Part shown: one piece after another, positions 1 to 64,000 of the stretch
How the letters are laid out: each line of letters begins with the position of its first letter
Position numbering within the stretch: the first letter of the stretch is position 1
NCBI GenBank assembly: GCA_965222935.1
Contig: CBDCVA010000002.1
Coordinates: forward strand, 1,798,001-1,862,000
Reading direction: 5' to 3'
From: CBDCVA01 sp965222935 [NCBI: Candidatus Latescibacterota bacterium]
Lineage (GTDB): Bacteria > Latescibacterota > CBDCVA01
DNA length: 64,000 nt
Program-made: the position numbers and the translations under genes
Notes under the pieces: model-generated
The model's input: only the letters and a program-made list of their open reading frames with translations
Databases searched by the model: none
What the model was told of the DNA's origin: nothing

Positions 1-562
1 CCGAGCCGGCCTTCGCTGTGACCATGACCTCTTCGGGATGGGACTCGAAGCGCTGGTAGGGGTTACCATCCGCATGCATGGAGAGATGCGACCGGGGCAC
101 CACGCGGAACGGTGAGACTTCCGGTGCGAGGTCATCCATGTAGTATAACACCCGCACCATGACGGGCACGCTGCCCTCGTATCCGAAAATCTGTGAGCCG
201 TACGGTTGCCCATCGGTATGGAGGCTGATGCCCGGATGGTCGGGCTCGGAAATGGCATAACCGTAGTGCATCATGAGGATTTCGTCGCCAAGGAGTTCCC
301 GCAGGAAGGCGATCGTAGGTGGATGGGCTATCAGGTCGGTGATGGCGCCGCCCAAGAACTCGAGATGACGCGCCCCCCGCTGGTGTTCGCTGTAATCGGT
401 GCCGGTCGTTTCCAGTTTCGAGGTCTGAGCCTCGAGACGCGCGAGATGTTGGGGCGTCAAGAGGTCGGGCAGCAGCACATAGCCCTCGACTTCGATCTGG
501 CGGATGCGCTCGCCAAGCGTCAACGCGGACCAGTCACGATCATCGAGAATTGGCGTATGCAT
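1..562 (-). CDS. Phytanoyl-CoA dioxygenase family protein (3' end outside window)
   Basis: The minus-strand frame is open from an ATG at 562-560 to the window edge (187 codons visible). The start is preceded by a strong GGGAGG about 6-7 bases upstream. The visible product carries H115-T116-D117, the His-x-Asp half of the Fe(II)-binding facial triad of PhyH-type 2-oxoglutarate dioxygenases, in the usual context of a short mid-protein loop (SLHTDGQP). The distal His and the oxoglutarate-binding Arg would lie beyond the window edge. By family, an Fe/2-oxoglutarate hydroxylase of an unknown small molecule, probably cytosolic. It is the first of three PhyH-like genes in the window (also 19969-20853 and 35939-36778), which are only distantly similar to each other. 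The DUF6785/6784 gene at 741 lies upstream on the same strand, 178 bases away, so the two could be co-transcribed. Confidence 0.85.
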   Translation of the reverse strand, partial: MHTPILDDRDWSALTLGERIRQIEVEGYVLLPDLLTPQHLARLEAQTSKLETTGTDYSEHQRGARHLEFLGGAITDLIAHPPTIAFLRELLGDEILMMHYGYAISEPDHPGISLHTDGQPYGSQIFGYEGSVPVMVRVLYYMDDLAPEVSPFRVVPRSHLSMHADGNPYQRFESHPEEVMVTAKAGS

Positions 563-740
563 CACCACCTCCCATGTTCCATTTGCCGCCGGACGAGCTC
601 GGTGCCGAGCGCTTTACTACCCGAAAGAGTAGGGAGTTACCGTTCGCGCGTCAACCTGAGAGTCATCAGCACGGTCCCGGCGTGGACGGTGCTGATGACT
701 CCGATCCGGTCGAGGCCTACCGCAGCTCCCTGCGGCTAGA

Positions 741-2765
741 CTATCCCGTTCCCGGTCCCGTGGGCCAGAGCAGGATGTCGAGGAAAAGCGGGAGGCCCAG
801 CCCGCACATGTTGCCGAGGATCAGCCCGTAGAAGAACGGTTTCGATTGCTCGTACAAACGGCTTCCGCCCGTGCGCAGGACGATCACTTTGGTGAGCCAC
901 GTGACAAAAAGAACCAGTAACGTCCTGCGGACCGGCCACGCCGAGGCCACTGCCAGCCCGACAGGATGCAGCGGCCACCACGCAAACCGATAGCGCAGGT
1001 AGGTCAGAACCGTCATCAACACCGCCCCGAAGCCCATGAACCCAAGCCGCGCATAGCTGGGTCCCGTCGGGTTGCGCACCTTCGCCACGGCGTGCGCCCA
1101 TGCATTGGCGCCCGTCCCCTGCCAAACATGGGTGCCGAAGTTGTAGGCGCCTACCTGGTATCCGCCGTAGATCAAGTAGGCGCTGCCCGCCACGATGGCG
1201 AGTCCGGCCGCTCCCAGAAGGACGACGGAGAACCATCGCCTTTGCGCCCTGATGCGATCCATCAGGTTCGTCGCGTTCGCGGCGTGGGGCATGAAGGCGG
1301 CTTGGACGTCACCGTGCCACGAGAACTGATAGCCGAGGGCGATCGCGTTTTGCGGGCCTAGAAAACGAGAACCGAGCAGTTGGAAGCTGAAATGCTCGGC
1401 GATCATCGGGGGCACGAAATAGTACATGCCCACCTGCGCGACGACCTTGGTCAGCCCGATGTAGACGACCAGAAGGAACGGGATGAACAGGCTGAGGGCG
1501 CGCCAGTCCATCCCCAGATGCACCAGGAGACCCACCAGAAAGATCAGGCTCGCCAGCCCCCCCCAGACCGCCGTGCGGTAGGACATCGGCTCGGCGTCGT
1601 CCACCCCCGGCTCGTTGCGCCACGCCTGACGGAAGACGGTCGCGAGATGGCCTCGGGCGATCCAGATGCTGAAGCAGACCATGACGATGAACGCGCCCGT
1701 GCTCTGCCACGCCGTGGCCGCCAGCGACCCGGAGAAGATCCCCGTCGGGCCCATGCCCAAGCCCAGCCGGCTGTAAATGCCCTCCTGTACGATGATCATG
1801 ACGACAAAAATCCATACGCTCAAGAGCACGTCCGTCGGCGCGAAATACATCAAGCCTATGGCCGCGAAGTAGAAGACGTAGGTCCGGATGGGCGGGAAGC
1901 CGCGCGCAACGGTCACGTTGATGGCATCGCGTCCTATGGCGGGTAACATCGGCCACACGGGATAGAACTCGTGGACGAGATTCCAGCCGTAGATGGACGC
2001 TGCAATGGCAAAGCCAATCCAGAACAATCGACTACGTAAGATGCCCGGGAGGATGTTCGGACCATCGCTATCGGCGATCATGGCCTGGGGGAGTTCCATC
2101 AGCGGGAAGGCGAGGCGCTCATGCTCCGTCCACTGCTTGCGGAAGACGACCACCAGGCACACACACAGGAAGTAGAATGCCCCCAACAACATGAACCACC
2201 ACGCGAGCCCGGGCATCCATGCAGCCCATGGCATAGGGTAGCCTTCCGGCAATCCCTCGTAGAACCACCGCATGGCGCCGGCCTCATTGCTGGGGATCGA
2301 CCAGGGCCGGATGAGGGGGAGGAGAACGTCCTGCCAGGCGTTCTCATGACTCGCGAAGTAGTAGGGGGCCGACAGGATCGACAGGCCGAAGCCGAGAAGG
2401 AAAATGGGCGCGCTGACGGCGACCACCGCCATGGCGAAGATGACCGCCAACTCCGTCGGTCGCAGTGCCCAGGCGCGGCGAGCCCACTTGGCTAGAGGGT
2501 TGAAGACGCAAACGAGCAGGAAGAACGGAAAAAGCACCGCAAGCGGCAGGAAAGTGCGCGTCGGCTCGCTCCGCTCGATTTCGGTGCCCTGGAACTGGTA
2601 GCGGAAGCAGACCGCGGCTGACCCCACCCCAATGAGCAGCGCCATCCCCAGCCCGATGAGCACGGCGCGGAGTGTCACCCCCGAGGCGCCGCCTACCGCT
2701 CGCGTTGCCCCAGTCCCGGCCAGCGCTTCAGGGTTCGCGGACCGGTCGTCCGCCTCAGGCACCAT
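741..2765 (-). CDS. DUF6785/DUF6784-type polytopic membrane protein (OPT-transporter-like), copy 1
   Basis: A 674-residue protein with many hydrophobic segments from residue ~32 to the C-terminus. It shares with five other genes of this window the sequence marks LRPTE (~residue 100), WFYEGLPEG (~168), FRKQW.EHERL.FPLM (~208) and RFAWWPLHPVG near the C-terminal end. I recognise this layout as the DUF6785 (N-terminal) plus DUF6784 (C-terminal) pair, a family resembling oligopeptide/OPT-type transporters; substrate unknown. It is closest to the copy at 30109-32217 (both have a RSE.TRTFLP loop and end in PGTG). Unlike the copies at 26525, 39810, 41951 and 45875, it has no CBM9-like gene beside it. 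The start is not certain: no clear ribosome-binding site precedes the first codon. Confidence 0.8.
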   Translation of the reverse strand: MVPEADDRSANPEALAGTGATRAVGGASGVTLRAVLIGLGMALLIGVGSAAVCFRYQFQGTEIERSEPTRTFLPLAVLFPFFLLVCVFNPLAKWARRAWALRPTELAVIFAMAVVAVSAPIFLLGFGLSILSAPYYFASHENAWQDVLLPLIRPWSIPSNEAGAMRWFYEGLPEGYPMPWAAWMPGLAWWFMLLGAFYFLCVCLVVVFRKQWTEHERLAFPLMELPQAMIADSDGPNILPGILRSRLFWIGFAIAASIYGWNLVHEFYPVWPMLPAIGRDAINVTVARGFPPIRTYVFYFAAIGLMYFAPTDVLLSVWIFVVMIIVQEGIYSRLGLGMGPTGIFSGSLAATAWQSTGAFIVMVCFSIWIARGHLATVFRQAWRNEPGVDDAEPMSYRTAVWGGLASLIFLVGLLVHLGMDWRALSLFIPFLLVVYIGLTKVVAQVGMYYFVPPMIAEHFSFQLLGSRFLGPQNAIALGYQFSWHGDVQAAFMPHAANATNLMDRIRAQRRWFSVVLLGAAGLAIVAGSAYLIYGGYQVGAYNFGTHVWQGTGANAWAHAVAKVRNPTGPSYARLGFMGFGAVLMTVLTYLRYRFAWWPLHPVGLAVASAWPVRRTLLVLFVTWLTKVIVLRTGGSRLYEQSKPFFYGLILGNMCGLGLPLFLDILLWPTGPGTG

Positions 2766-2817
2766 CCGTCAGCCGTCCCCAGAGCTGGACACAGTATTCC
2801 CCCCAAGGACTGCGCGC

Positions 2818-2852
2818 CATCCTGAGCCCTGAGCTTGTCGAGGGATCGAAGC
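2818..2852. repeat. Short palindromic intergenic repeat (TTCGAC...CTCAGG type)
   Basis: The stretch reads on the minus strand as CTTCGATCCCTCGACAAGC followed by TCAGGGCTCAGG. It belongs to the 'cttcgacaagctcagg' type of short dispersed repeat seen between genes of many high-GC bacteria (recollection, not searched). A related fragment lies at about 59728-59762. Confidence 0.4.
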
Positions 2853-2881
2853 ATGGCCCGTCCTCACACGAACTCTGGAAG

Positions 2882-3237
2882 TCATTTCAAAAGCTTTTTC
2901 AAACAGGTGAGGATGGAGAACAGGAGGATGAAGGCGCGATGGACATGGGCAAGCCGTTCGTGGCGCACGAGAAGGCGCCTGCCGTGGTTCTCAGCCAGGC
3001 CACGGCGCGCCCCACGATCCAATGGTTCCGGTAGCCGCTGAAGACTGCGTGCGGGTTGGGCTTGGCTCCCTTGCGCCTCCGGTGGGGGATGCAGGGCCGG
3101 ATGCCTCGCCTTCTGAGGTTGTGCCGAAAGGCGCCGCTGTCATCGGCCCGAGGCCGACCCCGGCTGTTGCGTATAGGCAACAGACATCGGATCAACGACC
3201 CCTGCTCTTCGGTCAACTCCACGTCCCTGATCAACCC
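2882..3237 (-). mobile_element. Decayed IS5-family transposase (internal deletion, frameshift)
   Basis: On the minus strand a frame starting at a TTG at 3234 (after GGTGAGGAGG) gives an IS5-like N-terminus (DVELTEEQGSLIRCLLP, RGRPRADD). It then jumps straight to the C-terminal region of such transposases (RRRGIRPCIPHRRR, YRNHWIVGRAVAWLR). The DDE core between them is missing. Near 2960 the reading changes frame: the other frame continues RHERLAHVHRAFILLFSIL and ends at a TGA at 2884-2882, as the normal IS5 C-terminus would. No terminal inverted repeats were recognised. The element is inactive; it shows past insertion between the membrane protein gene and the hydrolase gene. Confidence 0.7.
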
Positions 3238-3633
3238 TCCTCACCGAGGCGGATTGACCACAAGATAAACGATGGCTCATCTTTTTGAAGCGACTTCCAG
3301 TCTCACCGATATTTACCAGGTAAAGGTGCGGGCGTCTAAGGAACGCTCCATCCTTGACGACGCTAAACGTATAGGTGCTCTCGAGGGCTGTCAATCACCT
3401 TCCCGCTGATGAGGCAAGATAGCGATCCATCGCGGGGGAGCGGGAATGGGCGGGCGGCGATGGAGCGTCGGGCGGATCATGGGGACGCTGCTGGAGGCCA
3501 AGGTGTTGCTCGAGCGGCGGCGCCGTTAGTACATTTGGTTCCGGTTTCACAGTTCATTGAGCTACAGGCCTCCGGGGCTAACAGAGGATGTTGTACAACG
3601 ATCGGGGGCAGGTCAACGACCGCCGGAGAAGAG
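3238..3633. other. Intergenic stretch with no recognised gene
   Basis: The plus-strand frame of the next gene stays open back to 3409, but that extension has no family resemblance and is rich in Gly/Arg, so I treat it as upstream sequence. It holds a moderately AT-richer part around 3270-3400. No convincing promoter, repeat or small gene was identified. Confidence 0.4.
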
Positions 3634-4497
3634 ATGAGAACTGGAAGCATGGATAGGCTCACCGTAGCAATGGCTCAGACGGTATGCGTCCCGGGAGACA
3701 TTGAAGCCAACATCGGGAAGATCGAGGTCACCTGTGGCGAGGCGGCAAAGAACGGTGTGAAGGTGGTCGTCTTTTCGGAGGTGGCGCTGACCGGGTCTCT
3801 CCAGCGACTGCCCGATAGTCACAAGCCGCAGGAGTACGCCACGGAGATTCCCGGTCAGGAGACAGAGCGTTTGCACGACGTCTGTCGGAGATTCGGCCTC
3901 GCAATGGTCGTGGGTACAGTGGAAGCGGGTCGGGAACGGAAGCTCTACAAGACGGCGTTCGTTGTCACGCCTGACGGTTATGGGGGTAAATTCCGGAAAT
4001 ATCAACCCTGGGCGGGCGAAAGGGAGACGATAACACCCGGTTCGGAATTTCCCCTGTTCAGAATCTCCGGCTGGACCTTCGGTATCGGGATCTGCTGTGA
4101 TCTCTATTACCCCGAGCTGCCTCAACTCTACGCCGTCAAAGGGGCGGATGTATACCTGGTTCCTACGGGCGACAGCGCATTCCCCGTCCGGAATGATGAC
4201 AAAGCTTACACCGCCAGTGTGGCCAACTTATCCAACCTTGCGGGGTTCAAACGAACCGGGCCGGCGCGTGCATCCGACAACGGCCTGTACGTCCTCGTTC
4301 CGGTCGATGTGAATTCGGGCGGCGGAAGCATCGCATTCGACCCGACCGGCGAGCAGATCGCGTACGGGCGGGCGGGTGAGGAGTTGGTATCGGTCGAGCT
4401 CAGGCGGGATCTGCTTGACCGGACGAGGCCCGGGTTGATCCCATCTCTACGGCCGGAGATTTTTCGCCAGATGGCCGATGCCTGCGAGCAGGCCTGA
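3634..4497 (+). CDS. Carbon-nitrogen hydrolase (nitrilase superfamily)
   Basis: A 287-residue protein of about the usual length for a single-domain amidase/carbamoylase of the nitrilase superfamily. The catalytic triad is visible: E49 in VVVFSEVALTG, K122 in KFRKYQP and C154 in FGIGICCDLYYPEL. It would hydrolyse a non-peptide C-N bond (amide, carbamoyl or nitrile) in the cytosol; the substrate cannot be told. The start was chosen at 3634 because a GGAGAAGAG lies just upstream and because the nitrilase fold begins a few residues later (DRLTVAMAQ); the frame is open further upstream without homology. It converges with the aldolase-fusion gene, leaving 14 bases between the stops. Confidence 0.85.
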   Translation: MRTGSMDRLTVAMAQTVCVPGDIEANIGKIEVTCGEAAKNGVKVVVFSEVALTGSLQRLPDSHKPQEYATEIPGQETERLHDVCRRFGLAMVVGTVEAGRERKLYKTAFVVTPDGYGGKFRKYQPWAGERETITPGSEFPLFRISGWTFGIGICCDLYYPELPQLYAVKGADVYLVPTGDSAFPVRNDDKAYTASVANLSNLAGFKRTGPARASDNGLYVLVPVDVNSGGGSIAFDPTGEQIAYGRAGEELVSVELRRDLLDRTRPGLIPSLRPEIFRQMADACEQA

Positions 4498-4511
4498 GGT
4501 CAGTCACCACT

Positions 4512-6392
4512 TCACGGTTTGGAGAGCAAACCGACTTGGTCCATGATCGAGCCGATGCGCTCGATGTCCTCGTCCGATGCCGACGATTGGGGCGGCCGAA
4601 GATACCGGGGTGCGATTCCGTTCAGTTCCAATGCTGCGCGCCAAACCGTCTGCCACCCTCCTTTGGAGGCCAGTGCATCGCTCAGATCCCGCATCGGCTT
4701 CTCCACCTCTACCGTGACCCGAGCCGCCTCGGTTACGTCGCCTCGGCGCAGGGCCTGCCAGTAACCCGCGCCGACATGGGGCGCGAAAGAAGTGGACCAG
4801 TCCATGAAGGCGGTGCATCCGAACGGCCATTCGAGGAGGTGCCGCCACAGCCAGCCCCCCGTCATGATCTTCAAGCGGTGGCTGTATTTCTGCAGCGTTT
4901 GGACGGCATAAGCCTCCTCGCCGTCCTCCTTGAGGCAGCAGATGCCCGGTTCATCGTCGAGCATGTCGAGCACGTCGTGCGAGGGGTATCCGACCAGCAT
5001 CACCGGCATGATCCTGGCGAGCGCAGCGTAGTGCGCCGCTAGTCCCGCCGGGTCCGCACCCAGTATCTCCGTCGTTGCCATGAGCATATCGGCGCCCCAT
5101 TTTACGCACTGCCGCGCGAACGCTTCCGCCTGTCTCGTGGACCAGAAAGCCGTAGCCGCGACGGTCAGCGCCCGGCCCGCCGTACGATCGATCGTGAAGC
5201 GCGTCAGTTGCGCGATCTCGTCCTCGGTCTGGAAGAGTAGCTGACTGTCGCCGGCCGTCAGCAGGATCACCCCGCTGCCCCCATCGATGGCGACCTCGAT
5301 GATGTTCGCAACCCCGTCCAGGTCGATGTCTCCATCCGCCTTGAACGGTGTCGGGATCGACGCGACCGGTCCCTCCAGCAGGCTCCGGATGTCATCGGGC
5401 GGTTTCCGTTCTCGTCGGTTCGAGTCGCACAACGCTTTTGAAGGTCTTCGAGGTGAAGCTCGACGAGCGCCCATCTCGATAAAAACGTCCGGGTACTTTC
5501 CCATCCGCGCGATCACTTCCCGAGCCTGCTCCCCGGTCGCAGAGGCCAGCGGAGGCCGCAGCCTCCAGCTCTCGGAAAACCCCATGTGATGCATGTAGAC
5601 CTGATTTCGCGCTAGGTTGTCCAGACCCGCCAGGCCGTCTTGCAAAGCATATTCACGCCGGTCCATGAGTTCCATTGCTTCGTGCATGCGCTCCTCGTCT
5701 AGCAACCTGAGAAGGCGGAGCGCCGAACTCGGACTGAACTGTCCAAAAAGTTCGCCCTGCTGGGGGTGGCGATGGAAGAACAGGTAGTGGCGTTGCACCC
5801 CGCCGCCGATGATGCAATACCGGTTGCCGAACTTGCGGATGAGATCCATCCGGTAGGGGATACTATTGAAGTCTTCTTTCAGGCCGACGATATTCTCATG
5901 CTCGACCAGCCATTCGTAGTCAGGCATCCCCAGGTTTGGGGTGCCGGGCGCCGCGAGAGAGGTGTTGCTCACGAAGAGGAGAGGCAGGTCCGTCTCGTTC
6001 GCGACGGAGCGCAAGTGCTCGCGGTATTGGGCACCGGGCCAGGCGTCCGCGTCGGGCATCACGAAGGCGGCGTGGGCGCCCGATTCCTGAATCTGCCGCA
6101 CCGAGGCTGCTGTCTCCATCGCCGAACCCATACGGGTGCAAGCGATGAATACGGCGCGGTCCCCGATCACATTGGCGATGGTGCGCGTAACGTCGATCAA
6201 CTCGGCTTCAGTGACGGACTCTATCTGGCTGTATCCGTGAGTCAGGCAGGTATGGGTCATCCCCGCTTCCAGGACCCAGGCGACGTACCTCTCGATGCCG
6301 GCGTGGTCAATGGAGAGGTCTTCCCGATAGAGCATCGGCAGGGGTACTGTCGCCCCCGCGACCTTTCTGCGGAAGTCTTCATATGGGCTCAC
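4512..6392 (-). CDS. Tandem fusion of two dihydrodipicolinate synthase/NAL-family aldolases
   Basis: A 626-residue protein made of two TIM-barrel aldolase domains. Domain 1 (residues ~1-308) resembles the separate protein encoded at 8064-8990 nearly end to end, with its Schiff-base lysine at K172 (NIVGLKEDFN). Domain 2 (~335-626) resembles the protein encoded at 12720-13646, with its lysine at K488 (GICCLKEDGEE). An Arg/Ser-rich linker (~309-334) joins them. Family members cleave or form 2-oxo acids through a lysine imine. The tyrosine expected in the YNxP motif of DapA/NanA is absent from both halves (LLFVSN, MLVGYP), so canonical DapA or NanA activity is unlikely. The GTG start has an AGGAGGT eight bases upstream. 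A divergent promoter pair separates it from the sialidase-like gene. Confidence 0.85.
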   Translation of the reverse strand: MSPYEDFRRKVAGATVPLPMLYREDLSIDHAGIERYVAWVLEAGMTHTCLTHGYSQIESVTEAELIDVTRTIANVIGDRAVFIACTRMGSAMETAASVRQIQESGAHAAFVMPDADAWPGAQYREHLRSVANETDLPLLFVSNTSLAAPGTPNLGMPDYEWLVEHENIVGLKEDFNSIPYRMDLIRKFGNRYCIIGGGVQRHYLFFHRHPQQGELFGQFSPSSALRLLRLLDEERMHEAMELMDRREYALQDGLAGLDNLARNQVYMHHMGFSESWRLRPPLASATGEQAREVIARMGKYPDVFIEMGARRASPRRPSKALCDSNRRERKPPDDIRSLLEGPVASIPTPFKADGDIDLDGVANIIEVAIDGGSGVILLTAGDSQLLFQTEDEIAQLTRFTIDRTAGRALTVAATAFWSTRQAEAFARQCVKWGADMLMATTEILGADPAGLAAHYAALARIMPVMLVGYPSHDVLDMLDDEPGICCLKEDGEEAYAVQTLQKYSHRLKIMTGGWLWRHLLEWPFGCTAFMDWSTSFAPHVGAGYWQALRRGDVTEAARVTVEVEKPMRDLSDALASKGGWQTVWRAALELNGIAPRYLRPPQSSASDEDIERIGSIMDQVGLLSKP

Positions 6393-6569
6393 GTCTCTGA
6401 CCTCCTGTAAGGCGAACCCTCGCGCACCAGACCGGAAGAACCCACACCACGGTCTTCGTTGAACTGCACCTTGACGATGATGTTAGGCGATGCGGGATGT
6501 TTCCACCTTCCGGCTTCGGGGTGGGTCGATGGGGGAAGACGCCTGCAGGATCAATCCTCTGCTGTCCCC

Positions 6570-6598
6570 GTTGTAATACAGCGTCATTTTCCTGTCAA
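6570..6598 (-). promoter_or_regulatory. Candidate sigma-70 promoter for the aldolase-fusion gene
   Basis: On the minus strand TTGACA (6598-6593) is followed after 17 bases by TACAAC (6575-6570). The -35 box is perfect and the -10 box matches 4 of 6. It points at the gene starting at 6392, giving a leader of about 170 bases. Confidence 0.4.
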
Positions 6599-6619
6599 GT
6601 TAATCTGCCGCGATTTTAA

Positions 6620-6648
6620 TTGACAGTGGAAGTGCCGCGGCGTATCAG
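6620..6648 (+). promoter_or_regulatory. Candidate sigma-70 promoter for the sialidase-like gene
   Basis: TTGACA at 6620-6625, a 17-base spacer and TATCAG at 6643-6648. It lies about 115 bases before the start at 6765, in the most AT-rich part of the intergenic region. The two -35 boxes of this divergent pair are only about 20 bases apart, so one regulator could serve both directions. Confidence 0.5.
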
Positions 6649-6764
6649 TATCGACTGCGAACGGGGTTTGCGCTGATCCCTCGGGTTCAATATCCGGGCG
6701 GAGGCGTCCTTTTCGCTCACGCTTCGGGCACACGGTATCTTTTGATCGACTTCCAGGACGGGGA

Positions 6765-7871
6765 ATGATGATTGAGCTTGTAGCCACCGGACTCGTCTAT
6801 CGCAACCCGAAACCTTTTCTGAAGGCGGTCCACGCCTGGCACCCGACGCTAACGCTGCTGGAGAATGGGGAAATACTGGCGGCGTACGACCTGGCGGAGG
6901 CGGTCGGTGCTCTCGATTACCATACCCACCTCTCGCGCTCCACGGACGGCGGGGCGTCCTGGAGTGAGCCGGAGCGGCTCTTGGAGGAGACCGCCTCAGA
7001 ACCGGCCAGAGACTTTATCCGCATAAGCCGGATGTCGGACGGAACGCTGGTCGGGGCTGGTCATCGCCGCTACTGCAGACACCCCGAGACGGGCGGCTGG
7101 AATCCTGACACCTATGGCGTGGAGCCGGGGGACTGGTTCATCCTCAGAAGCACGAACGGTGGAAGGAGTTGGGAGGGGCCCGAGAATTTCACAGCGCCCA
7201 TCACCGAGCAGCCGTTCGAGCACTGCCACGCCATCGTCGAGACCCGTGATGGCCGCTGGCTCCTGCCGACGGGTCTGCTGCGGACCTGGGAGGGAAAGGC
7301 GCCAAGAGGACTGAAGAGTATAGCTCTCCTCTCACACGACGGGGGGAAGACCTGGACCGGGCACCTGGATATCTTTGAGGACCCGGAGGGAGAGGTGGTC
7401 TTTCATGAGGTGAGTCTGACCGAACTCCCCGACGGGCGGCTCCTCTCGATCGCCTGGCCTTTCAATCCCGGCGCCGGCAAGACACTCTTGCGGGTGCCTT
7501 ACGCCATTGCCCCTGATGGCGAGGCGTTCACGAAGTACGGCTCGACCGACATTGCGGGCGAGACGAGCAAGGTGCTGAGCCTTGGCGATGACAGAGTGCT
7601 GTGTCTCTCGCGCCGGACCGACAAGGCCGGGCTCTGGGCGATCCTGGCGCAGATCCAGGGGGATAGGTGGGTGAACCTGGAAGAGGCGCCCGTGTGGCAA
7701 GGCTCCCAATCCAAGATGTTCGGCGAGAGGGCCTCGGCAACCGAACTGGCCGCCTTGCATTTCGGTTTCCCCAATATGATCCGCCTGCCGGACGGGGACG
7801 TTCTGGGGGCCTTCTGGTGTCGCGAGGACTGTATTCACAATATCCGCTGGCTGCGCATCCGGGTCGGCTGA
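6765..7871 (+). CDS. Sialidase-like BNR/Asp-box protein (exo-glycosidase fold)
   Basis: A 368-residue protein with three Asp boxes, the S-x-D-x-G-x-x-W turns of six-bladed sialidase propellers: SRSTDGGASW (~residue 57), LRSTNGGRSW (~127) and LLSHDGGKTW (~187). The length fits a single propeller. No signal peptide is visible, so an intracellular enzyme is likely. Sialidase activity itself is not shown: many proteins with this fold act on other substrates, and I did not identify a full arginine triad. It is followed at 8064 by an aldolase of the NAL/DapA family and then by a sulfatase, which fits a small cluster for breaking down an acidic or sulfated sugar (inference). The start ATG at 6765 follows GGACGGGGA. 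Confidence 0.7.
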   Translation: MMIELVATGLVYRNPKPFLKAVHAWHPTLTLLENGEILAAYDLAEAVGALDYHTHLSRSTDGGASWSEPERLLEETASEPARDFIRISRMSDGTLVGAGHRRYCRHPETGGWNPDTYGVEPGDWFILRSTNGGRSWEGPENFTAPITEQPFEHCHAIVETRDGRWLLPTGLLRTWEGKAPRGLKSIALLSHDGGKTWTGHLDIFEDPEGEVVFHEVSLTELPDGRLLSIAWPFNPGAGKTLLRVPYAIAPDGEAFTKYGSTDIAGETSKVLSLGDDRVLCLSRRTDKAGLWAILAQIQGDRWVNLEEAPVWQGSQSKMFGERASATELAALHFGFPNMIRLPDGDVLGAFWCREDCIHNIRWLRIRVG

Positions 7872-8063
7872 GGTTTCGAGAGGCGGGTTGACTTTCCGAT
7901 ACTTCCTGCTCGTTGAGTACACCCGCCCCGGATTCGACGAGGTGGATGACAGGCATGTTGCTCGGCTGGAGTCTCACGCACCCTCTTCCGCTTGACGCTA
8001 TGACCGCGCGGCCATGATGATGTCGGATAGTGTGCCGTTCCGGGAGGCCCCAAGGGAGCAAAC

Positions 8064-8990
8064 ATGAGCGCGTACGACGATTTGCGAAGAAAGATCGCCG
8101 GGCCGATGGCGCCGCTTCCGATCTTCTACAAGGACGATCTCGGCGTCGACTACGACGGTATCGGCAAATACACGGCGTGGCTGGTCGAGGGCGGGATCAG
8201 GAACCTGTGCCTGACGCACGGCTACAGCCGGGTTGGTTTCGTGACGCAGGCCGAGCTGATCGAGGTGACGCGCACGATCGCGCGGGTCGTGGGAGACCGT
8301 GCGGTCTTCATTGGCTGTACACGGACGGACCCTGCGGTGGAGGCTGTCGAGTCCGTACGGCAGATCCGGGAGGCCGGCGCCCACGCCACGTTCGTCATGC
8401 CGCAGCCGGAATGGCAGTCCGGGGCGCTCTTTCGGGACTTCCTGGGCCACATGGCGGCAGCGACCGACTTTCCCCTGCTCTTCGTCAGTCTTCCATCGCC
8501 GGAGGGTCCGCACGGGCCGAACTTGAGTGCCGGCGACTACGAGCTGCTGCTGGAGCACGAGAACATCGTGGGCATCAAGGAAGACTTTAACGACATCCCC
8601 TACCGCATGGAGCTGATTCGCAGATACGGTCGGCGCCTCTGTATTATCGGCGGTGGGGCGCTGCGCAACTACCTGTTCGTACACCGGTACCCGCAGCAGG
8701 GCGAACTGGATGGGCAATTCAGTCCACGGACGGCCCGGCGCTTCGTGCGGCTGCTCGATGAGGGCTGCCTGGACGAGGCCCTCACACTGATCGAGCAGCG
8801 CGAAGCGGCCATCAACGATTTCCCCCAGGGGCTGGACTGGCAGGCGAAGAACCAGGTCTACCTGAAGGGGTTGGGGTTCGCCGAGAGCGTGAGGATGCGG
8901 CCCCCGATCGTGGCGGCCACTGACGAGCAGGTCCGCGACGTGATCCAGCGCATGCGCAAGTACCCCGGTGTCTTCGAGATGCCTTCCTGA
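8064..8990 (+). CDS. Dihydrodipicolinate synthase/NAL-family aldolase
   Basis: A 308-residue TIM-barrel aldolase, almost the same length as and closely similar to domain 1 of the fusion protein encoded at 4512-6392: MS.Y.D.RRK at the start, CLTHGYS, NIVG.KEDFN.IPYRM and QQGEL.GQFSP in both. The Schiff-base lysine is K172. As in the fusion, the segment that carries the catalytic tyrosine of DapA/NanA reads LLFVSLP, so the substrate is probably not pyruvate-aspartate semialdehyde or sialic acid. AAGGGAGC precedes the ATG. The sulfatase follows after 52 bases, suggesting an operon (sialidase-like, aldolase, sulfatase). Confidence 0.85.
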   Translation: MSAYDDLRRKIAGPMAPLPIFYKDDLGVDYDGIGKYTAWLVEGGIRNLCLTHGYSRVGFVTQAELIEVTRTIARVVGDRAVFIGCTRTDPAVEAVESVRQIREAGAHATFVMPQPEWQSGALFRDFLGHMAAATDFPLLFVSLPSPEGPHGPNLSAGDYELLLEHENIVGIKEDFNDIPYRMELIRRYGRRLCIIGGGALRNYLFVHRYPQQGELDGQFSPRTARRFVRLLDEGCLDEALTLIEQREAAINDFPQGLDWQAKNQVYLKGLGFAESVRMRPPIVAATDEQVRDVIQRMRKYPGVFEMPS

Positions 8991-9042
8991 ATCCGGTCCC
9001 GGAGGCCCAGCCCCGCGTTGTGTTATCGCCGCGAGCCAACTC

Positions 9043-10572
9043 ATGAGCACCCGACCGAACATCCTTCTGATCCTCACCGACCAGCACGCTCCGAAGGTGG
9101 CCGGGTTCGCCGGCGATCCGGATGTGCGCACGCAGAACCTTGACGCCCTGGCCCGGCAATCGGTCCGGTTCCAGCAGGCGATCTGTCCGTCACCGTGCTG
9201 CACGCCATCGCGCATGTGCATCCTGACCGGCAAGGATGTCGAGCATTGTGCCGCGTGGGCCAACCACTGGACCATCTTTCCGGAGCACCTGACCTGGCCG
9301 CAGCATTTCGCCGATCATGGCTACACCACCTGCCTCGTCGGCAAGATGCACTTCGGGGGGCGAGACCAGATACAAGGCTTCACGCATCGGCCTTACGGCG
9401 ACCTGCGGCACGGCCTGGGTCACCAGCCCGAGCCCCTGTCCATGTTTCCGGGATACCACCACGTGGAAAGCGCCGGGGTCACGGAAATACCTGAAAGTCT
9501 CTTACAGGATGTCGTGGTCACGAGAGAGACGCTGGCGTTCCTTCGCGAGCACCGGGATCAAAACCCGGACGAGCCGTGGTTCGTGTGCGCCGGGTATTCG
9601 CGGCCCCATTCGCCTCTGACGGCGCCGGGCCGGTACATTCGATGTTACCGTGACCGGTTGCCGCAGGTCGAAGAACCTCAGCCGGACCGGCTCGAACCCT
9701 ACGCCCGTCGTCTTTATGACCAGATCGCCGGTGCGTTGAACGCGCAGCAGAGGCAACGCGGTCTGGAAGCCTACTACGCGTGCGTGGACTTCGTGGATGA
9801 CTGCATCGGGGAGCTCCTGGAGGGTCTGGAAAAGAGCGGCCTGCTTGACAACACGATCGTGATCTACACCAGTGATCACGGCGAAATGGCGGGTGTGCAC
9901 GGGTTGTGGCAGAAGGGGGTTTATTACGAGCCGTCGGTCGGCGTTCCCTTGCTCATGCGCGGACCGGGGATCGCGCCGGGTCACCGCGACGTGAACCGGG
10001 TGATCTCGTTGATCGACCTGTATCCGACCACCTGTGCGCTGTGCGGCCTGCCGGTTCCGGAGGGCCTGGATGGTGTGGATTTCAGCGGTGTTCTGCGTGA
10101 CCCCGCCTCAGCGGACGCGCCACGGGCCTATGCCATCTCGCAGATGTTCGCCCAGGGAACGCTCGTCCAGTCCATGCTGGTCCCGACGGATGCACCCTAT
10201 CGCGCGTGGCGGGCCATCCGGACCGAGCATTGGAAATACATTGAGGTGCAGGGCGGCGAGCCCCTGCTGTTCGATTTGCAAAACGATCCGGGCGAATCAA
10301 GAAACCTGGCGGGCCATCCGGGCCACGCCACGCGGTGCCGGGAGCTGCGCGCGCTCCTGTTCGAGGGCTTCAGTTGGGAGCGAGCCATGCGTCAATTGGA
10401 AGCCGATCGACAACGCATTGCGGAATACCGTTCGGGGCTCAAACCGACCGTGCCCAATCAATACAAGCTTGCGGATGGGCGGACTTTTGACGCCGAGGCT
10501 GCGCTGTATGGAGCCCGCTGGCTGATCGAACCCGACGCGACCGGCGGCATCATCCCACAGCAGTTCGGCTGA
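9043..10572 (+). CDS. Sulfatase (arylsulfatase family, Cys-type)
   Basis: A 509-residue member of the alkaline phosphatase superfamily. The first metal ligand is in NILLILTDQH (~residues 6-15). The signature C53-T-P-S-R57 directly follows CPSPC and is in the C-x-P-x-R form that needs conversion of the cysteine to formylglycine. A second metal motif TSDHGEMAG lies at ~residue 285. No export signal is seen, so it is probably cytosolic, unlike most sulfatases of marine glycan degraders. The start at 9043 was chosen because homology begins there; the frame is open to 8968. A formylglycine-generating enzyme is needed in trans; only a broken fragment of such a gene is present in this window (28556-28732). 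The gene follows the aldolase at 8064. Confidence 0.9.
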   Translation: MSTRPNILLILTDQHAPKVAGFAGDPDVRTQNLDALARQSVRFQQAICPSPCCTPSRMCILTGKDVEHCAAWANHWTIFPEHLTWPQHFADHGYTTCLVGKMHFGGRDQIQGFTHRPYGDLRHGLGHQPEPLSMFPGYHHVESAGVTEIPESLLQDVVVTRETLAFLREHRDQNPDEPWFVCAGYSRPHSPLTAPGRYIRCYRDRLPQVEEPQPDRLEPYARRLYDQIAGALNAQQRQRGLEAYYACVDFVDDCIGELLEGLEKSGLLDNTIVIYTSDHGEMAGVHGLWQKGVYYEPSVGVPLLMRGPGIAPGHRDVNRVISLIDLYPTTCALCGLPVPEGLDGVDFSGVLRDPASADAPRAYAISQMFAQGTLVQSMLVPTDAPYRAWRAIRTEHWKYIEVQGGEPLLFDLQNDPGESRNLAGHPGHATRCRELRALLFEGFSWERAMRQLEADRQRIAEYRSGLKPTVPNQYKLADGRTFDAEAALYGARWLIEPDATGGIIPQQFG

Positions 10573-10853
10573 TAGCCATTCTCAGGGAAGCCGGACCGGC
10601 GTCAGCGCGGCGTGGCGAAGCCATAGATTGCGCATGCAGTGACGACGGCAATACCCCGTGATGAGGTTGCCAGGGGGCGCTGCGAGGTAGGCGGCACCTT
10701 CGCCTGGGGCGCTTGACAGGCCCAAGGCGCGCGCCTTCTTAACGGGCTAGTTCGAACGAAGACGATTCTCAAGCGGCGACATGGCGGGGGCCGGAAGGAG
10801 CGTGGGTGACCTCGCTGCCGCTAGGCGCCCCTCGAAAGGAATTCCCTTTGGCT

Positions 10854-11627
10854 ATGACCTATGAACTGAAGCCCGTACACGTCGCGACCCTGCCCGTGCC
10901 TGGCTGGGAGTGCTTCTTTGGCGTCAACGATGTGGATTTCCACGACCTTTTCTTCTACGTGTGGATCGTCAGGGGAGATGGGCTTGTAGGCATCATTGAC
11001 ACGGGGCTCCCGGTGGACCGCGCGGACCGCGAAGCGCTTCAGGATGCGTGTCAGAGCGTGGACAAGCGGTGCGTCTTCTCCGGGATCCGGTCGATGCACG
11101 ACGTCTACCAGGCGGAGGGCGTGAGCCCTGAAGATGTTGACTTTCTTCTGATCACTCAGACCCTCACCTATTACACGGGAGACTTGCTGCGCACGTTTTT
11201 TCCCAATGCGAAGGTCTACATGTCCCGTGCGGGCTTCATGGAGCTTCTCCTGGACACGCCGGGTCATCCACCTAGGTCGTTTTACTTCACCGCGGCCACC
11301 TGGGCTTTTCTGCGGGAGTTGTTGATCGAAGAGCGCCTCTTTCTGGTGTCTGAGCCCACGGAGATCGCCCCCGGGATCACCTTCGAGACGACGGGAGGCC
11401 ATCACCCCGGCTCTGGGGGCATCCAGATCGCCACACCCCTGGGCAAGGTGGGCATCCTCGAGACCGCCTTCCTCCAGAGGAACGTGGATGACGCCCTTCC
11501 CATCGGCATCGCCGAGGATGCGGCGGTGTGCCGGAGAGCCATCAAGCGCTACAAGCGTGAGTGCGATCTCGTGATCGCCGATCACGAGCCGGCGGTCGCC
11601 GAACGGTATCGGGACGGCGTCCGGTAA
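10854..11627 (+). CDS. Metallo-beta-lactamase-fold protein lacking the metal-binding motif
   Basis: A 257-residue protein with the MBL-fold pattern: an early strand with GLVGIIDTGLPVD, a helix, then LLITQTLTYYTGDL where active members have T-H-x-H-x-D-H. Here every ligand position is replaced (Q, L, Y, Y). Only the later GGHHPGSGG, the counterpart of GGHTPGH, keeps a histidine pair. It may therefore be a pseudoenzyme or use an altered site; by family it would otherwise be a hydrolase of the lactonase/glyoxalase II kind. The frame is open from 10806, but similarity starts at 10854 (MTYELKPV); AAAGGA lies upstream, and a TTG at 10848 is a possible start. The Gfo/Idh gene follows after 31 bases. 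Confidence 0.6.
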   Translation: MTYELKPVHVATLPVPGWECFFGVNDVDFHDLFFYVWIVRGDGLVGIIDTGLPVDRADREALQDACQSVDKRCVFSGIRSMHDVYQAEGVSPEDVDFLLITQTLTYYTGDLLRTFFPNAKVYMSRAGFMELLLDTPGHPPRSFYFTAATWAFLRELLIEERLFLVSEPTEIAPGITFETTGGHHPGSGGIQIATPLGKVGILETAFLQRNVDDALPIGIAEDAAVCRRAIKRYKRECDLVIADHEPAVAERYRDGVR

Positions 11628-11658
11628 CGGGACGGGCCACACCGTCTCAACGAGTTCT

Positions 11659-12655
11659 ATGAAGCGGTACCGGGTCGGCATCATCGGCTGCGGCTGGATC
11701 TCGCACTTCTATGCGAAGGTCCTGCCCGGGCTCGCTCAGAGGGCCCACGTCGCGTGGGTTGCGGACCCGGTTCGGGAGCGGGCGGAGGTGCTGGGGAAGA
11801 AGCTGGGGGGCTCGCGCGCTGACCGACTACGGGCCGGGGCTGGCCGAGGTGGACGCGGCTTTCATCCTGGTGCCGCACCATTTGCACCTGCCGATCACCC
11901 TCGACTGCCTGCAAGCGGGCTGTCACGTTCTCCTGGAAAAGCCGATCGCCATCAGCCTGGAGCAGGCCGCCGACCGGAAGGGCCGAACGCTGATGGTGGC
12001 CTATCCACACCGGTATCGGGGGAGCATGCAGCTTTTCAAGCGGACCCTCCTGAGTGAACGATACGGCCGCCTGTTCATGCTCGATGGTCTGATGGACGAA
12101 TCGCTTGGGGACTACGCCCTCGGCTGGATTGCCAAGAAGGAAACGCTGGGCGGAGGCGTTTTCTTCTCTGCCTCGCCGCACATGCTGGACGTGATGCTGT
12201 GGATCGCCGGGGATGTCCGCGCCGCCTGGATGGTCGGGACGCGCGGCGGGATAGGGATCGAGGGTGAGGACACCGCTGCCTCGGTCATCAAGTTCACCAA
12301 CGGCGTGATCGGTGTGACCCGCCACACCTGGGCTTCGCCGCGCTCGCGCATCTGGTACACCATGAATGCCGTCTGCGAGAAGGCACACGTCACCCTGACG
12401 ACCGCCCCGCTGGGCGACCTGGTGACGGAAGGGGCAGCGTGCCGGTGGCAAACGCGCATCGTGGCGCTAGGTGAAAAAGAGGACGTGCTGCTGGAGAGCG
12501 GCGAGGGCCTGGACGTGGGGCCGGAGGTCGAGCACTTCATGGATTGCCTGGATACGGGCAGCACACCTGAGACGGATGGAAAAGCGGCGCGGAAGATCAT
12601 CGAACTGGTGACGGGCGCCTATCAGGAGGCGGAGGCGAGGGGGGCCAACCCGTAG
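11659..12655 (+). pseudogene. Gfo/Idh/MocA-type NAD(P)-dependent dehydrogenase, frameshifted
   Basis: The N-terminus (MKRYRVGIIGCGWISHFYA, with the GxGxxx dinucleotide-binding turn) is in one frame up to a six-G run at 11805-11810. The rest of the protein continues in the next frame (ALTDYGPGLAEVDAAFI, VLLEKPIAISLEQA with the conserved EKP lysine, then the substrate-binding domain) to the TAG at 12653-12655. Removing one G from the run joins the two parts into a protein of about 331 residues. Either the gene is truly broken or the sequence has one G too many. After EKPIA about ten residues usual for the family are missing. The likely role is oxidation or reduction of a sugar or inositol-like compound; the substrate is unknown. 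It closes the plus-strand run that starts at 6765. Confidence 0.75.
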
Positions 12656-12719
12656 GATGGACCGCTGGCGAGAGCACCTGCTGCGCGTGTCGTCTGAGAC
12701 GTTCAGCCGGTTCCGGCCC

Positions 12720-13646
12720 TCATTCCCGCGCGCCGTCCAGTAGCTTTTTCCCTCGCAGAAAAGCCGCCAGTTCTGCCATCTCCCGGTCGTTCATGGAAAC
12801 ATACGGCTTTCTTCGCCAGCGCCCGGCAATCCCGTACAGTTCGAGCATGCCATGCATGGCCCCGTTCCAGCTAGCGCGCAGGCCCATGCAATAGTTGAAG
12901 AGCGGCACATCGTACTCATGAAGGATGGATCGCGCCGTCTCGAGGTCGAGCGCCTCTACCGCACGCCAGTAGCGCCGCGCCAGTTCGGGCCTGAAGGTGA
13001 CGAACACGGACATATAGCCGTCGCAGCCGAACGGCATCGCGTTCATGTGGCTGTGTTTGCGGCCGCCCGCGAAGATGGCGCAGCGCTCGTGGAACATCAT
13101 GCACATCCGCTGTACGAAGGCACCGCCCAGGTCGTCCTTGATGGCCAGGACATGATCCGATCTTTCGAGCGTGAGTTCCAGCGTTTCCAGGCCATAGGCT
13201 GGGTCCATGCCGGCGAATACATTGGTGACGACCATGACGGGCATCACCCGGGCCACGGCCGCGTAGTGTTCGGCCAGGCTCTCGGGCGTGCAGCTTCCGG
13301 GCCCGTTCGGCGGCTTGCACATGTAGATGTCTGCGCCCAGGCCCCTGGTATAGTGGGCGAACTCGATGGCGCGGTCGGTCGCGTATTCGCAGTCGGCCGC
13401 CACCACCATGGCGCGCCCTCCCGCATGTTCGCACGTCACCCGCGTCACCCGGGCGATCTCCTCGTCCGCCAGGCAGGTGTAGTGCGAATTGCCGGCCGTG
13501 AGGATGACTGAGCGGCTGCCCCCCTCGATACCCGCATCGATGAAGCGCCGCATGCCGTCGTAGTCGATGCTCCCGTCCTCGTTGAACGGTACCCGGACGG
13601 AAAACAGCGGCCCTGTCAGGTGGTGGCGGACAGTATCGAGGTCCAT
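12720..13646 (-). CDS. Dihydrodipicolinate synthase/NAL-family aldolase, second type
   Basis: A 308-residue TIM-barrel aldolase that matches domain 2, not domain 1, of the fusion encoded at 4512-6392: P..DG.ID.DG near the start, VILTAG.S, LAEHYAA.AR.MPVM. The Schiff-base lysine is K170 (VLAIKDDLGG). GGGAGGTGATGAATC precedes the ATG, a good ribosome-binding site. It stands convergent to the frameshifted dehydrogenase, 64 bases from it. Substrate unknown; the segment MVVTNVF replaces the tyrosine-bearing motif of DapA/NanA. Confidence 0.85.
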   Translation of the reverse strand: MDLDTVRHHLTGPLFSVRVPFNEDGSIDYDGMRRFIDAGIEGGSRSVILTAGNSHYTCLADEEIARVTRVTCEHAGGRAMVVAADCEYATDRAIEFAHYTRGLGADIYMCKPPNGPGSCTPESLAEHYAAVARVMPVMVVTNVFAGMDPAYGLETLELTLERSDHVLAIKDDLGGAFVQRMCMMFHERCAIFAGGRKHSHMNAMPFGCDGYMSVFVTFRPELARRYWRAVEALDLETARSILHEYDVPLFNYCMGLRASWNGAMHGMLELYGIAGRWRRKPYVSMNDREMAELAAFLRGKKLLDGARE

Positions 13647-13770
13647 GATTCATCACCTCCCCTCGAATGAGCGAAAGGTTCCCCGCGCGCGCAATCAACG
13701 CCACCGGTCAGGCGCTGAAGGGAGTCATCAGCCGCCCGCGGCGTCTTCGACATCGGATTCGGTGACGCCC

Positions 13771-14625
13771 TCACGTCACCTCCGCTTCCCGGATTTCCTT
13801 CAACGATTGCTTATTGGCATCTTTCCATGAGGTGAGCCCATTGTCGGCTCTCCCTAATAGGACACCGGACGCGGTGGAAGGTGAGGTGAAGATGTAGTCT
13901 TGGACGAGTCGGTACGTGGTGCCAGCGTCCTCAAGAATACCCTGGTTCAGCAGCGTCTTCCTCAGATCGGAGAGAAAGTTGTGGATCGAAGCCACCTCAT
14001 TCTTGACCGCTTGCGAACCGGACCGTACGACGAAACCTCCCGCCTCTTCAAAACCACGTGCCTGAATCTCTTTAGCGTTCAAGAACAGGTCTTGGCTCTC
14101 CACAGCTAGCCTCCGAGGTTTCTCAAAGAAACTCATTCCTACGACCGGCAGGCATAGCAGGATGTCGGCCAGATACAACTCCGCATCTGCCCTATCTGCT
14201 TCGGATAGTGATGGCATCTGCGGGATGTTCGCGTTGTCCAACTCGCAGCGCTTTGCCTCGGCCGCGAGTTGCACCAGCCGCGCTTCGAGGTGCTGGACGT
14301 GTGCCTTGTTCAGGCCCTGGTCTTTGCTTGTAAAGGCAACACCATGGGTCCAGAAGTCCTTGTGCTTTATGTGGTCGTCAAACCGTGGCCGCAACGCCTC
14401 CCCTTCACCCACGTATGAGCGAGGCAGGTGCCCTGACTCGCTGGGGCCCCAAAGGATGTACACGCCAGTACGGGTGAGCTCCTCCCGGCCGCATACCTCA
14501 GAGTAAATCGAACGGGGAAAGAAAAACCCTTGTCCCGTCCAGTTCGACTTCTCGATGACGCGTAGGCCCTCCGGTTCCCCAGTGGGAATGAAGATTCGCA
14601 CCGAGAATCCTAACGCTTCACTCAT
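13771..14625 (-). CDS. GIY-YIG nuclease family protein with C-terminal DUF4357 domain
   Basis: A 284-residue protein. Residues ~52-85 give the GIY-YIG-like pattern (TGVYILWGP ... SYVGEGEALRPRFDDH), with 'VYI' and 'YVG' strands and a following Arg, although the hallmark tyrosines are partly changed. The C-terminal ~100 residues (ARGFEEAGGFVVRSGSQA ... DYIFTSPSTASGVLLGR, LTSWKD) match my memory of DUF4357, a domain often attached to GIY-YIG or restriction-related proteins. It probably acts on DNA. GGGAGG lies upstream of the ATG. Immediate neighbours (a deoxyribosyltransferase-like gene and an HsdS tail) suggest a residue of a type I restriction-modification locus. Confidence 0.7.
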   Translation of the reverse strand: MSEALGFSVRIFIPTGEPEGLRVIEKSNWTGQGFFFPRSIYSEVCGREELTRTGVYILWGPSESGHLPRSYVGEGEALRPRFDDHIKHKDFWTHGVAFTSKDQGLNKAHVQHLEARLVQLAAEAKRCELDNANIPQMPSLSEADRADAELYLADILLCLPVVGMSFFEKPRRLAVESQDLFLNAKEIQARGFEEAGGFVVRSGSQAVKNEVASIHNFLSDLRKTLLNQGILEDAGTTYRLVQDYIFTSPSTASGVLLGRADNGLTSWKDANKQSLKEIREAEVT

Positions 14626-14767
14626 CCTAGTGCTCCCTCCCTATGGGTTTGCTGGAAACGGGTTGCATCGGGCACTATGCCTGTGGGTGTAACAGATAGT
14701 CCCGGACCGTGGGCAACCGCTCAGCCACCGCCAGCCAGCCGGGCCAGCGCGGCATCCTCGACGATGA

Positions 14768-15716
14768 CTAGACATCGGGACCTTCCCCAATCACTGCCAC
14801 GATCCGACTCCTGAGACTCTCGCGCAGATCGCCAGGATTTTCCCAAAAGATGTGGTTGTACTGTCGTGTGTCAAAGGCCAATTCCTTCTCTACACCCTTC
14901 TTGCAAGTGTAGACCACGGGAAGGTCTAGTCCAGATGCGAATCCCGCCTCGTAGTACACGCCTCCTCTGGCGCCGTCGGCGCCCTGAGTGAAGTCGGCCA
15001 CTAAAAACCTGGACCTCCGGATTTCGGCAATGATCTCATCGTCGATCCTGTTGATATGCTCCTTCTGATCGATCCTTCTGGCCACATAGCCAGCCTCTTC
15101 GATACCTGGCCTGATGCCCTTCTCATAACATTCTGTCATGCTGTCATCGAACCACATAGCAACAAATGCCTGGGACGAATCGATGTTAGTTTTCCGATCT
15201 GCTATACGGCTGTGGCCAGCCACAGTAACTACGGCATCATAACCTTTTGATTTCCGCCGTCTTTCTATCCAACCTATTTCCTCCAGATACTTGAGGAAAT
15301 AGGCAACCTCTTTCCAAGTGGTCGACTCAGACCATGCATAGGCATCATAACGGTCAATTGAGACGTCAACGCACTCCCCCCACTGTATTGGACTGCTTCT
15401 CGATAAACCGAAGCAGTCTCTCGGCGCGCTCGTGAACTGAGAGTGGCTGCTTCCTTTGGATGTACTCGACAATATCTGCTGTAACCTCCGGTGCCTCGCC
15501 CTCCTTCGACTGCTGGTCGATTAGCCAAGTAGTCAACCGAGCTTTATCTGCGTTGTCCAGTCGATTGATCAGATGTGACGCCTCTTCGTAAACCCTGTAT
15601 GCGCCGCCTGCCCGAGCAGAATTTCTCACGAACATCTGCCACGGATCATGAGATCCATCTACGGTCGCTTTGGTCCCCCAGATTAGACATTTTGAGTTTT
15701 CTGAGTTTATAGACAC
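14768..15716 (-). pseudogene. Nucleoside 2-deoxyribosyltransferase-like/TIR-like protein, frameshifted
   Basis: Two overlapping minus-strand frames form one gene. The first part (GTG at 15716, down to ~15380) has a C..WGT start, RAGGAYRVYEEA, LT.WLIDQQ and SVHERAERLLRFI. The second part (~15375-14768) continues AYAWSESTTWKEVAYFLKYL and has the core AFVAMWFDDSM, RRIDQKEHINRIDDEII, SRFLVADFTQG and GGVYYEAGFASGL typical of the nucleoside 2-deoxyribosyltransferase-like fold. They meet at a six-C run at 15376-15381 (six G on the coding strand). Taking out one base gives SNTVGECVDVSIDRYD and a continuous protein of about 315 residues. Families with this core recur in defence and mobile islands; the substrate may be a nucleotide, by fold only. 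Confidence 0.7.
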
Positions 15717-15782
15717 AATACATACCTCTCTTTAGGTTGGATTCAGCCCTGGAAAGTCTGTGAGTTCCCGCTAAAGAACCGC

Positions 15783-15890
15783 TCAACCTCCCCCCATCCC
15801 CAACTCCCCCGACACCAGCTTCGGCAGCAGCGCATCGCGTAGGACAGCGAGGGTGCAGGACTCGCGAACGGCCTCACTGGCTCGCGCGGG
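15783..15890 (-). pseudogene. Relic of a type I restriction specificity subunit (HsdS C-terminus)
   Basis: The minus-strand frame ending at 15783 reads RESCTLAVLRDALLPKLVSG then ELGMGGG and a stop. ESxTLAxLRDxLLPKLxSGEL is the standard end of HsdS proteins. The sequence upstream turns into the repeat at 15935-16075 and no target-recognition domain is left, so only about 35 codons survive. Together with the GIY-YIG/DUF4357 gene it points to a lost type I restriction-modification locus. Confidence 0.6.
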
Positions 15891-15934
15891 CGGAGTGAGC
15901 CTTGCCTCCCTCCTTGCCGGTTGATGAGGCTTCC

Positions 15935-16075
15935 TCTTTTGCCCCTTCCCTGCTCGCGGGGAGGGGGTCAGGGGGTGGGGTTTCCCCGCCAGTGTCAACT
16001 TTTCGACACTGACATCGGGCCTCGCGTTCACTATCTTCTCGGGGCGCTCGGAAGGGTCGGTCTCCCGCCCTTCCG
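15935..16075. repeat. ~135 bp repeat, left copy (inverted relative to 19581-19715)
   Basis: Reading rightwards, the stretch starts with a G/C palindrome (CCTGCTCGCGGGGAGGGGG), then CGACACTGACATCGGGCCTC, then GCGCTCGGAAGGGTCGGTCT. The reverse complement of 19581-19715 carries the same blocks in the same order and spacing, about three quarters identical by eye. The two copies bracket the gene at 16202-19540. Confidence 0.7.
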
Positions 16076-16201
16076 GGAGGTCTGCAAGGTTGATGCCGAG
16101 GGCGGAGAGTGGCTTCGTCCGGCGATCACCCGCTTGGGAGCCCCCACAGTTTCGTGGGGGATGATGATGCCGTGAACAGGGTTCGGCATGACCACGAAAG
16201 A

Positions 16202-19200
16202 TTACTCCGCAGCCTTCCTTTGCGCATCGAGGGTGCGCGCCAGGTTCGCTCGGGCCACGGGTTCGTCCGGGTCGATCTCCAGGGCCCGGCGCCACTCGCC
16301 GATGGCGCGGGTAAAATCCCCTTGCTGGGCGTAGAGGGCGCCGAGGTTGGCGTGGGCCCTCGCATAGCCGCTGTCCAGCGCGATGGCGCGGTGGAACGCG
16401 GCCTCCGCTTCTTGCGCGTCGCCGGTCTTCAGGTAGAGCAGCGCCAGGTTGTTGTGGGCCTCCGCCCAGTCCGGCGTGAGGTCCAGGACGCGCCGGAACG
16501 CCTCTTCGGCCGAGGCGAAGTCGCCGCGCCGCGCGTGGATCAAGCCCAGGTTGGCGTGCGCGGAGGCCAGGGTGGAATCGATGCGGATGGCGGCGAGCGA
16601 CTGCGCGATGGCGCCCTCTTCGTCGCCCATCCGTCTGAGGAGCACGCCCAGATCGGACCGCGCCCCGGCGTCATCGGGATCGAGGGCCACCGCCCGTTCG
16701 AGCGCCTCGCGCGCTCGCGGCAGGTCGCCCATTGTCTGCGCCGAGGCGGCCAGTTTCAGGAGCGCATCGATGAACTCGGGGTCGAGGACCAGGGCCTTTT
16801 CATATATGGGCAGGGCTTCCTCGGGTCGGCCGAGCTCGTCGAGAGCGCGAGCGAGGTTGTAGTGCACCTCCGGCGCCTCGGGCGCGAGGGTGACCGCTCG
16901 GCGGTAAGCCCCAAGCGCCGCCTGTGCCCTGCCTTCGGCCAGGTCCAGTTGAGCTTTCATGGTCAGGCCGGTCACGTCGGAAAGCAGGGAGGTGTCGCTG
17001 GCCAGAAGGGCCTGCCGTTCGTGTTCAGCCACCGTCAGGAGGTAGGCCAGGTTGCGGTCGGCCGGCGCGAGCGCTTCGGCGGCGCGGAAGGATTCGAGGG
17101 CCCCGGGGATGTCGTGGTCGAGCCAATCGGCTATCTGTCCGCGGAGGACGTGCCCCATCGCGTCGTACTGCCGGTCGAGGGCGGCGGCGGTGGCCGGATC
17201 GAGGGGCGAGTCGAGGAGGGTGGCGGGATGCGACCGGACCCGTTCGAGGCCTTCCAGCACATCGCGGTCGGGGAGGAGATGGGTCGCGCGGGAGAACTCG
17301 ATCAAGGGGTGGTCGTCGGTATCCAGCGGCACGCCGGCGATGTAGGCATGGAGGTCCGCCTCGTTGAGCAGCAGCGTGCCGAGGAGGGTCATGGGTTGGG
17401 CCAGGTTGACCTCCGCCAGATGCTCGCGGACCTCCGGCTGAGCGAGCCTTTGGGTCAGCTCGTCATAGTCCAGTTCCAGGGGTTCGCCGGTGGCCACGAT
17501 GACGGTGTGGCCGGGGTTGTTCCACCACAGCGTGCTGTGGGGGAAGACGGCGGTGAAGGTGGCGAGGACGGACCGGTACTCGCGTTCGGTCATCCAGTTG
17601 GTGGGCACCCAGGCGCACAAGGTGCCGTTCGGCTTGAGGCGGGCCCGGCAGAGTTCATAGAAATCCCTGGTGTAGAGATTGGGGCTGAGCTTGGGGTGGA
17701 CGGCGTTGAACGAGATGGCGTCGTAGGTCTCTCGCGTCGCCAGGATGTGGTTGCGCCCATCGCCGATGATCAGGTGGAAGCGGGGGTCATGGAGCGCGCC
17801 TCGGTTCTGTTCGAAGAAGAGCGGAGCGGTCTCCACTTCGTCCCGGACCAGTTCGACGCAATCGACGCGTTCGACATCGTAGCAGAGCGCGGCGCGCGCC
17901 GTGCTGCCGAAGCCGAACCCGACGACCAGCACCTCCTTGGGGTCGGGATGGAAGAGCATGGGAAGGTGGCCCAACGGGAGATGGGACTGGAGGTCCTCGT
18001 AGGCGGTATAGGCCGTGGTGGCACCGTTGATGTTGAGCTCCTTGACCCCGTCGTGGCGCCGCTCGATGACCGCCAGCGAGGCATCGATCCCCTCCTTGCT
18101 GTATAAAACCTCGAAGCGATCGGGAGTTTCGACGATCCGCGTTGTCGAGAAGATGAGCGGCGTGGTGCGCGCCAGGCTCACGTTGGCGATCAGGAACGCA
18201 GCCAGCGCGGCCAGCACGCCGACGCGTGCGCCGGACAGGTGCCACGCTCGTGAGCGCGTGAACAGAAGCATCCCCAGTCCGAAGGAGAGGCAAGTCACCA
18301 GGGCCAGGCTGACCCGCACCCCGAACACGGGGATCAGGATGAAGCCGCTCGCGACCGAGCCGACGATAGCGCCGATCGTGTTGGCGGCGTACAGGTTGCC
18401 GACGGTCCCTCCCACAGTGTTCAGCCGCCGCGTCACGATCCGGCCGACGATGGGAAAGGCCCCGCCCAGAAGCAGCGTCGGTACGAACATCGTCACGCCC
18501 GCTGCAGCGAACTTGGCGCCGACCGAGAGCCACCATGATTCCACCTCATAGGGACCCCCGGCGAAGGCGAAGAAGGCCATGATCCGGGGGATCGACGGCA
18601 GGACCAGGAAGGCCGCCACCGCCCCCGTCATCTGGGTGAGCGCGAAGAGGCGCACCGGATCGCGGCTTCGGTCCGCCAGGCGCGCGAAGATGAAGCTGCC
18701 GACGGCGATGCCCAGGAGGAAGGTCGTGAGCATGGTGGCGAAGGCATAGGTCGTTTGCCCGAGGATGTAGACGAGCAGGCGGGTCCAAAAAACCTCGTAG
18801 CATAGAGCGGCGAAGCCGGTGACCGCGAAACCCCATGTCACCAGACGGATGGTCAGGCCATCGAAAGCATCGCCTCCCTCACCTGCACGGGGGCGTTGCC
18901 CCTCGGCGGCCGGCTCCGGGGTGGGTGCGTTGACGGAGCGGTCGAGCAGCAGGGCGCCCAGAGCGACGAGCGCGTTGAGCGCGACGGCCAACCAGAGTGT
19001 GGAGCGTACCCCCATGGCGGCGACCAGCACGAACCCGGCCAGGAAACAGCCTAGAACGGCGCCGATCGTGTTCGAGGCGTACAGCGTGCCGACCCGCCAG
19101 CCCACTTCGCCCAGGCGCCGTACGACGAAGCGGCTCAAGACGGGCAGAGTCCCGCCCATGAGCGTCGCGGGAGGAAGCAGCACGGCGGCTGCGAGCAGGA

Positions 19201-19540
19201 ACTTGAGCGCCACGCCCACCCATTCAGCCGAGCGGATGGCGGGGTAGAGCGCGATGTAGATGGGGTCGAGTGCGGCCAGGCCGACGGGTGACAGCAGCCC
19301 CCAGATCCCGATGCCGACCTCGATCGCTGCGTACCAGCGGAGGGGCCGCTGCCCTCGATCCACCCAGCGTCCGAACAGCGCGCTGCCCAAAGCGAGGCCG
19401 CCCATGAAGACGGCCAGCACCGTGGCGATGGCGAAGGAGGAGACGCCGAAGATCAACGCGAGCTGGCGTACCCACAGGATCTCATAGATGAGGCCCGCTG
19501 CGCCCGAGGCGATTAGGAGCGACCAAAAGAGGAGGGTCAT
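16202..19540 (-). CDS. Polytopic membrane protein with spermidine synthase-like domain and C-terminal TPR array
   Basis: A 1112-residue protein in three parts. Residues ~1-460 are membrane segments of the MFS-like kind found fused to spermidine synthases, in two repeats (ASGAAGLIYEILWVRQL near the start; TGFAALCYEVFWTRLLVY at ~240). Residues ~500-730 are a Rossmann methyltransferase/SpeE-like domain (VLVVGFGFGST, VDCVELVRDEV, LIIGDGRNHI). The last ~300 residues are TPR repeats (A.A.Y..A..L.P....). Family members may be aminopropyltransferase-like enzymes or lack activity; the TPRs suggest a scaffold on the membrane. The gene lies alone between the two copies of an inverted repeat, and a ~3.5 kb unit could have been moved or inverted as a whole. 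Confidence 0.8.
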   Translation of the reverse strand: MTLLFWSLLIASGAAGLIYEILWVRQLALIFGVSSFAIATVLAVFMGGLALGSALFGRWVDRGQRPLRWYAAIEVGIGIWGLLSPVGLAALDPIYIALYPAIRSAEWVGVALKFLLAAAVLLPPATLMGGTLPVLSRFVVRRLGEVGWRVGTLYASNTIGAVLGCFLAGFVLVAAMGVRSTLWLAVALNALVALGALLLDRSVNAPTPEPAAEGQRPRAGEGGDAFDGLTIRLVTWGFAVTGFAALCYEVFWTRLLVYILGQTTYAFATMLTTFLLGIAVGSFIFARLADRSRDPVRLFALTQMTGAVAAFLVLPSIPRIMAFFAFAGGPYEVESWWLSVGAKFAAAGVTMFVPTLLLGGAFPIVGRIVTRRLNTVGGTVGNLYAANTIGAIVGSVASGFILIPVFGVRVSLALVTCLSFGLGMLLFTRSRAWHLSGARVGVLAALAAFLIANVSLARTTPLIFSTTRIVETPDRFEVLYSKEGIDASLAVIERRHDGVKELNINGATTAYTAYEDLQSHLPLGHLPMLFHPDPKEVLVVGFGFGSTARAALCYDVERVDCVELVRDEVETAPLFFEQNRGALHDPRFHLIIGDGRNHILATRETYDAISFNAVHPKLSPNLYTRDFYELCRARLKPNGTLCAWVPTNWMTEREYRSVLATFTAVFPHSTLWWNNPGHTVIVATGEPLELDYDELTQRLAQPEVREHLAEVNLAQPMTLLGTLLLNEADLHAYIAGVPLDTDDHPLIEFSRATHLLPDRDVLEGLERVRSHPATLLDSPLDPATAAALDRQYDAMGHVLRGQIADWLDHDIPGALESFRAAEALAPADRNLAYLLTVAEHERQALLASDTSLLSDVTGLTMKAQLDLAEGRAQAALGAYRRAVTLAPEAPEVHYNLARALDELGRPEEALPIYEKALVLDPEFIDALLKLAASAQTMGDLPRAREALERAVALDPDDAGARSDLGVLLRRMGDEEGAIAQSLAAIRIDSTLASAHANLGLIHARRGDFASAEEAFRRVLDLTPDWAEAHNNLALLYLKTGDAQEAEAAFHRAIALDSGYARAHANLGALYAQQGDFTRAIGEWRRALEIDPDEPVARANLARTLDAQRKAAE

Positions 19541-19580
19541 CGCGGATCCTTTCAGGTGGCCCAGGAGCTTCGGTCCAGGC

Positions 19581-19715
19581 TGAAGGGTGAGAGACCGACC
19601 CTTCCGAGCGCCTGGAGAATATAACGAGCGCGAGGCCCGCCGTCAGTGTCGGAAGGGTGACACGGGCGGGGAGCCCCCTCCAACCCCCTCCCCGCTGGCG
19701 GAGAGGGGGACAAGA
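19581..19715. repeat. ~135 bp repeat, right copy (inverted relative to 15935-16075)
   Basis: Carries GAGACCGACCCTTCCGAGCG, GAGGCCCGCCGTCAGTGTCG and CCCCTCCCCGCTGGCGGAG in the reverse order and orientation of the left copy. It begins about 40 bases upstream of the ATG of the flanked gene. The rest of the 19541-19968 gap shows no gene that I recognise. Confidence 0.7.
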
Positions 19716-19968
19716 GAGTGAACCGAGGTTGCCCCAGCCGTTCTGCCGGTCGTCCGAACCGTACCCTCACCGGCTCTTTTCCGCCTTCACTCATGAGCTC
19801 CCCACGACAAAGGGGGGAAGCCGGGCTGAGGTGACCGCAAGCTATCTTCGGGGAACTTTACCGCCCTGCGTGCAACAAACATCGCCGCCGCCAGCTCGGT
19901 ATGCGCGTTGTGCGGGCTGGCGATGGATCAGGAACTGGATGTCCGGCGGGGCTCGGACGGGCACTGCG

Positions 19969-20853
19969 TCATTCCCAGCGTTTCGCCCCGGTGCCCCGGC
20001 TCGACACTTTGGCGAACTTCCAGGCCGTCAGCCACTCGGCGTGGTCGGTGACCACCAACTCCGGGGTCTCCTCGCTGCGCACGAGCATCCCAGGGAAGAA
20101 GGGGCGACCGTTGGGCTTGCGGGCGTCGTTCCACCGGACGTCCATGCTCCAGCGGATCGTGCCGGCCCTGTTCGGCTGGCTGCCGTGCGGTGTGCGACAG
20201 TGGAGCATGATCAGCCCACCGCGCTCGACGGGGATCGTGACGGGCTCCCCCTCGGGTTTCTCATCGTCCGCGATGGTCCAGCCATCGGGCACCTTGACGT
20301 GGGTGCGGATGGGCCCTTTGTGGCAGTTGGGGTAGACCTGCAGCGTACCGTTGACCTCATCCGCATCCACTAGCGGGATCCAGGTCGTCACCACCAGGGA
20401 ATCGTCGGCCTCGGGCAGGAGCACGGCGGCGTCCTGATGGAACGACGACCGCTGCGTCCAATGGAAGTAATCGCCGTCCTGCGGCAGCTTGGGTCGGATA
20501 TGCTGACAGGGATTGGCGTAGATCTCGGGACTGACGATGGATTCGACCAGATCGAGCAGCCGGTCGTTGTGCAGGAAATCGAAGATGGCGCTTCCCAGGT
20601 TGATGGGGAAGTTCATCGCGTTGGCGGTGCCGATGTCCGCCTCCGCGAGCGGGATCAGCCGCCGCTCGAACCCGAGATCGGTGTGGTCGGAATCGAGCTT
20701 GCCCTCTGCCACGAGCCGCCTGGCCTCGCGGTCCACGATCCCTTCCAGCTCCTCCTGAACCGGATCGAGGTCCTCGGGCCCCAGGGCATCCTCCACATGG
20801 AGGTATCCCTGCCTATGGAAGGTCTCCACCTGCTGTTGCGTCAGTCTTGGCAT
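19969..20853 (-). CDS. Phytanoyl-CoA dioxygenase family protein
   Basis: A 294-residue Fe(II)/2-oxoglutarate dioxygenase of the PhyH family. The facial triad is FHQDA (~residues 135-139) and the histidine of HCRTPHGS (~230); the arginine of IRWSMDVRW (~245) would hold 2-oxoglutarate. It starts with the common PhyH opening QVETFHRQGYLHVEDAL. GAGGGC precedes the ATG. The substrate is unknown; such proteins hydroxylate lipids, secondary metabolites or small acids. It is transcribed away from the TonB-like/DUF4159 gene; the 290 bp between them is AT-rich and carries a good promoter for the other direction. Confidence 0.9.
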   Translation of the reverse strand: MPRLTQQQVETFHRQGYLHVEDALGPEDLDPVQEELEGIVDREARRLVAEGKLDSDHTDLGFERRLIPLAEADIGTANAMNFPINLGSAIFDFLHNDRLLDLVESIVSPEIYANPCQHIRPKLPQDGDYFHWTQRSSFHQDAAVLLPEADDSLVVTTWIPLVDADEVNGTLQVYPNCHKGPIRTHVKVPDGWTIADDEKPEGEPVTIPVERGGLIMLHCRTPHGSQPNRAGTIRWSMDVRWNDARKPNGRPFFPGMLVRSEETPELVVTDHAEWLTAWKFAKVSSRGTGAKRWE

Positions 20854-21033
20854 CGTTGCCCTCGCCCCACGAAAATGCCGCAGTGCAGTCCTCTCTAAAC
20901 GGCAATATAATAAGCTCTAAATCTTTCGCATGCCAAGCGCAACGCGCGGCCCCCCCGGTTGGGGTGTGAGAACTTGGGCGACAGTGTACCAGCGCTTGAA
21001 AGAGGCGTTATTCGGTTGCCCTGACGCTTCGGT

Positions 21034-21062
21034 TTGCTTAAATTGGGCACCAGTACTATAGT
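21034..21062 (+). promoter_or_regulatory. Candidate sigma-70 promoter for the DUF4159/outer-membrane operon
   Basis: TTGCTT at 21034-21039, a 17-base spacer and TATAGT at 21057-21062, inside a small palindrome (AGTACTATAGTATCT). It lies 84 bases before the ATG at 21146. Confidence 0.5.
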
Positions 21063-21145
21063 ATCTACTTTTTTGCAAGTCCGGCTTCGGGTGGGCGAGG
21101 TAACGCTGCGTCTATGGCGCGGTCCGCCTAGGGGGTGTGCGTTTC

Positions 21146-22444
21146 ATGGCAGACGAAGGACTTAAGCCCACGTCGCGTTTCAGTACGCCATCGGCGGCGC
21201 TAAACCTGGATGCGGTCGCGGCGAAGCAGACGCGCAAGATACGCGTCATCGCGCTGGCAGTAGCTATTGCGCTGCACGGGTCTCTGGCGATCTGGAAGGT
21301 CTCGGCGGAGCGGCGGGCGGTCAAGCCACTGACGACCCGGTTCATCAAGCGTGAGCCGCGCCTGGTCAAGCCGCTGGAGCTCCGCAAGGCGCCCAAGCCC
21401 AAGCGTCGTCAGATGCGCCGCCGGATGAAGCGCGTGCGTGCGAAGGTGGACACGCGGGGCATCAGCCGCGCCCCGAAGGTGAAGGACGTCCTCGGCAGCA
21501 TCGTGCGGCCTGCGACGCAGGTCGCCACGACCACGGCCTATGAGCGGCCTGCGCTCGAACCCCTGGTGATGTCGGATAAAGTGGCTCTGGCGAAATCGGC
21601 GGGCACCGGCATCGACACGTCGCTCGAGATGATCGACGTCAGCGCGCTGGACTACGGGAAGCACCAAGCGGGCGTCATTCAGGACCCCGACGACAAGCGC
21701 GGCATCAAGGGGTTCTTTCGCCTCGCCCCGCTGGCTTTCGGGACCAAGCTTGTTCGCGGTAACGGAGGCGACTCTTTCGGGCGGTACACGCTTGCGGGCG
21801 CGGGGACCGGGCTGAACCACCTCGCTCAGGCCGTCAACGAGTACACCGGAGTCAACGTGGAAGTGGTCAGCGCCGTCTTTGCGGATTCCGAAGAGCTGCA
21901 CGGTGTCCCGTGGGTGTATGGCAGCGCCGGCGGCGGCCAGGTGACGGAGGCCGAATCCCGCAACGTCGGCAAGTACCTCGCGAACGGCGGTTTCATTTAT
22001 ACTACGCTCGAGCACGGTCTTGGCGGTTTCGAAATCCCGGTCCGCGGCGGTTACAAGAAGGCTCTGGAATCGGCAGGATACACGTTCGGCCGCCACTGGA
22101 ACTTCGACAAGCTTCCGAACGATCACCCGGTTTATCACAGCTTCTACGACTTCGATGGGCCCCTGTCAGGCTCCGACCCCACCACGGGCAGGGGCAATTT
22201 CCGCCGGGGCGGGCGGGAGCGGATCGACTACCTCGAGGGGATCCATCTCGACGGGCGCATGGTCGCGATCCTGGAGGCGAAGAACTATGCCAGCTTCTGG
22301 ACGCGCTACTTCTACTGGAACGCCTGGAACACCGGTCACGACCACGATCATCGCCAGTACCTGCAGTTCGGCGTCAACACCATCGTCCTGGCTCTGACGC
22401 AGGAGGGCTCGATCGCCCAGCGGCTGATGGCCTCCCAAAAGTGA
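21146..22444 (+). CDS. TonB-like membrane-anchored protein with DUF4159 domain
   Basis: A 432-residue protein. One N-terminal membrane segment (IRVIALAVAIALHGSLAIW, ~residues 35-53) is followed by a Lys/Arg/Pro-rich stretch (KPLELRKAPKPKRRQMRRRM), the layout of TonB-type energy transducers. The C-terminal ~220 residues match my recollection of DUF4159: NVEVVSAVF..SEELHGVPW, VGKYLANGGFIYT, DHPVYHSFYDF, LEGIHLDGRMVAI, RQYLQFGVNTIVLALT. DUF4159 is usually linked to membrane-associated clusters and has no defined activity. A GTG nine bases upstream is in frame, but the AGGGGG ribosome-binding site is better spaced for the ATG at 21146. An outer-membrane protein gene follows after 105 bases. Confidence 0.75.
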   Translation: MADEGLKPTSRFSTPSAALNLDAVAAKQTRKIRVIALAVAIALHGSLAIWKVSAERRAVKPLTTRFIKREPRLVKPLELRKAPKPKRRQMRRRMKRVRAKVDTRGISRAPKVKDVLGSIVRPATQVATTTAYERPALEPLVMSDKVALAKSAGTGIDTSLEMIDVSALDYGKHQAGVIQDPDDKRGIKGFFRLAPLAFGTKLVRGNGGDSFGRYTLAGAGTGLNHLAQAVNEYTGVNVEVVSAVFADSEELHGVPWVYGSAGGGQVTEAESRNVGKYLANGGFIYTTLEHGLGGFEIPVRGGYKKALESAGYTFGRHWNFDKLPNDHPVYHSFYDFDGPLSGSDPTTGRGNFRRGGRERIDYLEGIHLDGRMVAILEAKNYASFWTRYFYWNAWNTGHDHDHRQYLQFGVNTIVLALTQEGSIAQRLMASQK

Positions 22445-22549
22445 TCGCGACGGAAGCACCCGTCCGCCGGTGAAGGCCGGGAAAGGCGTAGGACACGCTA
22501 TGATCCCCGATCACCAGTGCGGCGCTGTCCGGTCCGAGAACGGACGAGC

Positions 22550-25261
22550 ATGATTCGCAGACTCCGCTGGATCGGGCCCGTCGTTGCAGCCGCCGCGCTG
22601 CCGGCGGTCGCCTACCCGCAGGCTCACATCGTGGAGCGGAAAGCGTCCCTGGCGCCCTTCCTTACGCGCGCTAGCGCTATCCGCGAGGGTTACACCAACT
22701 TCGCCGTTCACCCGGCTCAACCCTACAACGCCAATATCGCGCTCAACAAGCTCTACGACGACTTCGGCAACTACCAGACGACGGGGTACCCTGTCGTCGT
22801 CATGGAAGAACGCCGGCCCGGCCCGGCCCGCTTGAGCGCGAGAAGGGAAGATGGAAGCTACTCGTTTCGCGACCAGCCGATCTATCGAGGCTGGTTCGGG
22901 TGGATGATGATCGGGGATGACATCTACAAAGGCATGAGCTTTCACCTGACGGGCGGCGAACAGATTCGCACGAGGTTCACGCCGCTGACGCTCAACCTCC
23001 CCGTATTCAGCGGCCTACGGCTCGACGCTGCCACGACGAAGAACCGGTTCACGATGCTCTATACCCGCGGTTATTCCATGTACCGGAACGACCGCGTCAA
23101 CCTGCTGTCGCTGTTCAGCGTGCCGACGCGCCTCGACGTCGCCGGCAACAGGATCCTCACGATGGAGGAGAGCCCCGTGCCGCTCTTGGGCGCTCACTGG
23201 GAGACCGATATCGGCGACGCGGTGACGCTCGGGGCGACCTTCATCAACCAGCACCAGGAGAACGTGAGGCAGGATTCGGGGGTCAATACGCTGCGCGGCA
23301 CGATGCCTTACGACATCCTCCCCCCGACTCGCGTGGTCCTGACGTTCACCGACGATTCGCCGTTAGATGGCATAGGCGGCGCCGCGGTCTTCGAGGTCAA
23401 TGTCAAGGTCATCGGCGAGGACGGCAGCGAGTTCACTCGCTTCGTCCCGCTCATCCTCGGCGGCCGCCGCGTCGGCGATCACATCGAGGCCAATGGATTC
23501 GACGAGGTCTCCTATGCCTACGACATGCCGCTTTCGCCGCTGCCCGTGGCGATGGAGGTCGAGGCGGTCGTCGCCAACGATTACAACATCAAGATCGGTC
23601 AGGAGCACAAGTTCTTCAACCCGCGCTCCAAGCAGGTGGACAAAGAAGGGAACCCGTTGGAGTTCGAGGACCGCACCACCGAACCGCGCACCATCGACCG
23701 GGCGGAGGGCAACATCAGGGACCTCTCCAACAAGCGCCGCATTCGGTTCCGTTACGGGTTCTTCACGGGCCAGCAACTGTACGGGATGAACTTCCGTGGG
23801 GACTTCACGGGCGTGAAGGTCGGCGGTGAGTTTGCCGTCACATCCACGTACCAGCAGTTCCCCACGGTGCGCGGCGAGCAGCTGAGCCCGCAGCGGGGCT
23901 CGGCGTGGTACCTGACGGCGCTCAAGGAGCTTGGGTCCTTCAGCGTCGGCGCGGAGGTCTTCCATGTCGGCCCCGACTACGGCTCGTACGTGGGTTCGCG
24001 CGGCGGGGTCACGCTGTCCACCGACAAGTCGGGGCCCTCGCGCCAGCTTGCCGTGACGACCGAATTCCCCTGGGTCGCCGACAACGATGACGATGACATG
24101 TGGACGGACGACGATCCCGCGGAGGTCCATGGCCCGACGGCGATCGACCTGACCAGCGGTAATTTCCCCGGCAGGGACGAAGACCTGGACGGCCACATCG
24201 ACGACGACCGGAACGCTAACCAGATTCCCGACTGGAACGAACCCTTCCTGCTTTACTATTCGGACCCCATAGAGTTCACCTACGGGTATGACTGGAACAA
24301 CAACGGGTGGACCGATCAGTGGGAGGACGACGAGAAGGCGGATTTCCCGTACGACAAGGACACCGAAGGCAACCACCTCTTCGTGGAGCTTTCGCCCCAC
24401 CGCATGCTGAAATTGGCCGCCGGTCGCCTTGACAAGGAGGAACTCGCGGGGGGGGGGGGGAATCTGACGCAGTACTTCCGGTCGCAGTTCGTCTGGGAAC
24501 TGCCGCAGGTCTTCGGGATCGAATGGTACCACGATTCGAAGCGGGTGCGCGACGATGTCCGCAACAGCGTCTACACCTTCGGCGAGTTCACCAAGGCGGC
24601 CGGGCCGCAGCCGGATGACCCCGGCTTCGATACGCTCCAGATGCGCAATTCCGTCGCGCACACGGCCTTCCTTAGCGCGCGGTATCACCAGATCCTGAAC
24701 CTTCACATCGAGAACAACTTCCGGTTCTTCCAGAACCATCAGCTAGGGTCCGCCTTCGACGACGGCACGGCCCAGCCGGACGTGCGGCGCAACGTCTTCA
24801 CGATGGTCAACCGCGCCGACTACACGTTCAGGTTCGGGCGATGGACGCTGATGCCTCAGTACAAGCTTTTGACGCTCATCGAGACGGAAAACCCCAAAGG
24901 CAGCCCGAGCCTGGTGCGACGCAGCCAGGCGTACTCGGCGCCCATCCTCAAAGTGGACTACGCGCTGAGCAAACGAACGACGGTGCGCTTCGGGCAGCAG
25001 GGCTTCCGCTTCGGGTTTGCGGACGTCTTCGCCAACCGCAACGCTCTCGCCTTCCGGTTTCGTGACCGCACGAACCCGCGCGCGAGCTTTGCGCGCTCGG
25101 ATACTGTCCTGATGTTGCAGACCGCTTCGGGTTACCTGGGCCGGACCGTTTGGGCTTCGATCGGCATCCATCGCAGCAACGTGGAATTCGACTCCGAAGA
25201 GAGAGAGCTTCGCAGCGACCGGTTCAGCCGCCTCTTTGTCGAGCTCGTCTCGGGCTACTAG
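22550..25261 (+). CDS. Large outer-membrane beta-barrel protein with Asp-rich calcium-binding-type loops
   Basis: A 903-residue exported protein: signal peptide MIRRLRWIGPVVAAAALPAV followed by YPQA, no cysteine lipobox, and a C-terminal aromatic residue (FVELVSGY) as in barrel proteins. The middle (~residues 500-600) holds runs of D/N-rich loops (DNDDDDMWTDDD, DEDLDGHIDDDRN, DWNNNGWTDQW), similar to thrombospondin-type-3 or dockerin-like Ca2+ loops. The last ~200 residues alternate polar and hydrophobic residues like strands (TLMPQYKLLTLIE, FRFGFADVFANRN). No TonB box or plug domain was recognised. Codons 634-637 lie in a 13-G run (24448-24460). The ATG at 22550 was chosen because the signal peptide begins there. 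Probably one operon with the TonB-like gene before it. Confidence 0.65.
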   Translation: MIRRLRWIGPVVAAAALPAVAYPQAHIVERKASLAPFLTRASAIREGYTNFAVHPAQPYNANIALNKLYDDFGNYQTTGYPVVVMEERRPGPARLSARREDGSYSFRDQPIYRGWFGWMMIGDDIYKGMSFHLTGGEQIRTRFTPLTLNLPVFSGLRLDAATTKNRFTMLYTRGYSMYRNDRVNLLSLFSVPTRLDVAGNRILTMEESPVPLLGAHWETDIGDAVTLGATFINQHQENVRQDSGVNTLRGTMPYDILPPTRVVLTFTDDSPLDGIGGAAVFEVNVKVIGEDGSEFTRFVPLILGGRRVGDHIEANGFDEVSYAYDMPLSPLPVAMEVEAVVANDYNIKIGQEHKFFNPRSKQVDKEGNPLEFEDRTTEPRTIDRAEGNIRDLSNKRRIRFRYGFFTGQQLYGMNFRGDFTGVKVGGEFAVTSTYQQFPTVRGEQLSPQRGSAWYLTALKELGSFSVGAEVFHVGPDYGSYVGSRGGVTLSTDKSGPSRQLAVTTEFPWVADNDDDDMWTDDDPAEVHGPTAIDLTSGNFPGRDEDLDGHIDDDRNANQIPDWNEPFLLYYSDPIEFTYGYDWNNNGWTDQWEDDEKADFPYDKDTEGNHLFVELSPHRMLKLAAGRLDKEELAGGGGNLTQYFRSQFVWELPQVFGIEWYHDSKRVRDDVRNSVYTFGEFTKAAGPQPDDPGFDTLQMRNSVAHTAFLSARYHQILNLHIENNFRFFQNHQLGSAFDDGTAQPDVRRNVFTMVNRADYTFRFGRWTLMPQYKLLTLIETENPKGSPSLVRRSQAYSAPILKVDYALSKRTTVRFGQQGFRFGFADVFANRNALAFRFRDRTNPRASFARSDTVLMLQTASGYLGRTVWASIGIHRSNVEFDSEERELRSDRFSRLFVELVSGY
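24448..24460 (+). repeat. Homopolymer tract of 13 G inside an outer-membrane protein gene
   Basis: Thirteen consecutive G read as four glycine codons (LAGGGGN). The frame is open on both sides at this length. Any change not divisible by three would truncate the protein about two thirds of the way along. Runs of this kind in surface-protein genes are known sites of slipped-strand phase variation. Confidence 0.8.
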
Positions 25262-25290
25262 GCGGCTCATCGCCGCCATCCACATACGGG

Positions 25291-25319
25291 TTGACAAGGC
25301 GAGGCGGGTAGCGTATCAT
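25291..25319 (+). promoter_or_regulatory. Strong candidate sigma-70 promoter for the CBM9-like gene
   Basis: TTGACA at 25291-25296, a 17-base spacer and TATCAT at 25314-25319: one of the best matches in the window. It starts 29 bases after the stop of the outer-membrane protein gene and gives a leader of about 205 bases before the ATG at 25531. Confidence 0.6.
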
Positions 25320-25367
25320 TGCATTGAGATTCTGTATCCGGTAGAAATAGGCGAGGACAAGGAGGGG

Positions 25368-25442
25368 ATGATAGCGTTCCGCCGACTGAAGGCTTTCATT
25401 CTCGCTGTCGGAAGAAGAGGAGGTTTTGGGTCAGTTCCATAG
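25368..25442 (+). CDS. Possible 24-residue leader peptide
   Basis: Within the leader of the CBM9-like gene, AAGGAGGGG directly precedes an ATG opening a 24-codon frame (MIAFRRLKAFILAVGRRG, then GFGSVP) that ends at a TAG at 25440-25442. It is basic, with a short hydrophobic centre. The near-perfect ribosome-binding site is the main support. It could be an upstream regulatory peptide or chance. Confidence 0.25.
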   Translation: MIAFRRLKAFILAVGRRGGFGSVP

Positions 25443-25530
25443 GGGTCGGCATGTAAGGCGGTCCGGGCCTCCAAGAGGTCCGTAGGAGCGCCTCTCACAG
25501 ATTCGATCACCCCTTGACAGGAGAAGGCAA

Positions 25531-26439
25531 ATGAAGCGCGGACTGTGTGTGCTTGCGGCTCTGAGCATGGTCGCTATGCTCTCGGGCGGCGCCTGGGCGC
25601 ACTCGGGCGAGGAGCTCGAGTTCCCCAAGCTCCTTTTCAAGCCCGACATCGATGGCGACCCTTCGGAGTGGGTGGATTTCGCGTGGACCGACGGGACCTG
25701 GGATCTGGAGCGCGTCCAGGCGCAGCCCTGGTTCTCGGCGTGTAACGGGCTTTTGGATGCCGTCGACGACCAAAGCAATAGCGTCGAGCCCGAGGGCACC
25801 CCGATGACCAGCGATGACCTCTCGGCCGATTACTTCATCGCCTGGGACGACGATGGCCTCTACGGTGCTGCCATCACGCACGACAACGTCCACGACGTCT
25901 CGAACTCCGCAAACAACGACCAGCAGTGGTGGCTCAAGGATAGCGTCGCTTGGTACCTTGACATCCCGCATGACGGTGATGGGGTTGGGCAGGCCCAGGG
26001 CGACCATATCTATGACTTCGTCGCTGAGCCGGGCGCGCCCGATTCCCCGTGGTGGCGCCGTGGTGAGGGTGAGTCGGTAGATGTCGAGTCGGTCGCACCC
26101 GACTACGTGGTCTACGGCGTTCAGGTCGGCGGCGGCAAGTACGACGCCGACTACGTGATCGAGACGTTCGTGCCCTGGACAGACATGAGGGCCTTGACCC
26201 CGGGGTTCGGGCCGGAAGAAGGCACGGTCATCGGCTGGTCGAACGTGCACCCCGACCCAGATGGCACGACGCCTGACGGCGGCGACATCCAGGACTGGGG
26301 CGGTCAGTTCTGCCTGTGGGGCGACGCCTCGAACGACGCTCTGTACGGGGATGCGATGTTCGTCGGGCCCTTCGAGGGCCAGCCCGTCGTGGCCGTCGAG
26401 ACGACGAACTGGTCGCAGATCAAGCAGCTATTCCGGTAG
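25531..26439 (+). CDS. Secreted CBM9-like protein with C-terminal W-x-Q-x-K-Q-L-F motif, copy 1
   Basis: A 302-residue exported protein. Signal peptide: MKRGLCVLAALSMVAMLSGG then AWA, without a lipobox. Then comes DGDPSEWVDFAWTDGTWDLE (residues ~36-55), the opening of CBM9-like/DOMON beta-sandwich domains (x-DGxxxEW), and the second-half marks SADYFIAWDDDGLYGAAITHDN and DADYVIETFVPW. The domain binds sugars or heme in known relatives; the ligand here is unknown. The last residues, VETTNWSQIKQLFR, recur in the three other CBM9-like proteins of the window. The gene converges with a DUF6785/6784 gene across a strong terminator. The leader is ~205 bases long with its own promoter. Confidence 0.75.
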   Translation: MKRGLCVLAALSMVAMLSGGAWAHSGEELEFPKLLFKPDIDGDPSEWVDFAWTDGTWDLERVQAQPWFSACNGLLDAVDDQSNSVEPEGTPMTSDDLSADYFIAWDDDGLYGAAITHDNVHDVSNSANNDQQWWLKDSVAWYLDIPHDGDGVGQAQGDHIYDFVAEPGAPDSPWWRRGEGESVDVESVAPDYVVYGVQVGGGKYDADYVIETFVPWTDMRALTPGFGPEEGTVIGWSNVHPDPDGTTPDGGDIQDWGGQFCLWGDASNDALYGDAMFVGPFEGQPVVAVETTNWSQIKQLFR

Positions 26440-26480
26440 CCATTCGGTTTCCGGCCGACGTCAAGGGGTCGCCACCCATT

Positions 26481-26506
26481 GAAGGGGTTGCGGCCCCTTC
26501 CTTTTT
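26481..26506 (+). terminator. Rho-independent terminator after the CBM9-like gene
   Basis: GAAGGGG (26481-26487), a six-base loop, CCCCTTC (26494-26500), then CTTTTTG. The perfect seven-base stem plus T-run lies 42 bases after the stop and just before the convergent stop at 26525. On the minus strand the stem is not followed by a T-run. Confidence 0.75.
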
Positions 26507-26524
26507 GAGGTTGGGCCGGGTGGC

Positions 26525-28534
26525 TTAGACGCCGCCCCAGTAGATGAGGTGCCCCTCACCGGGGAACCAGAGTGCATCGGCGATGAAGGCGAGGAAGCAG
26601 CCGGTGACGTAGCCGATCAGCATGCCGTAAAAAAGCGGCAGGGACTTCCGGTAGAGCAGGATGCCGCCCAGCTTGATGACCAGCCACTTGCAGAGCCAGG
26701 CCAGGAAGATCGACAGGAAGGAAACCCGCATGGCCATGGTGTAGGGCGCCGTATAACCGATGGGGTGCAGGGGCCACCAGGCGAAGCGGTAGCGCATGAA
26801 GATCAGGAAGCTCATGACCGCGCTCCCGGCGCCGAAAGCGGTCAGGCGGGCGGTGTCAGGGCCGGTTGGATTTTGCATCTTCTTCACGGCAAGCGACATG
26901 CCGATGGGGTCTGCGCCCCGGAAGATCCAGTAACCCAGGTTGTAGGCGCCCACTGAATAGGTCGTATGCATGAAATAGACGCACGTCACGAGAAACGTCA
27001 CGGCCATCGAGATGGCCACCGCCCAGACGATGGCGCGCTTGTACATCCCCAACTCGTGGGCCAGCTTGGCTCCGTGTGCCATCGGTGGCATGAAGATGGA
27101 CCACACGTCCACGATCCACACGTAGGTGAACGACATCGCCGCCATGCTCGAGGGCGCGATGTTCTCGACGCCGAGGGCGTGGTAGGTGAACGTCTGGGGG
27201 ATGATGGGCGCCTTATAGAGCTGGGTTCCCGATTCACAGACGACGCGCGTCATCCCGAAGAAGATGGCGTAAGTCGCGATCATGAAGATCACCAGCACGT
27301 GGAACTCCATCCCGCTCCAGATGAGGAAGCCGCAGATGTAGAGCGTGCCCAGGATCAGGCCGACTACCGCCGTTCGGTAAGACAGTAGCTCGTTGCTGTC
27401 GTCGATCTCCGGGTCGTTCGTGATCGCCTTGCGCAGCACTGCCCCCAGGTGCCGGCGCGCCACCCAGATCCCCCACGCCACGAAGACCATGAAGGCCCCG
27501 AAGTTCTGCCAGCCGATCTCCGGGTAGTAGGAGCAGAACGCATCCGCCGCTCCGATCGAGAAGCCGAACCGTGAGAAGAGGCCCACCTGGAGGATCGAGA
27601 GCAGGTGGAAGAACCAGAGGCTGAAAAGCACATCGACGTTGGCCAGATAGCCGATGCTCCAGAGGGGAAAAGCCACGACCGCCCTGATCGCTGGGAACTG
27701 GCGATGGAGTTGGATCTCTCCCCAGTACGTTGGAAGGCTCGGGATCCCCGGATAGGCGTGGTTGAGGATGTTCCAGGTGGGGATGAAGCACGTGATCGCA
27801 AACGCCGCCCAGAAAAGTCTGCTCTGCATAATCCGGGGCGCGGCCTGGCCCGGATCGTGCTCCCCGATCAGTTCCTGAGGCACCTGCATCAGCGGGAAGA
27901 GCAGCCGCTCGTGCTCGATCCACTGCTTGCGGAACATCGCCACGCCGCAGAACAGAGCGGAAAAGAGCGCGCCGATGAAGCAGAACCACCAGAACAAGGG
28001 CAGCGCCCAGACCTCCCACGGGATCCGTTCGCCCTCGGGCAGGCCGTTGTAGAACCAGTCGATGGCTTGGTTCACGTTGTGTGGCGCGATCCAGTTGGGG
28101 ACGAAGGGCAGGATGTAGTCCGCCCACTGGTTCTCGGGTGAGGGGAAGTAGCCCGGCGTCGCGGGGATGGCGAAGAGGTAGCAGCCCAGGCCGATGTCGG
28201 GAATGGTCGTGGCGACGAGCGACATCGTGAAGATGACCACCATCTCCCGCGCCTCGAACGCGTTTCGCGGCCACCAGCGCCTGAGAATGGTGTTCGCCAC
28301 GCCGGCGAGGGCGAAGAGCATCAGCACCGAGCCGAAGGGCAGGTAACCGAACGTGATCCGCGAGGACTTGATGACGAGGAGGGAATAGGGTCCCCACACG
28401 CCCATGGTGACCGCGGCGAGGGTTCCCAAAAGCAGCGAGCGGTACGTGAGGCCGGCGAATCCCGCACGCGCCGGTGGGGTGACGGTCTCTGGAGGCTCGC
28501 GCGACGGCGCCGCGGAGGGCGGGGGGATAGTCAC
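26525..28534 (-). CDS. DUF6785/DUF6784-type polytopic membrane protein, copy 2
   Basis: A 669-residue multi-spanning protein with the common marks WFYNGLPEG (~residue 163), FRKQWIEHERLLFPLMQ (~210) and RFAWWPLHPIGY (~595). It is the most divergent of the six copies: the N-terminal membrane hairpin reads LTYRSLLLGTLAAVTMGVWG and the C-terminus ends FPGEGHLIYWGGV. Two acidic stretches (ITNDPEIDDSNEL) lie in a presumed cytoplasmic loop before the DUF6784 half. It faces the CBM9-like gene at 25531, as the copy at 39810 faces the CBM9-like gene at 38688. The start is a GTG without a clear ribosome-binding site; an upstream start is not available in frame. Confidence 0.8.
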   Translation of the reverse strand: MTIPPPSAAPSREPPETVTPPARAGFAGLTYRSLLLGTLAAVTMGVWGPYSLLVIKSSRITFGYLPFGSVLMLFALAGVANTILRRWWPRNAFEAREMVVIFTMSLVATTIPDIGLGCYLFAIPATPGYFPSPENQWADYILPFVPNWIAPHNVNQAIDWFYNGLPEGERIPWEVWALPLFWWFCFIGALFSALFCGVAMFRKQWIEHERLLFPLMQVPQELIGEHDPGQAAPRIMQSRLFWAAFAITCFIPTWNILNHAYPGIPSLPTYWGEIQLHRQFPAIRAVVAFPLWSIGYLANVDVLFSLWFFHLLSILQVGLFSRFGFSIGAADAFCSYYPEIGWQNFGAFMVFVAWGIWVARRHLGAVLRKAITNDPEIDDSNELLSYRTAVVGLILGTLYICGFLIWSGMEFHVLVIFMIATYAIFFGMTRVVCESGTQLYKAPIIPQTFTYHALGVENIAPSSMAAMSFTYVWIVDVWSIFMPPMAHGAKLAHELGMYKRAIVWAVAISMAVTFLVTCVYFMHTTYSVGAYNLGYWIFRGADPIGMSLAVKKMQNPTGPDTARLTAFGAGSAVMSFLIFMRYRFAWWPLHPIGYTAPYTMAMRVSFLSIFLAWLCKWLVIKLGGILLYRKSLPLFYGMLIGYVTGCFLAFIADALWFPGEGHLIYWGGV

Positions 28535-28555
28535 AGTCGTGGAATGGTGCTAGGG

Positions 28556-28732
28556 CTACTCGTGCGGGCTCCAGCCCTCGGCGGTCCAGAAGTCATGATG
28601 CTGAGTATGGGTCACCTCGAAAGCATCGATCCAGAAAGCGTCAAGGTAGGCGCAATGCACCGGCTGCTCGTCGGAACCCATCAGGAAGTCGCCAGCCGAG
28701 CTCGAGGAAGGCAATCCGTACCGGAAGAGCAC
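28556..28732 (-). pseudogene. Fragment of a formylglycine-generating enzyme (FGE-sulfatase) family gene
   Basis: On the minus strand a frame ending at the TAG at 28558-28556 reads GDFLMGSDEQPVHCAYLDAF then WIDAFEVTHTQ and, after an evident deletion, DFWTAEGWSPHE. GxFxMGSxE...PVHxVxLDxFxID.xEVTxxQ is the N-terminal signature of FGE-sulfatase proteins. Only ~55 codons remain, and the catalytic C-terminal half is gone. Such enzymes activate sulfatases like the one at 9043. Confidence 0.55.
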
Positions 28733-29226
28733 TACGGAAGCGTATGCGGAACATAACCGTAAGAAGATTGGGATGTCGCCTCGGATTTGTCAACCGCCTT
28801 GAGACCGGATCGACCTCCCTCAGCCCAGCGCACCGACGTGTCGGAGCGATGGCCAGGCCCTGTTCCGATCATGGGTTATGGAAGACCCTCAGGTGAGGTG
28901 GCTTGACTCTATCGTGCGGTAGCATCCCCTTGTTGTGTTTTATTCCTGTTGTGCCTTCTGTCACTTGTGCTCTATCTTCCTCCCACCTCCATTGAGGCAA
29001 AGGGCGCAGTGCGGTCACGAGACTGCTATCGCAAGGAAGCCCCTTACGTTCGGCCACACGATAGGAGCGCTCTGAATGGAAAGTCTTCATTCCGTGGTTC
29101 GTAACGTCCTGCTCAAGGAAAGCCAAAACGGAAGACAGCGAGCGCGGAGCCGAAGGGCTCGCCCCTGGTGGCGAAAGCGCGAGGGCACCGGTATCACCGC
29201 AAGCACCCAGCATGGGAGGGGCACCC
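28733..29226. other. Intergenic region of ~490 bp, no gene recognised
   Basis: No frame with family resemblance was found on either strand. The minus-strand frame at 28869-29213 looks like chance (no ribosome-binding site, mixed composition). The start of the aldolase gene to the right has a good GGGAGGGG, but I see no clear -35/-10 pair. Confidence 0.4.
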
Positions 29227-30066
29227 GTGGTTAACCTGCAAACCGATCCCGGTAGGTCACTTGGGGATAGCTTTTACTCCGGAGGTGGCCCCGGGCGCCA
29301 TCTGAAAAGCCGGCTGAGGGCTGGCGAGGTCCTCATCGGCGGTATGCTCACCGAGTATGCCCGCCCGTCGCTCGTGAAGCTGTATCGGCAGGCCGGGTTC
29401 GACTTCGTGTACATCGAGAATGAACACGCGATGTTCAGCCCGACCGATTTCACCGATACCGTCGCGGCCGCGCGCGATAATGGTCTGCCAGTCATCGCGA
29501 AGACGCCTCAACTTGAACGAGCGGAGGTCGCAAGGTTGCTCGAGTGCGGCGTAGTGGGCATCCAGCTTCCACGAACGGAAACGCGAAGTGAAATCGAGAC
29601 CTTGCTGGACTACCTGAAGTTTCCCCCGGCGGGGTCGCGCGCGTGGGCGCCGGGCTACGGCAATAGCGACTATCGGCAGCCCACCGACCACAGACAATGG
29701 ATAGCGGACCAGGACGCCGAGACCACGCTTGTGGTGCACATCGAGACGAAAAAGGGCTACCAAAACGTCGAGGAGATCGTCAGCAGTCCCGGCGTTGACA
29801 TGGTCTATGTGGGCCCCGGGGACTTCTCCGTGGAGATGGGGCATCCCGGAAACCCCGATCACCCCGATGTGGCTGGCCCGATGGAGGCGATCCTGGAGAT
29901 CTGTAAGAGCCACGGCGTGCCCTTCGGCACTACGCCTTCCAGCGTCGATGCGGCCGGGAGTTGGATCGACAGGGGAGCGAGCTTTTTCGAGGCGGGGAGC
30001 GAAATGAGCTTCATCTTCAACGGCGCCTCAACCCTTGTAGACGCCTACCGAAAGCTCATCGACTGA
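29227..30066 (+). CDS. HpcH/HpaI aldolase family protein
   Basis: About 279 residues of a class II aldolase TIM barrel: RQAGFDFVYIENEHAMFSP (~residue 55), VGIQLPRTET, VVHIETKKGYQNVEEI (the metal-binding glutamate in IET) and DMVYVGPGDFSVEMGHPG (the metal-binding aspartate). Relatives split 2-oxo-3-hydroxy acids, for example 2-keto-3-deoxy sugar acids, into pyruvate and an aldehyde with Mg2+/Mn2+. I prefer the GTG at 29227 because GGGAGGGG lies 7 bases before it; the ATG at 29212 has no ribosome-binding site. It converges with the DUF6785/6784 gene at 30109. Confidence 0.85.
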   Translation: MVNLQTDPGRSLGDSFYSGGGPGRHLKSRLRAGEVLIGGMLTEYARPSLVKLYRQAGFDFVYIENEHAMFSPTDFTDTVAAARDNGLPVIAKTPQLERAEVARLLECGVVGIQLPRTETRSEIETLLDYLKFPPAGSRAWAPGYGNSDYRQPTDHRQWIADQDAETTLVVHIETKKGYQNVEEIVSSPGVDMVYVGPGDFSVEMGHPGNPDHPDVAGPMEAILEICKSHGVPFGTTPSSVDAAGSWIDRGASFFEAGSEMSFIFNGASTLVDAYRKLID

Positions 30067-30108
30067 ACGGGGCCGACCGCCCATGATCTAGAGGGCCTCT
30101 CTGTTGAG

Positions 30109-32217
30109 CTATCCCGTTCCCGGGCCTAGGGGGTAGAGGAGGACGTCTACGATCAGCGGAATGCCCTCGCCGACGAAGTAACCGCAGATCATGCCATAGA
30201 AGAAGGGCTTGCTCCGCTCGTAGAGCCGGATGCCGCCGATCTGGAGCACGATCATCTTGATCAGCCATGCGAGGAAAGCGCTGAGCAGCAGCCAATCCAC
30301 CGGCCACGCCGACGCGACGGCCAACCCGACCGGGTGCAGGGGCCACCACGCGAAGCGGTAGCGCAGGAACGTGAGGATCCCCATCTCCGTCGCGCCCAGA
30401 CCGAAAAACCCGATCCGCTTCCAGTCTGGGCCTTCGGGCTCCTTGATCCGTGCCACGACATCCTCGAATGAGACGAGGCCCCCTGTGCGATAGGTCCACG
30501 AGCCGAAGTTGTAGGCACCCTGGTCGTAGGAGATGATCAGGATGTAGCCGATGGCCGTGACGAAGCCCACGGCCGCCGAGACGAAGATGGCGAGAGGCAC
30601 CGCTCGCGTGGCGCGCCGGATACGCTCGGATAGCTTCATGATATTGGCCGCCGCGGGCATGAAGACGGCCTGGACATCACCGTGCCAGGAGTACTGGAAG
30701 CCCATGGCGATCAGGCTCTTGGGGGACATGTGCGTTCCACCCAGCAGGGTCATGGTGAAGGGCTCCGCGATCATCGGCGGGACGAAGTAGTACAGCCCGA
30801 CCTGTGCGACGATCCGCGACAGGCCAAGGTAGATGATGAATATCGCGGGCACGAACACCGCGATGACGTGGGCCTCCATGCCCGCGTGCGATAGCCAAGC
30901 GCTGAAGAAGACCACGCCCCCGAGAAGCCCCCACACGGCCGTACGGTAGCTGAGCGGTTCCCCCGAATCGTCCAGGTCGGGCTCACCGCCGAATGCCTTG
31001 CGGACGACCCGCGCCAGGTGCGCCCGTGCCATCCATACGCTGAAACCCACCATGAAGAAGAACGCCCCGGCGCTTTGCCACGAAGAGGCGGCCACCGACC
31101 AGACGAACACGCCCGTGTCGCCGATGGAAAACCCGATTCGGTTGTACATGCCCTCCTGAAGCACCACGAGCAGCCGGAAGACCCAGACGCTGGCGAGGAC
31201 GTCCAGGTGGGCCAGATATGAGAAACCCATCGCGGGCAAACAGAGCCACAGACGGATCGTCGGGAAACCCTTGCCGACGGTGAGCGAGCCCATCACGGGA
31301 ATCTCGGGGAACGCCGGGAAGAAGAAGTGAGCCCAGTTCCAGTACAGGATGAAAGCCCCGACGGCGAAGCCCGTCCAGAATAGGCCGCTGCGCATGAAGG
31401 CCGGCATCTTACGAGAGCTTCCGGATTCGCGCACCATCTCGCGCGGAAACTCCATTAGGGGAAAGGTCAGGCGCTCGTGCTCGGCCCACTGGCGACGGAA
31501 GATGGCGGCCAGGCAGAAGCACATGAAGTAGAACGCTCCGATCAACGCTAGCCACCAGAAAAGCGGCGCCAGCCACGCGCGCCAGGGGATCGTTGCCCAG
31601 GGCGGCAAGCCCTCGTAGAACCAGGCCATTTCATCGTGGGCGTTGGTGGGCGTCATCCAGGCTTCGATGTAGGGATGGAAGTGCCTGGCCCACTCGTTCT
31701 CGACCGAGGCGAAGTAGTAGGGCGAGCTGATGATCGCTAGGAAAAACCCGATCAGGAAGAGGGGGATGGTGATACCGACCAGGCCCATGGTGAACACGAT
31801 GATCAGTTCACCGGGCCGCAGCGCGAGCCGAGGGCTCAAGAGCTTCAGCAAGGGGTTGAGGATGGCCACGCAGCACAGAAATGGGAACATCACGCCCATC
31901 GGCAAGAAGGTGCGCGTGATCTCGCTGCGGATCAGCTCGGCGGTCTGGTAGCGCCACAGCGCCGCCGGCGCAGCGACGTTGATCAGGACGGAGAAGCCTG
32001 CGCCTAAAAGCAACGCCCGCCAGGTGAGACCTGTGAGCGCTTGGGGTGTTGGCGCGGCATGGGGTGGCGCCTGGGGGTGGTGGACGCTCTGATTGCAGGG
32101 GTCCGTGGGTTTACTCCTCGTGAGGGTTCGAGTCCCCCTCCGGCACCAACTCAGGGCTCGGGCCTTTATGTGACGGCATGTTAAGGCCGACCAGTCCGTC
32201 CTCCAAGACCGGTTCAC
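30109..32217 (-). CDS. DUF6785/DUF6784-type polytopic membrane protein, copy 3 (5' end altered)
   Basis: A multi-spanning protein closest to copy 1: LTWRALLLGAGFSVLINV, RSEITRTFLPMG, WFYEGLPPW, FRRQWAEHERLTFPLME, YYFVPPMIAEPF, RFAWWPLHPVG, ending PLGPGTG. Family similarity begins only around residue 61 (about 32040). Upstream the same frame runs, without any usable internal start, antisense through a tRNA-Leu relic (32069-32148) to a GTG at 32217. So either translation starts far upstream with a ~60-residue tail of no known kind (CRRGTRTLTRSKPTDPCNQS is antisense tRNA), or the gene has lost its own start through rearrangement. The transporter body itself is intact. Confidence 0.7.
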   Translation of the reverse strand: MNRSWRTDWSALTCRHIKARALSWCRRGTRTLTRSKPTDPCNQSVHHPQAPPHAAPTPQALTGLTWRALLLGAGFSVLINVAAPAALWRYQTAELIRSEITRTFLPMGVMFPFLCCVAILNPLLKLLSPRLALRPGELIIVFTMGLVGITIPLFLIGFFLAIISSPYYFASVENEWARHFHPYIEAWMTPTNAHDEMAWFYEGLPPWATIPWRAWLAPLFWWLALIGAFYFMCFCLAAIFRRQWAEHERLTFPLMEFPREMVRESGSSRKMPAFMRSGLFWTGFAVGAFILYWNWAHFFFPAFPEIPVMGSLTVGKGFPTIRLWLCLPAMGFSYLAHLDVLASVWVFRLLVVLQEGMYNRIGFSIGDTGVFVWSVAASSWQSAGAFFFMVGFSVWMARAHLARVVRKAFGGEPDLDDSGEPLSYRTAVWGLLGGVVFFSAWLSHAGMEAHVIAVFVPAIFIIYLGLSRIVAQVGLYYFVPPMIAEPFTMTLLGGTHMSPKSLIAMGFQYSWHGDVQAVFMPAAANIMKLSERIRRATRAVPLAIFVSAAVGFVTAIGYILIISYDQGAYNFGSWTYRTGGLVSFEDVVARIKEPEGPDWKRIGFFGLGATEMGILTFLRYRFAWWPLHPVGLAVASAWPVDWLLLSAFLAWLIKMIVLQIGGIRLYERSKPFFYGMICGYFVGEGIPLIVDVLLYPLGPGTG
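32069..32148 (+). pseudogene. tRNA-Leu-like relic
   Basis: The 3' part reads GAGGGTTCGAGTCCCCCTCC then GGCACCA: T-arm, acceptor 3' strand and CCA end of a long-variable-arm tRNA, preceded by a possible variable arm (GTGGGTTTACTCCTCGTG). The 5' part (GCCTGGGGGTGGTGG) could pair with the acceptor with one mismatch. However, the D-arm lacks about ten bases, the anticodon stem CTCTG/CAGGG encloses only four bases, and the T-stem side is one base short. It is therefore not a functional tRNA. It overlaps the 5' end of the membrane protein gene on the other strand. Confidence 0.55.
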
Positions 32218-32473
32218 CCGCTAGGTTCGCCGAGGGACGAGATGGCATACAGGAAGCGGGATAGCTCATCCGCTCGAAGCCGCCTCGGACGCCGACAGAA
32301 ACGGTCCGCGATATTGGCCGGATACGTTGGCGGTCCGATGCCGAGGCGGTTGACGCCCGTGAGCTTCTCGACGATTTCGCTACTGCATCCGGCCGTATGA
32401 CTTGCCGACAGCGGCAAGGAACGCCATCTTGGGCCGACGGCTGCAACATCATGGTATTGGGGCCGCGGTGATC
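32149..32473. other. Intergenic stretch beside the tRNA relic, possible gene remnant
   Basis: The minus-strand frame 32417-32214 (67 codons) reads KLTGVNRLGIGPPTYPANIA then DRFCRRPRRLRADELSRFL, which looks like real protein (ordered, not low-complexity) but belongs to no family I can name. It has no good ribosome-binding site and may be a fragment. No integrase or att core was recognised. Confidence 0.3.
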
Positions 32474-33349
32474 ATGTCTATATCAAAACGTGTTACATTG
32501 GGTAACGCATCCTACGGATACCGCGAGTACGGCTTGCGAGAATTCTTCGAGGCTTCGAAGCGTATTGGTATTTTGGCGATCGAGATCGACTGCGGATGGC
32601 TGCAGGAGGAATCCAGAAACAAGATTGCTGTGGATGCAAATGCCGAGGATATCGCCGGTGTGAAGCGATTGGCGGAAGAAGTCGGCGTCACCGTGGCTGC
32701 CCTCGGCGGCGGCGCGGTGGTTGGGCTAGACGGCGAAGTCGCGAAAGATCGTTGCGACGAGATGATGAAAGTGATTGATGTGGCTGACGCCCTCGACGCG
32801 CGCGTCGTTCGGGTTTTCACGGAGCACGACTTTACACACTCAAAACACTATGTGCTTCCGGCAGAAAGGGTGACCGACGCGCTGTATGAAATACTCGGCG
32901 CGGCTTTCAACAAGCTGGGCGAGTATGCCCAGGAAAAGAATGTCGCCTTGGCCATCGAGAACCACGGCGGCACATCGGCGACGGGTGCGCGGCTGGGGCG
33001 GCTTTTGGATAGGGTTCCCTTCAAGTCGGTGGGCGTGACCTACGATCCGGCCAACTACGCTTACGGAGGAGAAGACCCTTACGCCGCCTTGCAAGCCGTC
33101 AAAGATCGCGTTGTCTATACGCATTGGAAGGACGTGGCTCGTCGCGGCGATAAGGTCGAATACCGTGCGTTTGGCGAGGGGGATATCGACTGGCAGCCGA
33201 TCATCCGCACCCTGCTGGACGATTTCGATGGGATTTGGGCCATTGAGTACGAACGGAAGATCGACAGCACCCTGGAGACGCTGATGGACGGAACCCGAAG
33301 AAGCATCGACAATCTGCGCGGAGCGATCGAGCAGGCGCAGCAGACTTAG
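32474..33349 (+). CDS. Sugar phosphate isomerase/epimerase family protein (xylose isomerase-like TIM barrel)
   Basis: A 291-residue TIM barrel of the AP-endonuclease-2/xylose isomerase-like family. Metal-binding acidic residues sit at the expected strand ends: AIEIDCG (~residue 37), VALAIENHGG (~160), VGVTYDPANYAYGG (~188), YTHWKDV (~213) and IWAIEYER (~255). Known relatives isomerise or epimerise ketoses, inosose or hydroxypyruvate. The start at 32474 (MSISKRVTLG) was chosen for homology; the ribosome-binding site is weak, and a GTG six bases earlier is possible. The VOC gene follows after 23 bases and an SDR after 12 more, so the three form an operon. Confidence 0.8.
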   Translation: MSISKRVTLGNASYGYREYGLREFFEASKRIGILAIEIDCGWLQEESRNKIAVDANAEDIAGVKRLAEEVGVTVAALGGGAVVGLDGEVAKDRCDEMMKVIDVADALDARVVRVFTEHDFTHSKHYVLPAERVTDALYEILGAAFNKLGEYAQEKNVALAIENHGGTSATGARLGRLLDRVPFKSVGVTYDPANYAYGGEDPYAALQAVKDRVVYTHWKDVARRGDKVEYRAFGEGDIDWQPIIRTLLDDFDGIWAIEYERKIDSTLETLMDGTRRSIDNLRGAIEQAQQT

Positions 33350-33372
33350 CTCCGATCCCCGACATTTTCCCC

Positions 33373-35067
33373 ATGACCCACATCAAACGTCTAGGCCATG
33401 TCGGCATTACCGTTCCCGATGTCGAGCGCGTAGCAGCGTTCTACGAAAACATCGTGGGCCTTGAGATTTCTGACCGCGCCGACGGAGCGGTTTTTTTGCG
33501 GTGCAACAACGAGCATCATTGCTTGGGGTTGTATCCTGGACCACAGCGCGGGCTGCACCATTTGGGCCTAGAGGTTCACGACGGTGAAGCGCTTGAACGT
33601 GTTCGTAGGACGCTCGCCCAGCGGGGTCTCGAGCCAGAATCCGATGATGACGCGCATCCTGGGATTGGCGCATCCGCATGCTTTCGCGATCCGGATGGAA
33701 ATCGCTTGAAGTTTTACGAAGGGATGCAGCACCTTGATCAGCCGCTGGCTCCACGCGAAGTCAGGCCCGTGAAGTTCGGTCACATCACTTTTCACACGAT
33801 CGATCTGAACCGCACGTTGTCCTTTTACCTGGACGCACTCGGATTTCGTCTATCCGACAGCGTTGAGGGGACAACCCTCGCTTGGGTTCGCTGCAACCAG
33901 GATCACCATGGCATCGCGTTCCACAACGATGGCCGGGCGAAGGTGAATCACTACTGCTTCGATCTTGCCGACTGGCACGCGATCAAGGCAATCTGTGACC
34001 ATCTCAAGCGTCACAAGACCCCCATACTTTACGGACCGAGTCGGCATGGTCCTGGCGACAACATCTTTCTCTATATCCCCGATCCGGCTGGAAACATCAT
34101 CGAATTGAGCACTGAGATGCTGCAGATCTGGGACGAGTCATCCTATCGCCCCAAGAACTGGCCCAACGCTCCCGCAACCGTCGACGTTTGGCGGGCGCTG
34201 CCGGCGCCAAAACACTTCCTGGACGGTGAGGGGCGTGACTTTAGCGATTGGGTGGCGGGATCCCCGGTGATTGGTGCCGGATGGCACGTGCGTGAAGTCG
34301 CCGGTTTCCGCCCGATGGACCCCGCGGCGCGCATCACGGCTCCCACACCCGAGTTGCCCGAATTCAAAATCGATATTCCACAGTTTACGCTCAGCGCCAA
34401 GGACCCCTCAGACCACGTAAAGGCGCTCGTCAGGGCGGACCGGCGATTTCCCGCGGGCGGTGGTCTCTCCGTGGCTGTCGACATGGCGGTCGAAGTTCAC
34501 GAGACGAAAAACAATCCGTACAATGCGGACCCTGATGATCCTCGACTTGGCAGTGGTTCTATCTCCCTCATTGACGATACGACGGGCCTGGTGTTGAACT
34601 TCGAGATTTCGAATCGTCGCGTGATGGCGCTGCGCGAGTTGTTCCTCGTGTCGTCGCCGGGCGGCGAGGCGGGTTCCGTGAAACCGATGGCCGAGCCCGT
34701 CTTGACCGATTTGTCGATCGAGCCGGGTAGCTGGCACCGGTACGAGATTCGCTATTATCCCGGTGAGGATGCACCGATGGCGCCGGGCCCGGATCGTGCC
34801 GAGTGGTACGTGGATGGCGAGCTCGTCCACACCGTCACCTGGGTGGCAACCGTCGATCCACCTTCGGCGCCTGTCGTCAAGCCATCCCGGTTTACCGTGA
34901 ATATGGCCATCTTCACGTTGCTGGATGATCTGCCGGACGGACGAGACGGCACGATCCCAGGGCTCGATCCCGGGTATGAACAAACGGCCTTTGGCCAGGG
35001 AGTGACGGCTCGGTGGCGCAACCTCGGAGTGGTTGACATCGGCGAGAAGTGGCACGTTCACAAGTAG
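33373..35067 (+). CDS. Two-domain VOC (extradiol dioxygenase-like) protein with extra C-terminal domain
   Basis: A 564-residue protein. Residues 1-~120 and ~135-~245 are vicinal-oxygen-chelate domains with metal-site residues: HVGITVPD / HHLGLEV / KFYEG in the first, HITFHTID / HYCFDLAD / IELSTE in the second. This is the layout of type I extradiol ring-cleaving dioxygenases. The final ~290 residues form a separate beta-rich domain (RFPAGGGLSVAVDMAVEVH, WHRYEIRYYPGED, AEWYVDGELVHTVTW). It ends LPDGRDGTIPGLDPGYEQTA, resembling my recollection of DUF6081-type domains. A VOC dioxygenase joined to such a domain is uncommon. The neighbours (sugar isomerase, SDR) suggest catabolism of a cyclic polyol or aromatic compound (inference). 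Confidence 0.75.
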   Translation: MTHIKRLGHVGITVPDVERVAAFYENIVGLEISDRADGAVFLRCNNEHHCLGLYPGPQRGLHHLGLEVHDGEALERVRRTLAQRGLEPESDDDAHPGIGASACFRDPDGNRLKFYEGMQHLDQPLAPREVRPVKFGHITFHTIDLNRTLSFYLDALGFRLSDSVEGTTLAWVRCNQDHHGIAFHNDGRAKVNHYCFDLADWHAIKAICDHLKRHKTPILYGPSRHGPGDNIFLYIPDPAGNIIELSTEMLQIWDESSYRPKNWPNAPATVDVWRALPAPKHFLDGEGRDFSDWVAGSPVIGAGWHVREVAGFRPMDPAARITAPTPELPEFKIDIPQFTLSAKDPSDHVKALVRADRRFPAGGGLSVAVDMAVEVHETKNNPYNADPDDPRLGSGSISLIDDTTGLVLNFEISNRRVMALRELFLVSSPGGEAGSVKPMAEPVLTDLSIEPGSWHRYEIRYYPGEDAPMAPGPDRAEWYVDGELVHTVTWVATVDPPSAPVVKPSRFTVNMAIFTLLDDLPDGRDGTIPGLDPGYEQTAFGQGVTARWRNLGVVDIGEKWHVHK

Positions 35068-35079
35068 CGTTGGAAGTCG

Positions 35080-35838
35080 ATGGAACACTCACTCAACAAC
35101 AAAATCGCTCTGGTGACAGGCGGTGCATCCGGAATCGGACAAGCCACCGTCAGATTGTTTGCGCGTGAGGGGGCCAAGGTCGCGATTGCCGATGTGCAGA
35201 TCGACGCGGGCCGGGAGGCCGTCGATCAGGTGAAGCAGGCCGGTGGCGAGGCCGTGTTTCTTGAATGCGACGTAACGAAATCCAATGACGTTGAGAAATT
35301 AGTCGCTGACTGCGTTGAGACGTTCGGGCGGTTGGACTGCGCTTTCAACAATGCCGGCATCCTTGGAGAAATGGGAAAAACCGCCGACTGCAGTGAGGAA
35401 AACTACGACCGCTTGATGTCCGTCAATCTCAAAGGGGTTTGGCTTTGTATGAAGTACGAGATCCGCCGGATGCTCGAGCAGGGTGGCGGAGTCATCGTCA
35501 ATACGGCTTCCAATGCTGGAATGAAGGGACAACCTGAATTGCCCGTCTACGGCGCCGCGAAAGCCGCGATCGTTCAACTGACGCGAACAGCGGCCCTGGA
35601 ATACGTCCGCTCGGGAATCCGGATCAACTGTATTAACCCCGGCTTGATTTGGACCCCAATGGTCAAGCGGCAAACCGCAGATCATCCCGGCGCCGTCGAA
35701 AAATTCTCCGAGGAGTTGCCGATAGGTCGGCTGGGCAAGCCGGAAGAGATCGGCGAGGCTGTAGTGTGGCTATGCTCGGACGCCGCTTCATACGTGACCG
35801 GTCACGCGATGAATGTTGATGGCGGCGTTCTGGCTTGA
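35080..35838 (+). CDS. Short-chain dehydrogenase/reductase (classical SDR)
   Basis: A 252-residue classical SDR: T13-GGASGIG20 cofactor turn, D39 after the second strand (favours NAD(H)), NNAG at 90-93, catalytic S144, Y157 and K161 (YGAAK), and a C-terminal YVTGHAMNVDGG. It oxidises or reduces a hydroxyl/carbonyl on an unknown small molecule. It is the last gene of the isomerase-VOC-SDR operon, starting 12 bases after the VOC stop. Confidence 0.92.
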   Translation: MEHSLNNKIALVTGGASGIGQATVRLFAREGAKVAIADVQIDAGREAVDQVKQAGGEAVFLECDVTKSNDVEKLVADCVETFGRLDCAFNNAGILGEMGKTADCSEENYDRLMSVNLKGVWLCMKYEIRRMLEQGGGVIVNTASNAGMKGQPELPVYGAAKAAIVQLTRTAALEYVRSGIRINCINPGLIWTPMVKRQTADHPGAVEKFSEELPIGRLGKPEEIGEAVVWLCSDAASYVTGHAMNVDGGVLA

Positions 35839-35938
35839 CATGGAATCCGTTTTCCGGCCCGACGAGCCAGGTTTCATAGATACCGCCGCTCCATCCCGTT
35901 GTCGTGCACCCCGCAACCTGCGAAGATCCCCTCGCCCA

Positions 35939-36778
35939 TTAGGTCCACTCGACAATGTGGCGGCGGCTCAGCAGTTTCTTGCCTCGCTCTGAGAGCGCGT
36001 CATACGCCGCCTGAGGCATTTCGACGTACTGCTGAATAGCAAACCAGGATCGACAGTAGCACACGACCAGTTCCGGGCGCGGCTGATCCGATGGATTGGG
36101 AGTGCCGCGGTGCAGGGTTCGAACGTCCTGCACCCACATCGAACCTTTCTTCAGGTTGAGCCGATGCGACGAGGGGAAATGACCCCGTTTTAACACGTCG
36201 TCGTAGCGTGGCTCCAGTTCGGGATCCGCGAGGTACTGGGTGGACGGTAGCACTTCAATGCTGCCATTCTCCTCCGAGGTCTCCACGAGCGGGAATTTCA
36301 CGCCGATGACGGGGCAAGTCTCCAGTCCCACATGGGGAATCTCCTCGGCGAGATTGGTATCCCGATGCCAATGCTGATATTCGCTTCCGGGATACGGCGT
36401 GTTGGAATGGTAGCAGGTCACCACGTAATCATCGGTTTTCCAGTAGCGGTCGAGGAATTCGAGGATGACGGGATGCTCGAAGATCGCAGGATCGGCAAAG
36501 GGCGGCATCCACGGCACGGTCAGGGTGTAGCGGCTCGTCGTTTGCAGTCTTCCCAACCCGGTGCGAACATCGCCGCGCTCGACATCCGAGATGTCCGTCT
36601 CGCGTTCCTTGACGTGTTCGAGCAGGGGCATAAACGCCTCGTGGATCCGGTCCATGGTCTCGGGGGGAATCATGTCCTCGAAGACCACATAACCGTTGAT
36701 CTTGAATTCGGCGAGTTTGAGATCGAAGTCGATACTCTCCCAAGTCGTCGGCACGGCATCCTCCACTCGGTGGTTCAT
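35939..36778 (-). CDS. Phytanoyl-CoA dioxygenase family protein
   Basis: A 279-residue PhyH-type dioxygenase. The iron-binding H-x-D is in YQHWHRDTNLAEE (~residue 136), with the distal histidine in VRTLHRGTPNPSDQPRPELV (~226), whose PRPELV arginine would bind 2-oxoglutarate. It opens with the usual FKINGYVVFEDMIP. It is convergent with the isomerase-VOC-SDR operon (100 bases apart) and divergent from the sialidase-like gene at 37081. Substrate unknown. Confidence 0.9.
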   Translation of the reverse strand: MNHRVEDAVPTTWESIDFDLKLAEFKINGYVVFEDMIPPETMDRIHEAFMPLLEHVKERETDISDVERGDVRTGLGRLQTTSRYTLTVPWMPPFADPAIFEHPVILEFLDRYWKTDDYVVTCYHSNTPYPGSEYQHWHRDTNLAEEIPHVGLETCPVIGVKFPLVETSEENGSIEVLPSTQYLADPELEPRYDDVLKRGHFPSSHRLNLKKGSMWVQDVRTLHRGTPNPSDQPRPELVVCYCRSWFAIQQYVEMPQAAYDALSERGKKLLSRRHIVEWT

Positions 36779-37080
36779 CTCTCGTGTGTTTGATTGGCCG
36801 CTATACCGACGCCGGAGTTTTGCGACCCACCCGTCTGCGACAGCGGCACGATGGATTCACGAATCATCATAAGATAAGCCGACGCATCAGAAGGCAAAGG
36901 CGTTGCCGAACGGTGGAGCCTCCAGTATATTGAATTTCGGCTCTATACCAGTGTGCTCCCCGCATGCCCGTGCTCAACGGCGAGCTATGCTATGAGGTTT
37001 TTATCATCCGACGGCGATCCTTCAGGAAACGGTGTCACGGGTGATGCTTAGGTGAGTGTAAGATCGGCTGGGAGAAAGCA
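36779..37080. other. Divergent intergenic region of ~300 bp
   Basis: It lies between the PhyH and sialidase-like starts and is relatively AT-rich around 36860-37010 (CATCATAAGATAAGCCG, GCTATGAGGTTTTTATCATC). It should hold both promoters, but I could not single out a convincing -35/-10 pair. No gene seen. Confidence 0.4.
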
Positions 37081-38451
37081 ATGAAAGACCTCAATCTGGA
37101 AGAGATTCGAGAGGATTGGCGAGAGCTGGCAAGGCGACGCCGGGGCATGACGAGTGCCACCGAATGGCTGCTCGATGCGCTGGGCGAGGCGGTGGCCCGA
37201 GAGGATGCCGCGGGCGCTGAGAAACGGATGGAATGGTTCGCTCGGCTGGTGGAATGGGCTCGGCGTCCCGAGTTCATCGACCCGCCGACGGCAAAAGTGC
37301 CGCGCGAGCGCCAACCCGGCGAGAAACTCGATCTGCTGGTCTACGGCATCGAGGGCGACTATGCGAGCTTCCCCAACATCGTCCGGATGGAAAGCGGACG
37401 GCTGATCATCACCTTCGGCGTCCAGCCGGTGCCGTTGATTGCGCTCGCAGGGGACCATCCGCACCAGCAGTCCAGGTCGGACCCCTGCTGGGCGATCAGC
37501 GACGACGGTGCGCACACGTGGCGGATCACGCGGGAACGCGAGGATGCCTTTTCGTTCTTGTCCAGTACGCTCGTCAATGCCCCCGGGGCCATTGTGTCCT
37601 CGGAGGAAGATCGCAGGCCGTCGCCGACGGACAAGGTGGTCTGTGCGTCCCGCAGTCCGGCCCATCTGATCGCCTCGCTCAGCGAGAAGGGTGTCCCCCG
37701 TCTGTCTTCGGATGAGACCGGAGTGATCCCCCGAGGGACCGGTTTCACCCGGTGCGCCGACGGGTCGCTGCTGGTCGCTTCGTCGTGGATTCCTCCGGGC
37801 CCCGAAGCGCCTTGGGGCCCCACGCCCAAGACCGCCGTGTTCGACCGCAGCACGGATGAGGGCAAGACCTGGCAACGCATAGCGCAGCTTCACAACGAGG
37901 GGAACGTCTTCTACTTCACGGAGCCCGATCTCTACACGGCCAGGGACGGTCGGGTCGTCTGCCTGTTGCGGACTCAGCCGCCGCCGGACCCGAAGCTCCA
38001 CCTGCCCGATATGATCTATCCTACGGGCCGCTCGGGTACCGGCTGGTACCTCTTCCAGGCGGAATCGACCGACCACGGTCACACCTGGTCCGAACCGGTC
38101 AGGCTCGACATCTGGGGCCACCCGCCCTGCATGCTGCGCCTGGGGAGCGGCGAGGTGCTGCTGGTCTACGGACATCGTAGACCGCTGTGGACGGTGCGCG
38201 CGATTCTCAGCCACGACGACGCCAGGACGTGGGACATGGAATCGATGCGCGTTCTTTACGAATTCGAGCCGGGGATGAGAGACTTTGGCTATCCCGTCAC
38301 CACGCAACTGTCCGACGGAACCATCCTCTGCACGTACTATGGCTACCCCACGGGCGACACCACCCGCTGGGCATCATCGCACGGGATCTTCCTGAGCCTG
38401 TTCGATGAGGCGTGGCTGAGCGGAGGACAGCCCCCGGGCGATGGGGTGTGA
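37081..38451 (+). CDS. Sialidase-like BNR/Asp-box protein with helical N-terminus
   Basis: A 456-residue protein. The first ~85 residues are charged and helical (LEEIREDWRELARRRRG). The rest is a sialidase-type propeller with Asp boxes at AISDDGAHTW (~residue 140), DRSTDEGKTW (~258), AESTDHGHTW (~330) and a degenerate LSHDDARTW (~378). There is no signal peptide, and it is not closely similar to the BNR protein at 6765. The ATG follows GGGAGAAAGCA. By fold an exo-glycosidase; the substrate is not shown. The CBM9-like gene follows 236 bases downstream. Confidence 0.7.
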   Translation: MKDLNLEEIREDWRELARRRRGMTSATEWLLDALGEAVAREDAAGAEKRMEWFARLVEWARRPEFIDPPTAKVPRERQPGEKLDLLVYGIEGDYASFPNIVRMESGRLIITFGVQPVPLIALAGDHPHQQSRSDPCWAISDDGAHTWRITREREDAFSFLSSTLVNAPGAIVSSEEDRRPSPTDKVVCASRSPAHLIASLSEKGVPRLSSDETGVIPRGTGFTRCADGSLLVASSWIPPGPEAPWGPTPKTAVFDRSTDEGKTWQRIAQLHNEGNVFYFTEPDLYTARDGRVVCLLRTQPPPDPKLHLPDMIYPTGRSGTGWYLFQAESTDHGHTWSEPVRLDIWGHPPCMLRLGSGEVLLVYGHRRPLWTVRAILSHDDARTWDMESMRVLYEFEPGMRDFGYPVTTQLSDGTILCTYYGYPTGDTTRWASSHGIFLSLFDEAWLSGGQPPGDGV

Positions 38452-38687
38452 ACGCCCTGCCCGACGGCACCGACAGCGTCGTTCTGGATAGACGCGTTCA
38501 GGGGTTGCGCGAGGCGTCGGGAGCCCTTATATTTCATTATGCGAATGTCGATAGCCTCTTTGTTCAAGGCGAAGGGAGAGCGAAGGCCCGGTTGCTGTGG
38601 AAAGGAGCGACGAGTGAACTTATGTAGGGGCCGCCGGACTCCTCAGACACAAACGAGCAAACGGTTCTATCAACTCCAAAGAGGGAT

Positions 38688-39626
38688 ATGATGAGCAAAG
38701 GCAAATGGATCGTAGCGCTGGCCGTCGTTGTGCTGGCTTCGGCCGTCGCGGCCAACATGGCGAGCGCTCGGAATGATTTCCACTGGGAAACCCCGAAGCT
38801 GCCTGCCGGCACGGCGGTGACCATCGACGGTGATCCGTCCGAGTGGATGGATTTTGCATGGAGCGACGGTGTATGGGACTGGGAACGCGTCGCAGCCTCG
38901 TCTTGGTACGGCCCCGAAGGGGTCTCGAAACCTCCGGCAGCTACGGGCCCGGACGAGGGCGCAGAAGCCGGGACCCCCGACGACTTCTCGGTCGAGACCT
39001 TCGCCGCCTGGGACGATGATGCGGTCTACTTCGCCTTCGTTGTGACTGACAACATCTGGGATGTTCACAGCGTCGGTGAAAGCAACTCTTTCGCGAACTC
39101 GGACGTCGCGTGCATCGTCATCGATGCCAAAGGCGGCTTTGGCCGCACGACCGAGGAAAGCGGCTACAGAAACGCGGGTATCGCAAGCTGGTGGTGGCGC
39201 GCCGGTGAGGGTTCTACCGACGGTACCGCTGATGATTTGAAGCGCCGCATCAGCCATACCGTGGGAGAGACCGCTCAGTACTTCGGCGAAGATGTCCCAG
39301 AGGCCCAAGGGAGGACGGTCGTCGATCCCGTTGGCACCTCGCCCAACGCCTTGGGCGGGAGCTGGGTGTTTGAGGGCAAGCTCACGTGGCAGGGCATCAT
39401 CGACAATACAGAGGAAACGTGGGCTTCTCCGTTCGAGGGACGTGAGATGGGCTGGATATTTTTCGCGATCGACGCGGACGGCGCCCAGGGTGACAGCTTT
39501 TTCTTCCTCTATGGTGGCGCGCCGACCAGTGATGCGGAAAACTACAGTTGGACGACCTTCGTCCTCGGCGAGGATGTGGCCGTCGAGACAACGAGCTGGG
39601 GCCAGGTCAAGCAACTCTTCAAGTAA
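38688..39626 (+). CDS. Secreted CBM9-like protein with C-terminal W-x-Q-x-K-Q-L-F motif, copy 2
   Basis: A 312-residue exported protein: signal peptide MMSKGKWIVALAVVVLASAV then AANMASA, shared almost residue for residue with copies 3 and 4. Mature marks are DGDPSEWMDFAWSDGVWDWE, FAAWDDDAVYFAFVVTDNIWD, VPEAQGRTVVDPVG and GREMGWIFFAIDADGA, ending AVETTSWGQVKQLFK. The start context AGAGGGATATGATG is identical to that of copy 3; the second ATG (38691) is better spaced from GAGGG. It faces the DUF6785/6784 gene at 39810 with a shared-type terminator between. Its ligand is unknown. Confidence 0.75.
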   Translation: MMSKGKWIVALAVVVLASAVAANMASARNDFHWETPKLPAGTAVTIDGDPSEWMDFAWSDGVWDWERVAASSWYGPEGVSKPPAATGPDEGAEAGTPDDFSVETFAAWDDDAVYFAFVVTDNIWDVHSVGESNSFANSDVACIVIDAKGGFGRTTEESGYRNAGIASWWWRAGEGSTDGTADDLKRRISHTVGETAQYFGEDVPEAQGRTVVDPVGTSPNALGGSWVFEGKLTWQGIIDNTEETWASPFEGREMGWIFFAIDADGAQGDSFFFLYGGAPTSDAENYSWTTFVLGEDVAVETTSWGQVKQLFK

Positions 39627-39647
39627 GTTTCACGGACCCAGCATCCC

Positions 39648-39692
39648 GAGAAGGCCGGGGGTCTCGTTCTGAGATCTCCGGCCTTCTCATTT
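39648..39692 (+). terminator. Terminator after CBM9-like copy 2
   Basis: An eleven-base perfect stem GAGAAGGCCGG (39648-39658) / CCGGCCTTCTC (39678-39688), then ATTTG. The bases before it (TTTCACGGACCCAGCATCCC) and the stem are repeated after copies 3 and 4. Confidence 0.7.
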
Positions 39693-39809
39693 GCGCCTCG
39701 CCCGCGCTACCTGCGGCGACCCGCATAAACGCTGCTGTGCTCCGGGTGGACTGGACCGGGCTGACGATCGGAGATTTTCCCTCGGCTGCCGAGGTGAGGG
39801 TCCTGACCG

Positions 39810-41828
39810 TTAATGCCGAAGGAAAACGCTTGGATAAGTGGTGGACCCTTCTCCCGGATACAAGATGAGGCTGGCGATGATGTAGAGCATGGCCCCTGCG
39901 ATTTGGCCGGCCACGAGCCCGATGAAGAAGGGCTTTCCCCGCTCGTAGAGCGACTGACCGCCGATCTTGATGAGGATCACTTTGGCGAGCCACGTGAGGA
40001 AGAAGGGGCCTAGGTGGCCGCCCATCCCCGACGCGAGCGGACAGGTCAGGCCGATGGGGTGAAGCGGCCACCAGGGGAAGCGGTGGCGTACGAAGATCAA
40101 TAAGCCCGTCACGGCTGCACCCAAGCCCATGAACCCCAGCCTTAGAGGGTCGGGACCGCTCGGGTCTCTGATTTTCGCGGTGATGTAATCGAAAGCGAAG
40201 CCACCCTGATACACCCACGTCACGAAATTGTGAGCCCCGGTGCGGTAGGCCGAATCAATATAGTACCACAGCGCCACCGGGAGGGCGACCGCGAGGCTGA
40301 GGACCGTGGCGATTACGATGACCCGGCCGTTCATCCTCAGCAAGTCGGCGAGCTTGGCGCCGTGCGCGATGGCGGGCACGATGACGGACCACAGGTTCGT
40401 GATCCAGCCGAAGGAGAACGCGATCCCCACCATGCTTGAGGTGGACATGTTGGCTGATCCCAAGGTGTGCATCGCGAACATCTGTGCCATCAACGGCGGC
40501 TTGGCGTAGGGCAGGCCGCTTTCGATGACGAGCCGCGTGGTCCCGAAGTAGGCCAGGACGGCTGCGGGCAGAAAGAGCGCGATCAAAGGGGCCGACATGC
40601 CCGTCCGGGCCGTGAAAGTGACCATGTACACGAGGCCTAAGACGAGGCAGACGACGGCGAGGCGAGGCGACATCAGTTCACGCTCATCGCCCTGTGTCCG
40701 GAGCCCCCGCCAGGCGTGGCGAAAGACGTAGGCCAGGTGGTGGCGTGCGGCCCAGACGCCGTAGAGGATGAAGACACTGAAAGCCCCCCACGATTGCCAA
40801 CTCAAAGAAACGTAGTTGGGAACGCCGGACCCTCCGAACCCGCCGAGCTCGCTGGTGCCGATCGCGAAGCCGATGCGGGTGAACAGAGCTTGCTGCATGC
40901 GGATCAAAATCTGGAAGAACCAGAAGCTGAACAGGACTTCGGGGTTGACGAAGTAGCACAGCCCGATGAGCCAGGGCTGCGCCGTGATGAAGATGCGTGG
41001 GAAGGTCCTGCCGAAGTTGACGGGTCCGCCGAACTGGATGCGGGGGAGTCCCGGCTTGAGCAACGTCGCCACATTCCAGACGAAGATACCGAAGACCAGA
41101 AAGAAGCCCACGAGGAAGGCTGGCTTCTTGGTGATGGCGGGTAGAAGCGTGCGCGAGTCGCTGTCCTCCATCAGCGCCATGGGCGTGTTCATCAAGGGGA
41201 AGAGCAACCGCTCGTTCTCCACCCACTGCTTGCGGAACAGTGCCACCAGCGCGATGCAGACCAGAAAGAAAGCCATCACGAAACTGCACCACCACAGTAG
41301 CGACGGGAGCCACGCGGCCCAGGGAATGCCCTCGCCCAGAGGCAAGCCCTCGTAGAACCACGTGATGGCCTTGCCTGTGTCGTCGGGCGCCATCCAGCTC
41401 AGGATATCGTCCAGGAAGAGGTCGGCCCATTCGTTCTCGGGCGAGGCGTAATAGCGTGGCGCCGCCAGCATGGCGACCAGGAACAGCACCAGGCTTCCGC
41501 CTGAGACCACCGCGACGAGCGCCATGACGAAGATCACGACGATCTCCTGGGGCCGCAGCGCCCAGGAGGGGTTGGCGAGCTTGAAGGCTACATTGACGAT
41601 GAAGACGAAGAAGAACAGCAGCATGATCGGGAGCCAGGGGAAATAGCCGAGATCCATCCCGTGGATGTTATGCCCATAACTGATGAACGGGTAGAGGATG
41701 GCGCTGCCGCCCGCCGACAGGATGCCCAGAACCACTGCGCGCACCGTGAGACCGGAGGCGGCGAGACCGAGCCGGCGTTCCGGCTGGGCCGCTTCTTCGG
41801 GCTTTAGGGCTTCTCGCTCAAAGGCCAC
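39810..41828 (-). CDS. DUF6785/DUF6784-type polytopic membrane protein, copy 4
   Basis: A 672-residue membrane protein highly similar to copies 5 and 6 (LTVRAVVLGILSAGGSAILY at the N-terminus, LFLDDILSWMAPDDTGKAIT, WFYEGLPLGEGIPWAAWLPS, FRKQWVENERLLFPLMNTPM, RFPWWPLHPIGLTCP). The start is a GTG with AAGGAG upstream, and N-terminal residues 1-25 (MAFEREALKPEEAAQPERRL) are Glu-rich and variable between copies. It lies 122 bases downstream of copy 5 on the same strand and may be read from the same transcript. The stop is separated from the CBM9-like copy 2 by the shared-type terminator. Confidence 0.82.
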   Translation of the reverse strand: MAFEREALKPEEAAQPERRLGLAASGLTVRAVVLGILSAGGSAILYPFISYGHNIHGMDLGYFPWLPIMLLFFFVFIVNVAFKLANPSWALRPQEIVVIFVMALVAVVSGGSLVLFLVAMLAAPRYYASPENEWADLFLDDILSWMAPDDTGKAITWFYEGLPLGEGIPWAAWLPSLLWWCSFVMAFFLVCIALVALFRKQWVENERLLFPLMNTPMALMEDSDSRTLLPAITKKPAFLVGFFLVFGIFVWNVATLLKPGLPRIQFGGPVNFGRTFPRIFITAQPWLIGLCYFVNPEVLFSFWFFQILIRMQQALFTRIGFAIGTSELGGFGGSGVPNYVSLSWQSWGAFSVFILYGVWAARHHLAYVFRHAWRGLRTQGDERELMSPRLAVVCLVLGLVYMVTFTARTGMSAPLIALFLPAAVLAYFGTTRLVIESGLPYAKPPLMAQMFAMHTLGSANMSTSSMVGIAFSFGWITNLWSVIVPAIAHGAKLADLLRMNGRVIVIATVLSLAVALPVALWYYIDSAYRTGAHNFVTWVYQGGFAFDYITAKIRDPSGPDPLRLGFMGLGAAVTGLLIFVRHRFPWWPLHPIGLTCPLASGMGGHLGPFFLTWLAKVILIKIGGQSLYERGKPFFIGLVAGQIAGAMLYIIASLILYPGEGSTTYPSVFLRH

Positions 41829-41950
41829 GGCGATGCTCCTTGGCTCAATATGGGCTCACGCGAAGGCTCCGCGTCTGCCGCGATCATGATAATGAAAGGT
41901 ACGGCGCGCGGCCCCGGCAAGATGCGTCGAGCTTGGGGAGAGCACCGCCT

Positions 41951-43960
41951 TCAGTAATACCGGGGCGGTGAGAGGTACCCTTCTCCCGGATACAGGACGA
42001 GGTTGGCGATGACGTAGAGCAAAGCCCCTGCGATGTGGCCGACCACGAGCCCGATGAAGAAGGGCTTGCCCCGCTCGTAGAGCGACTGACCGCCGATTTT
42101 GATGAGGATCACCTTGGCGAGCCACGTGAGGAAGAAAGAGCCCAAATGGCCGACCATCCCCGGCACGAGCGGGCAGGTGAGGCCGATGGGATGAAGCGGC
42201 CACCATGAGAAGCGGTGGCGTGCGAAGATCAATAAGCCCGTCAGGGTCGCGCCCAAGCCCATGAAACTTAGCCTTGGAAGGTCGGGACCGCGTGGCCCCC
42301 TGATATTCGCGGTGATGTAATCGAAAGCGAAGCCGCCCTGATACACCCACGTCGAGAAATTGTGAGCCCCAGTGTGGTAGGCGGAGTAGAGGTAGTACCA
42401 CAGCGCCACCGGAAGGGCGACCGCGATGCCGAGGATCGTGGCGATCACGATGACCCGCCCGTTCATCCTCAGCAAGTCAGCGAGCTTGGCGCCGTGCGCG
42501 GCGGCGGGCATGAAGGCGGACCATAGGTTCGTGATCCAGCCGAAGGAGAACGCGATCCCCACCATGCTCGGGTTCGACATGCCGGCTGATCCCAGGGTGT
42601 GCATCGTGAACAACTGCGCCATCAACGGCGGCTTGACGTAGGGCAGACCGCTTTCGATGACGAGCCGCGTGGTCCCGAAGTAGGCCAGGATGACCGCGGG
42701 CAGAAAGAGCACGATCACAGGAGCCGACATGCCTGTCCGCGCCATGAAAGCGGCGACGTACACCACGCCTAAGACGAGGCAAGCCACGGCGAGGCGAGGC
42801 GACATCAGTTCACGTTCATCGCTCTGTGTCCGGAGCCCCCGCCAGGCGCGGCGGAAGACGTCGGCCAGATGATGTCTCCCGGCCCAGACACCGTAGAGGA
42901 TGAACAGGCTGAAAGCGCCGTACGACTGCCAGATCACAGAAACGTACCTGGGAACGCCGGCTGGTCCGAACCCGCCGAGCTCGCTGGTGCCGATCGAGAA
43001 GCCGATGCGGGTGAACAGAGCTTGCTCAAAGCGGATCAGAAGCTGGAAAAACCAGAAGCTGAACAGGACTTCGGGGTTGACGAAGTAGCACAGTCCGATG
43101 ATCCAGGGCGTGGCGGCGATGAAGATGCGCGGGAAGGTCCTGCCGAAGTTGACGGCTCCGCCGAAATGGATGAGCGGAAGCCCTGGCTTGAGGAACGTCA
43201 CCACGTTCCAGGCGAGCATGCCGAAGATGAGAAGGAAGCCCACGAGGAAGGCCGGCTTCTTGGTGATGGCGGGCAGAAGCTTCGGCGAGGCGCTGTCCTC
43301 CATCAGCGCCATGGGGGTGCTCATCAAGGGGAAGAGCAGCCGCTCGTTCTCCACCCACTGCTTGCGGAACAGCGCCACTAGCGCAATGCAGATCAAATAG
43401 ACGGCCATCACGAAGGTGCACCACCACAACAGCGACGGAAGCCACGCCGCCCAGGGGATGATCTCGCCCAGAGGCAGGCCCTCGTAGAACCACGTGATGG
43501 CCTTGCCCGTATCCTCAGGGGCCATCCAACTCAGGATATCGTCCAGGAAGAGATCGGCCCATTCGTTCTCGGGCGAGGCGTAGTAGCGTGGGGACGCCAG
43601 CGTGGCGATCAGGAACAGCAACAGGCTCCCGCCTGAGACCACCGCGACGAGCGCCATGATGAAGATCACGACGATCTCCTGGGGCCGCAGCGCCCACGCG
43701 CGGTTGGCGAGCTTGAAGGCTACGTTGACGACGAAGACGAAGAAGAACAGCATGAGGACCGGACCCCAGGGAAAGTGGCCCATGCCCATTCCGTGGATGT
43801 TGTTTCCTTGGCTGAGAAACGGGTAGAGGACGGCGCCGCCGCCCGCCGACAGGATGCCCAGAACCACCGCGCGCACCGTGAGACCGGAGGCGGCGAGGCC
43901 GCGCCGCCGTTCCGGGCGGGCGGCTTCTGCGGTTCGCGGGGCGGTCTCTTCGGAGGCCAC
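41951..43960 (-). CDS. DUF6785/DUF6784-type polytopic membrane protein, copy 5
   Basis: A 669-residue protein that aligns with copies 4 and 6 over its whole length. Differences are concentrated in the N-terminal tail, in the loop around residue 305-315 (ELGGFGPAGVPRYVSV) and in the C-terminus (GEGYLSPPRYY). I start it at the GTG at 43960 (VASEETAPRT), which has GGGAGGAG upstream and lines up with the GTG of copy 6; the frame is open to 44047. It follows the CBM9-like copy 3 gene on the same strand. A terminator-like hairpin lies between them, so expression may be partly uncoupled. Confidence 0.82.
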   Translation of the reverse strand: MASEETAPRTAEAARPERRRGLAASGLTVRAVVLGILSAGGGAVLYPFLSQGNNIHGMGMGHFPWGPVLMLFFFVFVVNVAFKLANRAWALRPQEIVVIFIMALVAVVSGGSLLLFLIATLASPRYYASPENEWADLFLDDILSWMAPEDTGKAITWFYEGLPLGEIIPWAAWLPSLLWWCTFVMAVYLICIALVALFRKQWVENERLLFPLMSTPMALMEDSASPKLLPAITKKPAFLVGFLLIFGMLAWNVVTFLKPGLPLIHFGGAVNFGRTFPRIFIAATPWIIGLCYFVNPEVLFSFWFFQLLIRFEQALFTRIGFSIGTSELGGFGPAGVPRYVSVIWQSYGAFSLFILYGVWAGRHHLADVFRRAWRGLRTQSDERELMSPRLAVACLVLGVVYVAAFMARTGMSAPVIVLFLPAVILAYFGTTRLVIESGLPYVKPPLMAQLFTMHTLGSAGMSNPSMVGIAFSFGWITNLWSAFMPAAAHGAKLADLLRMNGRVIVIATILGIAVALPVALWYYLYSAYHTGAHNFSTWVYQGGFAFDYITANIRGPRGPDLPRLSFMGLGATLTGLLIFARHRFSWWPLHPIGLTCPLVPGMVGHLGSFFLTWLAKVILIKIGGQSLYERGKPFFIGLVVGHIAGALLYVIANLVLYPGEGYLSPPRYY

Positions 43961-44129
43961 GGTGGGGCTCCTCCCGGCGGCATCGCCGTCAGGTGCTGTA
44001 CCGATGCACTGGACGAGGGGTCCTGCGCATGTACGCCCCCGGTCCACCCCCTGTCAAGCGCGGTTCAGTACGGGAGCCCGTACCGTCGCACGGCTTTGAG
44101 CCTTCCGGGGTCGCTGGTTAGGGGGCAGA

Positions 44130-44175
44130 AAGAATGAGAAGGCCGGGGATCTCGACGAGCCCCCCCGGCCTTCTC
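44130..44175 (-). terminator. Terminator-like hairpin after CBM9-like copy 3
   Basis: On the minus strand GAGAAGGCCGG / CCGGCCTTCTC (44175-44165 with 44146-44136), followed by ATTCTTTCT. Same stem as after copy 2. It sits between the secreted-protein gene and the membrane-protein gene, so it could attenuate rather than end transcription. Confidence 0.6.
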
Positions 44176-44196
44176 GGGATGCTGGGTCCGTGAAAC

Positions 44197-45144
44197 CTAC
44201 TTGAAGAGCTGCTTGACCTGGCCCCAGCTCGATGTCTCGACGGCCACCTCTTCGCCGACGAAAGTCGTCCAACTGCTGCTTGCCGGAGCGCCGTCGTTCG
44301 AGTCGTGAGCGATGTAGAAGATGGCTTCAGAGCCGGCGCCATCCGCATCCCATATGAACCACGCCCAGCCCATCTCTTTATCTTCGTACGGAGGTAGGAA
44401 CGGCGGGTCTGTGGTAGAGAGGTAGCCCTCCCATGTAATCCTGGCTTCAAACATCCAGTCCCCGCCCAAGGCGTCGGGATGGGCTCCGACGGGATCGACG
44501 ATCGTCCGCCCAAGGGCCTCGGGGACATCGTTGCCGAAGTACTGCTGGGACCCCTGTTGCACTCCCTCCTTGGGAGGCCAGGAGATGCGGCGCTTAACAT
44601 CTTGACCCGCGATGGACTCTGGAAGCTCGCCGCTCGTAGTACCGGCGAGAAACCAGTAGCTTGCGTAGCCTGCCGTTTGTTGCGTTCCGGAGCCTCCTTT
44701 GGTATCGAGGAAGACGCACGCGATGTCCCCGCCGGCGAAGCTCGGGCTGTCCGGTTGGCTATAGTTGTCAAAGATGTTGTCGGTCACCGAATAGGCGAAG
44801 ACGATCCCCTCATCGTCCCACGCGGACCAGAACTCAACCGAGAAGTCGTCGTCGCTCCCGGCTTCTGTGCCCTCCATCTCGCCCGTCGGTCTCGGAGATG
44901 AACTGATCCCCTCGGGGTTGTACCAGGGCTGGGCTTGGATGCGTTCCCAGGTCCATACACCGTCGGTCCATGCAAAATCCATCCACTCGGACGGATCACC
45001 GTCGATCGTCACCGCCATGCCGGCGGGCAGCTTCGGGGTGTCCCAGGTCTCACTATCAAGCCGAGCGCTCGCCACGTTGACCGCGACGGCCGAAGCCAGC
45101 ACGACGACGGCCAGTGCTGCAATCCATTTTCCTTTGTTCATCAT
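44197..45144 (-). CDS. Secreted CBM9-like protein with C-terminal W-x-Q-x-K-Q-L-F motif, copy 3
   Basis: A 315-residue exported protein: signal peptide MMNKGKWIAALAVVVLASAV then AVNVASA, followed by LPAGMAVTIDGDPSEWMDFA, FWSAWDDEGIVFAYSVTDNIF, VPEALGRTIVDPVGAHPDAL and AWFIWDADGAG, with C-terminus AVETSSWGQVKQLFK. It is closest to copy 4 (a little over half of residues identical by eye), although the DNA upstream of the two genes is nearly identical. The same AGAGGGATATGATG start context as copy 2 is present. Copy 5 of the membrane protein follows on the same strand. Confidence 0.75.
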   Translation of the reverse strand: MMNKGKWIAALAVVVLASAVAVNVASARLDSETWDTPKLPAGMAVTIDGDPSEWMDFAWTDGVWTWERIQAQPWYNPEGISSSPRPTGEMEGTEAGSDDDFSVEFWSAWDDEGIVFAYSVTDNIFDNYSQPDSPSFAGGDIACVFLDTKGGSGTQQTAGYASYWFLAGTTSGELPESIAGQDVKRRISWPPKEGVQQGSQQYFGNDVPEALGRTIVDPVGAHPDALGGDWMFEARITWEGYLSTTDPPFLPPYEDKEMGWAWFIWDADGAGSEAIFYIAHDSNDGAPASSSWTTFVGEEVAVETSSWGQVKQLFK

Positions 45145-45173
45145 ATCCCTCTACTGGAGTGACTAGAGCCTGT

Positions 45174-45740
45174 GCTCGTTTCTGCCTGAGGGGTCCGGCG
45201 CACCCTGCATGAATTCACCTCTCCCCCTTTCACAACGCCGGGTTCAATCTCCCTTCGAGGCGAAGGGAAACTAATCTTTGTAAAGAAGTATAATCAATTC
45301 TTTCGCGTCTCACAACCCCTTGTTACTAGCGGCCGGTGCGATGGACGGAGGTCTGGCCTCCTCTCCAGCGCGCTCGGACACTGTCCCGGCTGGATGCTTG
45401 TACCACCCCGGGTCGTCGTAGGTTGCGATTTCATCTCGCACCTTGAGGACGGTGAACATCCCGCCCATCCCGATGGAGCCGAACGGTCCATCGCCGCCCA
45501 TCATGGGCAGGGTGTTCGGCGGCCCCTCCATGCGCATCTCCGTCATCTCGTGCATGCCTCTCCCGCCCATGGCCATGTAGGCCGGGAGAAGGGCTCGGAT
45601 CCTGCCTTCCACTTCCTCCTGGTTGACGCCGAGCATGTTCGGGGTGTCGTGGCCCATCGCATTCATGGGGTGGTGGCGGCGGTGACAGTGGAGCGCCCAG
45701 TCGCCCGGCGCAGCGACGAACTCGATGTCGCGTGTCTGGC
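45174..45740. repeat. 567 bp duplication, left copy (98% identical to 49073-49639)
   Basis: Aligns without gaps to 49073-49639 (constant offset 3899) with about a dozen mismatches by eye. It contains the region upstream of the CBM9-like gene and the 3' end of the multicopper oxidase gene. The right edge (TGTCTGGC at 45733-45740) changes abruptly to sequence like 41881 onwards. Confidence 0.9.
45310..45740 (-). pseudogene. 3' fragment of the multicopper oxidase gene
   Basis: About 143 codons that match the C-terminus of the oxidase encoded at 49209-50474: the last copper motif ALHCHRRHHPMNAMGHD, EGRIRALLPAYMAMG, a Met-rich stretch and the end SIAPAASNKGL. Within the last 118 residues only three differ. 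The N-terminal two thirds are missing, cut at 45740, so it cannot form a cupredoxin oxidase. It keeps an open frame, which suggests a recent origin or gene conversion from the intact copy. Confidence 0.85.
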
Positions 45741-45741
45741 G

Positions 45742-45935
45742 CGATCATGATAATGAAAGGTACGGCGCGCGGACCCGGCAAGATGCGTCGAGCTTCGGGA
45801 TGGTGTCGCCTTCAGCAGAACGGGGGCGGCGATCGGAGATTTTCTCTCGGCCACCGAGGTGAAAGTCCTGACCGTTAATAACGAAGACGCCAACTTGGAT
45901 AAGCGGTGTACCCTACTCCCGGATACAAAATGAGG
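45742..45935. repeat. Mosaic junction: segment like 41881-41970 joined to segment like 39763-39870
   Basis: CGATCATGATAATGAAAGGT and the ~35 bases after it match 41881 onwards with one mismatch. From about 45831 the sequence (CGATCGGAGATTTT, CCGAGGTGA, GTCCTGACCGTTAAT) instead matches 39767 onwards, downstream of membrane-protein copy 4. The 3' flank of copy 6 is thus a patchwork of the flanks of copies 5 and 4. Confidence 0.7.
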
Positions 45936-47878
45936 CTGGCGATGATGTAGAGCGCAGCTCCTGCGAGGTGGCCGACCACGAGCCCGATGAAAAAGGGCTT
46001 GCCCCGCTCGTAGAGCGACTGACCGCCGATCTTGATGAGGATCACCTTGGTGAGCCAGGTCAGGAAGAAGGGGCCCAAATGGGCGACCATCCCCGCCGCG
46101 AGCGGACAGGTGAGGCCGATGGGGTGAAGCGGCCACCAGGGGAAACGGTGGCGCGCGAAGATCAACAAGCCCGTCACGGCCGCGCCGAAGCCCATGAAAC
46201 CCAGCCTTTGAGGGTCGGGACCGCTCGGGTCTCTGATTTTCGCGGTGATGTAATCGTAGGCGAAGCCACCCTGATACACCCACGTCGCGAAGTTGTGAGC
46301 TCCAGTGTGGTAGGCGGAGTAGATGTAGTACCACAGCGCCACTGGGAGGGCGACCGCGATGCCGATGATCGCGGCGATGACGATGACCCGACCGTTCATC
46401 CCCAGCCAGTCCGCGAGCTTGGCGCCGTGCGCGGTGGCGGGTATGAAGAGGGACCACAGGTGCGTGATCCAGCCGAACGAGAACGCAATGCCTACCATGG
46501 AGGGCGCCGACATGCCGGCTGATCCCAGCGTGTGCATCGTGAACGGCTGCGGGAGCATGGGTGCCTTGACGTAGGGCAGGCCGCTTTCGATGGCGAGCCG
46601 CGCGGTCCCGAAGTAGGCCAGGATGGCTGCGGGCAAAAAGAGCACGATCACAAGGGCCGACATGCCCGTCCGGGCCATGAAAGCGGCCACGTACACGAGG
46701 CCTAAGGCGAGGCATAAGACGGCGAGGCGCGGCGACATCAACTCACGTTCATCGCCCTCCGTCCGGAGCCCCCGCCACGCGCGGTGGAAGACATCAGCCA
46801 GATGGTGGCGCCCGGCCCAGACACCGCAGAGTATGAAGACGCTGAAAGCGCCCCACGATTGCCAGGTCAAAGAAGCGTAGCCCCCATTAAACCCGCCGAG
46901 CTCGTCGACGCCAGCCGAGTAGCCGATGCGGGTGAACAGAGCTTGCTGGGTGCGGACCAAAATCTGGAAGAACCAGAAGCTGAACAGGACTTCGGGATTG
47001 ACGAAGTAGCACAGTCCGATGACCCAGGGCGTAACGGCGATGAAGATGCGGGGGAAGGTCCTGCCGAAGTTGACTGGCCCGCCGAACCGGATGAGGGGGA
47101 GCCCCGGCTTGAGAAACGTCGCCACGTTCCAGGCGAGCATGCCGAAGATCAAAAAGAAGCCCACGAGGAAGGCCGGATTCTTGGTGATGGCGGGCAGAAG
47201 CCTCGGCGAGGCGCTGTCCTCCATCAACGCCATGGGCGTGTTCATCAAGGGGAAGAGCAGCCGCTCGTTCTCCACCCACTGCTTGCGGAACAGCGCCACC
47301 AGTGCAATGCAGATCAGAAAGAAAGCCATCAGAAAACTGCCCCACCACAACAGCGACGGGAGCCACGCGGCCCAGGGGATGGCCTCACCCAGAGGTAAAC
47401 CCTCGTAGAACCAGGTGATGGCCTTGCCCGTGTCCTCAGGTGCCATCCAGCCCAGGATATCGTCCAGGAAGAGGTCGGCCCATTCGTTCTCGGGCGACGC
47501 GTAGTAGCGTGGTGCCCCCAGCGTGGCGACCAGGAACAGCACCATGCCCACGTCCGCGACCACCGCAACGAGCGCCATGATGAAGATCACGACGATCTCC
47601 TGGGGTCGGAGCGCCCATGCGGGGTTGGCGAGCTTGAGGGCTACGTTGATGACGAAAACGAAGAAGAACAGCAACATGACCGCGAGCCAGGGGAAGTAGC
47701 CATGACCCATCCCGTGGATGTTGCTCTGCATAAGGAACGGGTAGAGCATGGCGCTGGAGGCTGCCGCCAGAATGCCCAGAACCACCGCGCGCACCGTGAG
47801 ACCGGAGGCGCCGAGACCGCGTGGACGCTCTCGCTGGGCGGCTTCTTGGGTCGGTGGGACGGTCTCTTCGGAGGCCAC
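45875..47878 (-). CDS. DUF6785/DUF6784-type polytopic membrane protein, copy 6
   Basis: A 667-residue protein closely similar to copies 4 and 5 (FLDDILGWMAPEDTGKAITW, FRKQWVENERLLFPLMNTPM, RFPWWPLHPIGLTCPLAAG). It has its own version of the loop near residue 300 (SAGVDELGGFNGGYASL, four residues shorter than the others). Its C-terminus, LILYPGVGYTAYPSWRLRY, resembles that of copy 4, in agreement with the mosaic 3' flank. The GTG start has GGAGGAG upstream. It follows CBM9-like copy 4 on the same strand, with a hairpin between. Confidence 0.82.
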   Translation of the reverse strand: MASEETVPPTQEAAQRERPRGLGASGLTVRAVVLGILAAASSAMLYPFLMQSNIHGMGHGYFPWLAVMLLFFFVFVINVALKLANPAWALRPQEIVVIFIMALVAVVADVGMVLFLVATLGAPRYYASPENEWADLFLDDILGWMAPEDTGKAITWFYEGLPLGEAIPWAAWLPSLLWWGSFLMAFFLICIALVALFRKQWVENERLLFPLMNTPMALMEDSASPRLLPAITKNPAFLVGFFLIFGMLAWNVATFLKPGLPLIRFGGPVNFGRTFPRIFIAVTPWVIGLCYFVNPEVLFSFWFFQILVRTQQALFTRIGYSAGVDELGGFNGGYASLTWQSWGAFSVFILCGVWAGRHHLADVFHRAWRGLRTEGDERELMSPRLAVLCLALGLVYVAAFMARTGMSALVIVLFLPAAILAYFGTARLAIESGLPYVKAPMLPQPFTMHTLGSAGMSAPSMVGIAFSFGWITHLWSLFIPATAHGAKLADWLGMNGRVIVIAAIIGIAVALPVALWYYIYSAYHTGAHNFATWVYQGGFAYDYITAKIRDPSGPDPQRLGFMGFGAAVTGLLIFARHRFPWWPLHPIGLTCPLAAGMVAHLGPFFLTWLTKVILIKIGGQSLYERGKPFFIGLVVGHLAGAALYIIASLILYPGVGYTAYPSWRLRY

Positions 47879-48044
47879 GCCGGGCTCCTCCTGGCACCAT
47901 CGCCGTCAGACGCTGTGAATGCTCTGGACGAGGGTCCTGCGCATGTACGCCCCCGGCCCGCGCTCTGTCAAGCGTGGTTGATGCAGAAAACCTGAACTGC
48001 CCTGGAACTCCGGCACGGTCAGGGGCTCGGCGGGCCAGAAATGC

Positions 48045-48079
48045 GAAGGCCGGAGACCTCGACGAGACCCCCGGCCTTC
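48045..48079 (-). terminator. Terminator-like hairpin after CBM9-like copy 4
   Basis: On the minus strand a nine-base stem GAAGGCCGG / CCGGCCTTC (48079-48071 with 48053-48045) followed by GCATTTCTG; weaker T-run than after copy 2. The preceding bases GTTTCACGGACCCAGCGTCC match those after copies 2 and 3. Confidence 0.55.
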
Positions 48080-48101
48080 CGGGACGCTGGGTCCGTGAAA
48101 C

Positions 48102-49040
48102 CTACTTGAAGAGCTGCTTGATCTCGCCCCAGCTCGTGTTCTCGACCGCTATCTCACCCTCGGCGGGGCCTAAGGTCGTCCAGCCGCTGAATTCCGGCTG
48201 GGCGTTGGCCGCGCTGTGACGGATCATCCATGTGCCCTCACGGCCCGCGCCGTCGTGATCTGAATGGAACCACGCCCAGCCCAACTCACGTCCCTCGAAC
48301 GGAGGCACCCAACTGGGGTCCCGGGCAGTGGGGCCATCCCATGTAACCCTGGCCTCTAACACCCAGTTCCCGCCCAAGGCGTCGGGATGGGCTCCAACGG
48401 GGTCGACGACCGACATCGCGAAGGACTCGGGGACATCGGCGAAGAAGAACTGCGCGGTATTCTCACCCACTACGTTCGGGGAGATGCGGCGCACAATATC
48501 TCCTCGACCTGAGAGGGCTCCTGGATTGTCGCTGTCCGCGGTACCGGCGCGCCAGCGGTAGTCTGCGAAGCCCAACTGCGTTATGTCGCCAAAGCCGCCG
48601 TTGGTCTGGATGAAGAGGTCAGGGGCATCTCCCCCGATGAATGCCCCGGAGCCGGCGCTGTGATTGTCAAAGATGTTGTCGGTCACAAGGAAGGCGACGT
48701 AGATCCCTTCATCGTCCCACGCGGAGAAGTACTCGACCGAGAGGTCATCATCGGTCCCGGCTTCTGAGCCCTCCAACTCGCCCGTCGCGCTCGGAGCGGT
48801 AGTGAACCCCTCGGGGTTGTACCAGGGCTGCTGTGTCAGGCGCGCATGGGTCCATACACCGTCGGTATACGCGAAGTCCATCCACTCGGACGGATCACCG
48901 TCGATGACCGGTGTCAGGCCGGCGGGCAGCTTCGGAGTGGACCACGTCTCACTCTCAAGCCTAGCGCTCGCCATGTTGGCCACCACCGCCGAAGCGAGTA
49001 TGACGACGGCCAACGCTACGATCCATTTACCCTTCTGCAT
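48102..49040 (-). CDS. Secreted CBM9-like protein with C-terminal W-x-Q-x-K-Q-L-F motif, copy 4
   Basis: A 312-residue exported protein. The ATG at 49040 begins the signal peptide MQKGKWIVALAVVILASAVV (then ANMASA) and has GAGGTGG upstream; the frame is open to 49109 without export signal. Marks: VIDGDPSEWMDFAYTDGVWT, YFSAWDDEGIYVAFLVTDNIF, VDPVGAHPDALGGNWVLEAR, GRELGWAWFHSDHDGAG, end AVENTSWGEIKQLFK. The central part (FGDITQLGFADYRWRAG, FFFADVPESFAMS) differs strongly from copy 3, so ligand specificity could differ. Membrane-protein copy 6 follows on the same strand. Confidence 0.75.
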   Translation of the reverse strand: MQKGKWIVALAVVILASAVVANMASARLESETWSTPKLPAGLTPVIDGDPSEWMDFAYTDGVWTHARLTQQPWYNPEGFTTAPSATGELEGSEAGTDDDLSVEYFSAWDDEGIYVAFLVTDNIFDNHSAGSGAFIGGDAPDLFIQTNGGFGDITQLGFADYRWRAGTADSDNPGALSGRGDIVRRISPNVVGENTAQFFFADVPESFAMSVVDPVGAHPDALGGNWVLEARVTWDGPTARDPSWVPPFEGRELGWAWFHSDHDGAGREGTWMIRHSAANAQPEFSGWTTLGPAEGEIAVENTSWGEIKQLFK

Positions 49041-49072
49041 GATCCACCTCGCTGGTGTAACTACGATAATGC

Positions 49073-49639
49073 GCTCGTTTCTGCTTGAAGGGTCCGGCGC
49101 ACCCTGCATGAATTCACCTCTCCCCCTTTCACAACGCCGGGTTCAATCTCCCTTCGAGGCGAAGGGAAACTAATCTTTGTAAAGAAGTATAATCAATTCT
49201 TTCGCGTCTCACAACCCCTTGTTACTAGCGGCCGGTGCGATGGACGGAGGTCTGGCCTCCTCTCCAGCGCGCTCGGACACTGTCCCGGCTGGATGCTTGT
49301 ACCACCCCGGGTCGTCGTAGGTTGCGATATCGTCTCGCACCTTGAGGACGGTGAACATCCCGCCCATCCCGATGGAGCCGAACGGTCCATCGCCGCCCAT
49401 CATGGGCAGGGTGTTCGGCGGCCCCTCCATGCGCATCTCCGTCATCTCGTGCATGCCCCTCTCGCCCATGGCCATGTAGGCCGGGAGAAGCGCTCGGATC
49501 CTGCCTTCCACCTCCGTCTGGTTGACGCCGAGCATGTTCGGGGTGTCGTGGCCCATCGCATTCATCGGGTGGTGGCGGCGGTGACAGTGGAGCGCCCAGT
49601 CGCCCGGCGCAGCGACGAACTCGATGTCGCGCGTCTGGC
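49073..49639. repeat. 567 bp duplication, right copy
   Basis: Partner of 45174-45740. Here the segment is in its original context: it continues without a break into the intact multicopper oxidase gene. Confidence 0.9.
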
Positions 49640-50474
49640 CCGGCGCGACCATCACCGTTGTTGTGGGCCACTGCGCCGAGAGAGGAATATCGCCGCCATC
49701 GGTCGCGACGATATTGAACGAATGGCCGTGCAGGTGGATCGGGTGAGCCTCCTGCGCGACGTTGCCGAACCGAATGCGTACGCGCCCCCCCGTACGCGCA
49801 ACGAGCGGTGCCGTGCCCGGAAAGGCCCGGCTGTTGAAGGTGAAAATGTTGAAATCCGTCATGACGCTCGGGTTCGGCGTAGATGTGCCGGGATCGACGA
49901 ACCATTCGCTCAGGAAGATGGCGAAATCCCGATCTATTTTCCGCTCGCGCTCTTTGGGGTGGATGATGAAGAAGCCCATCGCTCCCAGGCCGATTTGGGT
50001 CATCTCGTCCCCGTGGGAGTGGTACATCTGGGTGCCGTGTTGACGGAGTGTGAACTCATAGGCAAAAGTCTCTCCGGGAGGGATGCCTCGCTGGGTCAAA
50101 CCTTGGACGCCGTCCATGCCGCTGGGGAGGAGGAGTCCGTGCCAGTGGACTGCGGTGGATTCGGGGAGCTTGTTGGTCACGTAGATCCGGACCCGGTCGC
50201 CCTCGACCGCTTCGATGGTTGGCCCCGGCGTCCGACCGTTGTAGCCCCAGGCCTTGATGAGCATCCCGGGGGCGGTTTCCCAGGTGATCTCCTCGACGAC
50301 CAGGCGGAACTCCTTCACCCCATCCACCATTTTCCAGGGCAGTGTGCTGCCGTTGGGCGTCACGACTGGTGTGTAAGAGGGCTGAGGCTCGCCCATCGCG
50401 CGCTGCTGGCCCATGATCGCCAGCAGGCTAACGACCAGAACGGCGACGCCAGATGCCTCGAAATGTCTGCTCAT
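49209..50474 (-). CDS. Exported multicopper oxidase
   Basis: A 421-residue protein with an N-terminal export segment (AVLVVSLLAIMGQQRAMG) and the four copper motifs of laccase-type oxidases: HWHGLLLPSG (~residue 110), MYHSHGDE (~155), HPIHLHGHSF (~255) and LHCHRRHHPMNAMG (~310). In the last one the type-1 copper would be held by the Cys, the two flanking His and possibly a Met. A Met/His-rich C-terminal part (MHEMTEMRMEGPPN, LPMMGGDG) resembles copper-resistance oxidases of the CopA/CueO kind. It would oxidise Cu(I) or phenolics in the periplasm. The start ATG overlaps the stop of the TolC-like gene (ATGA), indicating translational coupling. Its 3' part is duplicated at 45310. Confidence 0.88.
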   Translation of the reverse strand: MSRHFEASGVAVLVVSLLAIMGQQRAMGEPQPSYTPVVTPNGSTLPWKMVDGVKEFRLVVEEITWETAPGMLIKAWGYNGRTPGPTIEAVEGDRVRIYVTNKLPESTAVHWHGLLLPSGMDGVQGLTQRGIPPGETFAYEFTLRQHGTQMYHSHGDEMTQIGLGAMGFFIIHPKERERKIDRDFAIFLSEWFVDPGTSTPNPSVMTDFNIFTFNSRAFPGTAPLVARTGGRVRIRFGNVAQEAHPIHLHGHSFNIVATDGGDIPLSAQWPTTTVMVAPGQTRDIEFVAAPGDWALHCHRRHHPMNAMGHDTPNMLGVNQTEVEGRIRALLPAYMAMGERGMHEMTEMRMEGPPNTLPMMGGDGPFGSIGMGGMFTVLKVRDDIATYDDPGWYKHPAGTVSERAGEEARPPSIAPAASNKGL

Positions 50475-51910
50475 TGGGGTTCGTCTCCGTGATGGTGATG
50501 ATGCGGTATCTCCTGGGATGGTGCCGGTGGCTCAGGGGATGGCTGGTCGTTGGCCTCAGCCGCCGCCAGCCACCCGCCGACGGCCCGTTCCAGATCGGAC
50601 CGCGCGATCCAGTAGTCCGTTAAGGCCTCGATGTGCCCCCGGCGAGCGGCAATTTCGTCCTGCTTCGCCCCGAGCAGCGCGTCGGCGCCGAGCAGCATGT
50701 AGTTGTAGTACGGTTGTGACTCGGCAACGATCCGCTCGTGAAGCGGAAGAAGCGTCTTCTGATAGTGTTCGACCGTTCTCCGCGCCGCCAGTAGCCGATC
50801 CCGCGCCAGACGCACCTCTGCGCGGACCTCCCACGCCTTGGCGGCCAGGCGCTTACGACTTTGCCGTAGTTGTGCCTTGGCGCTGGCAACGGTTCCTTGG
50901 TTCCGGTTGAAAATGGGCAACGCAACGTGCAGCGCCGGCCCCGTCGCCCAGCTCCCACCGACTTCGCGCTCCGACTCCACTCCGAGCATCACGTCTGGGA
51001 CCGCGCCCAGCCGCGCCACTGAGACGGCTCGCTCGGAAACCCGCGTCTGTTGCCTGGCGGCGGCCAGATCAAGGCGTTGGGATGCGGCTAAGGCTTCGAG
51101 CCTATCGAGCGGAAGCTCCGCGTCTGGAAGCTCCGGGAGCGCATCGACGATCTGCCAGCTCGCCCCGGATCCCGACAGACCGATGAGGCGAACCAGGTTT
51201 TCCCGGTCGGCCAGGACCTGAGCTTCGCTCTGCAGCAGGTGGAGCCTTACCTCTTGGAGGGCTGCCTGTTGAAGGGCCAGATCTGGCGTACCAAGGTTGC
51301 CCGCCGCTTGTTGGCGTTGGGCTAGCTCTGCAGCGGCCTCGGCGGCTTGCACCACGATTTCCTGCATGGCAAGCACCTGTTGGGCGCCCTGCAGCTTGTA
51401 GTACGCTGATCGGACGTCCGCGTCCAGGTTCAGCACTGCGTCGCCGACGCGCAGCTTGGCCTGCTCGAACTGCTCGGCCCCCAGCTTCTTGCGTGAGCGG
51501 CGGGCAAAGACATCCAGGAGATTCTGGGCGACCGAGAACTCGACGATTGCCCCTCCACCCAAATGCGGGAAGCGGGTGCTGACGTCGGCCTCGGGGTTCT
51601 CCAACAGCCCGGCTTGCGTCAGGTCCGCCCGCGCGATGTCCAGCTCCTCATAGGTGGCCTGGAGCCCCGGATTGTTGAGCAGCGCCATCTGTACAGCGGC
51701 ATCCGCTGTAAGCCGCCCGGACAACAGCGGCTGAAGGGGCTCCGCATCGTCGGTCGTTCCCTCGTTCCAGTCGGCGCGCAGCGCCGTGCGCGCTCCGATC
51801 AGTGCTTGCACATCATCGAATCCGGCCCGCGTAGGGACGGATGCACAACCGGCGAGGACCGCCGCGCCTGCTATCACGGTGAAGAACGTTGAGAGTCTCT
51901 GTCGCATCAT
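50471..51910 (-). CDS. TolC-family outer-membrane efflux lipoprotein
   Basis: A 479-residue outer-membrane factor. The signal peptide RLSTFFTVIAGAAVLAGCAS has a lipobox (LAGC), so it is a lipoprotein like OprM/CusC. Two long alpha-helical repeats (VQMALLNNPGLQATYEELDIA; LDRLEALAASQRLDLAAARQ) have the usual N-P-x-L and R-x-D/E-L marks. The C-terminus is His-rich (IPHHHHHGDEPQ), suggesting metal binding. The frame is open to 52345, but the lipoprotein signal and AAGG ribosome-binding site place the start at 51910 (or 51907). With the multicopper oxidase and the Cys-rich protein it forms a copper/heavy-metal detoxification operon. No inner-membrane pump gene is adjacent. Confidence 0.85.
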   Translation of the reverse strand: MMRQRLSTFFTVIAGAAVLAGCASVPTRAGFDDVQALIGARTALRADWNEGTTDDAEPLQPLLSGRLTADAAVQMALLNNPGLQATYEELDIARADLTQAGLLENPEADVSTRFPHLGGGAIVEFSVAQNLLDVFARRSRKKLGAEQFEQAKLRVGDAVLNLDADVRSAYYKLQGAQQVLAMQEIVVQAAEAAAELAQRQQAAGNLGTPDLALQQAALQEVRLHLLQSEAQVLADRENLVRLIGLSGSGASWQIVDALPELPDAELPLDRLEALAASQRLDLAAARQQTRVSERAVSVARLGAVPDVMLGVESEREVGGSWATGPALHVALPIFNRNQGTVASAKAQLRQSRKRLAAKAWEVRAEVRLARDRLLAARRTVEHYQKTLLPLHERIVAESQPYYNYMLLGADALLGAKQDEIAARRGHIEALTDYWIARSDLERAVGGWLAAAEANDQPSPEPPAPSQEIPHHHHHGDEPQ

Positions 51911-51987
51911 CTCTACCTTTTCTCGTCTTAATACTAGCGGTTGCGGCGCAGCCATGCTGCGACGGCACCGGAGCAGAAGGCGGGAGA

Positions 51988-52452
51988 CTAAATGAGCAGG
52001 ATTGCGAGAAGCCTGAGGTGCGAGATCGGCGACGCTCGAGGGCCGGGACGGAGTGCGGCCGCCTGCGTTAAAAGAGGCGGAGCACGTCCGGTCTCGGGGA
52101 TGCGAAGCAAGTGGAGGCCGAAGGTCTCGGTCGTGGGAGGTTTCACGCGCGGCCCGGTGGACGCTAGCATGGGCTGCTCTGCCTCGACACCGCACGCTGC
52201 CTGGGCTTCCATGTGGCAGGAGCCCGCTGTTGCGGGCATCGAGTGGATCGAAGGATCGACGTCGGAGGGGCAGCAGACGTGAGGAGGCGCCTCCATGTCC
52301 GCGCTGCACCGGTGGGCAGTCGGAGTTGCCCCGTCGGCTGGACACTCGTAAGAGAGTGGAGTCGCGCCAGCGGCGATGCGCGGAACGATCAGGGCCAGAA
52401 TAAGGGCCCCTGCCCTCGCCCGTCCGATGTTATCCCCCACCGATGTTCTCAT
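51988..52452 (-). CDS. Small exported Cys/Met/His-rich protein, first gene of the metal operon
   Basis: A 154-residue protein from an ATG at 52452 with AAGG six bases upstream. An N-terminal hydrophobic segment (AGALILALIVPRIAAGA) serves as signal peptide. The mature start is rich in Cys, His and Met: SYECPADG, HRCSADMEAPPHVCCPSD, SIHSMPATAGSCHMEAQAAC. No family is recognised by name. The composition and position, 77 bases before the TolC-like gene and ahead of a multicopper oxidase, suggest a periplasmic copper-binding protein. The longer frame to 52596 lacks a signal peptide at its start. Confidence 0.6.
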   Translation of the reverse strand: MRTSVGDNIGRARAGALILALIVPRIAAGATPLSYECPADGATPTAHRCSADMEAPPHVCCPSDVDPSIHSMPATAGSCHMEAQAACGVEAEQPMLASTGPRVKPPTTETFGLHLLRIPETGRAPPLLTQAAALRPGPRASPISHLRLLAILLI

Positions 52453-52567
52453 CGCAACCTTTTCCACGTCCCAGACCCGAACCGAGTTCCTGTTGGCGCC
52501 CGAGGTTCCATAACATAGACGCTGTGACCCACCCCCGATAACCGTCCAATATCCGGGAGTTGTGTGC

Positions 52568-52596
52568 TTGACGCGGACGCGGGAAGCCGTTACCAT
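52568..52596 (+). promoter_or_regulatory. Candidate promoter for the methyltransferase gene
   Basis: TTGACG (52568-52573), 17 bases, TACCAT (52591-52596), 66 bases before the ATG at 52662. It lies in the divergent region shared with the metal operon. Confidence 0.35.
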
Positions 52597-52661
52597 GACG
52601 AAAGGGCCAGGAGATGGCTCTCGGTGGGTTAGGAGAACGCGCGCTTGACGAGTAACCCCGT

Positions 52662-54401
52662 ATGGCTCCCAACACCCTGTATTATGGCGACAATCTCGAC
52701 ATTCTCAGCCGGTACGTTAAGGATGAGAGCGTTGACCTGGTCTATTTAGACCCTCCCTTCAAGAGCGACCAGACCTACAACGTCCTGTTTCAGGAAAAGG
52801 ACGGCTCGCGGTCGGCTTCCCAGATCAAAGCTTTCGAGGATACCTGGCACTGGGATGAAACGGCGGCGCGTGCCTTCGAGGAGACGGTCGAGGCCGGAGG
52901 CCGGGTGGCGGAGGCCATGCGTGCCTTCAGGCAACTGCTGGGGTCCAACGACATGCTGGCCTACCTCTCGATGATGGCTCCCCGGTTGGTGGAACTTCGG
53001 CGGGTCCTGAAACCGACCGGGAGCCTCTACTTGCATTGCGACTCCACGGCGAGTCACTACCTGAAGCTCTTGCTGGATTCGATTTTTGGCCTCCAAAATT
53101 TCCGAAGCGAGATCATATGGAGACGAACTAACGCACACAATAAGATTGCACGCCAATACGGCCCAATTCACGACACGATCTTGTTTTACACGGCGACAGA
53201 TGAGTTTATGTTTCATCCTGGCCGCACACCCTACACAAAGGCGTACATAGAAGATCGATTCAAATATGAAGACCGACATGGGCGTTATCAGACCAACTAC
53301 CTGACCGGACCAGGCACGCGGAAGGGCGAGAGCGGCAAGGAATGGGGTGATTTCGACCCCACGAACGTGGGCCGGCACTGGGCGATCCCTAATTCGCTCC
53401 GAAAGTTTCTACCCGACAATGGGAAGGACATGTCGAGTCAAGAGGCGCTAGACGCGCTCCATGCCCAAGACCTCATTGTCTTCCCGAAGAAAAAGGGCGG
53501 GCAGCCCATGTATAAGCAGTACGTGGGCGATGGAATACCTTACCAGGACATTTGGGCCTACCAGCCAAATACCCACGGCGTGCTCTACGAAACCGGCGCC
53601 TGCATCGACCAAGACGTGAAATACCTGGAGCACGAAGAGGAAAAACTCGGGTACGAGACGCAGAAGCCCGGAGGCATCCTGCACCGGATCATCGAAACAA
53701 GCTCTAACCCAGGCGACGTGGTGCTGGACCCCTTCTGCGGCTGCGGTACGACCATTGTCGCAGCCCAGAAGCTGGGCAGGCGCTGGATCGGAATTGACGT
53801 CACCCAACTGGCCATTTCCCTGATCCGTCACCGTATCCGGGATGCCTTCGGTGACGACTGCCGGTATGAAGTGGTCGGGGAACCGACCAGCCTCCAGGAT
53901 GCATCCGCTCTGGCGAAGCAGGACCCCTATCAATTCCAGTGGTGGGCGCTCGGTCTGGTCGGAGCCCGACCCGTCGAGCAGAAAAAGGGAGCCGACCGGG
54001 GCATTGATGGCAGCCTCTATTTCCATGACGAAGGCCGGGGCGGCAAGACGAAGCAGATCATCTTCTCGGTGAAGGCCGGGCACGTCACGGCAGCCCACGT
54101 GCGCGATCTAGTGGGTGTCGTCAACCGCGAGGAGGCCCAGATCGGGGCCTTGCTCTCCCTGGAGGCCCCCACAGGTCCCATGCGCAGGGAAGCGGCCTCG
54201 GCGGGATTCTATGAGTCCCCGTGGGGAAAGCACCCGCGCATCCAGTTGCTCACCATTGAAGACCTTCTGGGCCCGTCTGCCGGGCGGGCGGGCGGAAAGA
54301 GCGTGGACTATCCCCGCGCCGCGGATGTGACGTTCAAGCGCGCCCAGCGGGTGAAATACGATCCTGCCGAGAAGCAACAGGACTTTCTCGCGCGCAAGTA
54401 G
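52662..54401 (+). CDS. DNA methyltransferase (beta-class type) with fused Mrr-like nuclease domain
   Basis: A 579-residue protein. DPPF at residues 30-33 (VDLVYLDPPFKSDQTYN) comes before the AdoMet motif VVLDPFCGCGTT (~353-364), the order of beta-class N4/N6 methyltransferases; the region between (~100-340) is the target-recognition part (WRRTNAHNK, YGPIHDTILFYT). Residues ~425-515 form a second domain (FQWWALGLVGARPVEQKKGA, DRGIDGSLYF, IIFSVKAGHV, VREEAQ-like NREEAQIGALLSL). It resembles Mrr/PD-(D/E)xK nucleases, with D in GIDG and K in SVK; the usual Gln/Glu before VK is Ser. No separate restriction gene is adjacent, so this could be a one-protein modification-restriction enzyme or an orphan methylase. 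Confidence 0.8.
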   Translation: MAPNTLYYGDNLDILSRYVKDESVDLVYLDPPFKSDQTYNVLFQEKDGSRSASQIKAFEDTWHWDETAARAFEETVEAGGRVAEAMRAFRQLLGSNDMLAYLSMMAPRLVELRRVLKPTGSLYLHCDSTASHYLKLLLDSIFGLQNFRSEIIWRRTNAHNKIARQYGPIHDTILFYTATDEFMFHPGRTPYTKAYIEDRFKYEDRHGRYQTNYLTGPGTRKGESGKEWGDFDPTNVGRHWAIPNSLRKFLPDNGKDMSSQEALDALHAQDLIVFPKKKGGQPMYKQYVGDGIPYQDIWAYQPNTHGVLYETGACIDQDVKYLEHEEEKLGYETQKPGGILHRIIETSSNPGDVVLDPFCGCGTTIVAAQKLGRRWIGIDVTQLAISLIRHRIRDAFGDDCRYEVVGEPTSLQDASALAKQDPYQFQWWALGLVGARPVEQKKGADRGIDGSLYFHDEGRGGKTKQIIFSVKAGHVTAAHVRDLVGVVNREEAQIGALLSLEAPTGPMRREAASAGFYESPWGKHPRIQLLTIEDLLGPSAGRAGGKSVDYPRAADVTFKRAQRVKYDPAEKQQDFLARK

Positions 54402-54486
54402 CCCCTAGCCTCGCGGGCTGTGCAGCCGGGCCCGCGCCTGTATGGCCGCACGCTGCGTGGAAGCAACGGACGCCCTGAAGGGCGCT

Positions 54487-55515
54487 CTAGCCCCCTGAAT
54501 CCGGCGCCTCGAGCTGCTCCTGCACCAGGAGCGCGATGCGCCGCCGCACACTGGCCAGCCGGGATGCGACCGACGGCCGCGCGGCCCGCGCCGGATCGCG
54601 CTGCATCCGCTTGAGCTCTGCCATGAAGTGGTCCAACACGGCTTCCCGTTCGACATTGGGGACAAAGCTCCGTCGGTGTGGGCTGTCTCGCCGCACCACA
54701 TTCCGCCGGGCGAGCTCATTCAGGGTGCGCCGAACCCCGGATGCACCCCCGCGCGCGGTGTGGAGCATGTGCTCGTAGAGTTCGTCGGGGGTCGCCTCGC
54801 CTAGGACCCACAGGGCGTTGAGGACGTAGATCTCTCGCTCGTTGAGGTTCAGATCGGGGGCTCCCGGTTCATCGGATCCCTTGTCGCGGCTGAACAGCTC
54901 CTTGATGCCCCGCACTAGCCCCTGCACGGCAAACATGGGCAGAGCGCCTCCGACGGGGCTATACAAATGCTCCATCCCGAGGTTGGGCCCATTTCGTCCG
55001 TAGCCGCCCATGCGATCCAGAGAGGGGAGATTGCGCCTCGTCTCCTCGACGATGAATGCAAAGTTCCGCAGCATCACGGCCTCGCGCTCCTGGGGCGTGC
55101 GCACGGCCAGCGAGTCGAACGAGATCGGCGGCGCAACCCTCGATGGACGAGGCTGTGTCAATTCGGGCTTCTGCCAGCGCTCGCGGAAGTCTGCCATCAT
55201 GTCCTCCGTCCCCGGCAAGGGTCTAACCCGCATCTGAACCCACGGGTCGCGGCGGCTCAGAACTGTATCGACGGGTGCGGGCACTGTGCCGGGCGGCACG
55301 ATCTGGAACTGCGTCGGCACGACGATTTCGGGGCGAGGTCGCAGCACGGCCACCACGGGCGGTTGCGTCGGTAGCTCGAGGGTGCCGAGCCACCAGGCGG
55401 CTAGCATGTGCACGAGGACCGAGACGACTAGCGATGTGGCTAGCGTCTTGGGATCACTGCGCGGCAGCCTGGGAGCAGCCGGAAGGTGAGGAGAACGGCT
55501 TGGAGCGTTGGTCAT
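54487..55515 (-). CDS. TonB-like membrane-anchored protein with BlaI-like winged-helix C-terminus
   Basis: A 342-residue protein. One N-terminal membrane segment (TLATSLVVSVLVHMLAAWWL) is followed by a Pro-rich stretch (ELPTQPPVVAVLRPRPEIVV), as in TonB-type transducers. Residues ~230-310 resemble a BlaI/MecI-type winged helix: LNEREIYVLNALWVLGEATP, DELYEHML, GVRRTLNELARRNVVRRDSP. A DNA-binding domain on the far side of a single membrane anchor would be exported if the topology were TonB-like, so either the C-terminus stays in the cytosol or the wHTH is not for DNA. The ATG at 55515 follows GAGG; the frame extends to 55572. No recognised family for the whole protein. Confidence 0.55.
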   Translation of the reverse strand: MTNAPSRSPHLPAAPRLPRSDPKTLATSLVVSVLVHMLAAWWLGTLELPTQPPVVAVLRPRPEIVVPTQFQIVPPGTVPAPVDTVLSRRDPWVQMRVRPLPGTEDMMADFRERWQKPELTQPRPSRVAPPISFDSLAVRTPQEREAVMLRNFAFIVEETRRNLPSLDRMGGYGRNGPNLGMEHLYSPVGGALPMFAVQGLVRGIKELFSRDKGSDEPGAPDLNLNEREIYVLNALWVLGEATPDELYEHMLHTARGGASGVRRTLNELARRNVVRRDSPHRRSFVPNVEREAVLDHFMAELKRMQRDPARAARPSVASRLASVRRRIALLVQEQLEAPDSGG

Positions 55516-55537
55516 TGACCCTCGACGGGCGACCGGC

Positions 55538-55640
55538 TTAGGCCACCCGGTATGTCTCCGGAGCGTCCACATCCACTTTCACGCCCAAACCGGACTTTTG
55601 TGGCATCTGGGCGCGGCCGTCGGCTATCTTGGATGGGTTC
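55538..55640 (-). pseudogene. C-terminal relic of an enolase-superfamily (mandelate racemase/MLE) gene
   Basis: The minus-strand frame ending at the TAA at 55540-55538 reads NPSKIADGRAQMPQKSGLGV then KVDVDAPETYRVA. [NP]xxIxDGxxxxPxxPGLGVxxDxxAxxxYR is the usual end of sugar-acid dehydratases of this superfamily. Nothing of the barrel is left upstream. The rest of the 55516-55900 gap (385 bp) shows no gene I can name. Confidence 0.5.
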
Positions 55641-55900
55641 GACGAGCAGGCCGTCCTCGCAGGGCATTCGACACCCTCGACCCAATATAGGCTGCGGTTG
55701 GGTGGTGGAAAAGCGGCGCCAAGCCCGAACTGGGCTGTCTCCGAGCATCTGTTGACAAGGCCGGACAACGAGCCCATCGTGGAGCGCGCGTCCGAGGTCG
55801 GAAGCTTCCGGCGTGGCTTGAGTGGACCGTCTACGGTGATCATATGCCCCAGCCTTCGGCCGTCACCGAGGCGGCACGGGAATGAAAGGGGGATCGCCTC

Positions 55901-56365
55901 ATGGTTGATGCTGGCGATGCTGCGCCTGATTTCATGCTCGCGGACGGGGCGGGCGACACGATCAAGCTCTCCGGCTTCCGGGGGAAGTCGGTGGTGCTCT
56001 ACTTCTACCCGAAGGACAGTACGCCTGGCTGCACCCGCGAGGCGTGCGACTTTCGCGACGGGTTCGCCGATGTCTCCGAGGTCGGTGTCGAGGTCTTCGG
56101 GGTGAGTCCCGATGGGGCTTCGTCCCACCGGAAGTTCGCGTCCAAGCACGAACTGCCCTTCCGGCTGCTGTCCGACCCCGAGCACGAGGTCGCCGATGCC
56201 TACGGCGCGTGGGGGGAGAAGACCTTCATGGGCCGGAAGAGCATGGGGATCATCCGCTCGACCTTCCTGATCGACACCACGGGCACGATCTGCAAGGTGT
56301 GGCGAAAGGTCCGGGTCAAAGGCCATGCGGCGGAGGTCCTGGAAGCGGCTAAGGCGCTGGCGTAG
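55901..56365 (+). CDS. bcp: Thioredoxin-dependent peroxiredoxin, Bcp type
   Basis: A 154-residue peroxiredoxin of standard Bcp/PrxQ length. The active site PKDSTPGCTREACDFRD (~residues 38-54) has the peroxidatic Cys in PGCT and a resolving Cys five residues later, as in E. coli Bcp. Further marks are VEVFGVSPDG, HELPFRLLSDPEHEVADAYG and STFLIDTTG. It reduces H2O2 and organic peroxides in the cytosol with thioredoxin. GGGGGATC precedes the ATG. It converges with the SDR gene at 56408. Confidence 0.95.
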   Translation: MVDAGDAAPDFMLADGAGDTIKLSGFRGKSVVLYFYPKDSTPGCTREACDFRDGFADVSEVGVEVFGVSPDGASSHRKFASKHELPFRLLSDPEHEVADAYGAWGEKTFMGRKSMGIIRSTFLIDTTGTICKVWRKVRVKGHAAEVLEAAKALA

Positions 56366-56407
56366 ACCTCACTCCCCACTAACGGGGAGGAACGTCCTCG
56401 GGCGGGT

Positions 56408-57205
56408 TCAGGGCCCGCTTTGCCGGGGTGGGTAGTGGTCCTCCGCGCGGTCCTGGGGGTCGTAGCCGACGGTGCGTGCGGCGTGCTCGATGTCCCAGAA
56501 GCGTGCGGCGTTGCGGCTGACGCCGTAGAAGCTCTCGAACCCCTCGTGGTCGGTGGAGAGGCAGCAGTCGATCTGGTGGGCCAGATCACGGCCGCTCTGC
56601 CAGGTGGCCAGGTGGCGCCCGCTCCCGTCGGGCTTGTCCGATCCGGGCACGCTGCCGATGCGCAGACAGTAAACGCTGATGCCGTACTGGTCCCAGAAGA
56701 AGCGGCCTAGGGCCTCGGCCCAGCACTTGTAGACGCCGTAGAGGCCGTCGGGGCGCGGCAGAGCCGTGTGGTCGATCGGCAGGTCGCGTTTGATCTCGTA
56801 CATGCCCACGGCGTGGTTGCTGCTGGCATAGACGATGCGCTCAGCGCCGCCGAGGCGCGCCGCCTCGAAGACGTTGTACGTCCCCTGGATGTTGAACATC
56901 ATCGCTTCGGCCTGCCTGACGACCGCATCGTCGTCTGGCCCCGCTCCGGCGGATGTCGCGCCGACGGGGTGCTTGTAGGCGAGATGGACGACTGCGTCCA
57001 CGCCCTCGAAGGCCCGCTTCAGGCCGTCGAAATCTCCCATGTCACACCCGATCGTCCTGGCGGCAAAAGCCGCCTCTTCGATAGTGCGGCCGCCGGGACG
57101 TTGGAGGTAGCGCCAGTTGTACAGCTCGCCGATGTGCTTGCGTACGCTGCTCCCGATGTTGCCTGCGGCGCCGGTGAGCGCGACGATGCGAGGCTTCTTA
57201 TGCAT
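56408..57205 (-). CDS. Uronate dehydrogenase-like NAD-dependent extended SDR (tandem paralogue 1)
   Basis: A 265-residue protein: GAAGNIG cofactor turn at ~12-18, VVHLAYK, YASSNHAVGMYE, catalytic Y-x-x-x-K in LYGVYKCWAEALGRF and the end FYGVSRNAARFWDIEHAART. SSNH..G and YG.SK/YGVYK are typical of bacterial uronate dehydrogenases, which oxidise glucuronate or galacturonate to aldarolactones. At 265 residues it has normal length for that group. The substrate is not proven; other sugar dehydrogenases share these marks. It lies downstream of, and is clearly duplicated with, the gene at 57285 (80 bases between). Confidence 0.75.
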   Translation of the reverse strand: MHKKPRIVALTGAAGNIGSSVRKHIGELYNWRYLQRPGGRTIEEAAFAARTIGCDMGDFDGLKRAFEGVDAVVHLAYKHPVGATSAGAGPDDDAVVRQAEAMMFNIQGTYNVFEAARLGGAERIVYASSNHAVGMYEIKRDLPIDHTALPRPDGLYGVYKCWAEALGRFFWDQYGISVYCLRIGSVPGSDKPDGSGRHLATWQSGRDLAHQIDCCLSTDHEGFESFYGVSRNAARFWDIEHAARTVGYDPQDRAEDHYPPRQSGP

Positions 57206-57284
57206 GGGTGGAGCTCCCTCCCGTCACGGTTGGGGTGCGGCGCCATCCTCGGATGAACCCAGGAGGGCGGGTGCGTATGGATAC

Positions 57285-58082
57285 CTAAGGTCCGCTGTGC
57301 TGGGGCGGGTAGTGATCCTCGGCGCGGTCCTGCGGGTCATAGCCGATGGTGCGCCCGGCGTGCTCGATGTCCCAGAAGCGGGCGGCGTTGCGGCTGACGC
57401 CATAGAAGATCTCGAACCCCTCATGGTCCGTGGCGAGGCAGCGGTCGATCTGGTGGGCCAGGTCGCGGCCGCTCTGCCACGTCGCGCGGGAGCGGTCGCC
57501 GCTGGGCCGGTCCGCCTCACCGGGGATGGTGCCGATGCGCAGGCAGTAAACGCTGATCCCGTACTGGTCCCAGAAGAACCGCCCCAGGGCCTCGATGCAG
57601 CACTTGTAGACCCCGTAGAGGCTGTCGGGTCGGGGTAGGGCCCTGTGGTCGATGGGTAGATCGTTCTTGATCTCGTACATGCCCACGGCGTGGTTGCTGC
57701 TGGCGAAGACGATCCGCCTGACGCCGCCGAGGCGCGCCGCCTCGAAGACGTTGTACGATCCCTGGATGTTGTTCATCATGGTCGTCGCTTGCCGGGCCAC
57801 CGCGTCGGCATCCTCTTCCACCATCGAGGAACCGGCCTTGTGGGGGGTCTCCACGGCGAGGTGGACGACCGCATCGACGCCCTCGAAGGCCCGCTTCAGC
57901 CCCTCGAAATCCAGGGTGCCGCAGGCGATGGCTTTCTTGGCATCATCCGGCTCTTTGACCACACGGCCGCCTGGACGTGTCAGGAACCGCCAGTCGTACT
58001 GGCTGCCAAGGTAACGGCGCACGTGCACACCGATCGTGCCGGCGGCGCCGGTTAGCGCCACCAGGCGGGGCTTAGCGGCCAC
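57285..58082 (-). CDS. Uronate dehydrogenase-like NAD-dependent extended SDR (tandem paralogue 2)
   Basis: A 265-residue protein with the same marks as its downstream neighbour (GAAGTIG, FASSNHAVGMYE, LYGVYKCCIEALGRFFWDQY, DPQDRAEDHYPPQHSGP at the end). The two are identical over most of the second half and differ mainly between residues ~30 and 100 (ETPHKAGSSMVEED versus KHPVGATSAGAGPDDD), a stretch after the first strands that could touch substrate. The GTG at 58082 has GGAGG seven bases upstream and gives the normal N-terminus (VAAKPRLVALTG); an in-frame GTG at 58100 is less likely. First gene of the pair. Confidence 0.75.
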   Translation of the reverse strand: MAAKPRLVALTGAAGTIGVHVRRYLGSQYDWRFLTRPGGRVVKEPDDAKKAIACGTLDFEGLKRAFEGVDAVVHLAVETPHKAGSSMVEEDADAVARQATTMMNNIQGSYNVFEAARLGGVRRIVFASSNHAVGMYEIKNDLPIDHRALPRPDSLYGVYKCCIEALGRFFWDQYGISVYCLRIGTIPGEADRPSGDRSRATWQSGRDLAHQIDRCLATDHEGFEIFYGVSRNAARFWDIEHAGRTIGYDPQDRAEDHYPPQHSGP

Positions 58083-58241
58083 TTGACGCCCTCCTTCCAC
58101 CCAATCCCATAGTTAGAATATTCTGCTTGGAGAACAGGGGTCGCCGATGGCTCGGACGCGCGCGGTCCGAAGTGCAAGCATGATCGGCAGCCGGTCTTGG
58201 ATTCAGACATCGCTCTGACCTCCAAGGCCTCGCCTTCTGGG

Positions 58242-59678
58242 CTACGGCAAGAGGAGATATTTCGCGACCAAGGCGGCCGAGAGCAGGTAGGCCAGCCAGT
58301 GCACCTCGTGGAGGCGGCCCGAAAAGGTCTTGAGCCAAACGTGGGCCAGAAAGCCCAGGGCCAGCCCGTTGGTGATGCTGAAGGTGAGCGGGATGCCGAT
58401 CATCACGATGAAGCCCGGCAGGGCCTCAGTGATGTCCTCCCAGTCGATGCGGGTGAGCTGGCTCGCCATCAGAACGCCGACGACGATGAGAGCGGGGGCG
58501 GTGGCGAAGTAGGGGATGGCCTCGACCAGCGGGATGACGAAGAGCGCCGCGATGAACAGGAGCGCCGTGATCAGGTTCGCGAAGCCCGTTCGGCCCCCAG
58601 CCGCGAGACCCGCAGTGGACTCGATGTAGCTGGTGGTGTTGCTCGTGCCGAAGACGGCGCCGACCATCGTCGCGACGCTATCGGCGCCCAGCGCCCGGTT
58701 CGCCCGCGGCACTTCGCCCCTCTCGTCGACGAAGCCGCCCTTCTGCGCGATGCCTAAGAGCGTGCCCACCGTGTCGAACAGGTCCACGAACAAAAAGCTC
58801 AGGACGATCCCCCATATGCCCAGGGCGAACACCTCCCGTAAGGCGGCCCCGCCATCCCGGAAGATGGCGCCGAAAGTCTGAGTCGGCCAGCGGGGAACCT
58901 GGATCAACCGATCCGCCTCCGGCCAGGGCGAGGCGCCCAGCGCCATGCCTGCCACGGCCGCGCCTAGTATCCCCAGCAGGATGCTGCTGCGGAATCCTCG
59001 CGCCATGAAGAACCCAATGGTGAACGTGCCCAGAATGGTCAGAAGCGCGGGCACGGTCAGGACATCGCCTAGCGTCACGAGCGTTTCCTGGTGGGGGATC
59101 ACCAGCTCGGCGTTGACCAGCCCGGAGAAAGCGATCATGATCCCGATGCCCGCGGCCGTCGCATGGCGGATCGAGAAGGGCACGGCGGAAATCACGACCC
59201 GTCGCACCCGCAGAACCGATAGGAGGAAGAACAGGAGCCCCGATAGAAACACCGCAGCCATTGCCAGTTCCCACGGCGCACCTAGCCCCTGAACCACGGC
59301 GTAGGCGAAGAATGCATTGATTCCCATCCCGGGGGCGAGCGCGATCGGATAGTTGGCTGCCAGACCCATCACCAGACAGCCGACGGCCGAGGCGATGCAG
59401 GTGGCGAAGGCCACGTCCTCGAAATAGCCGATGCCCATCGCATCGGAGAGGATGTGCGGGTTGACGATGATGACATAACTCATCGTCAGAAACGTCGTCA
59501 GCCCGGCGACGCTCTCCGTGCGGTAGCTCGTGCCCTGCTCTGTGAACCCGAAGAACTCGGAGGGCCGCAAAAAGAGAAGCGTTACACGCTCGAACAGCCG
59601 CCTGAGCGCGGAGCCCACCTGCGGCGCTGCGACCGCCGCGTCTTCCTCCGCCCTCGAAAACCTCAACGGCATCCTCAT
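58242..59678 (-). CDS. NCS2-family purine permease (AzgA-type)
   Basis: A 478-residue permease with about a dozen or more membrane segments. Marks of the AzgA/YjcD group are TSYRTESVAGLTTFLTMSY (~residue 55), NPHILSDAMG, ALAPGMGINAFFAYAVV, SFLFVDLFDTVGTLLGIA and GTSNTTSYIESTAG. It imports hypoxanthine, adenine or guanine with protons. GGGGGAG lies eight bases before the ATG at 59678; the frame is open further to 59717. It is separated from the SDR pair by 160 bases and read in the same direction. Confidence 0.9.
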   Translation of the reverse strand: MRMPLRFSRAEEDAAVAAPQVGSALRRLFERVTLLFLRPSEFFGFTEQGTSYRTESVAGLTTFLTMSYVIIVNPHILSDAMGIGYFEDVAFATCIASAVGCLVMGLAANYPIALAPGMGINAFFAYAVVQGLGAPWELAMAAVFLSGLLFFLLSVLRVRRVVISAVPFSIRHATAAGIGIMIAFSGLVNAELVIPHQETLVTLGDVLTVPALLTILGTFTIGFFMARGFRSSILLGILGAAVAGMALGASPWPEADRLIQVPRWPTQTFGAIFRDGGAALREVFALGIWGIVLSFLFVDLFDTVGTLLGIAQKGGFVDERGEVPRANRALGADSVATMVGAVFGTSNTTSYIESTAGLAAGGRTGFANLITALLFIAALFVIPLVEAIPYFATAPALIVVGVLMASQLTRIDWEDITEALPGFIVMIGIPLTFSITNGLALGFLAHVWLKTFSGRLHEVHWLAYLLSAALVAKYLLLP

Positions 59679-59727
59679 GACCGCACTCCCCCGTCGGCGC
59701 GCGTCCCGACCCAACACTGCTGCACGG

Positions 59728-59762
59728 CTGTTGATGGGCTCAGGGCGCCCTTCGACAAGCTG
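59728..59762. repeat. Short palindromic intergenic repeat, related to 2818-2852
   Basis: Reads GGGCTCAGGGCGCCCTTCG then ACAAGCTGACG. It contains the same CTCAGG and TTCGACAAGCT modules as the copy near 2.8 kb, here in a different arrangement. Confidence 0.35.
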
Positions 59763-59919
59763 ACGTGCTGATGAACGCGGGTTCCGCGGAGACCTAGTCT
59801 GCAGGGTACGTCACTGGGCGCGTCGCCGCAAGCCAAGATGCCCAGTCTCCTGGGTGTTGACGGGCCCTCGTCCAGAGCGTAACTTACTGCGTTAGGCACT
59901 GTGCTCCGGAGGTCCGCTC

Positions 59920-60123
59920 TTGGCCATCTCAAAGCTTGTCTCCTGCCCTCTCTGCGGTGAAGGCATCCCCGCCGACCGCCTTGAGTCCCATCTCTCGCTC
60001 GAAGGCGACCTGATCGAGTTGGTCAAGCAAGAGCACCCCGAGTGGGTCGAGGCGGATGGCCTCTGCCCCAAGTGTATCGAGCACATCCGCGTAAACATGC
60101 CCGGCCGATGGGGCTGGGCTTAG
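59920..60123 (+). CDS. Small zinc-ribbon-like protein
   Basis: A 67-residue protein starting at a TTG with GGAGG seven bases upstream. Two Cys pairs (SCPLCGEG at ~9-16 and LCPKCIEH at ~48-55) enclose an acidic helical part with a possible His ligand (LESHLSLEGDLIELVKQEH). This is the layout of a small treble-clef or zinc-ribbon protein. Function unknown; it stands alone between two genes on the other strand. The ribosome-binding site and the regular Cys spacing are the support. Confidence 0.55.
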   Translation: MAISKLVSCPLCGEGIPADRLESHLSLEGDLIELVKQEHPEWVEADGLCPKCIEHIRVNMPGRWGWA

Positions 60124-60297
60124 GCGCCCGAGGTTCAGGCTTCGCTCGCAGGGTATCGCGCGGTGCTGGGAGCGCCACCTCTCCGCGGTCCTGCCCGACC
60201 AGCGGTCCGAGAGCCCCATCGATCAAGCACTTGAGCTCCGTCGGCCCGTCCGAGAGTAGATCCACGTGGACTTCGGTGAATCTGCGCGGCGGAGCGT

Positions 60298-60990
60298 TCA
60301 CATGCGCCCGGGCACGGCCCCACGGGTGGGCGGCGCCTCGATGGAAAGGCGCTGAGGATCGTTGAGAACACCATTCTCGAGAAGCAGGAGGCCCTCGTCG
60401 TCCGTCGCCTCGATGGCGTAAGGCTCACCGGGCGAGACGAAGAGTCGGTCGAAGTCCTGGCAGGTTCCGCTAAGGTGGCCGATCCTCGTCCGACCACGAC
60501 CGCGCATGACGAAGTAGATCATCTCAGCGTCCGACCGGCCCGGCGACTCGATCCCCTCACCCTTGCGGAGCTCGACCACACGGCTCTTGCAGTGCGCCGA
60601 ATCGGGGAACTTCGCGTCGGGGATACAGTCGATGATAGGCGTCTTGATGCTCGCCGTCTCGGGCTTCATGTCGTCGCCGAAGGTGTGGCTGGGCCGCAGA
60701 TTAGGGGTCACGATCAAGAAAAGAGCCAGGGGTTCGTCGCCCACGACGGTCATCCGATGCCAGCCCTCTTCGGGCACCCAGGCCAGTTGGCCCGCGCGGA
60801 GTTGGTGCTCCTCGGGCCCGGCCTCAAGCATGCACTCGCCCCAGAAGTAGTAGAAAGGCTCGATGGCACCCGTGTGGCAGTGCGGCTCGTCCATAGCATG
60901 CCCCGGCTCCCAGATGATGATTCCTGAGCGCTGATTCGGCGTCGGCGGAATGGACCGGACAAGAAGCCGCTCGCGGTCAAGCGTCGTCAT
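60298..60990 (-). CDS. Bicupin-type protein
   Basis: A 230-residue protein with two cupin halves. The first has EPHCHTGAIEPFYYFWGECM (H-x-H...E metal ligands, ~residues 35-53) and ends WHRMTV (~78). The second has ELRKGEGIESPGRSDAEMIY, FVMRGRGRTRIG and SPGEPYAIEATDDEG but lacks the H-x-H pair, so probably only the N-terminal half binds metal. Roles range from dioxygenase to sugar or small-acid binding; it cannot be narrowed. The ATG at 60990 follows AAAGGAG; the frame is open to 61029. Confidence 0.65.
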   Translation of the reverse strand: MTTLDRERLLVRSIPPTPNQRSGIIIWEPGHAMDEPHCHTGAIEPFYYFWGECMLEAGPEEHQLRAGQLAWVPEEGWHRMTVVGDEPLALFLIVTPNLRPSHTFGDDMKPETASIKTPIIDCIPDAKFPDSAHCKSRVVELRKGEGIESPGRSDAEMIYFVMRGRGRTRIGHLSGTCQDFDRLFVSPGEPYAIEATDDEGLLLLENGVLNDPQRLSIEAPPTRGAVPGRM

Positions 60991-61338
60991 CGTTCGTCTC
61001 CTTTGCCACCAGGTTCCGGGGTTCACCACCGAGCGGACCTCGTCTGAGACGCCGGTGATGGATGCAGGGCCATAGGCCGGGCTCCGCGATGCGCACGACC
61101 GTATGTCCGGGGAGCAACGTAACGCCCGCGGCGTCGCGGGTCAACACAGACCGATTGCCTTCGTGCGCGAGGGTGTTACCTTCTCTATGGGAAGCCGGTC
61201 GGTCCCCTCTTTCGACGGGCTCCGGACGGCAGATGTGAGATCGAGAAGAGGATCGGCTACACGCAGCGCGCTCTGCGATCAGATCGGCATGGTCACAGGC
61301 ACAAGGCGCGACGCCATAGATTCGATGACGGGGCGAGG
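60991..61338. other. Intergenic region of ~350 bp
   Basis: No gene recognised. A TTCGACGGGCTCCGGACGG piece at ~61210 resembles the short palindromic repeat at 2818. Frames on both strands across it lack ribosome-binding sites and family resemblance. Confidence 0.35.
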
Positions 61339-61755
61339 ATGATGACCCTGAGAGCAAGTCTTTCACCCGCGGGCCGAAGGCGAGCCCTAATGGTGCTCTT
61401 GGGCGTGGCGGCGGCAAGTTTCGCTTGCGGGGCGCTCAGACCGAGGCTGCGCACGAGTGTGCCCATGCCGGACCCAAACCTCGAGGTCTCCTACCGGTTG
61501 CACATCAAGCCCATCTTCCTGCGCAACTGCGATTGCCACGATGAGATGCGCCGCACCAAGAACATCGACTTCACCCACTACAAGAGCAGCCGTTTCCGCA
61601 GACTGGTCGTACCCCACAAGCCCGAGGAGAGCATCCTTTACCTCCGGCTAACTGGCGCGATCTTGCCGCGAGAGCCTTATCAGCGTGATCCCTTATTGCG
61701 CAATGAGATGGAGCTGATCCGCATGTGGATCGAGCAGGGTGCTCCGAACAACTGA
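61339..61755 (+). CDS. Cytochrome-c-like (PSCyt1-type) lipoprotein with a CxCH site
   Basis: A 138-residue exported protein: ALMVLLGVAAASFACGAL with a lipobox Cys at ~30. The rest follows the planctomycete-type cytochrome domain: IKPIFLRNCDCHDEMRRTKN, DFTHYKSSRF, VPHKPEESILYLRLTG, LLRNEMELIRMWIEQGAP. The heme site reads C-D-C-H, one residue short of C-x-x-C-H, so covalent heme attachment is doubtful unless a single-Cys or CxCH mode is used. It starts at the double ATG 61339/61342 after GGGGCGAGG. The Rrf2 operator lies just downstream of the stop. Confidence 0.6.
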   Translation: MMTLRASLSPAGRRRALMVLLGVAAASFACGALRPRLRTSVPMPDPNLEVSYRLHIKPIFLRNCDCHDEMRRTKNIDFTHYKSSRFRRLVVPHKPEESILYLRLTGAILPREPYQRDPLLRNEMELIRMWIEQGAPNN

Positions 61756-61777
61756 GCGGCGAGCGGGACGGCGTCAC

Positions 61778-61806
61778 GAATTGTTGACGAAATCGCTCAA
61801 CAATTC
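61778..61806. promoter_or_regulatory. Perfect inverted repeat, likely Rrf2-family operator
   Basis: GAATTGTTGA (61778-61787), nine bases, TCAACAATTC (61797-61806): a perfect ten-base inverted repeat. It covers the -35 box and the spacer of the promoter of the Rrf2 gene, which suits autorepression. Confidence 0.75.
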
Positions 61807-61812
61807 TATCTT
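61784..61812 (+). promoter_or_regulatory. Promoter of the Rrf2 regulator gene, near-leaderless
   Basis: TTGACG (61784-61789), 17 bases, TATCTT (61807-61812). Only nine bases separate the -10 box from the ATG at 61822, so the transcript should start at or within two or three bases of the start codon. No ribosome-binding site is present in that gap. Confidence 0.65.
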
Positions 61813-61821
61813 TGCTGCGCT

Positions 61822-62256
61822 ATGAGAGTATCCACTCGTGGTGAGTACGGTGTCAGGGCCGTCTTCGACTTGGCGCTTCATCTCGATCAGAGGCTTATCC
61901 CCAAGGCCGACATCGCTGCCCGTCAGAGCATCCCCGAATCCTATCTGGCCCAACTCCTGACCGTACTGCGGCGCGCGGGATATGTGCGTAGCGTCCGAGG
62001 TCCCGGCGGCGGTCACGCTCTGGCCAAGCGACCGCGTGACATCTCGGTCAAGGAGGTGCTCCACCTCTTCGAGGGTTCCAGCGAGGGCATCGATGGCCGC
62101 GGCCGGCTCCCCGACTTGCCGCCGTCCGATCCAGTCCTCGGCGAACTGTGGCAGGATGTCGGGCGAGCGGTGGATGCCGTTCTGACGTCCGTCACCTTCG
62201 AAGACCTCGGCGAACGCTATCGTCAGCAGTTACGTACCGTGAGCTACAGCATCTGA
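61822..62256 (+). CDS. Rrf2-family transcriptional regulator (CymR-like)
   Basis: A 144-residue Rrf2 protein: MRVSTRGEYGVRAVFDLALH, a winged helix with IPESYLAQLLTVLRRAGYVR and the wing SVRGPGGGHALAKRP. It has no cysteine at all, so unlike IscR or NsrR it cannot bind an iron-sulfur cluster. In this it is like CymR, the cysteine-metabolism repressor of Bacillus and Staphylococcus. Two cysteine-synthase-type genes follow directly (19 bases to the next), which supports a role in sulfur or cysteine control. The perfect inverted repeat over its own promoter is the likely operator. The transcript is predicted to be leaderless or nearly so. Confidence 0.88.
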   Translation: MRVSTRGEYGVRAVFDLALHLDQRLIPKADIAARQSIPESYLAQLLTVLRRAGYVRSVRGPGGGHALAKRPRDISVKEVLHLFEGSSEGIDGRGRLPDLPPSDPVLGELWQDVGRAVDAVLTSVTFEDLGERYRQQLRTVSYSI

Positions 62257-62274
62257 CGGAGGCGACTAGCGCTC

Positions 62275-63318
62275 GTGACGTCGTCCAACCAAAAAGTGCC
62301 CGCTCCGACGCCGGATTCCGCCAAGGCAGTGCCCCATCGCGGTGCGTCCGGGGCCGTGGGACTGGAGACCGGGCGGGTCAGAGCGCCGACGCTGCGCCGC
62401 CCGGTCCGTGCCGACAGCGTCCTGGAGCTCATCGGCGGTACGCCGGTAGTGCGGCTGAACCGAATCGTGAATCCCCGGGACGCGACGGTGTGGGCAAAGC
62501 TGGAAAGCTTTAACCCCGGCTGGAGCGTCAAGGATCGCATCAGCCTCTCGATGATCGAGGCCGCAGAAGAGGAGGGGCTCCTGGAACCGGGGAGCACCGT
62601 TGTCGAGGCCACCAGCGGTAACACGGGCATAGGCCTGGCCCTGGTGTGCGCGGTCAAGGGCTATCGCCTGATCCTGACCATGCCCAATGACGCTAGCTTG
62701 GAGCGCCGCCGCATCCTGAGAGCCTACGGTGCGGAGATCCTGCTCACGCCGCGCCCGCAAGGCATGTCTGGTGCCATCGAGGCGGCCGAGGATATCCTCG
62801 AAAGGCACCCGGAGTACTTCGCCACGCGCCAGTTCCAGAACCCGGCCAACCCGTCCATGCATCGCCGCACGACAGCTCGGGAGATTCTCGAGCAGCTCCC
62901 GAGGCCGCTCGATGCCATCGTCGTGGGCGTCGGAACGGGAGGCACTCTGACGGGCGTGGGGGAAGTGCTGCGGGAGCGGAACCCCGATCTGTACATCGTC
63001 GCCGTCGAGCCCTCCGACAGCGCTGTCCTCTCGGGCGGTGATCCAGGACCTCACCGCATCGAGGGTCTGGGCGCGGGTATCGTCCCCACCGTCCTCAACA
63101 TCGACCTGATCGATCGTGTGATCGCCGTTACGACGGAGGAGGCCAGAGCAGCAACGCGGCGCCTGGCCCGCGAGGAGGGCATCCTCGCAGGGATCAGTGC
63201 TGGCGCCAACATCCATGCCGCGATGCTCGTTGCACGCGAGCTGGGCCGTGGCAAGGCGCTACTGGTTGTCGTGCCCGATACCGGAGAACGTTACCTTTCT
63301 ACGGATCTGTTCGAATAG
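62275..63318 (+). CDS. cysK: Cysteine synthase (O-acetylserine sulfhydrylase) family PLP enzyme
   Basis: A 347-residue fold-type II PLP enzyme: ELIGGTPVVRLNRI (~residue 50), the PLP lysine in NPGWSVKDRI (~80), substrate loop VEATSGNTGIG (~110), phosphate loop VGVGTGGTLTGVG (~215) and GISAGANIHAA (~300). It makes cysteine from O-acetylserine (or O-phosphoserine) and sulfide. The first ~45 residues (MTSSNQKVPAPTPDSAK...) are extra compared with typical CysK and may be disordered. The start is a GTG with GGAGG 12 bases upstream. It lies in one transcription unit with the Rrf2 gene and the next PLP gene. Confidence 0.88.
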   Translation: MTSSNQKVPAPTPDSAKAVPHRGASGAVGLETGRVRAPTLRRPVRADSVLELIGGTPVVRLNRIVNPRDATVWAKLESFNPGWSVKDRISLSMIEAAEEEGLLEPGSTVVEATSGNTGIGLALVCAVKGYRLILTMPNDASLERRRILRAYGAEILLTPRPQGMSGAIEAAEDILERHPEYFATRQFQNPANPSMHRRTTAREILEQLPRPLDAIVVGVGTGGTLTGVGEVLRERNPDLYIVAVEPSDSAVLSGGDPGPHRIEGLGAGIVPTVLNIDLIDRVIAVTTEEARAATRRLAREEGILAGISAGANIHAAMLVARELGRGKALLVVVPDTGERYLSTDLFE

Positions 63319-63354
63319 CGGACGGGGCGCTCTGCCGCCATCCATAGAAGCCCC

Positions 63355-64000
63355 ATGAGTTCATCGCCGATCACCGCCGTACCCGAGCAGAAGGCCTCGC
63401 CTGCGCCGCCGCGTGTTTTCGAGCCCTTCGGGCTTGGACGCGTGGGGAACACGCCGCTGATCCGTATTGAGCCGTGGACATCCGTCCGTCCTGGCGTCGA
63501 GGTCTGGGCGAAAGCGGAGTGGTACAACCCTGGCGGCTCGGTCAAGGATCGCCCCGCTCTGAGCATGCTCGACGCGGGTGGGCGTGACGGGAAGCTTGTC
63601 CCAGGCAAAGTGATCCTGGATTCCACGTCGGGCAATACGGGTATTGCCATGGCGCTCTACGGGCAGTTGAAGGGCTACCTCGTGGAACTGACGATCCCCG
63701 ACGGTGCCAGCGAGGAGCGCAAGAAGCTGGCTTTGGCCCTGGGTGCGACGCTCCACATCACCGACCCTATGGAGGGCTCCGACGGAGCGGCGGAACTGGC
63801 CCATCGCCTGCGCGATGAAGACCCGGACAAGTACTTCATGCCAGACCAGTACAACAACGCTAACAACCCCCTGGCGCACTACGAAACGACCGGACCGGAA
63901 GTCTGGCGCCAAACCGAGGGCCGCGTGACTCACTTCGTCGCCGGCATCGGTACGGGCGGGACGATTATGGGCACGGGGCGGCGGCTCAGGGAGTACAGCC
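63355..64000 (+). CDS. Cysteine synthase/cystathionine beta-synthase-type PLP enzyme (3' end outside window)
   Basis: The first 215 codons of a second fold-type II PLP enzyme: GRVGNTPLIRIEPW, NPGGSVKDRPALSML with the PLP lysine, DSTSGNTGIAMALYGQL, PDQYNNANNPLAHYETTGPE and the phosphate loop AGIGTGGTIMGTGR. It is only moderately similar to its upstream neighbour. DQYNNxxNPxxHYxTTGPE is the form seen in cysteine synthase-like proteins and cystathionine beta-synthases, so either activity is possible. It starts 36 bases after the previous stop. Confidence 0.85.
   Translation, partial: MSSSPITAVPEQKASPAPPRVFEPFGLGRVGNTPLIRIEPWTSVRPGVEVWAKAEWYNPGGSVKDRPALSMLDAGGRDGKLVPGKVILDSTSGNTGIAMALYGQLKGYLVELTIPDGASEERKKLALALGATLHITDPMEGSDGAAELAHRLRDEDPDKYFMPDQYNNANNPLAHYETTGPEVWRQTEGRVTHFVAGIGTGGTIMGTGRRLREYS

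What the first reader, a model, noticed from the sequence alone, without database searches (positions are those of the whole stretch)
38688..49040. Array of paired secreted CBM9-like proteins and DUF6785/6784 membrane proteins: candidate undescribed capture-and-transport system
Four secreted CBM9-like proteins and six DUF6785/6784 membrane proteins occur in this window. Every CBM9-like gene is next to a membrane-protein gene: 25531/26525 and 38688/39810 convergent, 44197/41951 and 48102/45875 co-directional. The secreted partners are more divergent than the membrane partners. That is what one expects if exported binding proteins of differing specificity feed similar permeases. I know no described system of this composition. 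Two membrane copies (741, 30109) have no partner and form a separate subgroup.
Basis: partly seen in the sequence, partly recalled or inferred. Interest (0 to 1): 0.85.

Follow-up and report, generated by a model that had tools for sequence, protein, structure and literature searches.

The report
Secreted CBM9 proteins with OPT-like transporters
A bacterium from a little-known group carries repeated pairs of an exported sugar-binding-like protein and a membrane protein predicted to be shaped like a known family of importers; related bacteria keep the same link in many gene clusters, which points to an undescribed way of capturing and taking up nutrients.

Summary
In detail: six DUF6785/DUF6784 genes and four secreted CBM9-like genes, each CBM9-like gene 92-227 bp from a DUF6785 gene. 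The 38.7-49 kb trio, however, is one pair tandemly duplicated.

The membrane family has the OPT transporter fold by prediction: a confident model (pLDDT 87) matches barley YS1 (Z 22.9; next protein 5.5), and profile comparison with OPT proteins agrees, with clean controls. It does not match Pfam OPT itself.

The link is not only local. In two single-contig Latescibacteria chromosomes 34 of 69 CBM9-family genes lie within 10 kb of DUF6785 (10.1 expected; sulfatase control at chance). In four other genomes the two genes overlap or are 5 bp apart.

It is looser than "pairs". Two chromosomes with 49 and 35 DUF6785 matches lack full-length CBM9-family genes. The CBM9 family is tied more tightly to a ~900-aa family without Pfam match, and 57 of 72 examined members carry a C-terminal SWGxIK-like tail. 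Best reading: multi-copy capture clusters with OPT-fold importers. Ligand, hand-over and tail function are untested.

The parts
25531..26439 (+). secreted CBM9-like protein (302 aa) with C-terminal tail VETTNWSQIKQLFR; keeps the Trp pair common in the family (QQWWLKD)
26525..28534 (-). DUF6785/DUF6784 membrane protein, OPT fold by family; convergent neighbour of 25531
38688..39626 (+). secreted CBM9-like protein (312 aa), inverted copy of the trio; lacks the family Trp pair
39810..41828 (-). DUF6785/DUF6784 membrane protein; the one modelled (pLDDT 87.1, pTM 0.88)
41951..44047 (-). DUF6785/DUF6784 membrane protein, tandem copy, 82% identical to 39810
44197..45144 (-). secreted CBM9-like protein (315 aa), about 150 bp upstream of 41951 on the same strand
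45313..45666 (-). 118-aa ORF repeating the C-terminus of the multicopper oxidase: marks the edge of the duplicated unit (partial copy)
45875..47878 (-). DUF6785/DUF6784 membrane protein, tandem copy, 81-82% identical to the other two
48102..49040 (-). secreted CBM9-like protein (start inferred from paralogues; ORF opens at 49109), about 225 bp upstream of 45875
49209..50474 (-). intact multicopper oxidase; its C-terminal part lies in the duplicated unit
22517..25261 (+). 'Y' family protein, 914 aa; 0 of 38 family members match Pfam; directly upstream of the CBM9-like gene 25531; the CBM9 family's strongest genomic partner among those tested
21137..22444 (+). DUF4159 protein; relatives lie within a few genes of tail-bearing CBM9 genes in L108-L111
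741..2765 (-). DUF6785/DUF6784 without CBM9 partner in the window
30109..32217 (-). DUF6785/DUF6784 without adjacent CBM9 partner; with 741 it falls in a 21-row set in which 12 rows are CBM9-linked (8 adjacent, 4 near, this gene counted as near)

Best explanation
These genes are copies of a nutrient capture-and-uptake module of Latescibacterota-type bacteria. The DUF6785/DUF6784 protein is an inner-membrane secondary importer with the OPT (oligopeptide/metal-chelate transporter) fold. The secreted CBM9-like protein is exported through its signal peptide and holds a carbohydrate or related ligand outside the inner membrane, at the cell surface or in the periplasm, and so raises the local supply of substrate to surface enzymes, outer-membrane proteins and finally the importer. 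In most related clusters it sits beside a ~900-aa family of unknown fold (Y) and discoidin/FlgD-type surface proteins (X), and the SWGxIK tail probably anchors it in that assembly. In the window the minimal pair (capture protein + importer) exists in three tandem copies and its binding domain diversified. Shown: families, predicted fold, duplication, statistical linkage, tail conservation. Inferred: location, ligand class, anchoring, import direction and co-operation.
For: OPT fold: model pLDDT 87, pTM 0.88; Foldseek E 6e-8 to HvYS1, first other protein 0.02; Z 22.9 over 548 residues at 3.8 A, first other protein 5.5; hhalign against 20 OPT proteins probability 97.1, E 5.6e-11, while nine controls (two ABC-permease families, one xanthine/uracil permease, reversed and five column-shuffled OPT) give probability at most 3.0. 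CBM9 fold by profile: T. maritima CBM9, E 3e-9, model positions 38-265 of 291. Linkage: 34 of 69 within 10 kb vs 10.1 expected, sulfatase control 10 vs 9.8. Operon-like spacing: 15 of 19 adjacent pairs (16 CBM9 genes, window included) co-directional; CBM9-to-DUF6785 gap 5, 5, 5 and -16 bp in four genomes. The window CBM9 proteins group with the tail-less CBM9 set (98/85); of 16 genomes with that set DUF6785 is directly adjacent in 5, within about 7 kb in 6, absent from the fetched DNA in 2 and not decidable in 3 (my count from the gene maps and positions). Both partners are intact in all three window copies. The trio's CBM9 genes would be expected to hold about 8-10 stops without constraint (240-284 differences x 3.4-3.9%) and hold none (rough).
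Against: DUF6785 does without the CBM9 family: 49 and 35 matches in two single-contig chromosomes with no full-length member; of 80 loci found through DUF6785 only 3 contain a CBM9-family gene. The stronger partner of the CBM9 family is Y, and DUF6785 itself is near Y (33 of 92 within 10 kb, 11.5 expected; but 3 of 92 within 2 kb, 4.5 expected), so the CBM9-DUF6785 link may be second-hand. With the broad Pfam CBM9_1 family the link was weak. Two of the four window pairs are convergent and cannot share a transcript. The trio lacks the Trp aligned to the T. maritima CBM9 region WEQDS, so sugar binding is doubtful there. The duplicated unit holds only the end of the oxidase, so the loss of the oxidase copy is no evidence that the pair was specially kept. 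No complex, localisation or ligand could be predicted: the CBM9 structure job gave pLDDT 35.
Confidence: 0.48

Rival explanations
1. The tail-bearing CBM9 protein is a part of a surface assembly with Y and X (adhesion, surface layer or a secretion-linked machine), and DUF6785 is merely a frequent importer whose genes gather in the same islands.
For: 52 of 69 CBM9-family genes within 10 kb of Y (8.5 expected) and DUF6785 itself near Y (33 of 92 within 10 kb, 11.5 expected). Y is absent, and full-length CBM9-family members are absent, from two chromosomes full of DUF6785. 48 of 57 tail-bearing but only 2 of 15 tail-less members have X or Y within five genes.
Against: The sulfatase control shows no general catabolic-island effect for the CBM9 family. 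The tail-less members with DUF6785 within five genes (7 of 15) have no X or Y there, and in four genomes they are 5 bp from or overlap DUF6785. No gene around the window trio resembles Y or X, and the pair was copied together.
Confidence: 0.32
2. One reading: the CBM9 protein is a true substrate-binding protein that docks on the periplasmic face of its own DUF6785 permease and hands over ligand, as in SBP-dependent secondary transporters.
For: Adjacent, sometimes 5-bp-spaced or overlapping genes; importer-type fold; the secreted protein evolves faster (dN/dS 0.71-0.85 vs 0.35), as expected for differing specificity.
Against: CBM9 is a rigid beta-sandwich, not a two-lobed binding protein (recalled); most DUF6785 genes have no such partner; no complex was modelled.
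Confidence: 0.12
3. Chance and local duplication: an accidental neighbour pair was tandemly copied and has no functional link.
For: The trio is one duplication series; a first test with the broad Pfam CBM9_1 family found 3 of 33 within 5 kb vs 2.71 expected.
Against: Linkage far above chance with the proper family; the adjacent state needs at least 7 changes on the DUF6785 tree and 5 on the CBM9 tree counted against 'near' rows only; closely spaced genes in other genomes.
Confidence: 0.08

Closest known systems
OPT/YSL transporters (Pfam PF03169; barley YS1, PDB 7wsr/7wst)
   Same: Predicted whole-length fold (Z 22.9 over 548 residues) and detectable profile similarity. YS1 is described as a proton-coupled elevator-like symporter (passages of PMC9691689 read).
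   Different: Window proteins match DUF6785+DUF6784 and not PF03169; 12-13% identity to YS1; 17-50 matches per genome in seven genomes; substrate and coupling unknown.
CBM9 of Thermotoga maritima xylanase A (PDB 1i82/1i8a/1i8u)
   Same: Family profile matches it over most of the domain.
   Different: Here a stand-alone secreted protein of about 310 aa, no enzyme attached; most examined members add a conserved C-terminal tail (57 of 72); the window trio lacks the Trp aligned to WEQDS.
Sus-like polysaccharide utilisation loci of Bacteroidota (recalled)
   Same: Many paralogous clusters per genome combining secreted glycan-binding-like proteins, large surface or outer-membrane candidates and importers.
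   Different: No Pfam match for Y (0 of 38), so no SusC/TonB-receptor signature; capture protein is CBM9 and rarely lipobox-bearing (2 of 86 by a crude motif); inner-membrane part is OPT-fold.
SBP-dependent secondary transporters, TRAP and TTT (recalled)
   Same: Would also pair an exported binding protein with a secondary permease.
   Different: No DctP- or TctC-type Pfam match in the secreted partner; the partner is a CBM9 beta-sandwich and the permease a single OPT-fold protein.
Type IX secretion C-terminal domains (CHU_C, FlgD_ig)
   Same: X proteins in the same clusters end in such domains.
   Different: The CBM9 tail is about 15 residues, VExxSWGxIKxxF, and no such domain was reported in the window CBM9 proteins.

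Membership tests
OPT transporter superfamily (DUF6785/6784 as a divergent branch) | OPT fold over the full membrane domain (predicted) | tested here: met
   Z 22.9, 548 aligned, rmsd 3.8, first other protein Z 5.5; Foldseek E 6e-8
OPT transporter superfamily (DUF6785/6784 as a divergent branch) | Sequence homology to OPT proteins by profile | tested here: met
   hhalign probability 97.1, E 5.6e-11 for one comparison, 438 columns; nine control comparisons at most 3.0%
OPT family proper (PF03169) | Match to the Pfam OPT model | tested here: not met
   All six window proteins hit PF20581/PF20580; no PF03169 match listed at E<=1
OPT family proper (PF03169) | Proton-coupled import of peptides or metal chelates | not testable with these tools
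   Needs transport assay
CBM9 | CBM9 domain by profile | tested here: met
   Family profile vs 1i82 E 3e-9; individually 1 of 4 window proteins over the Pfam cut-off
CBM9 | Aromatic binding residue in the WEQDS region | tested here: inconclusive
   Trp at that column in 25531 and in 22 of 44 aligned members, absent in the three trio members; role of the Trp recalled
CBM9 | Carbohydrate binding | not testable with these tools
   Needs binding assay
SBP-dependent secondary transporter (TRAP/TTT) | DctP/TctC-type binding protein beside the permease | tested here: not met
   Secreted partners have only CBM9_1 and one weak CBM_11 Pfam match at E<=1
Sus-like locus | SusC-type TonB receptor in the cluster | tested here: not met
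   0 of 38 Y proteins match any Pfam family at E<=0.01; other cluster genes not all scanned
Sus-like locus | Surface lipoprotein capture partner | tested here: not met
   Lipobox-like motif in 2 of 86 CBM9-family proteins (crude regular expression)

The most novel reading that the evidence does not exclude
A Sus-like capture-and-import system built from non-homologous parts, with about 30-40 CBM9 members per chromosome in part of the Latescibacterota (two chromosomes counted). CBM9 capture proteins are docked by a previously unnoticed C-terminal tag (VExxSWGxIKxxF) to an outer-membrane or surface protein of unknown fold (Y), and captured substrate is finally taken in by OPT-fold importers. The window shows a stripped-down form in which capture protein and importer alone were duplicated and diversified.
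Probability: 0.3. Interest if true: 0.82.

Novelty: new variant of a known kind. Interest (0 to 1): 0.63.

Why it matters
DUF6785 gives 17-50 matches per genome in the seven genomes counted, and I found no paper on it (searches for DUF6785 and DUF6784 in the held open-access library: 0 papers each; subscription papers and preprints are not covered). A predicted OPT fold makes it testable as an importer. Its linkage to a large family of secreted CBM9 proteins, a ~900-aa family with no Pfam match and a shared C-terminal tag outlines how these uncultured bacteria may feed. A published single-cell study of Latescibacteria lists symporters, ABC, PTS and TRAP systems; a word search of its main text found no 'CBM', and its oligopeptide passages concern ABC transporters and peptidases (PMC4454575, passages read).

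Tried and rejected
Broad Pfam CBM9_1 (plus four-sequence-profile hits) as the partner family: no enrichment within 5 kb (3 of 33 vs 2.71), weak within 10 kb (9 vs 4.72, p 0.035). The four-sequence profile A1 had missed many members (0 of 80 DUF6785 loci); iterating it on the fetched loci raised the set from 39 to 63 distinct proteins, and the proper family reversed the verdict. I report both.

No structure of Y, of the tail or of any complex was therefore made.

Relatives of the CBM9 proteins in viral contigs and plasmids: none confirmed. A search of 64 genomes with window protein 45875 at E<=1e-150 returned nothing; the threshold was strict and the tool says an empty answer shows nothing. No PDB sequence match for DUF6785 at E<=10; Y's best was E 0.23. 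NCBIfam: 0 of 44 CBM9-family members match at E<=0.001.

Pfam tally of co-directional neighbours of DUF6785 within 300 bp in L001-L080: of 120, 101 were at most 900 aa and I gave 99 to the call (two at locus edges left out); no dominant partner (at most 7 of 99: sulfatase, SGSH_C, PhyH, a methyltransferase), and CBM9_1 is not among the 25 families shown.

I considered gamma-glutamyl peptides as substrate because a gamma-glutamyltranspeptidase lies beside the DUF6785 pair in L102; not followed. The co-duplicated oxidase fragment was first taken as decay; the repeat ends inside the oxidase gene, so it may have been partial from the start, and I dropped that argument (confidence lowered from 0.50 to 0.48, first rival raised from 0.30 to 0.32).

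Rows dropped before counts: 7 partial CBM9-family matches (3 in G008, 4 in G013) and the G054 partial one; 1 sub-cut-off DUF6785 match; 1 short Y match; 2 sub-cut-off sulfatase matches. Split pieces of DUF6785, Y and sulfatase matches were joined. CBM9-family matches with one internal stop were kept. I copied the positions into the scripts.
Full report
WHAT IS THERE. The membrane proteins match DUF6785 plus DUF6784 very strongly. Of the secreted proteins only 25531 reaches Pfam's CBM9_1 cut-off; the other three are recognised through their similarity to it (35-38% identity) and through the wider family. All four share an N-terminal hydrophobic, signal-like stretch and the C-terminal VE(T/N)(T/S)(S/N)W(G/S)(Q/E)(I/V)KQLF(K/R).

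THE TRIO IS ONE DUPLICATION SERIES. Self-comparison shows 41975-45740 repeated at 45908-49639 (84% over 3.8 kb), covering DUF6785, the CBM9 gene and the C-terminal part of the multicopper oxidase; ORF 45313-45666 is the copy of that part. The third copy has DUF6785 (86-88%) and an inverted CBM9 gene. Within the same copies the CBM9 genes changed much faster (dN/dS 0.71-0.85 overall, 0.73-1.01 in the middle part) than DUF6785 (0.35) (Nei-Gojobori on three pairs each; YN00 gave 0.18-0.23 for DUF6785 and 0.65 for the one CBM9 pair it could handle whole). They are not decaying: with 240-284 differences and 3.4-3.9% of changes giving stops, about 8-10 stops would be expected without constraint, and none is seen (rough). 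Both partners are intact in all three copies. That fits joint function but does not prove it.

THE MEMBRANE FAMILY IS OPT-LIKE. An alignment of 91 members gave a confident model. Against solved structures the only matches at E<=0.001 are two chains of barley YS1, also far ahead by VIA-align. Sequence profiles agree: DUF6785/6784 against 20 OPT proteins found by PF03169 in other genomes gives probability 97.1 and E 5.6e-11 for a single comparison; MalG-like and MalF-like permease families, a xanthine/uracil permease, reversed OPT and five column-shuffled OPT alignments give at most 3.0. The six window proteins have no listed match to PF03169 itself, so I call the family OPT-fold and OPT-related, not an OPT member. 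YS1 is described as a proton-coupled elevator-like symporter (passages read, PMC9691689). Whether DUF6785 keeps that chemistry was not tested.

RELATIVES. No genome is held for the window. A scan with the six proteins returned 80 loci, most titled Latescibacterota, Gemmatimonadota or Gemmatimonadetes, with at most 37% identity for the best segment. The closest single match among the fetched loci is an 81%-identical gene in MAG KW1-S15_112 (window 2-568), so the window probably comes from the same broad group, from a lineage not in the collection (inference). 'Latescibacterota-type' below is my label for the phylum group that the tool returns for that MAG (64 genomes). Seven genomes of it carry 17-50 DUF6785 matches each.

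IS THE PAIRING REAL ELSEWHERE? First pass: of those 64 genomes, 26 have CBM9 relatives by the four-sequence profile, some weak. A set whose matches stop before the tail occurs in 16 of them. From the gene maps and the positions, DUF6785 is directly adjacent on the same strand in 5 (G003, G005, G007, G064, G065), within about 7 kb in 6 (G002, G004, G008, G013, G055, G061), absent from the fetched DNA in 2 (G059, G060) and not decidable in 3 (short contigs or contig ends, G056-G058). In G003, G007, G064 and G065 the CBM9 and DUF6785 reading frames overlap by 16 bp or are 5 bp apart, a sign of translational coupling. Among 19 adjacent pairs formed by 16 CBM9 genes (window included), 15 are co-directional, 2 divergent and 2 convergent; both convergent ones are in the window.

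WHOLE-CHROMOSOME TEST. With a 44-member profile (A5) two single-contig Latescibacteria chromosomes have 32 and 37 near-full-length members; two others have none (one has a partial match). All four carry DUF6785 (44, 50, 49 and 35 matches). Of 69 CBM9-family genes, 8, 18 and 34 lie within 2, 5 and 10 kb of DUF6785, against 3.2, 5.9 and 10.1 in 4000 circular shifts (p 0.017, 0.001, and 0 of 4000). A sulfatase control (89 genes) gives 2, 6 and 10 against 2.8, 5.6 and 9.8. The two chromosomes are related and many pairs look orthologous, so the p-values overstate independence. With the broad Pfam family instead, the link was at chance within 5 kb and weak within 10 kb. From the other side only 35 of 92 DUF6785 genes have a CBM9-family gene within 10 kb, and only 3 of 80 DUF6785-found loci contain one.

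A STRONGER PARTNER. In most tail-bearing loci the CBM9 gene is near large proteins. X (about 550-900 aa) has F5/8 type C (discoidin) and FlgD/CHU_C domains. Y (about 900 aa) has no Pfam match in 38 of 38 members and no significant PDB match; window 22517-25261, directly upstream of 25531, is the family's seed. On the two chromosomes 52 of 69 CBM9-family genes lie within 10 kb of Y (8.5 expected); Y has no match in the two chromosomes that lack full-length CBM9-family members. DUF6785 is also near Y within 10 kb (33 of 92, 11.5 expected) but not within 2 kb (3, 4.5 expected). Of 72 distinct CBM9-family proteins in loci with at least eight called genes, 48 of 57 tail-bearing but 2 of 15 tail-less members have X or Y within five genes (p 5e-7). 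These loci were chosen for CBM9 or DUF6785 (14 of the 20 regions for both), so the chromosome test is the fair one. Y's sequence looks beta-rich to my eye and might be a barrel; this is a guess.

THE TAIL. In 1431 distinct, uncut proteins called in the fetched loci the motif W[GS]x[IVLM]K lies within the last 20 residues in 53 cases and elsewhere 8 times. 46 of the 53 are CBM9-family; 4 of the other 7 are 150-165-aa proteins with signal-like N-termini from clusters that also hold a CBM9-family gene, ending TEVDESTWGKVKDLFK or close to it. The loci were picked for the CBM9 family, so these counts say nothing on genome-wide frequency. The profile match to the solved CBM9 ends before the tail. 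A tag shared by two secreted families suggests sorting or docking; it may also be a helix of a common ancestor module. Untested.

TREES. The four paired window DUF6785 genes form one supported set (99*), and 741 with 30109 another (100*), which joins a 21-row set in which 12 rows are CBM9-linked (95*; quick method, long branches warned). The window CBM9 proteins group with the tail-less set (98/85); ten of the 19 rows there are labelled unlinked, mostly because the copy used came from a locus with 1.5-kb flanks, and the place of 25531 inside is weak (87/20). Adjacency needs at least 7 changes on the DUF6785 tree and 5 on the CBM9 tree (the latter against 'near' rows only): the association formed or broke repeatedly.

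READING. I favour a capture-and-uptake module that in its commoner form includes Y and X and in the window's trio is reduced to capture protein and importer. Direct hand-over is possible but less likely. In the held library no paper mentions DUF6785 or DUF6784, or Latescibacterota together with CBM9. The one paper found with Poribacteria and CBM9 reports eight sponge metaproteome CBM9 proteins, mostly affiliated to Alteromonas and Bacteroides (passages read, PMC6081418).

Noticed in passing
L112:15805-16257, L113:15850-16302, L116:16930-17379, L117:16676-17170: A 150-165 aa protein with signal-like N-terminus, not found by the CBM9 profile, ends in the same STWGKVK tail and lies in the same cluster as a CBM9-family gene: a possible C-terminal sorting or docking tag shared by unrelated proteins.
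   Followed up: partly
window 22517-25261 and family members in G008, G013: Protein family of about 900 aa with no Pfam match and no significant PDB match, 41 and 47 copies in two chromosomes and none in two others; conserved Asp-rich stretch in the middle.
   Followed up: partly
G013:C1:3377603-3379099, G008:C1:5440085-5441587, G002:C403, G004:C96, G005:C136: DUF6785 inside an open frame of 2111-2145 aa in five genomes, apparently a conserved fusion with a much larger protein.
   Followed up: no
window 56408-58100: Two tandem NAD-epimerase genes (82% nt identity over 633 bp) whose relatives sit near the CBM9/DUF6785 genes and sugar ABC transporter genes in Latescibacterota-type genomes.
   Followed up: no
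window 15931-16073 and 19582-19722: 145-bp inverted repeat (80%) flanking the 1112-aa MFS/spermine-synthase/TPR gene 16202-19540.
   Followed up: no
L102:3577-5181: Gamma-glutamyltranspeptidase beside a DUF6785 pair in the CBM9 cluster; genes with a like C-terminal sequence stand in the like place in L101, L103, L104, L144 (not family-tested). A possible hint at peptide substrates.
   Followed up: no
window 2-568: Gene 81% identical to one in MAG KW1-S15_112 (L015:18934-19770), far above the best matches of the other window genes against the loci then held; nearest hint of the window's origin or a transferred gene.
   Followed up: no
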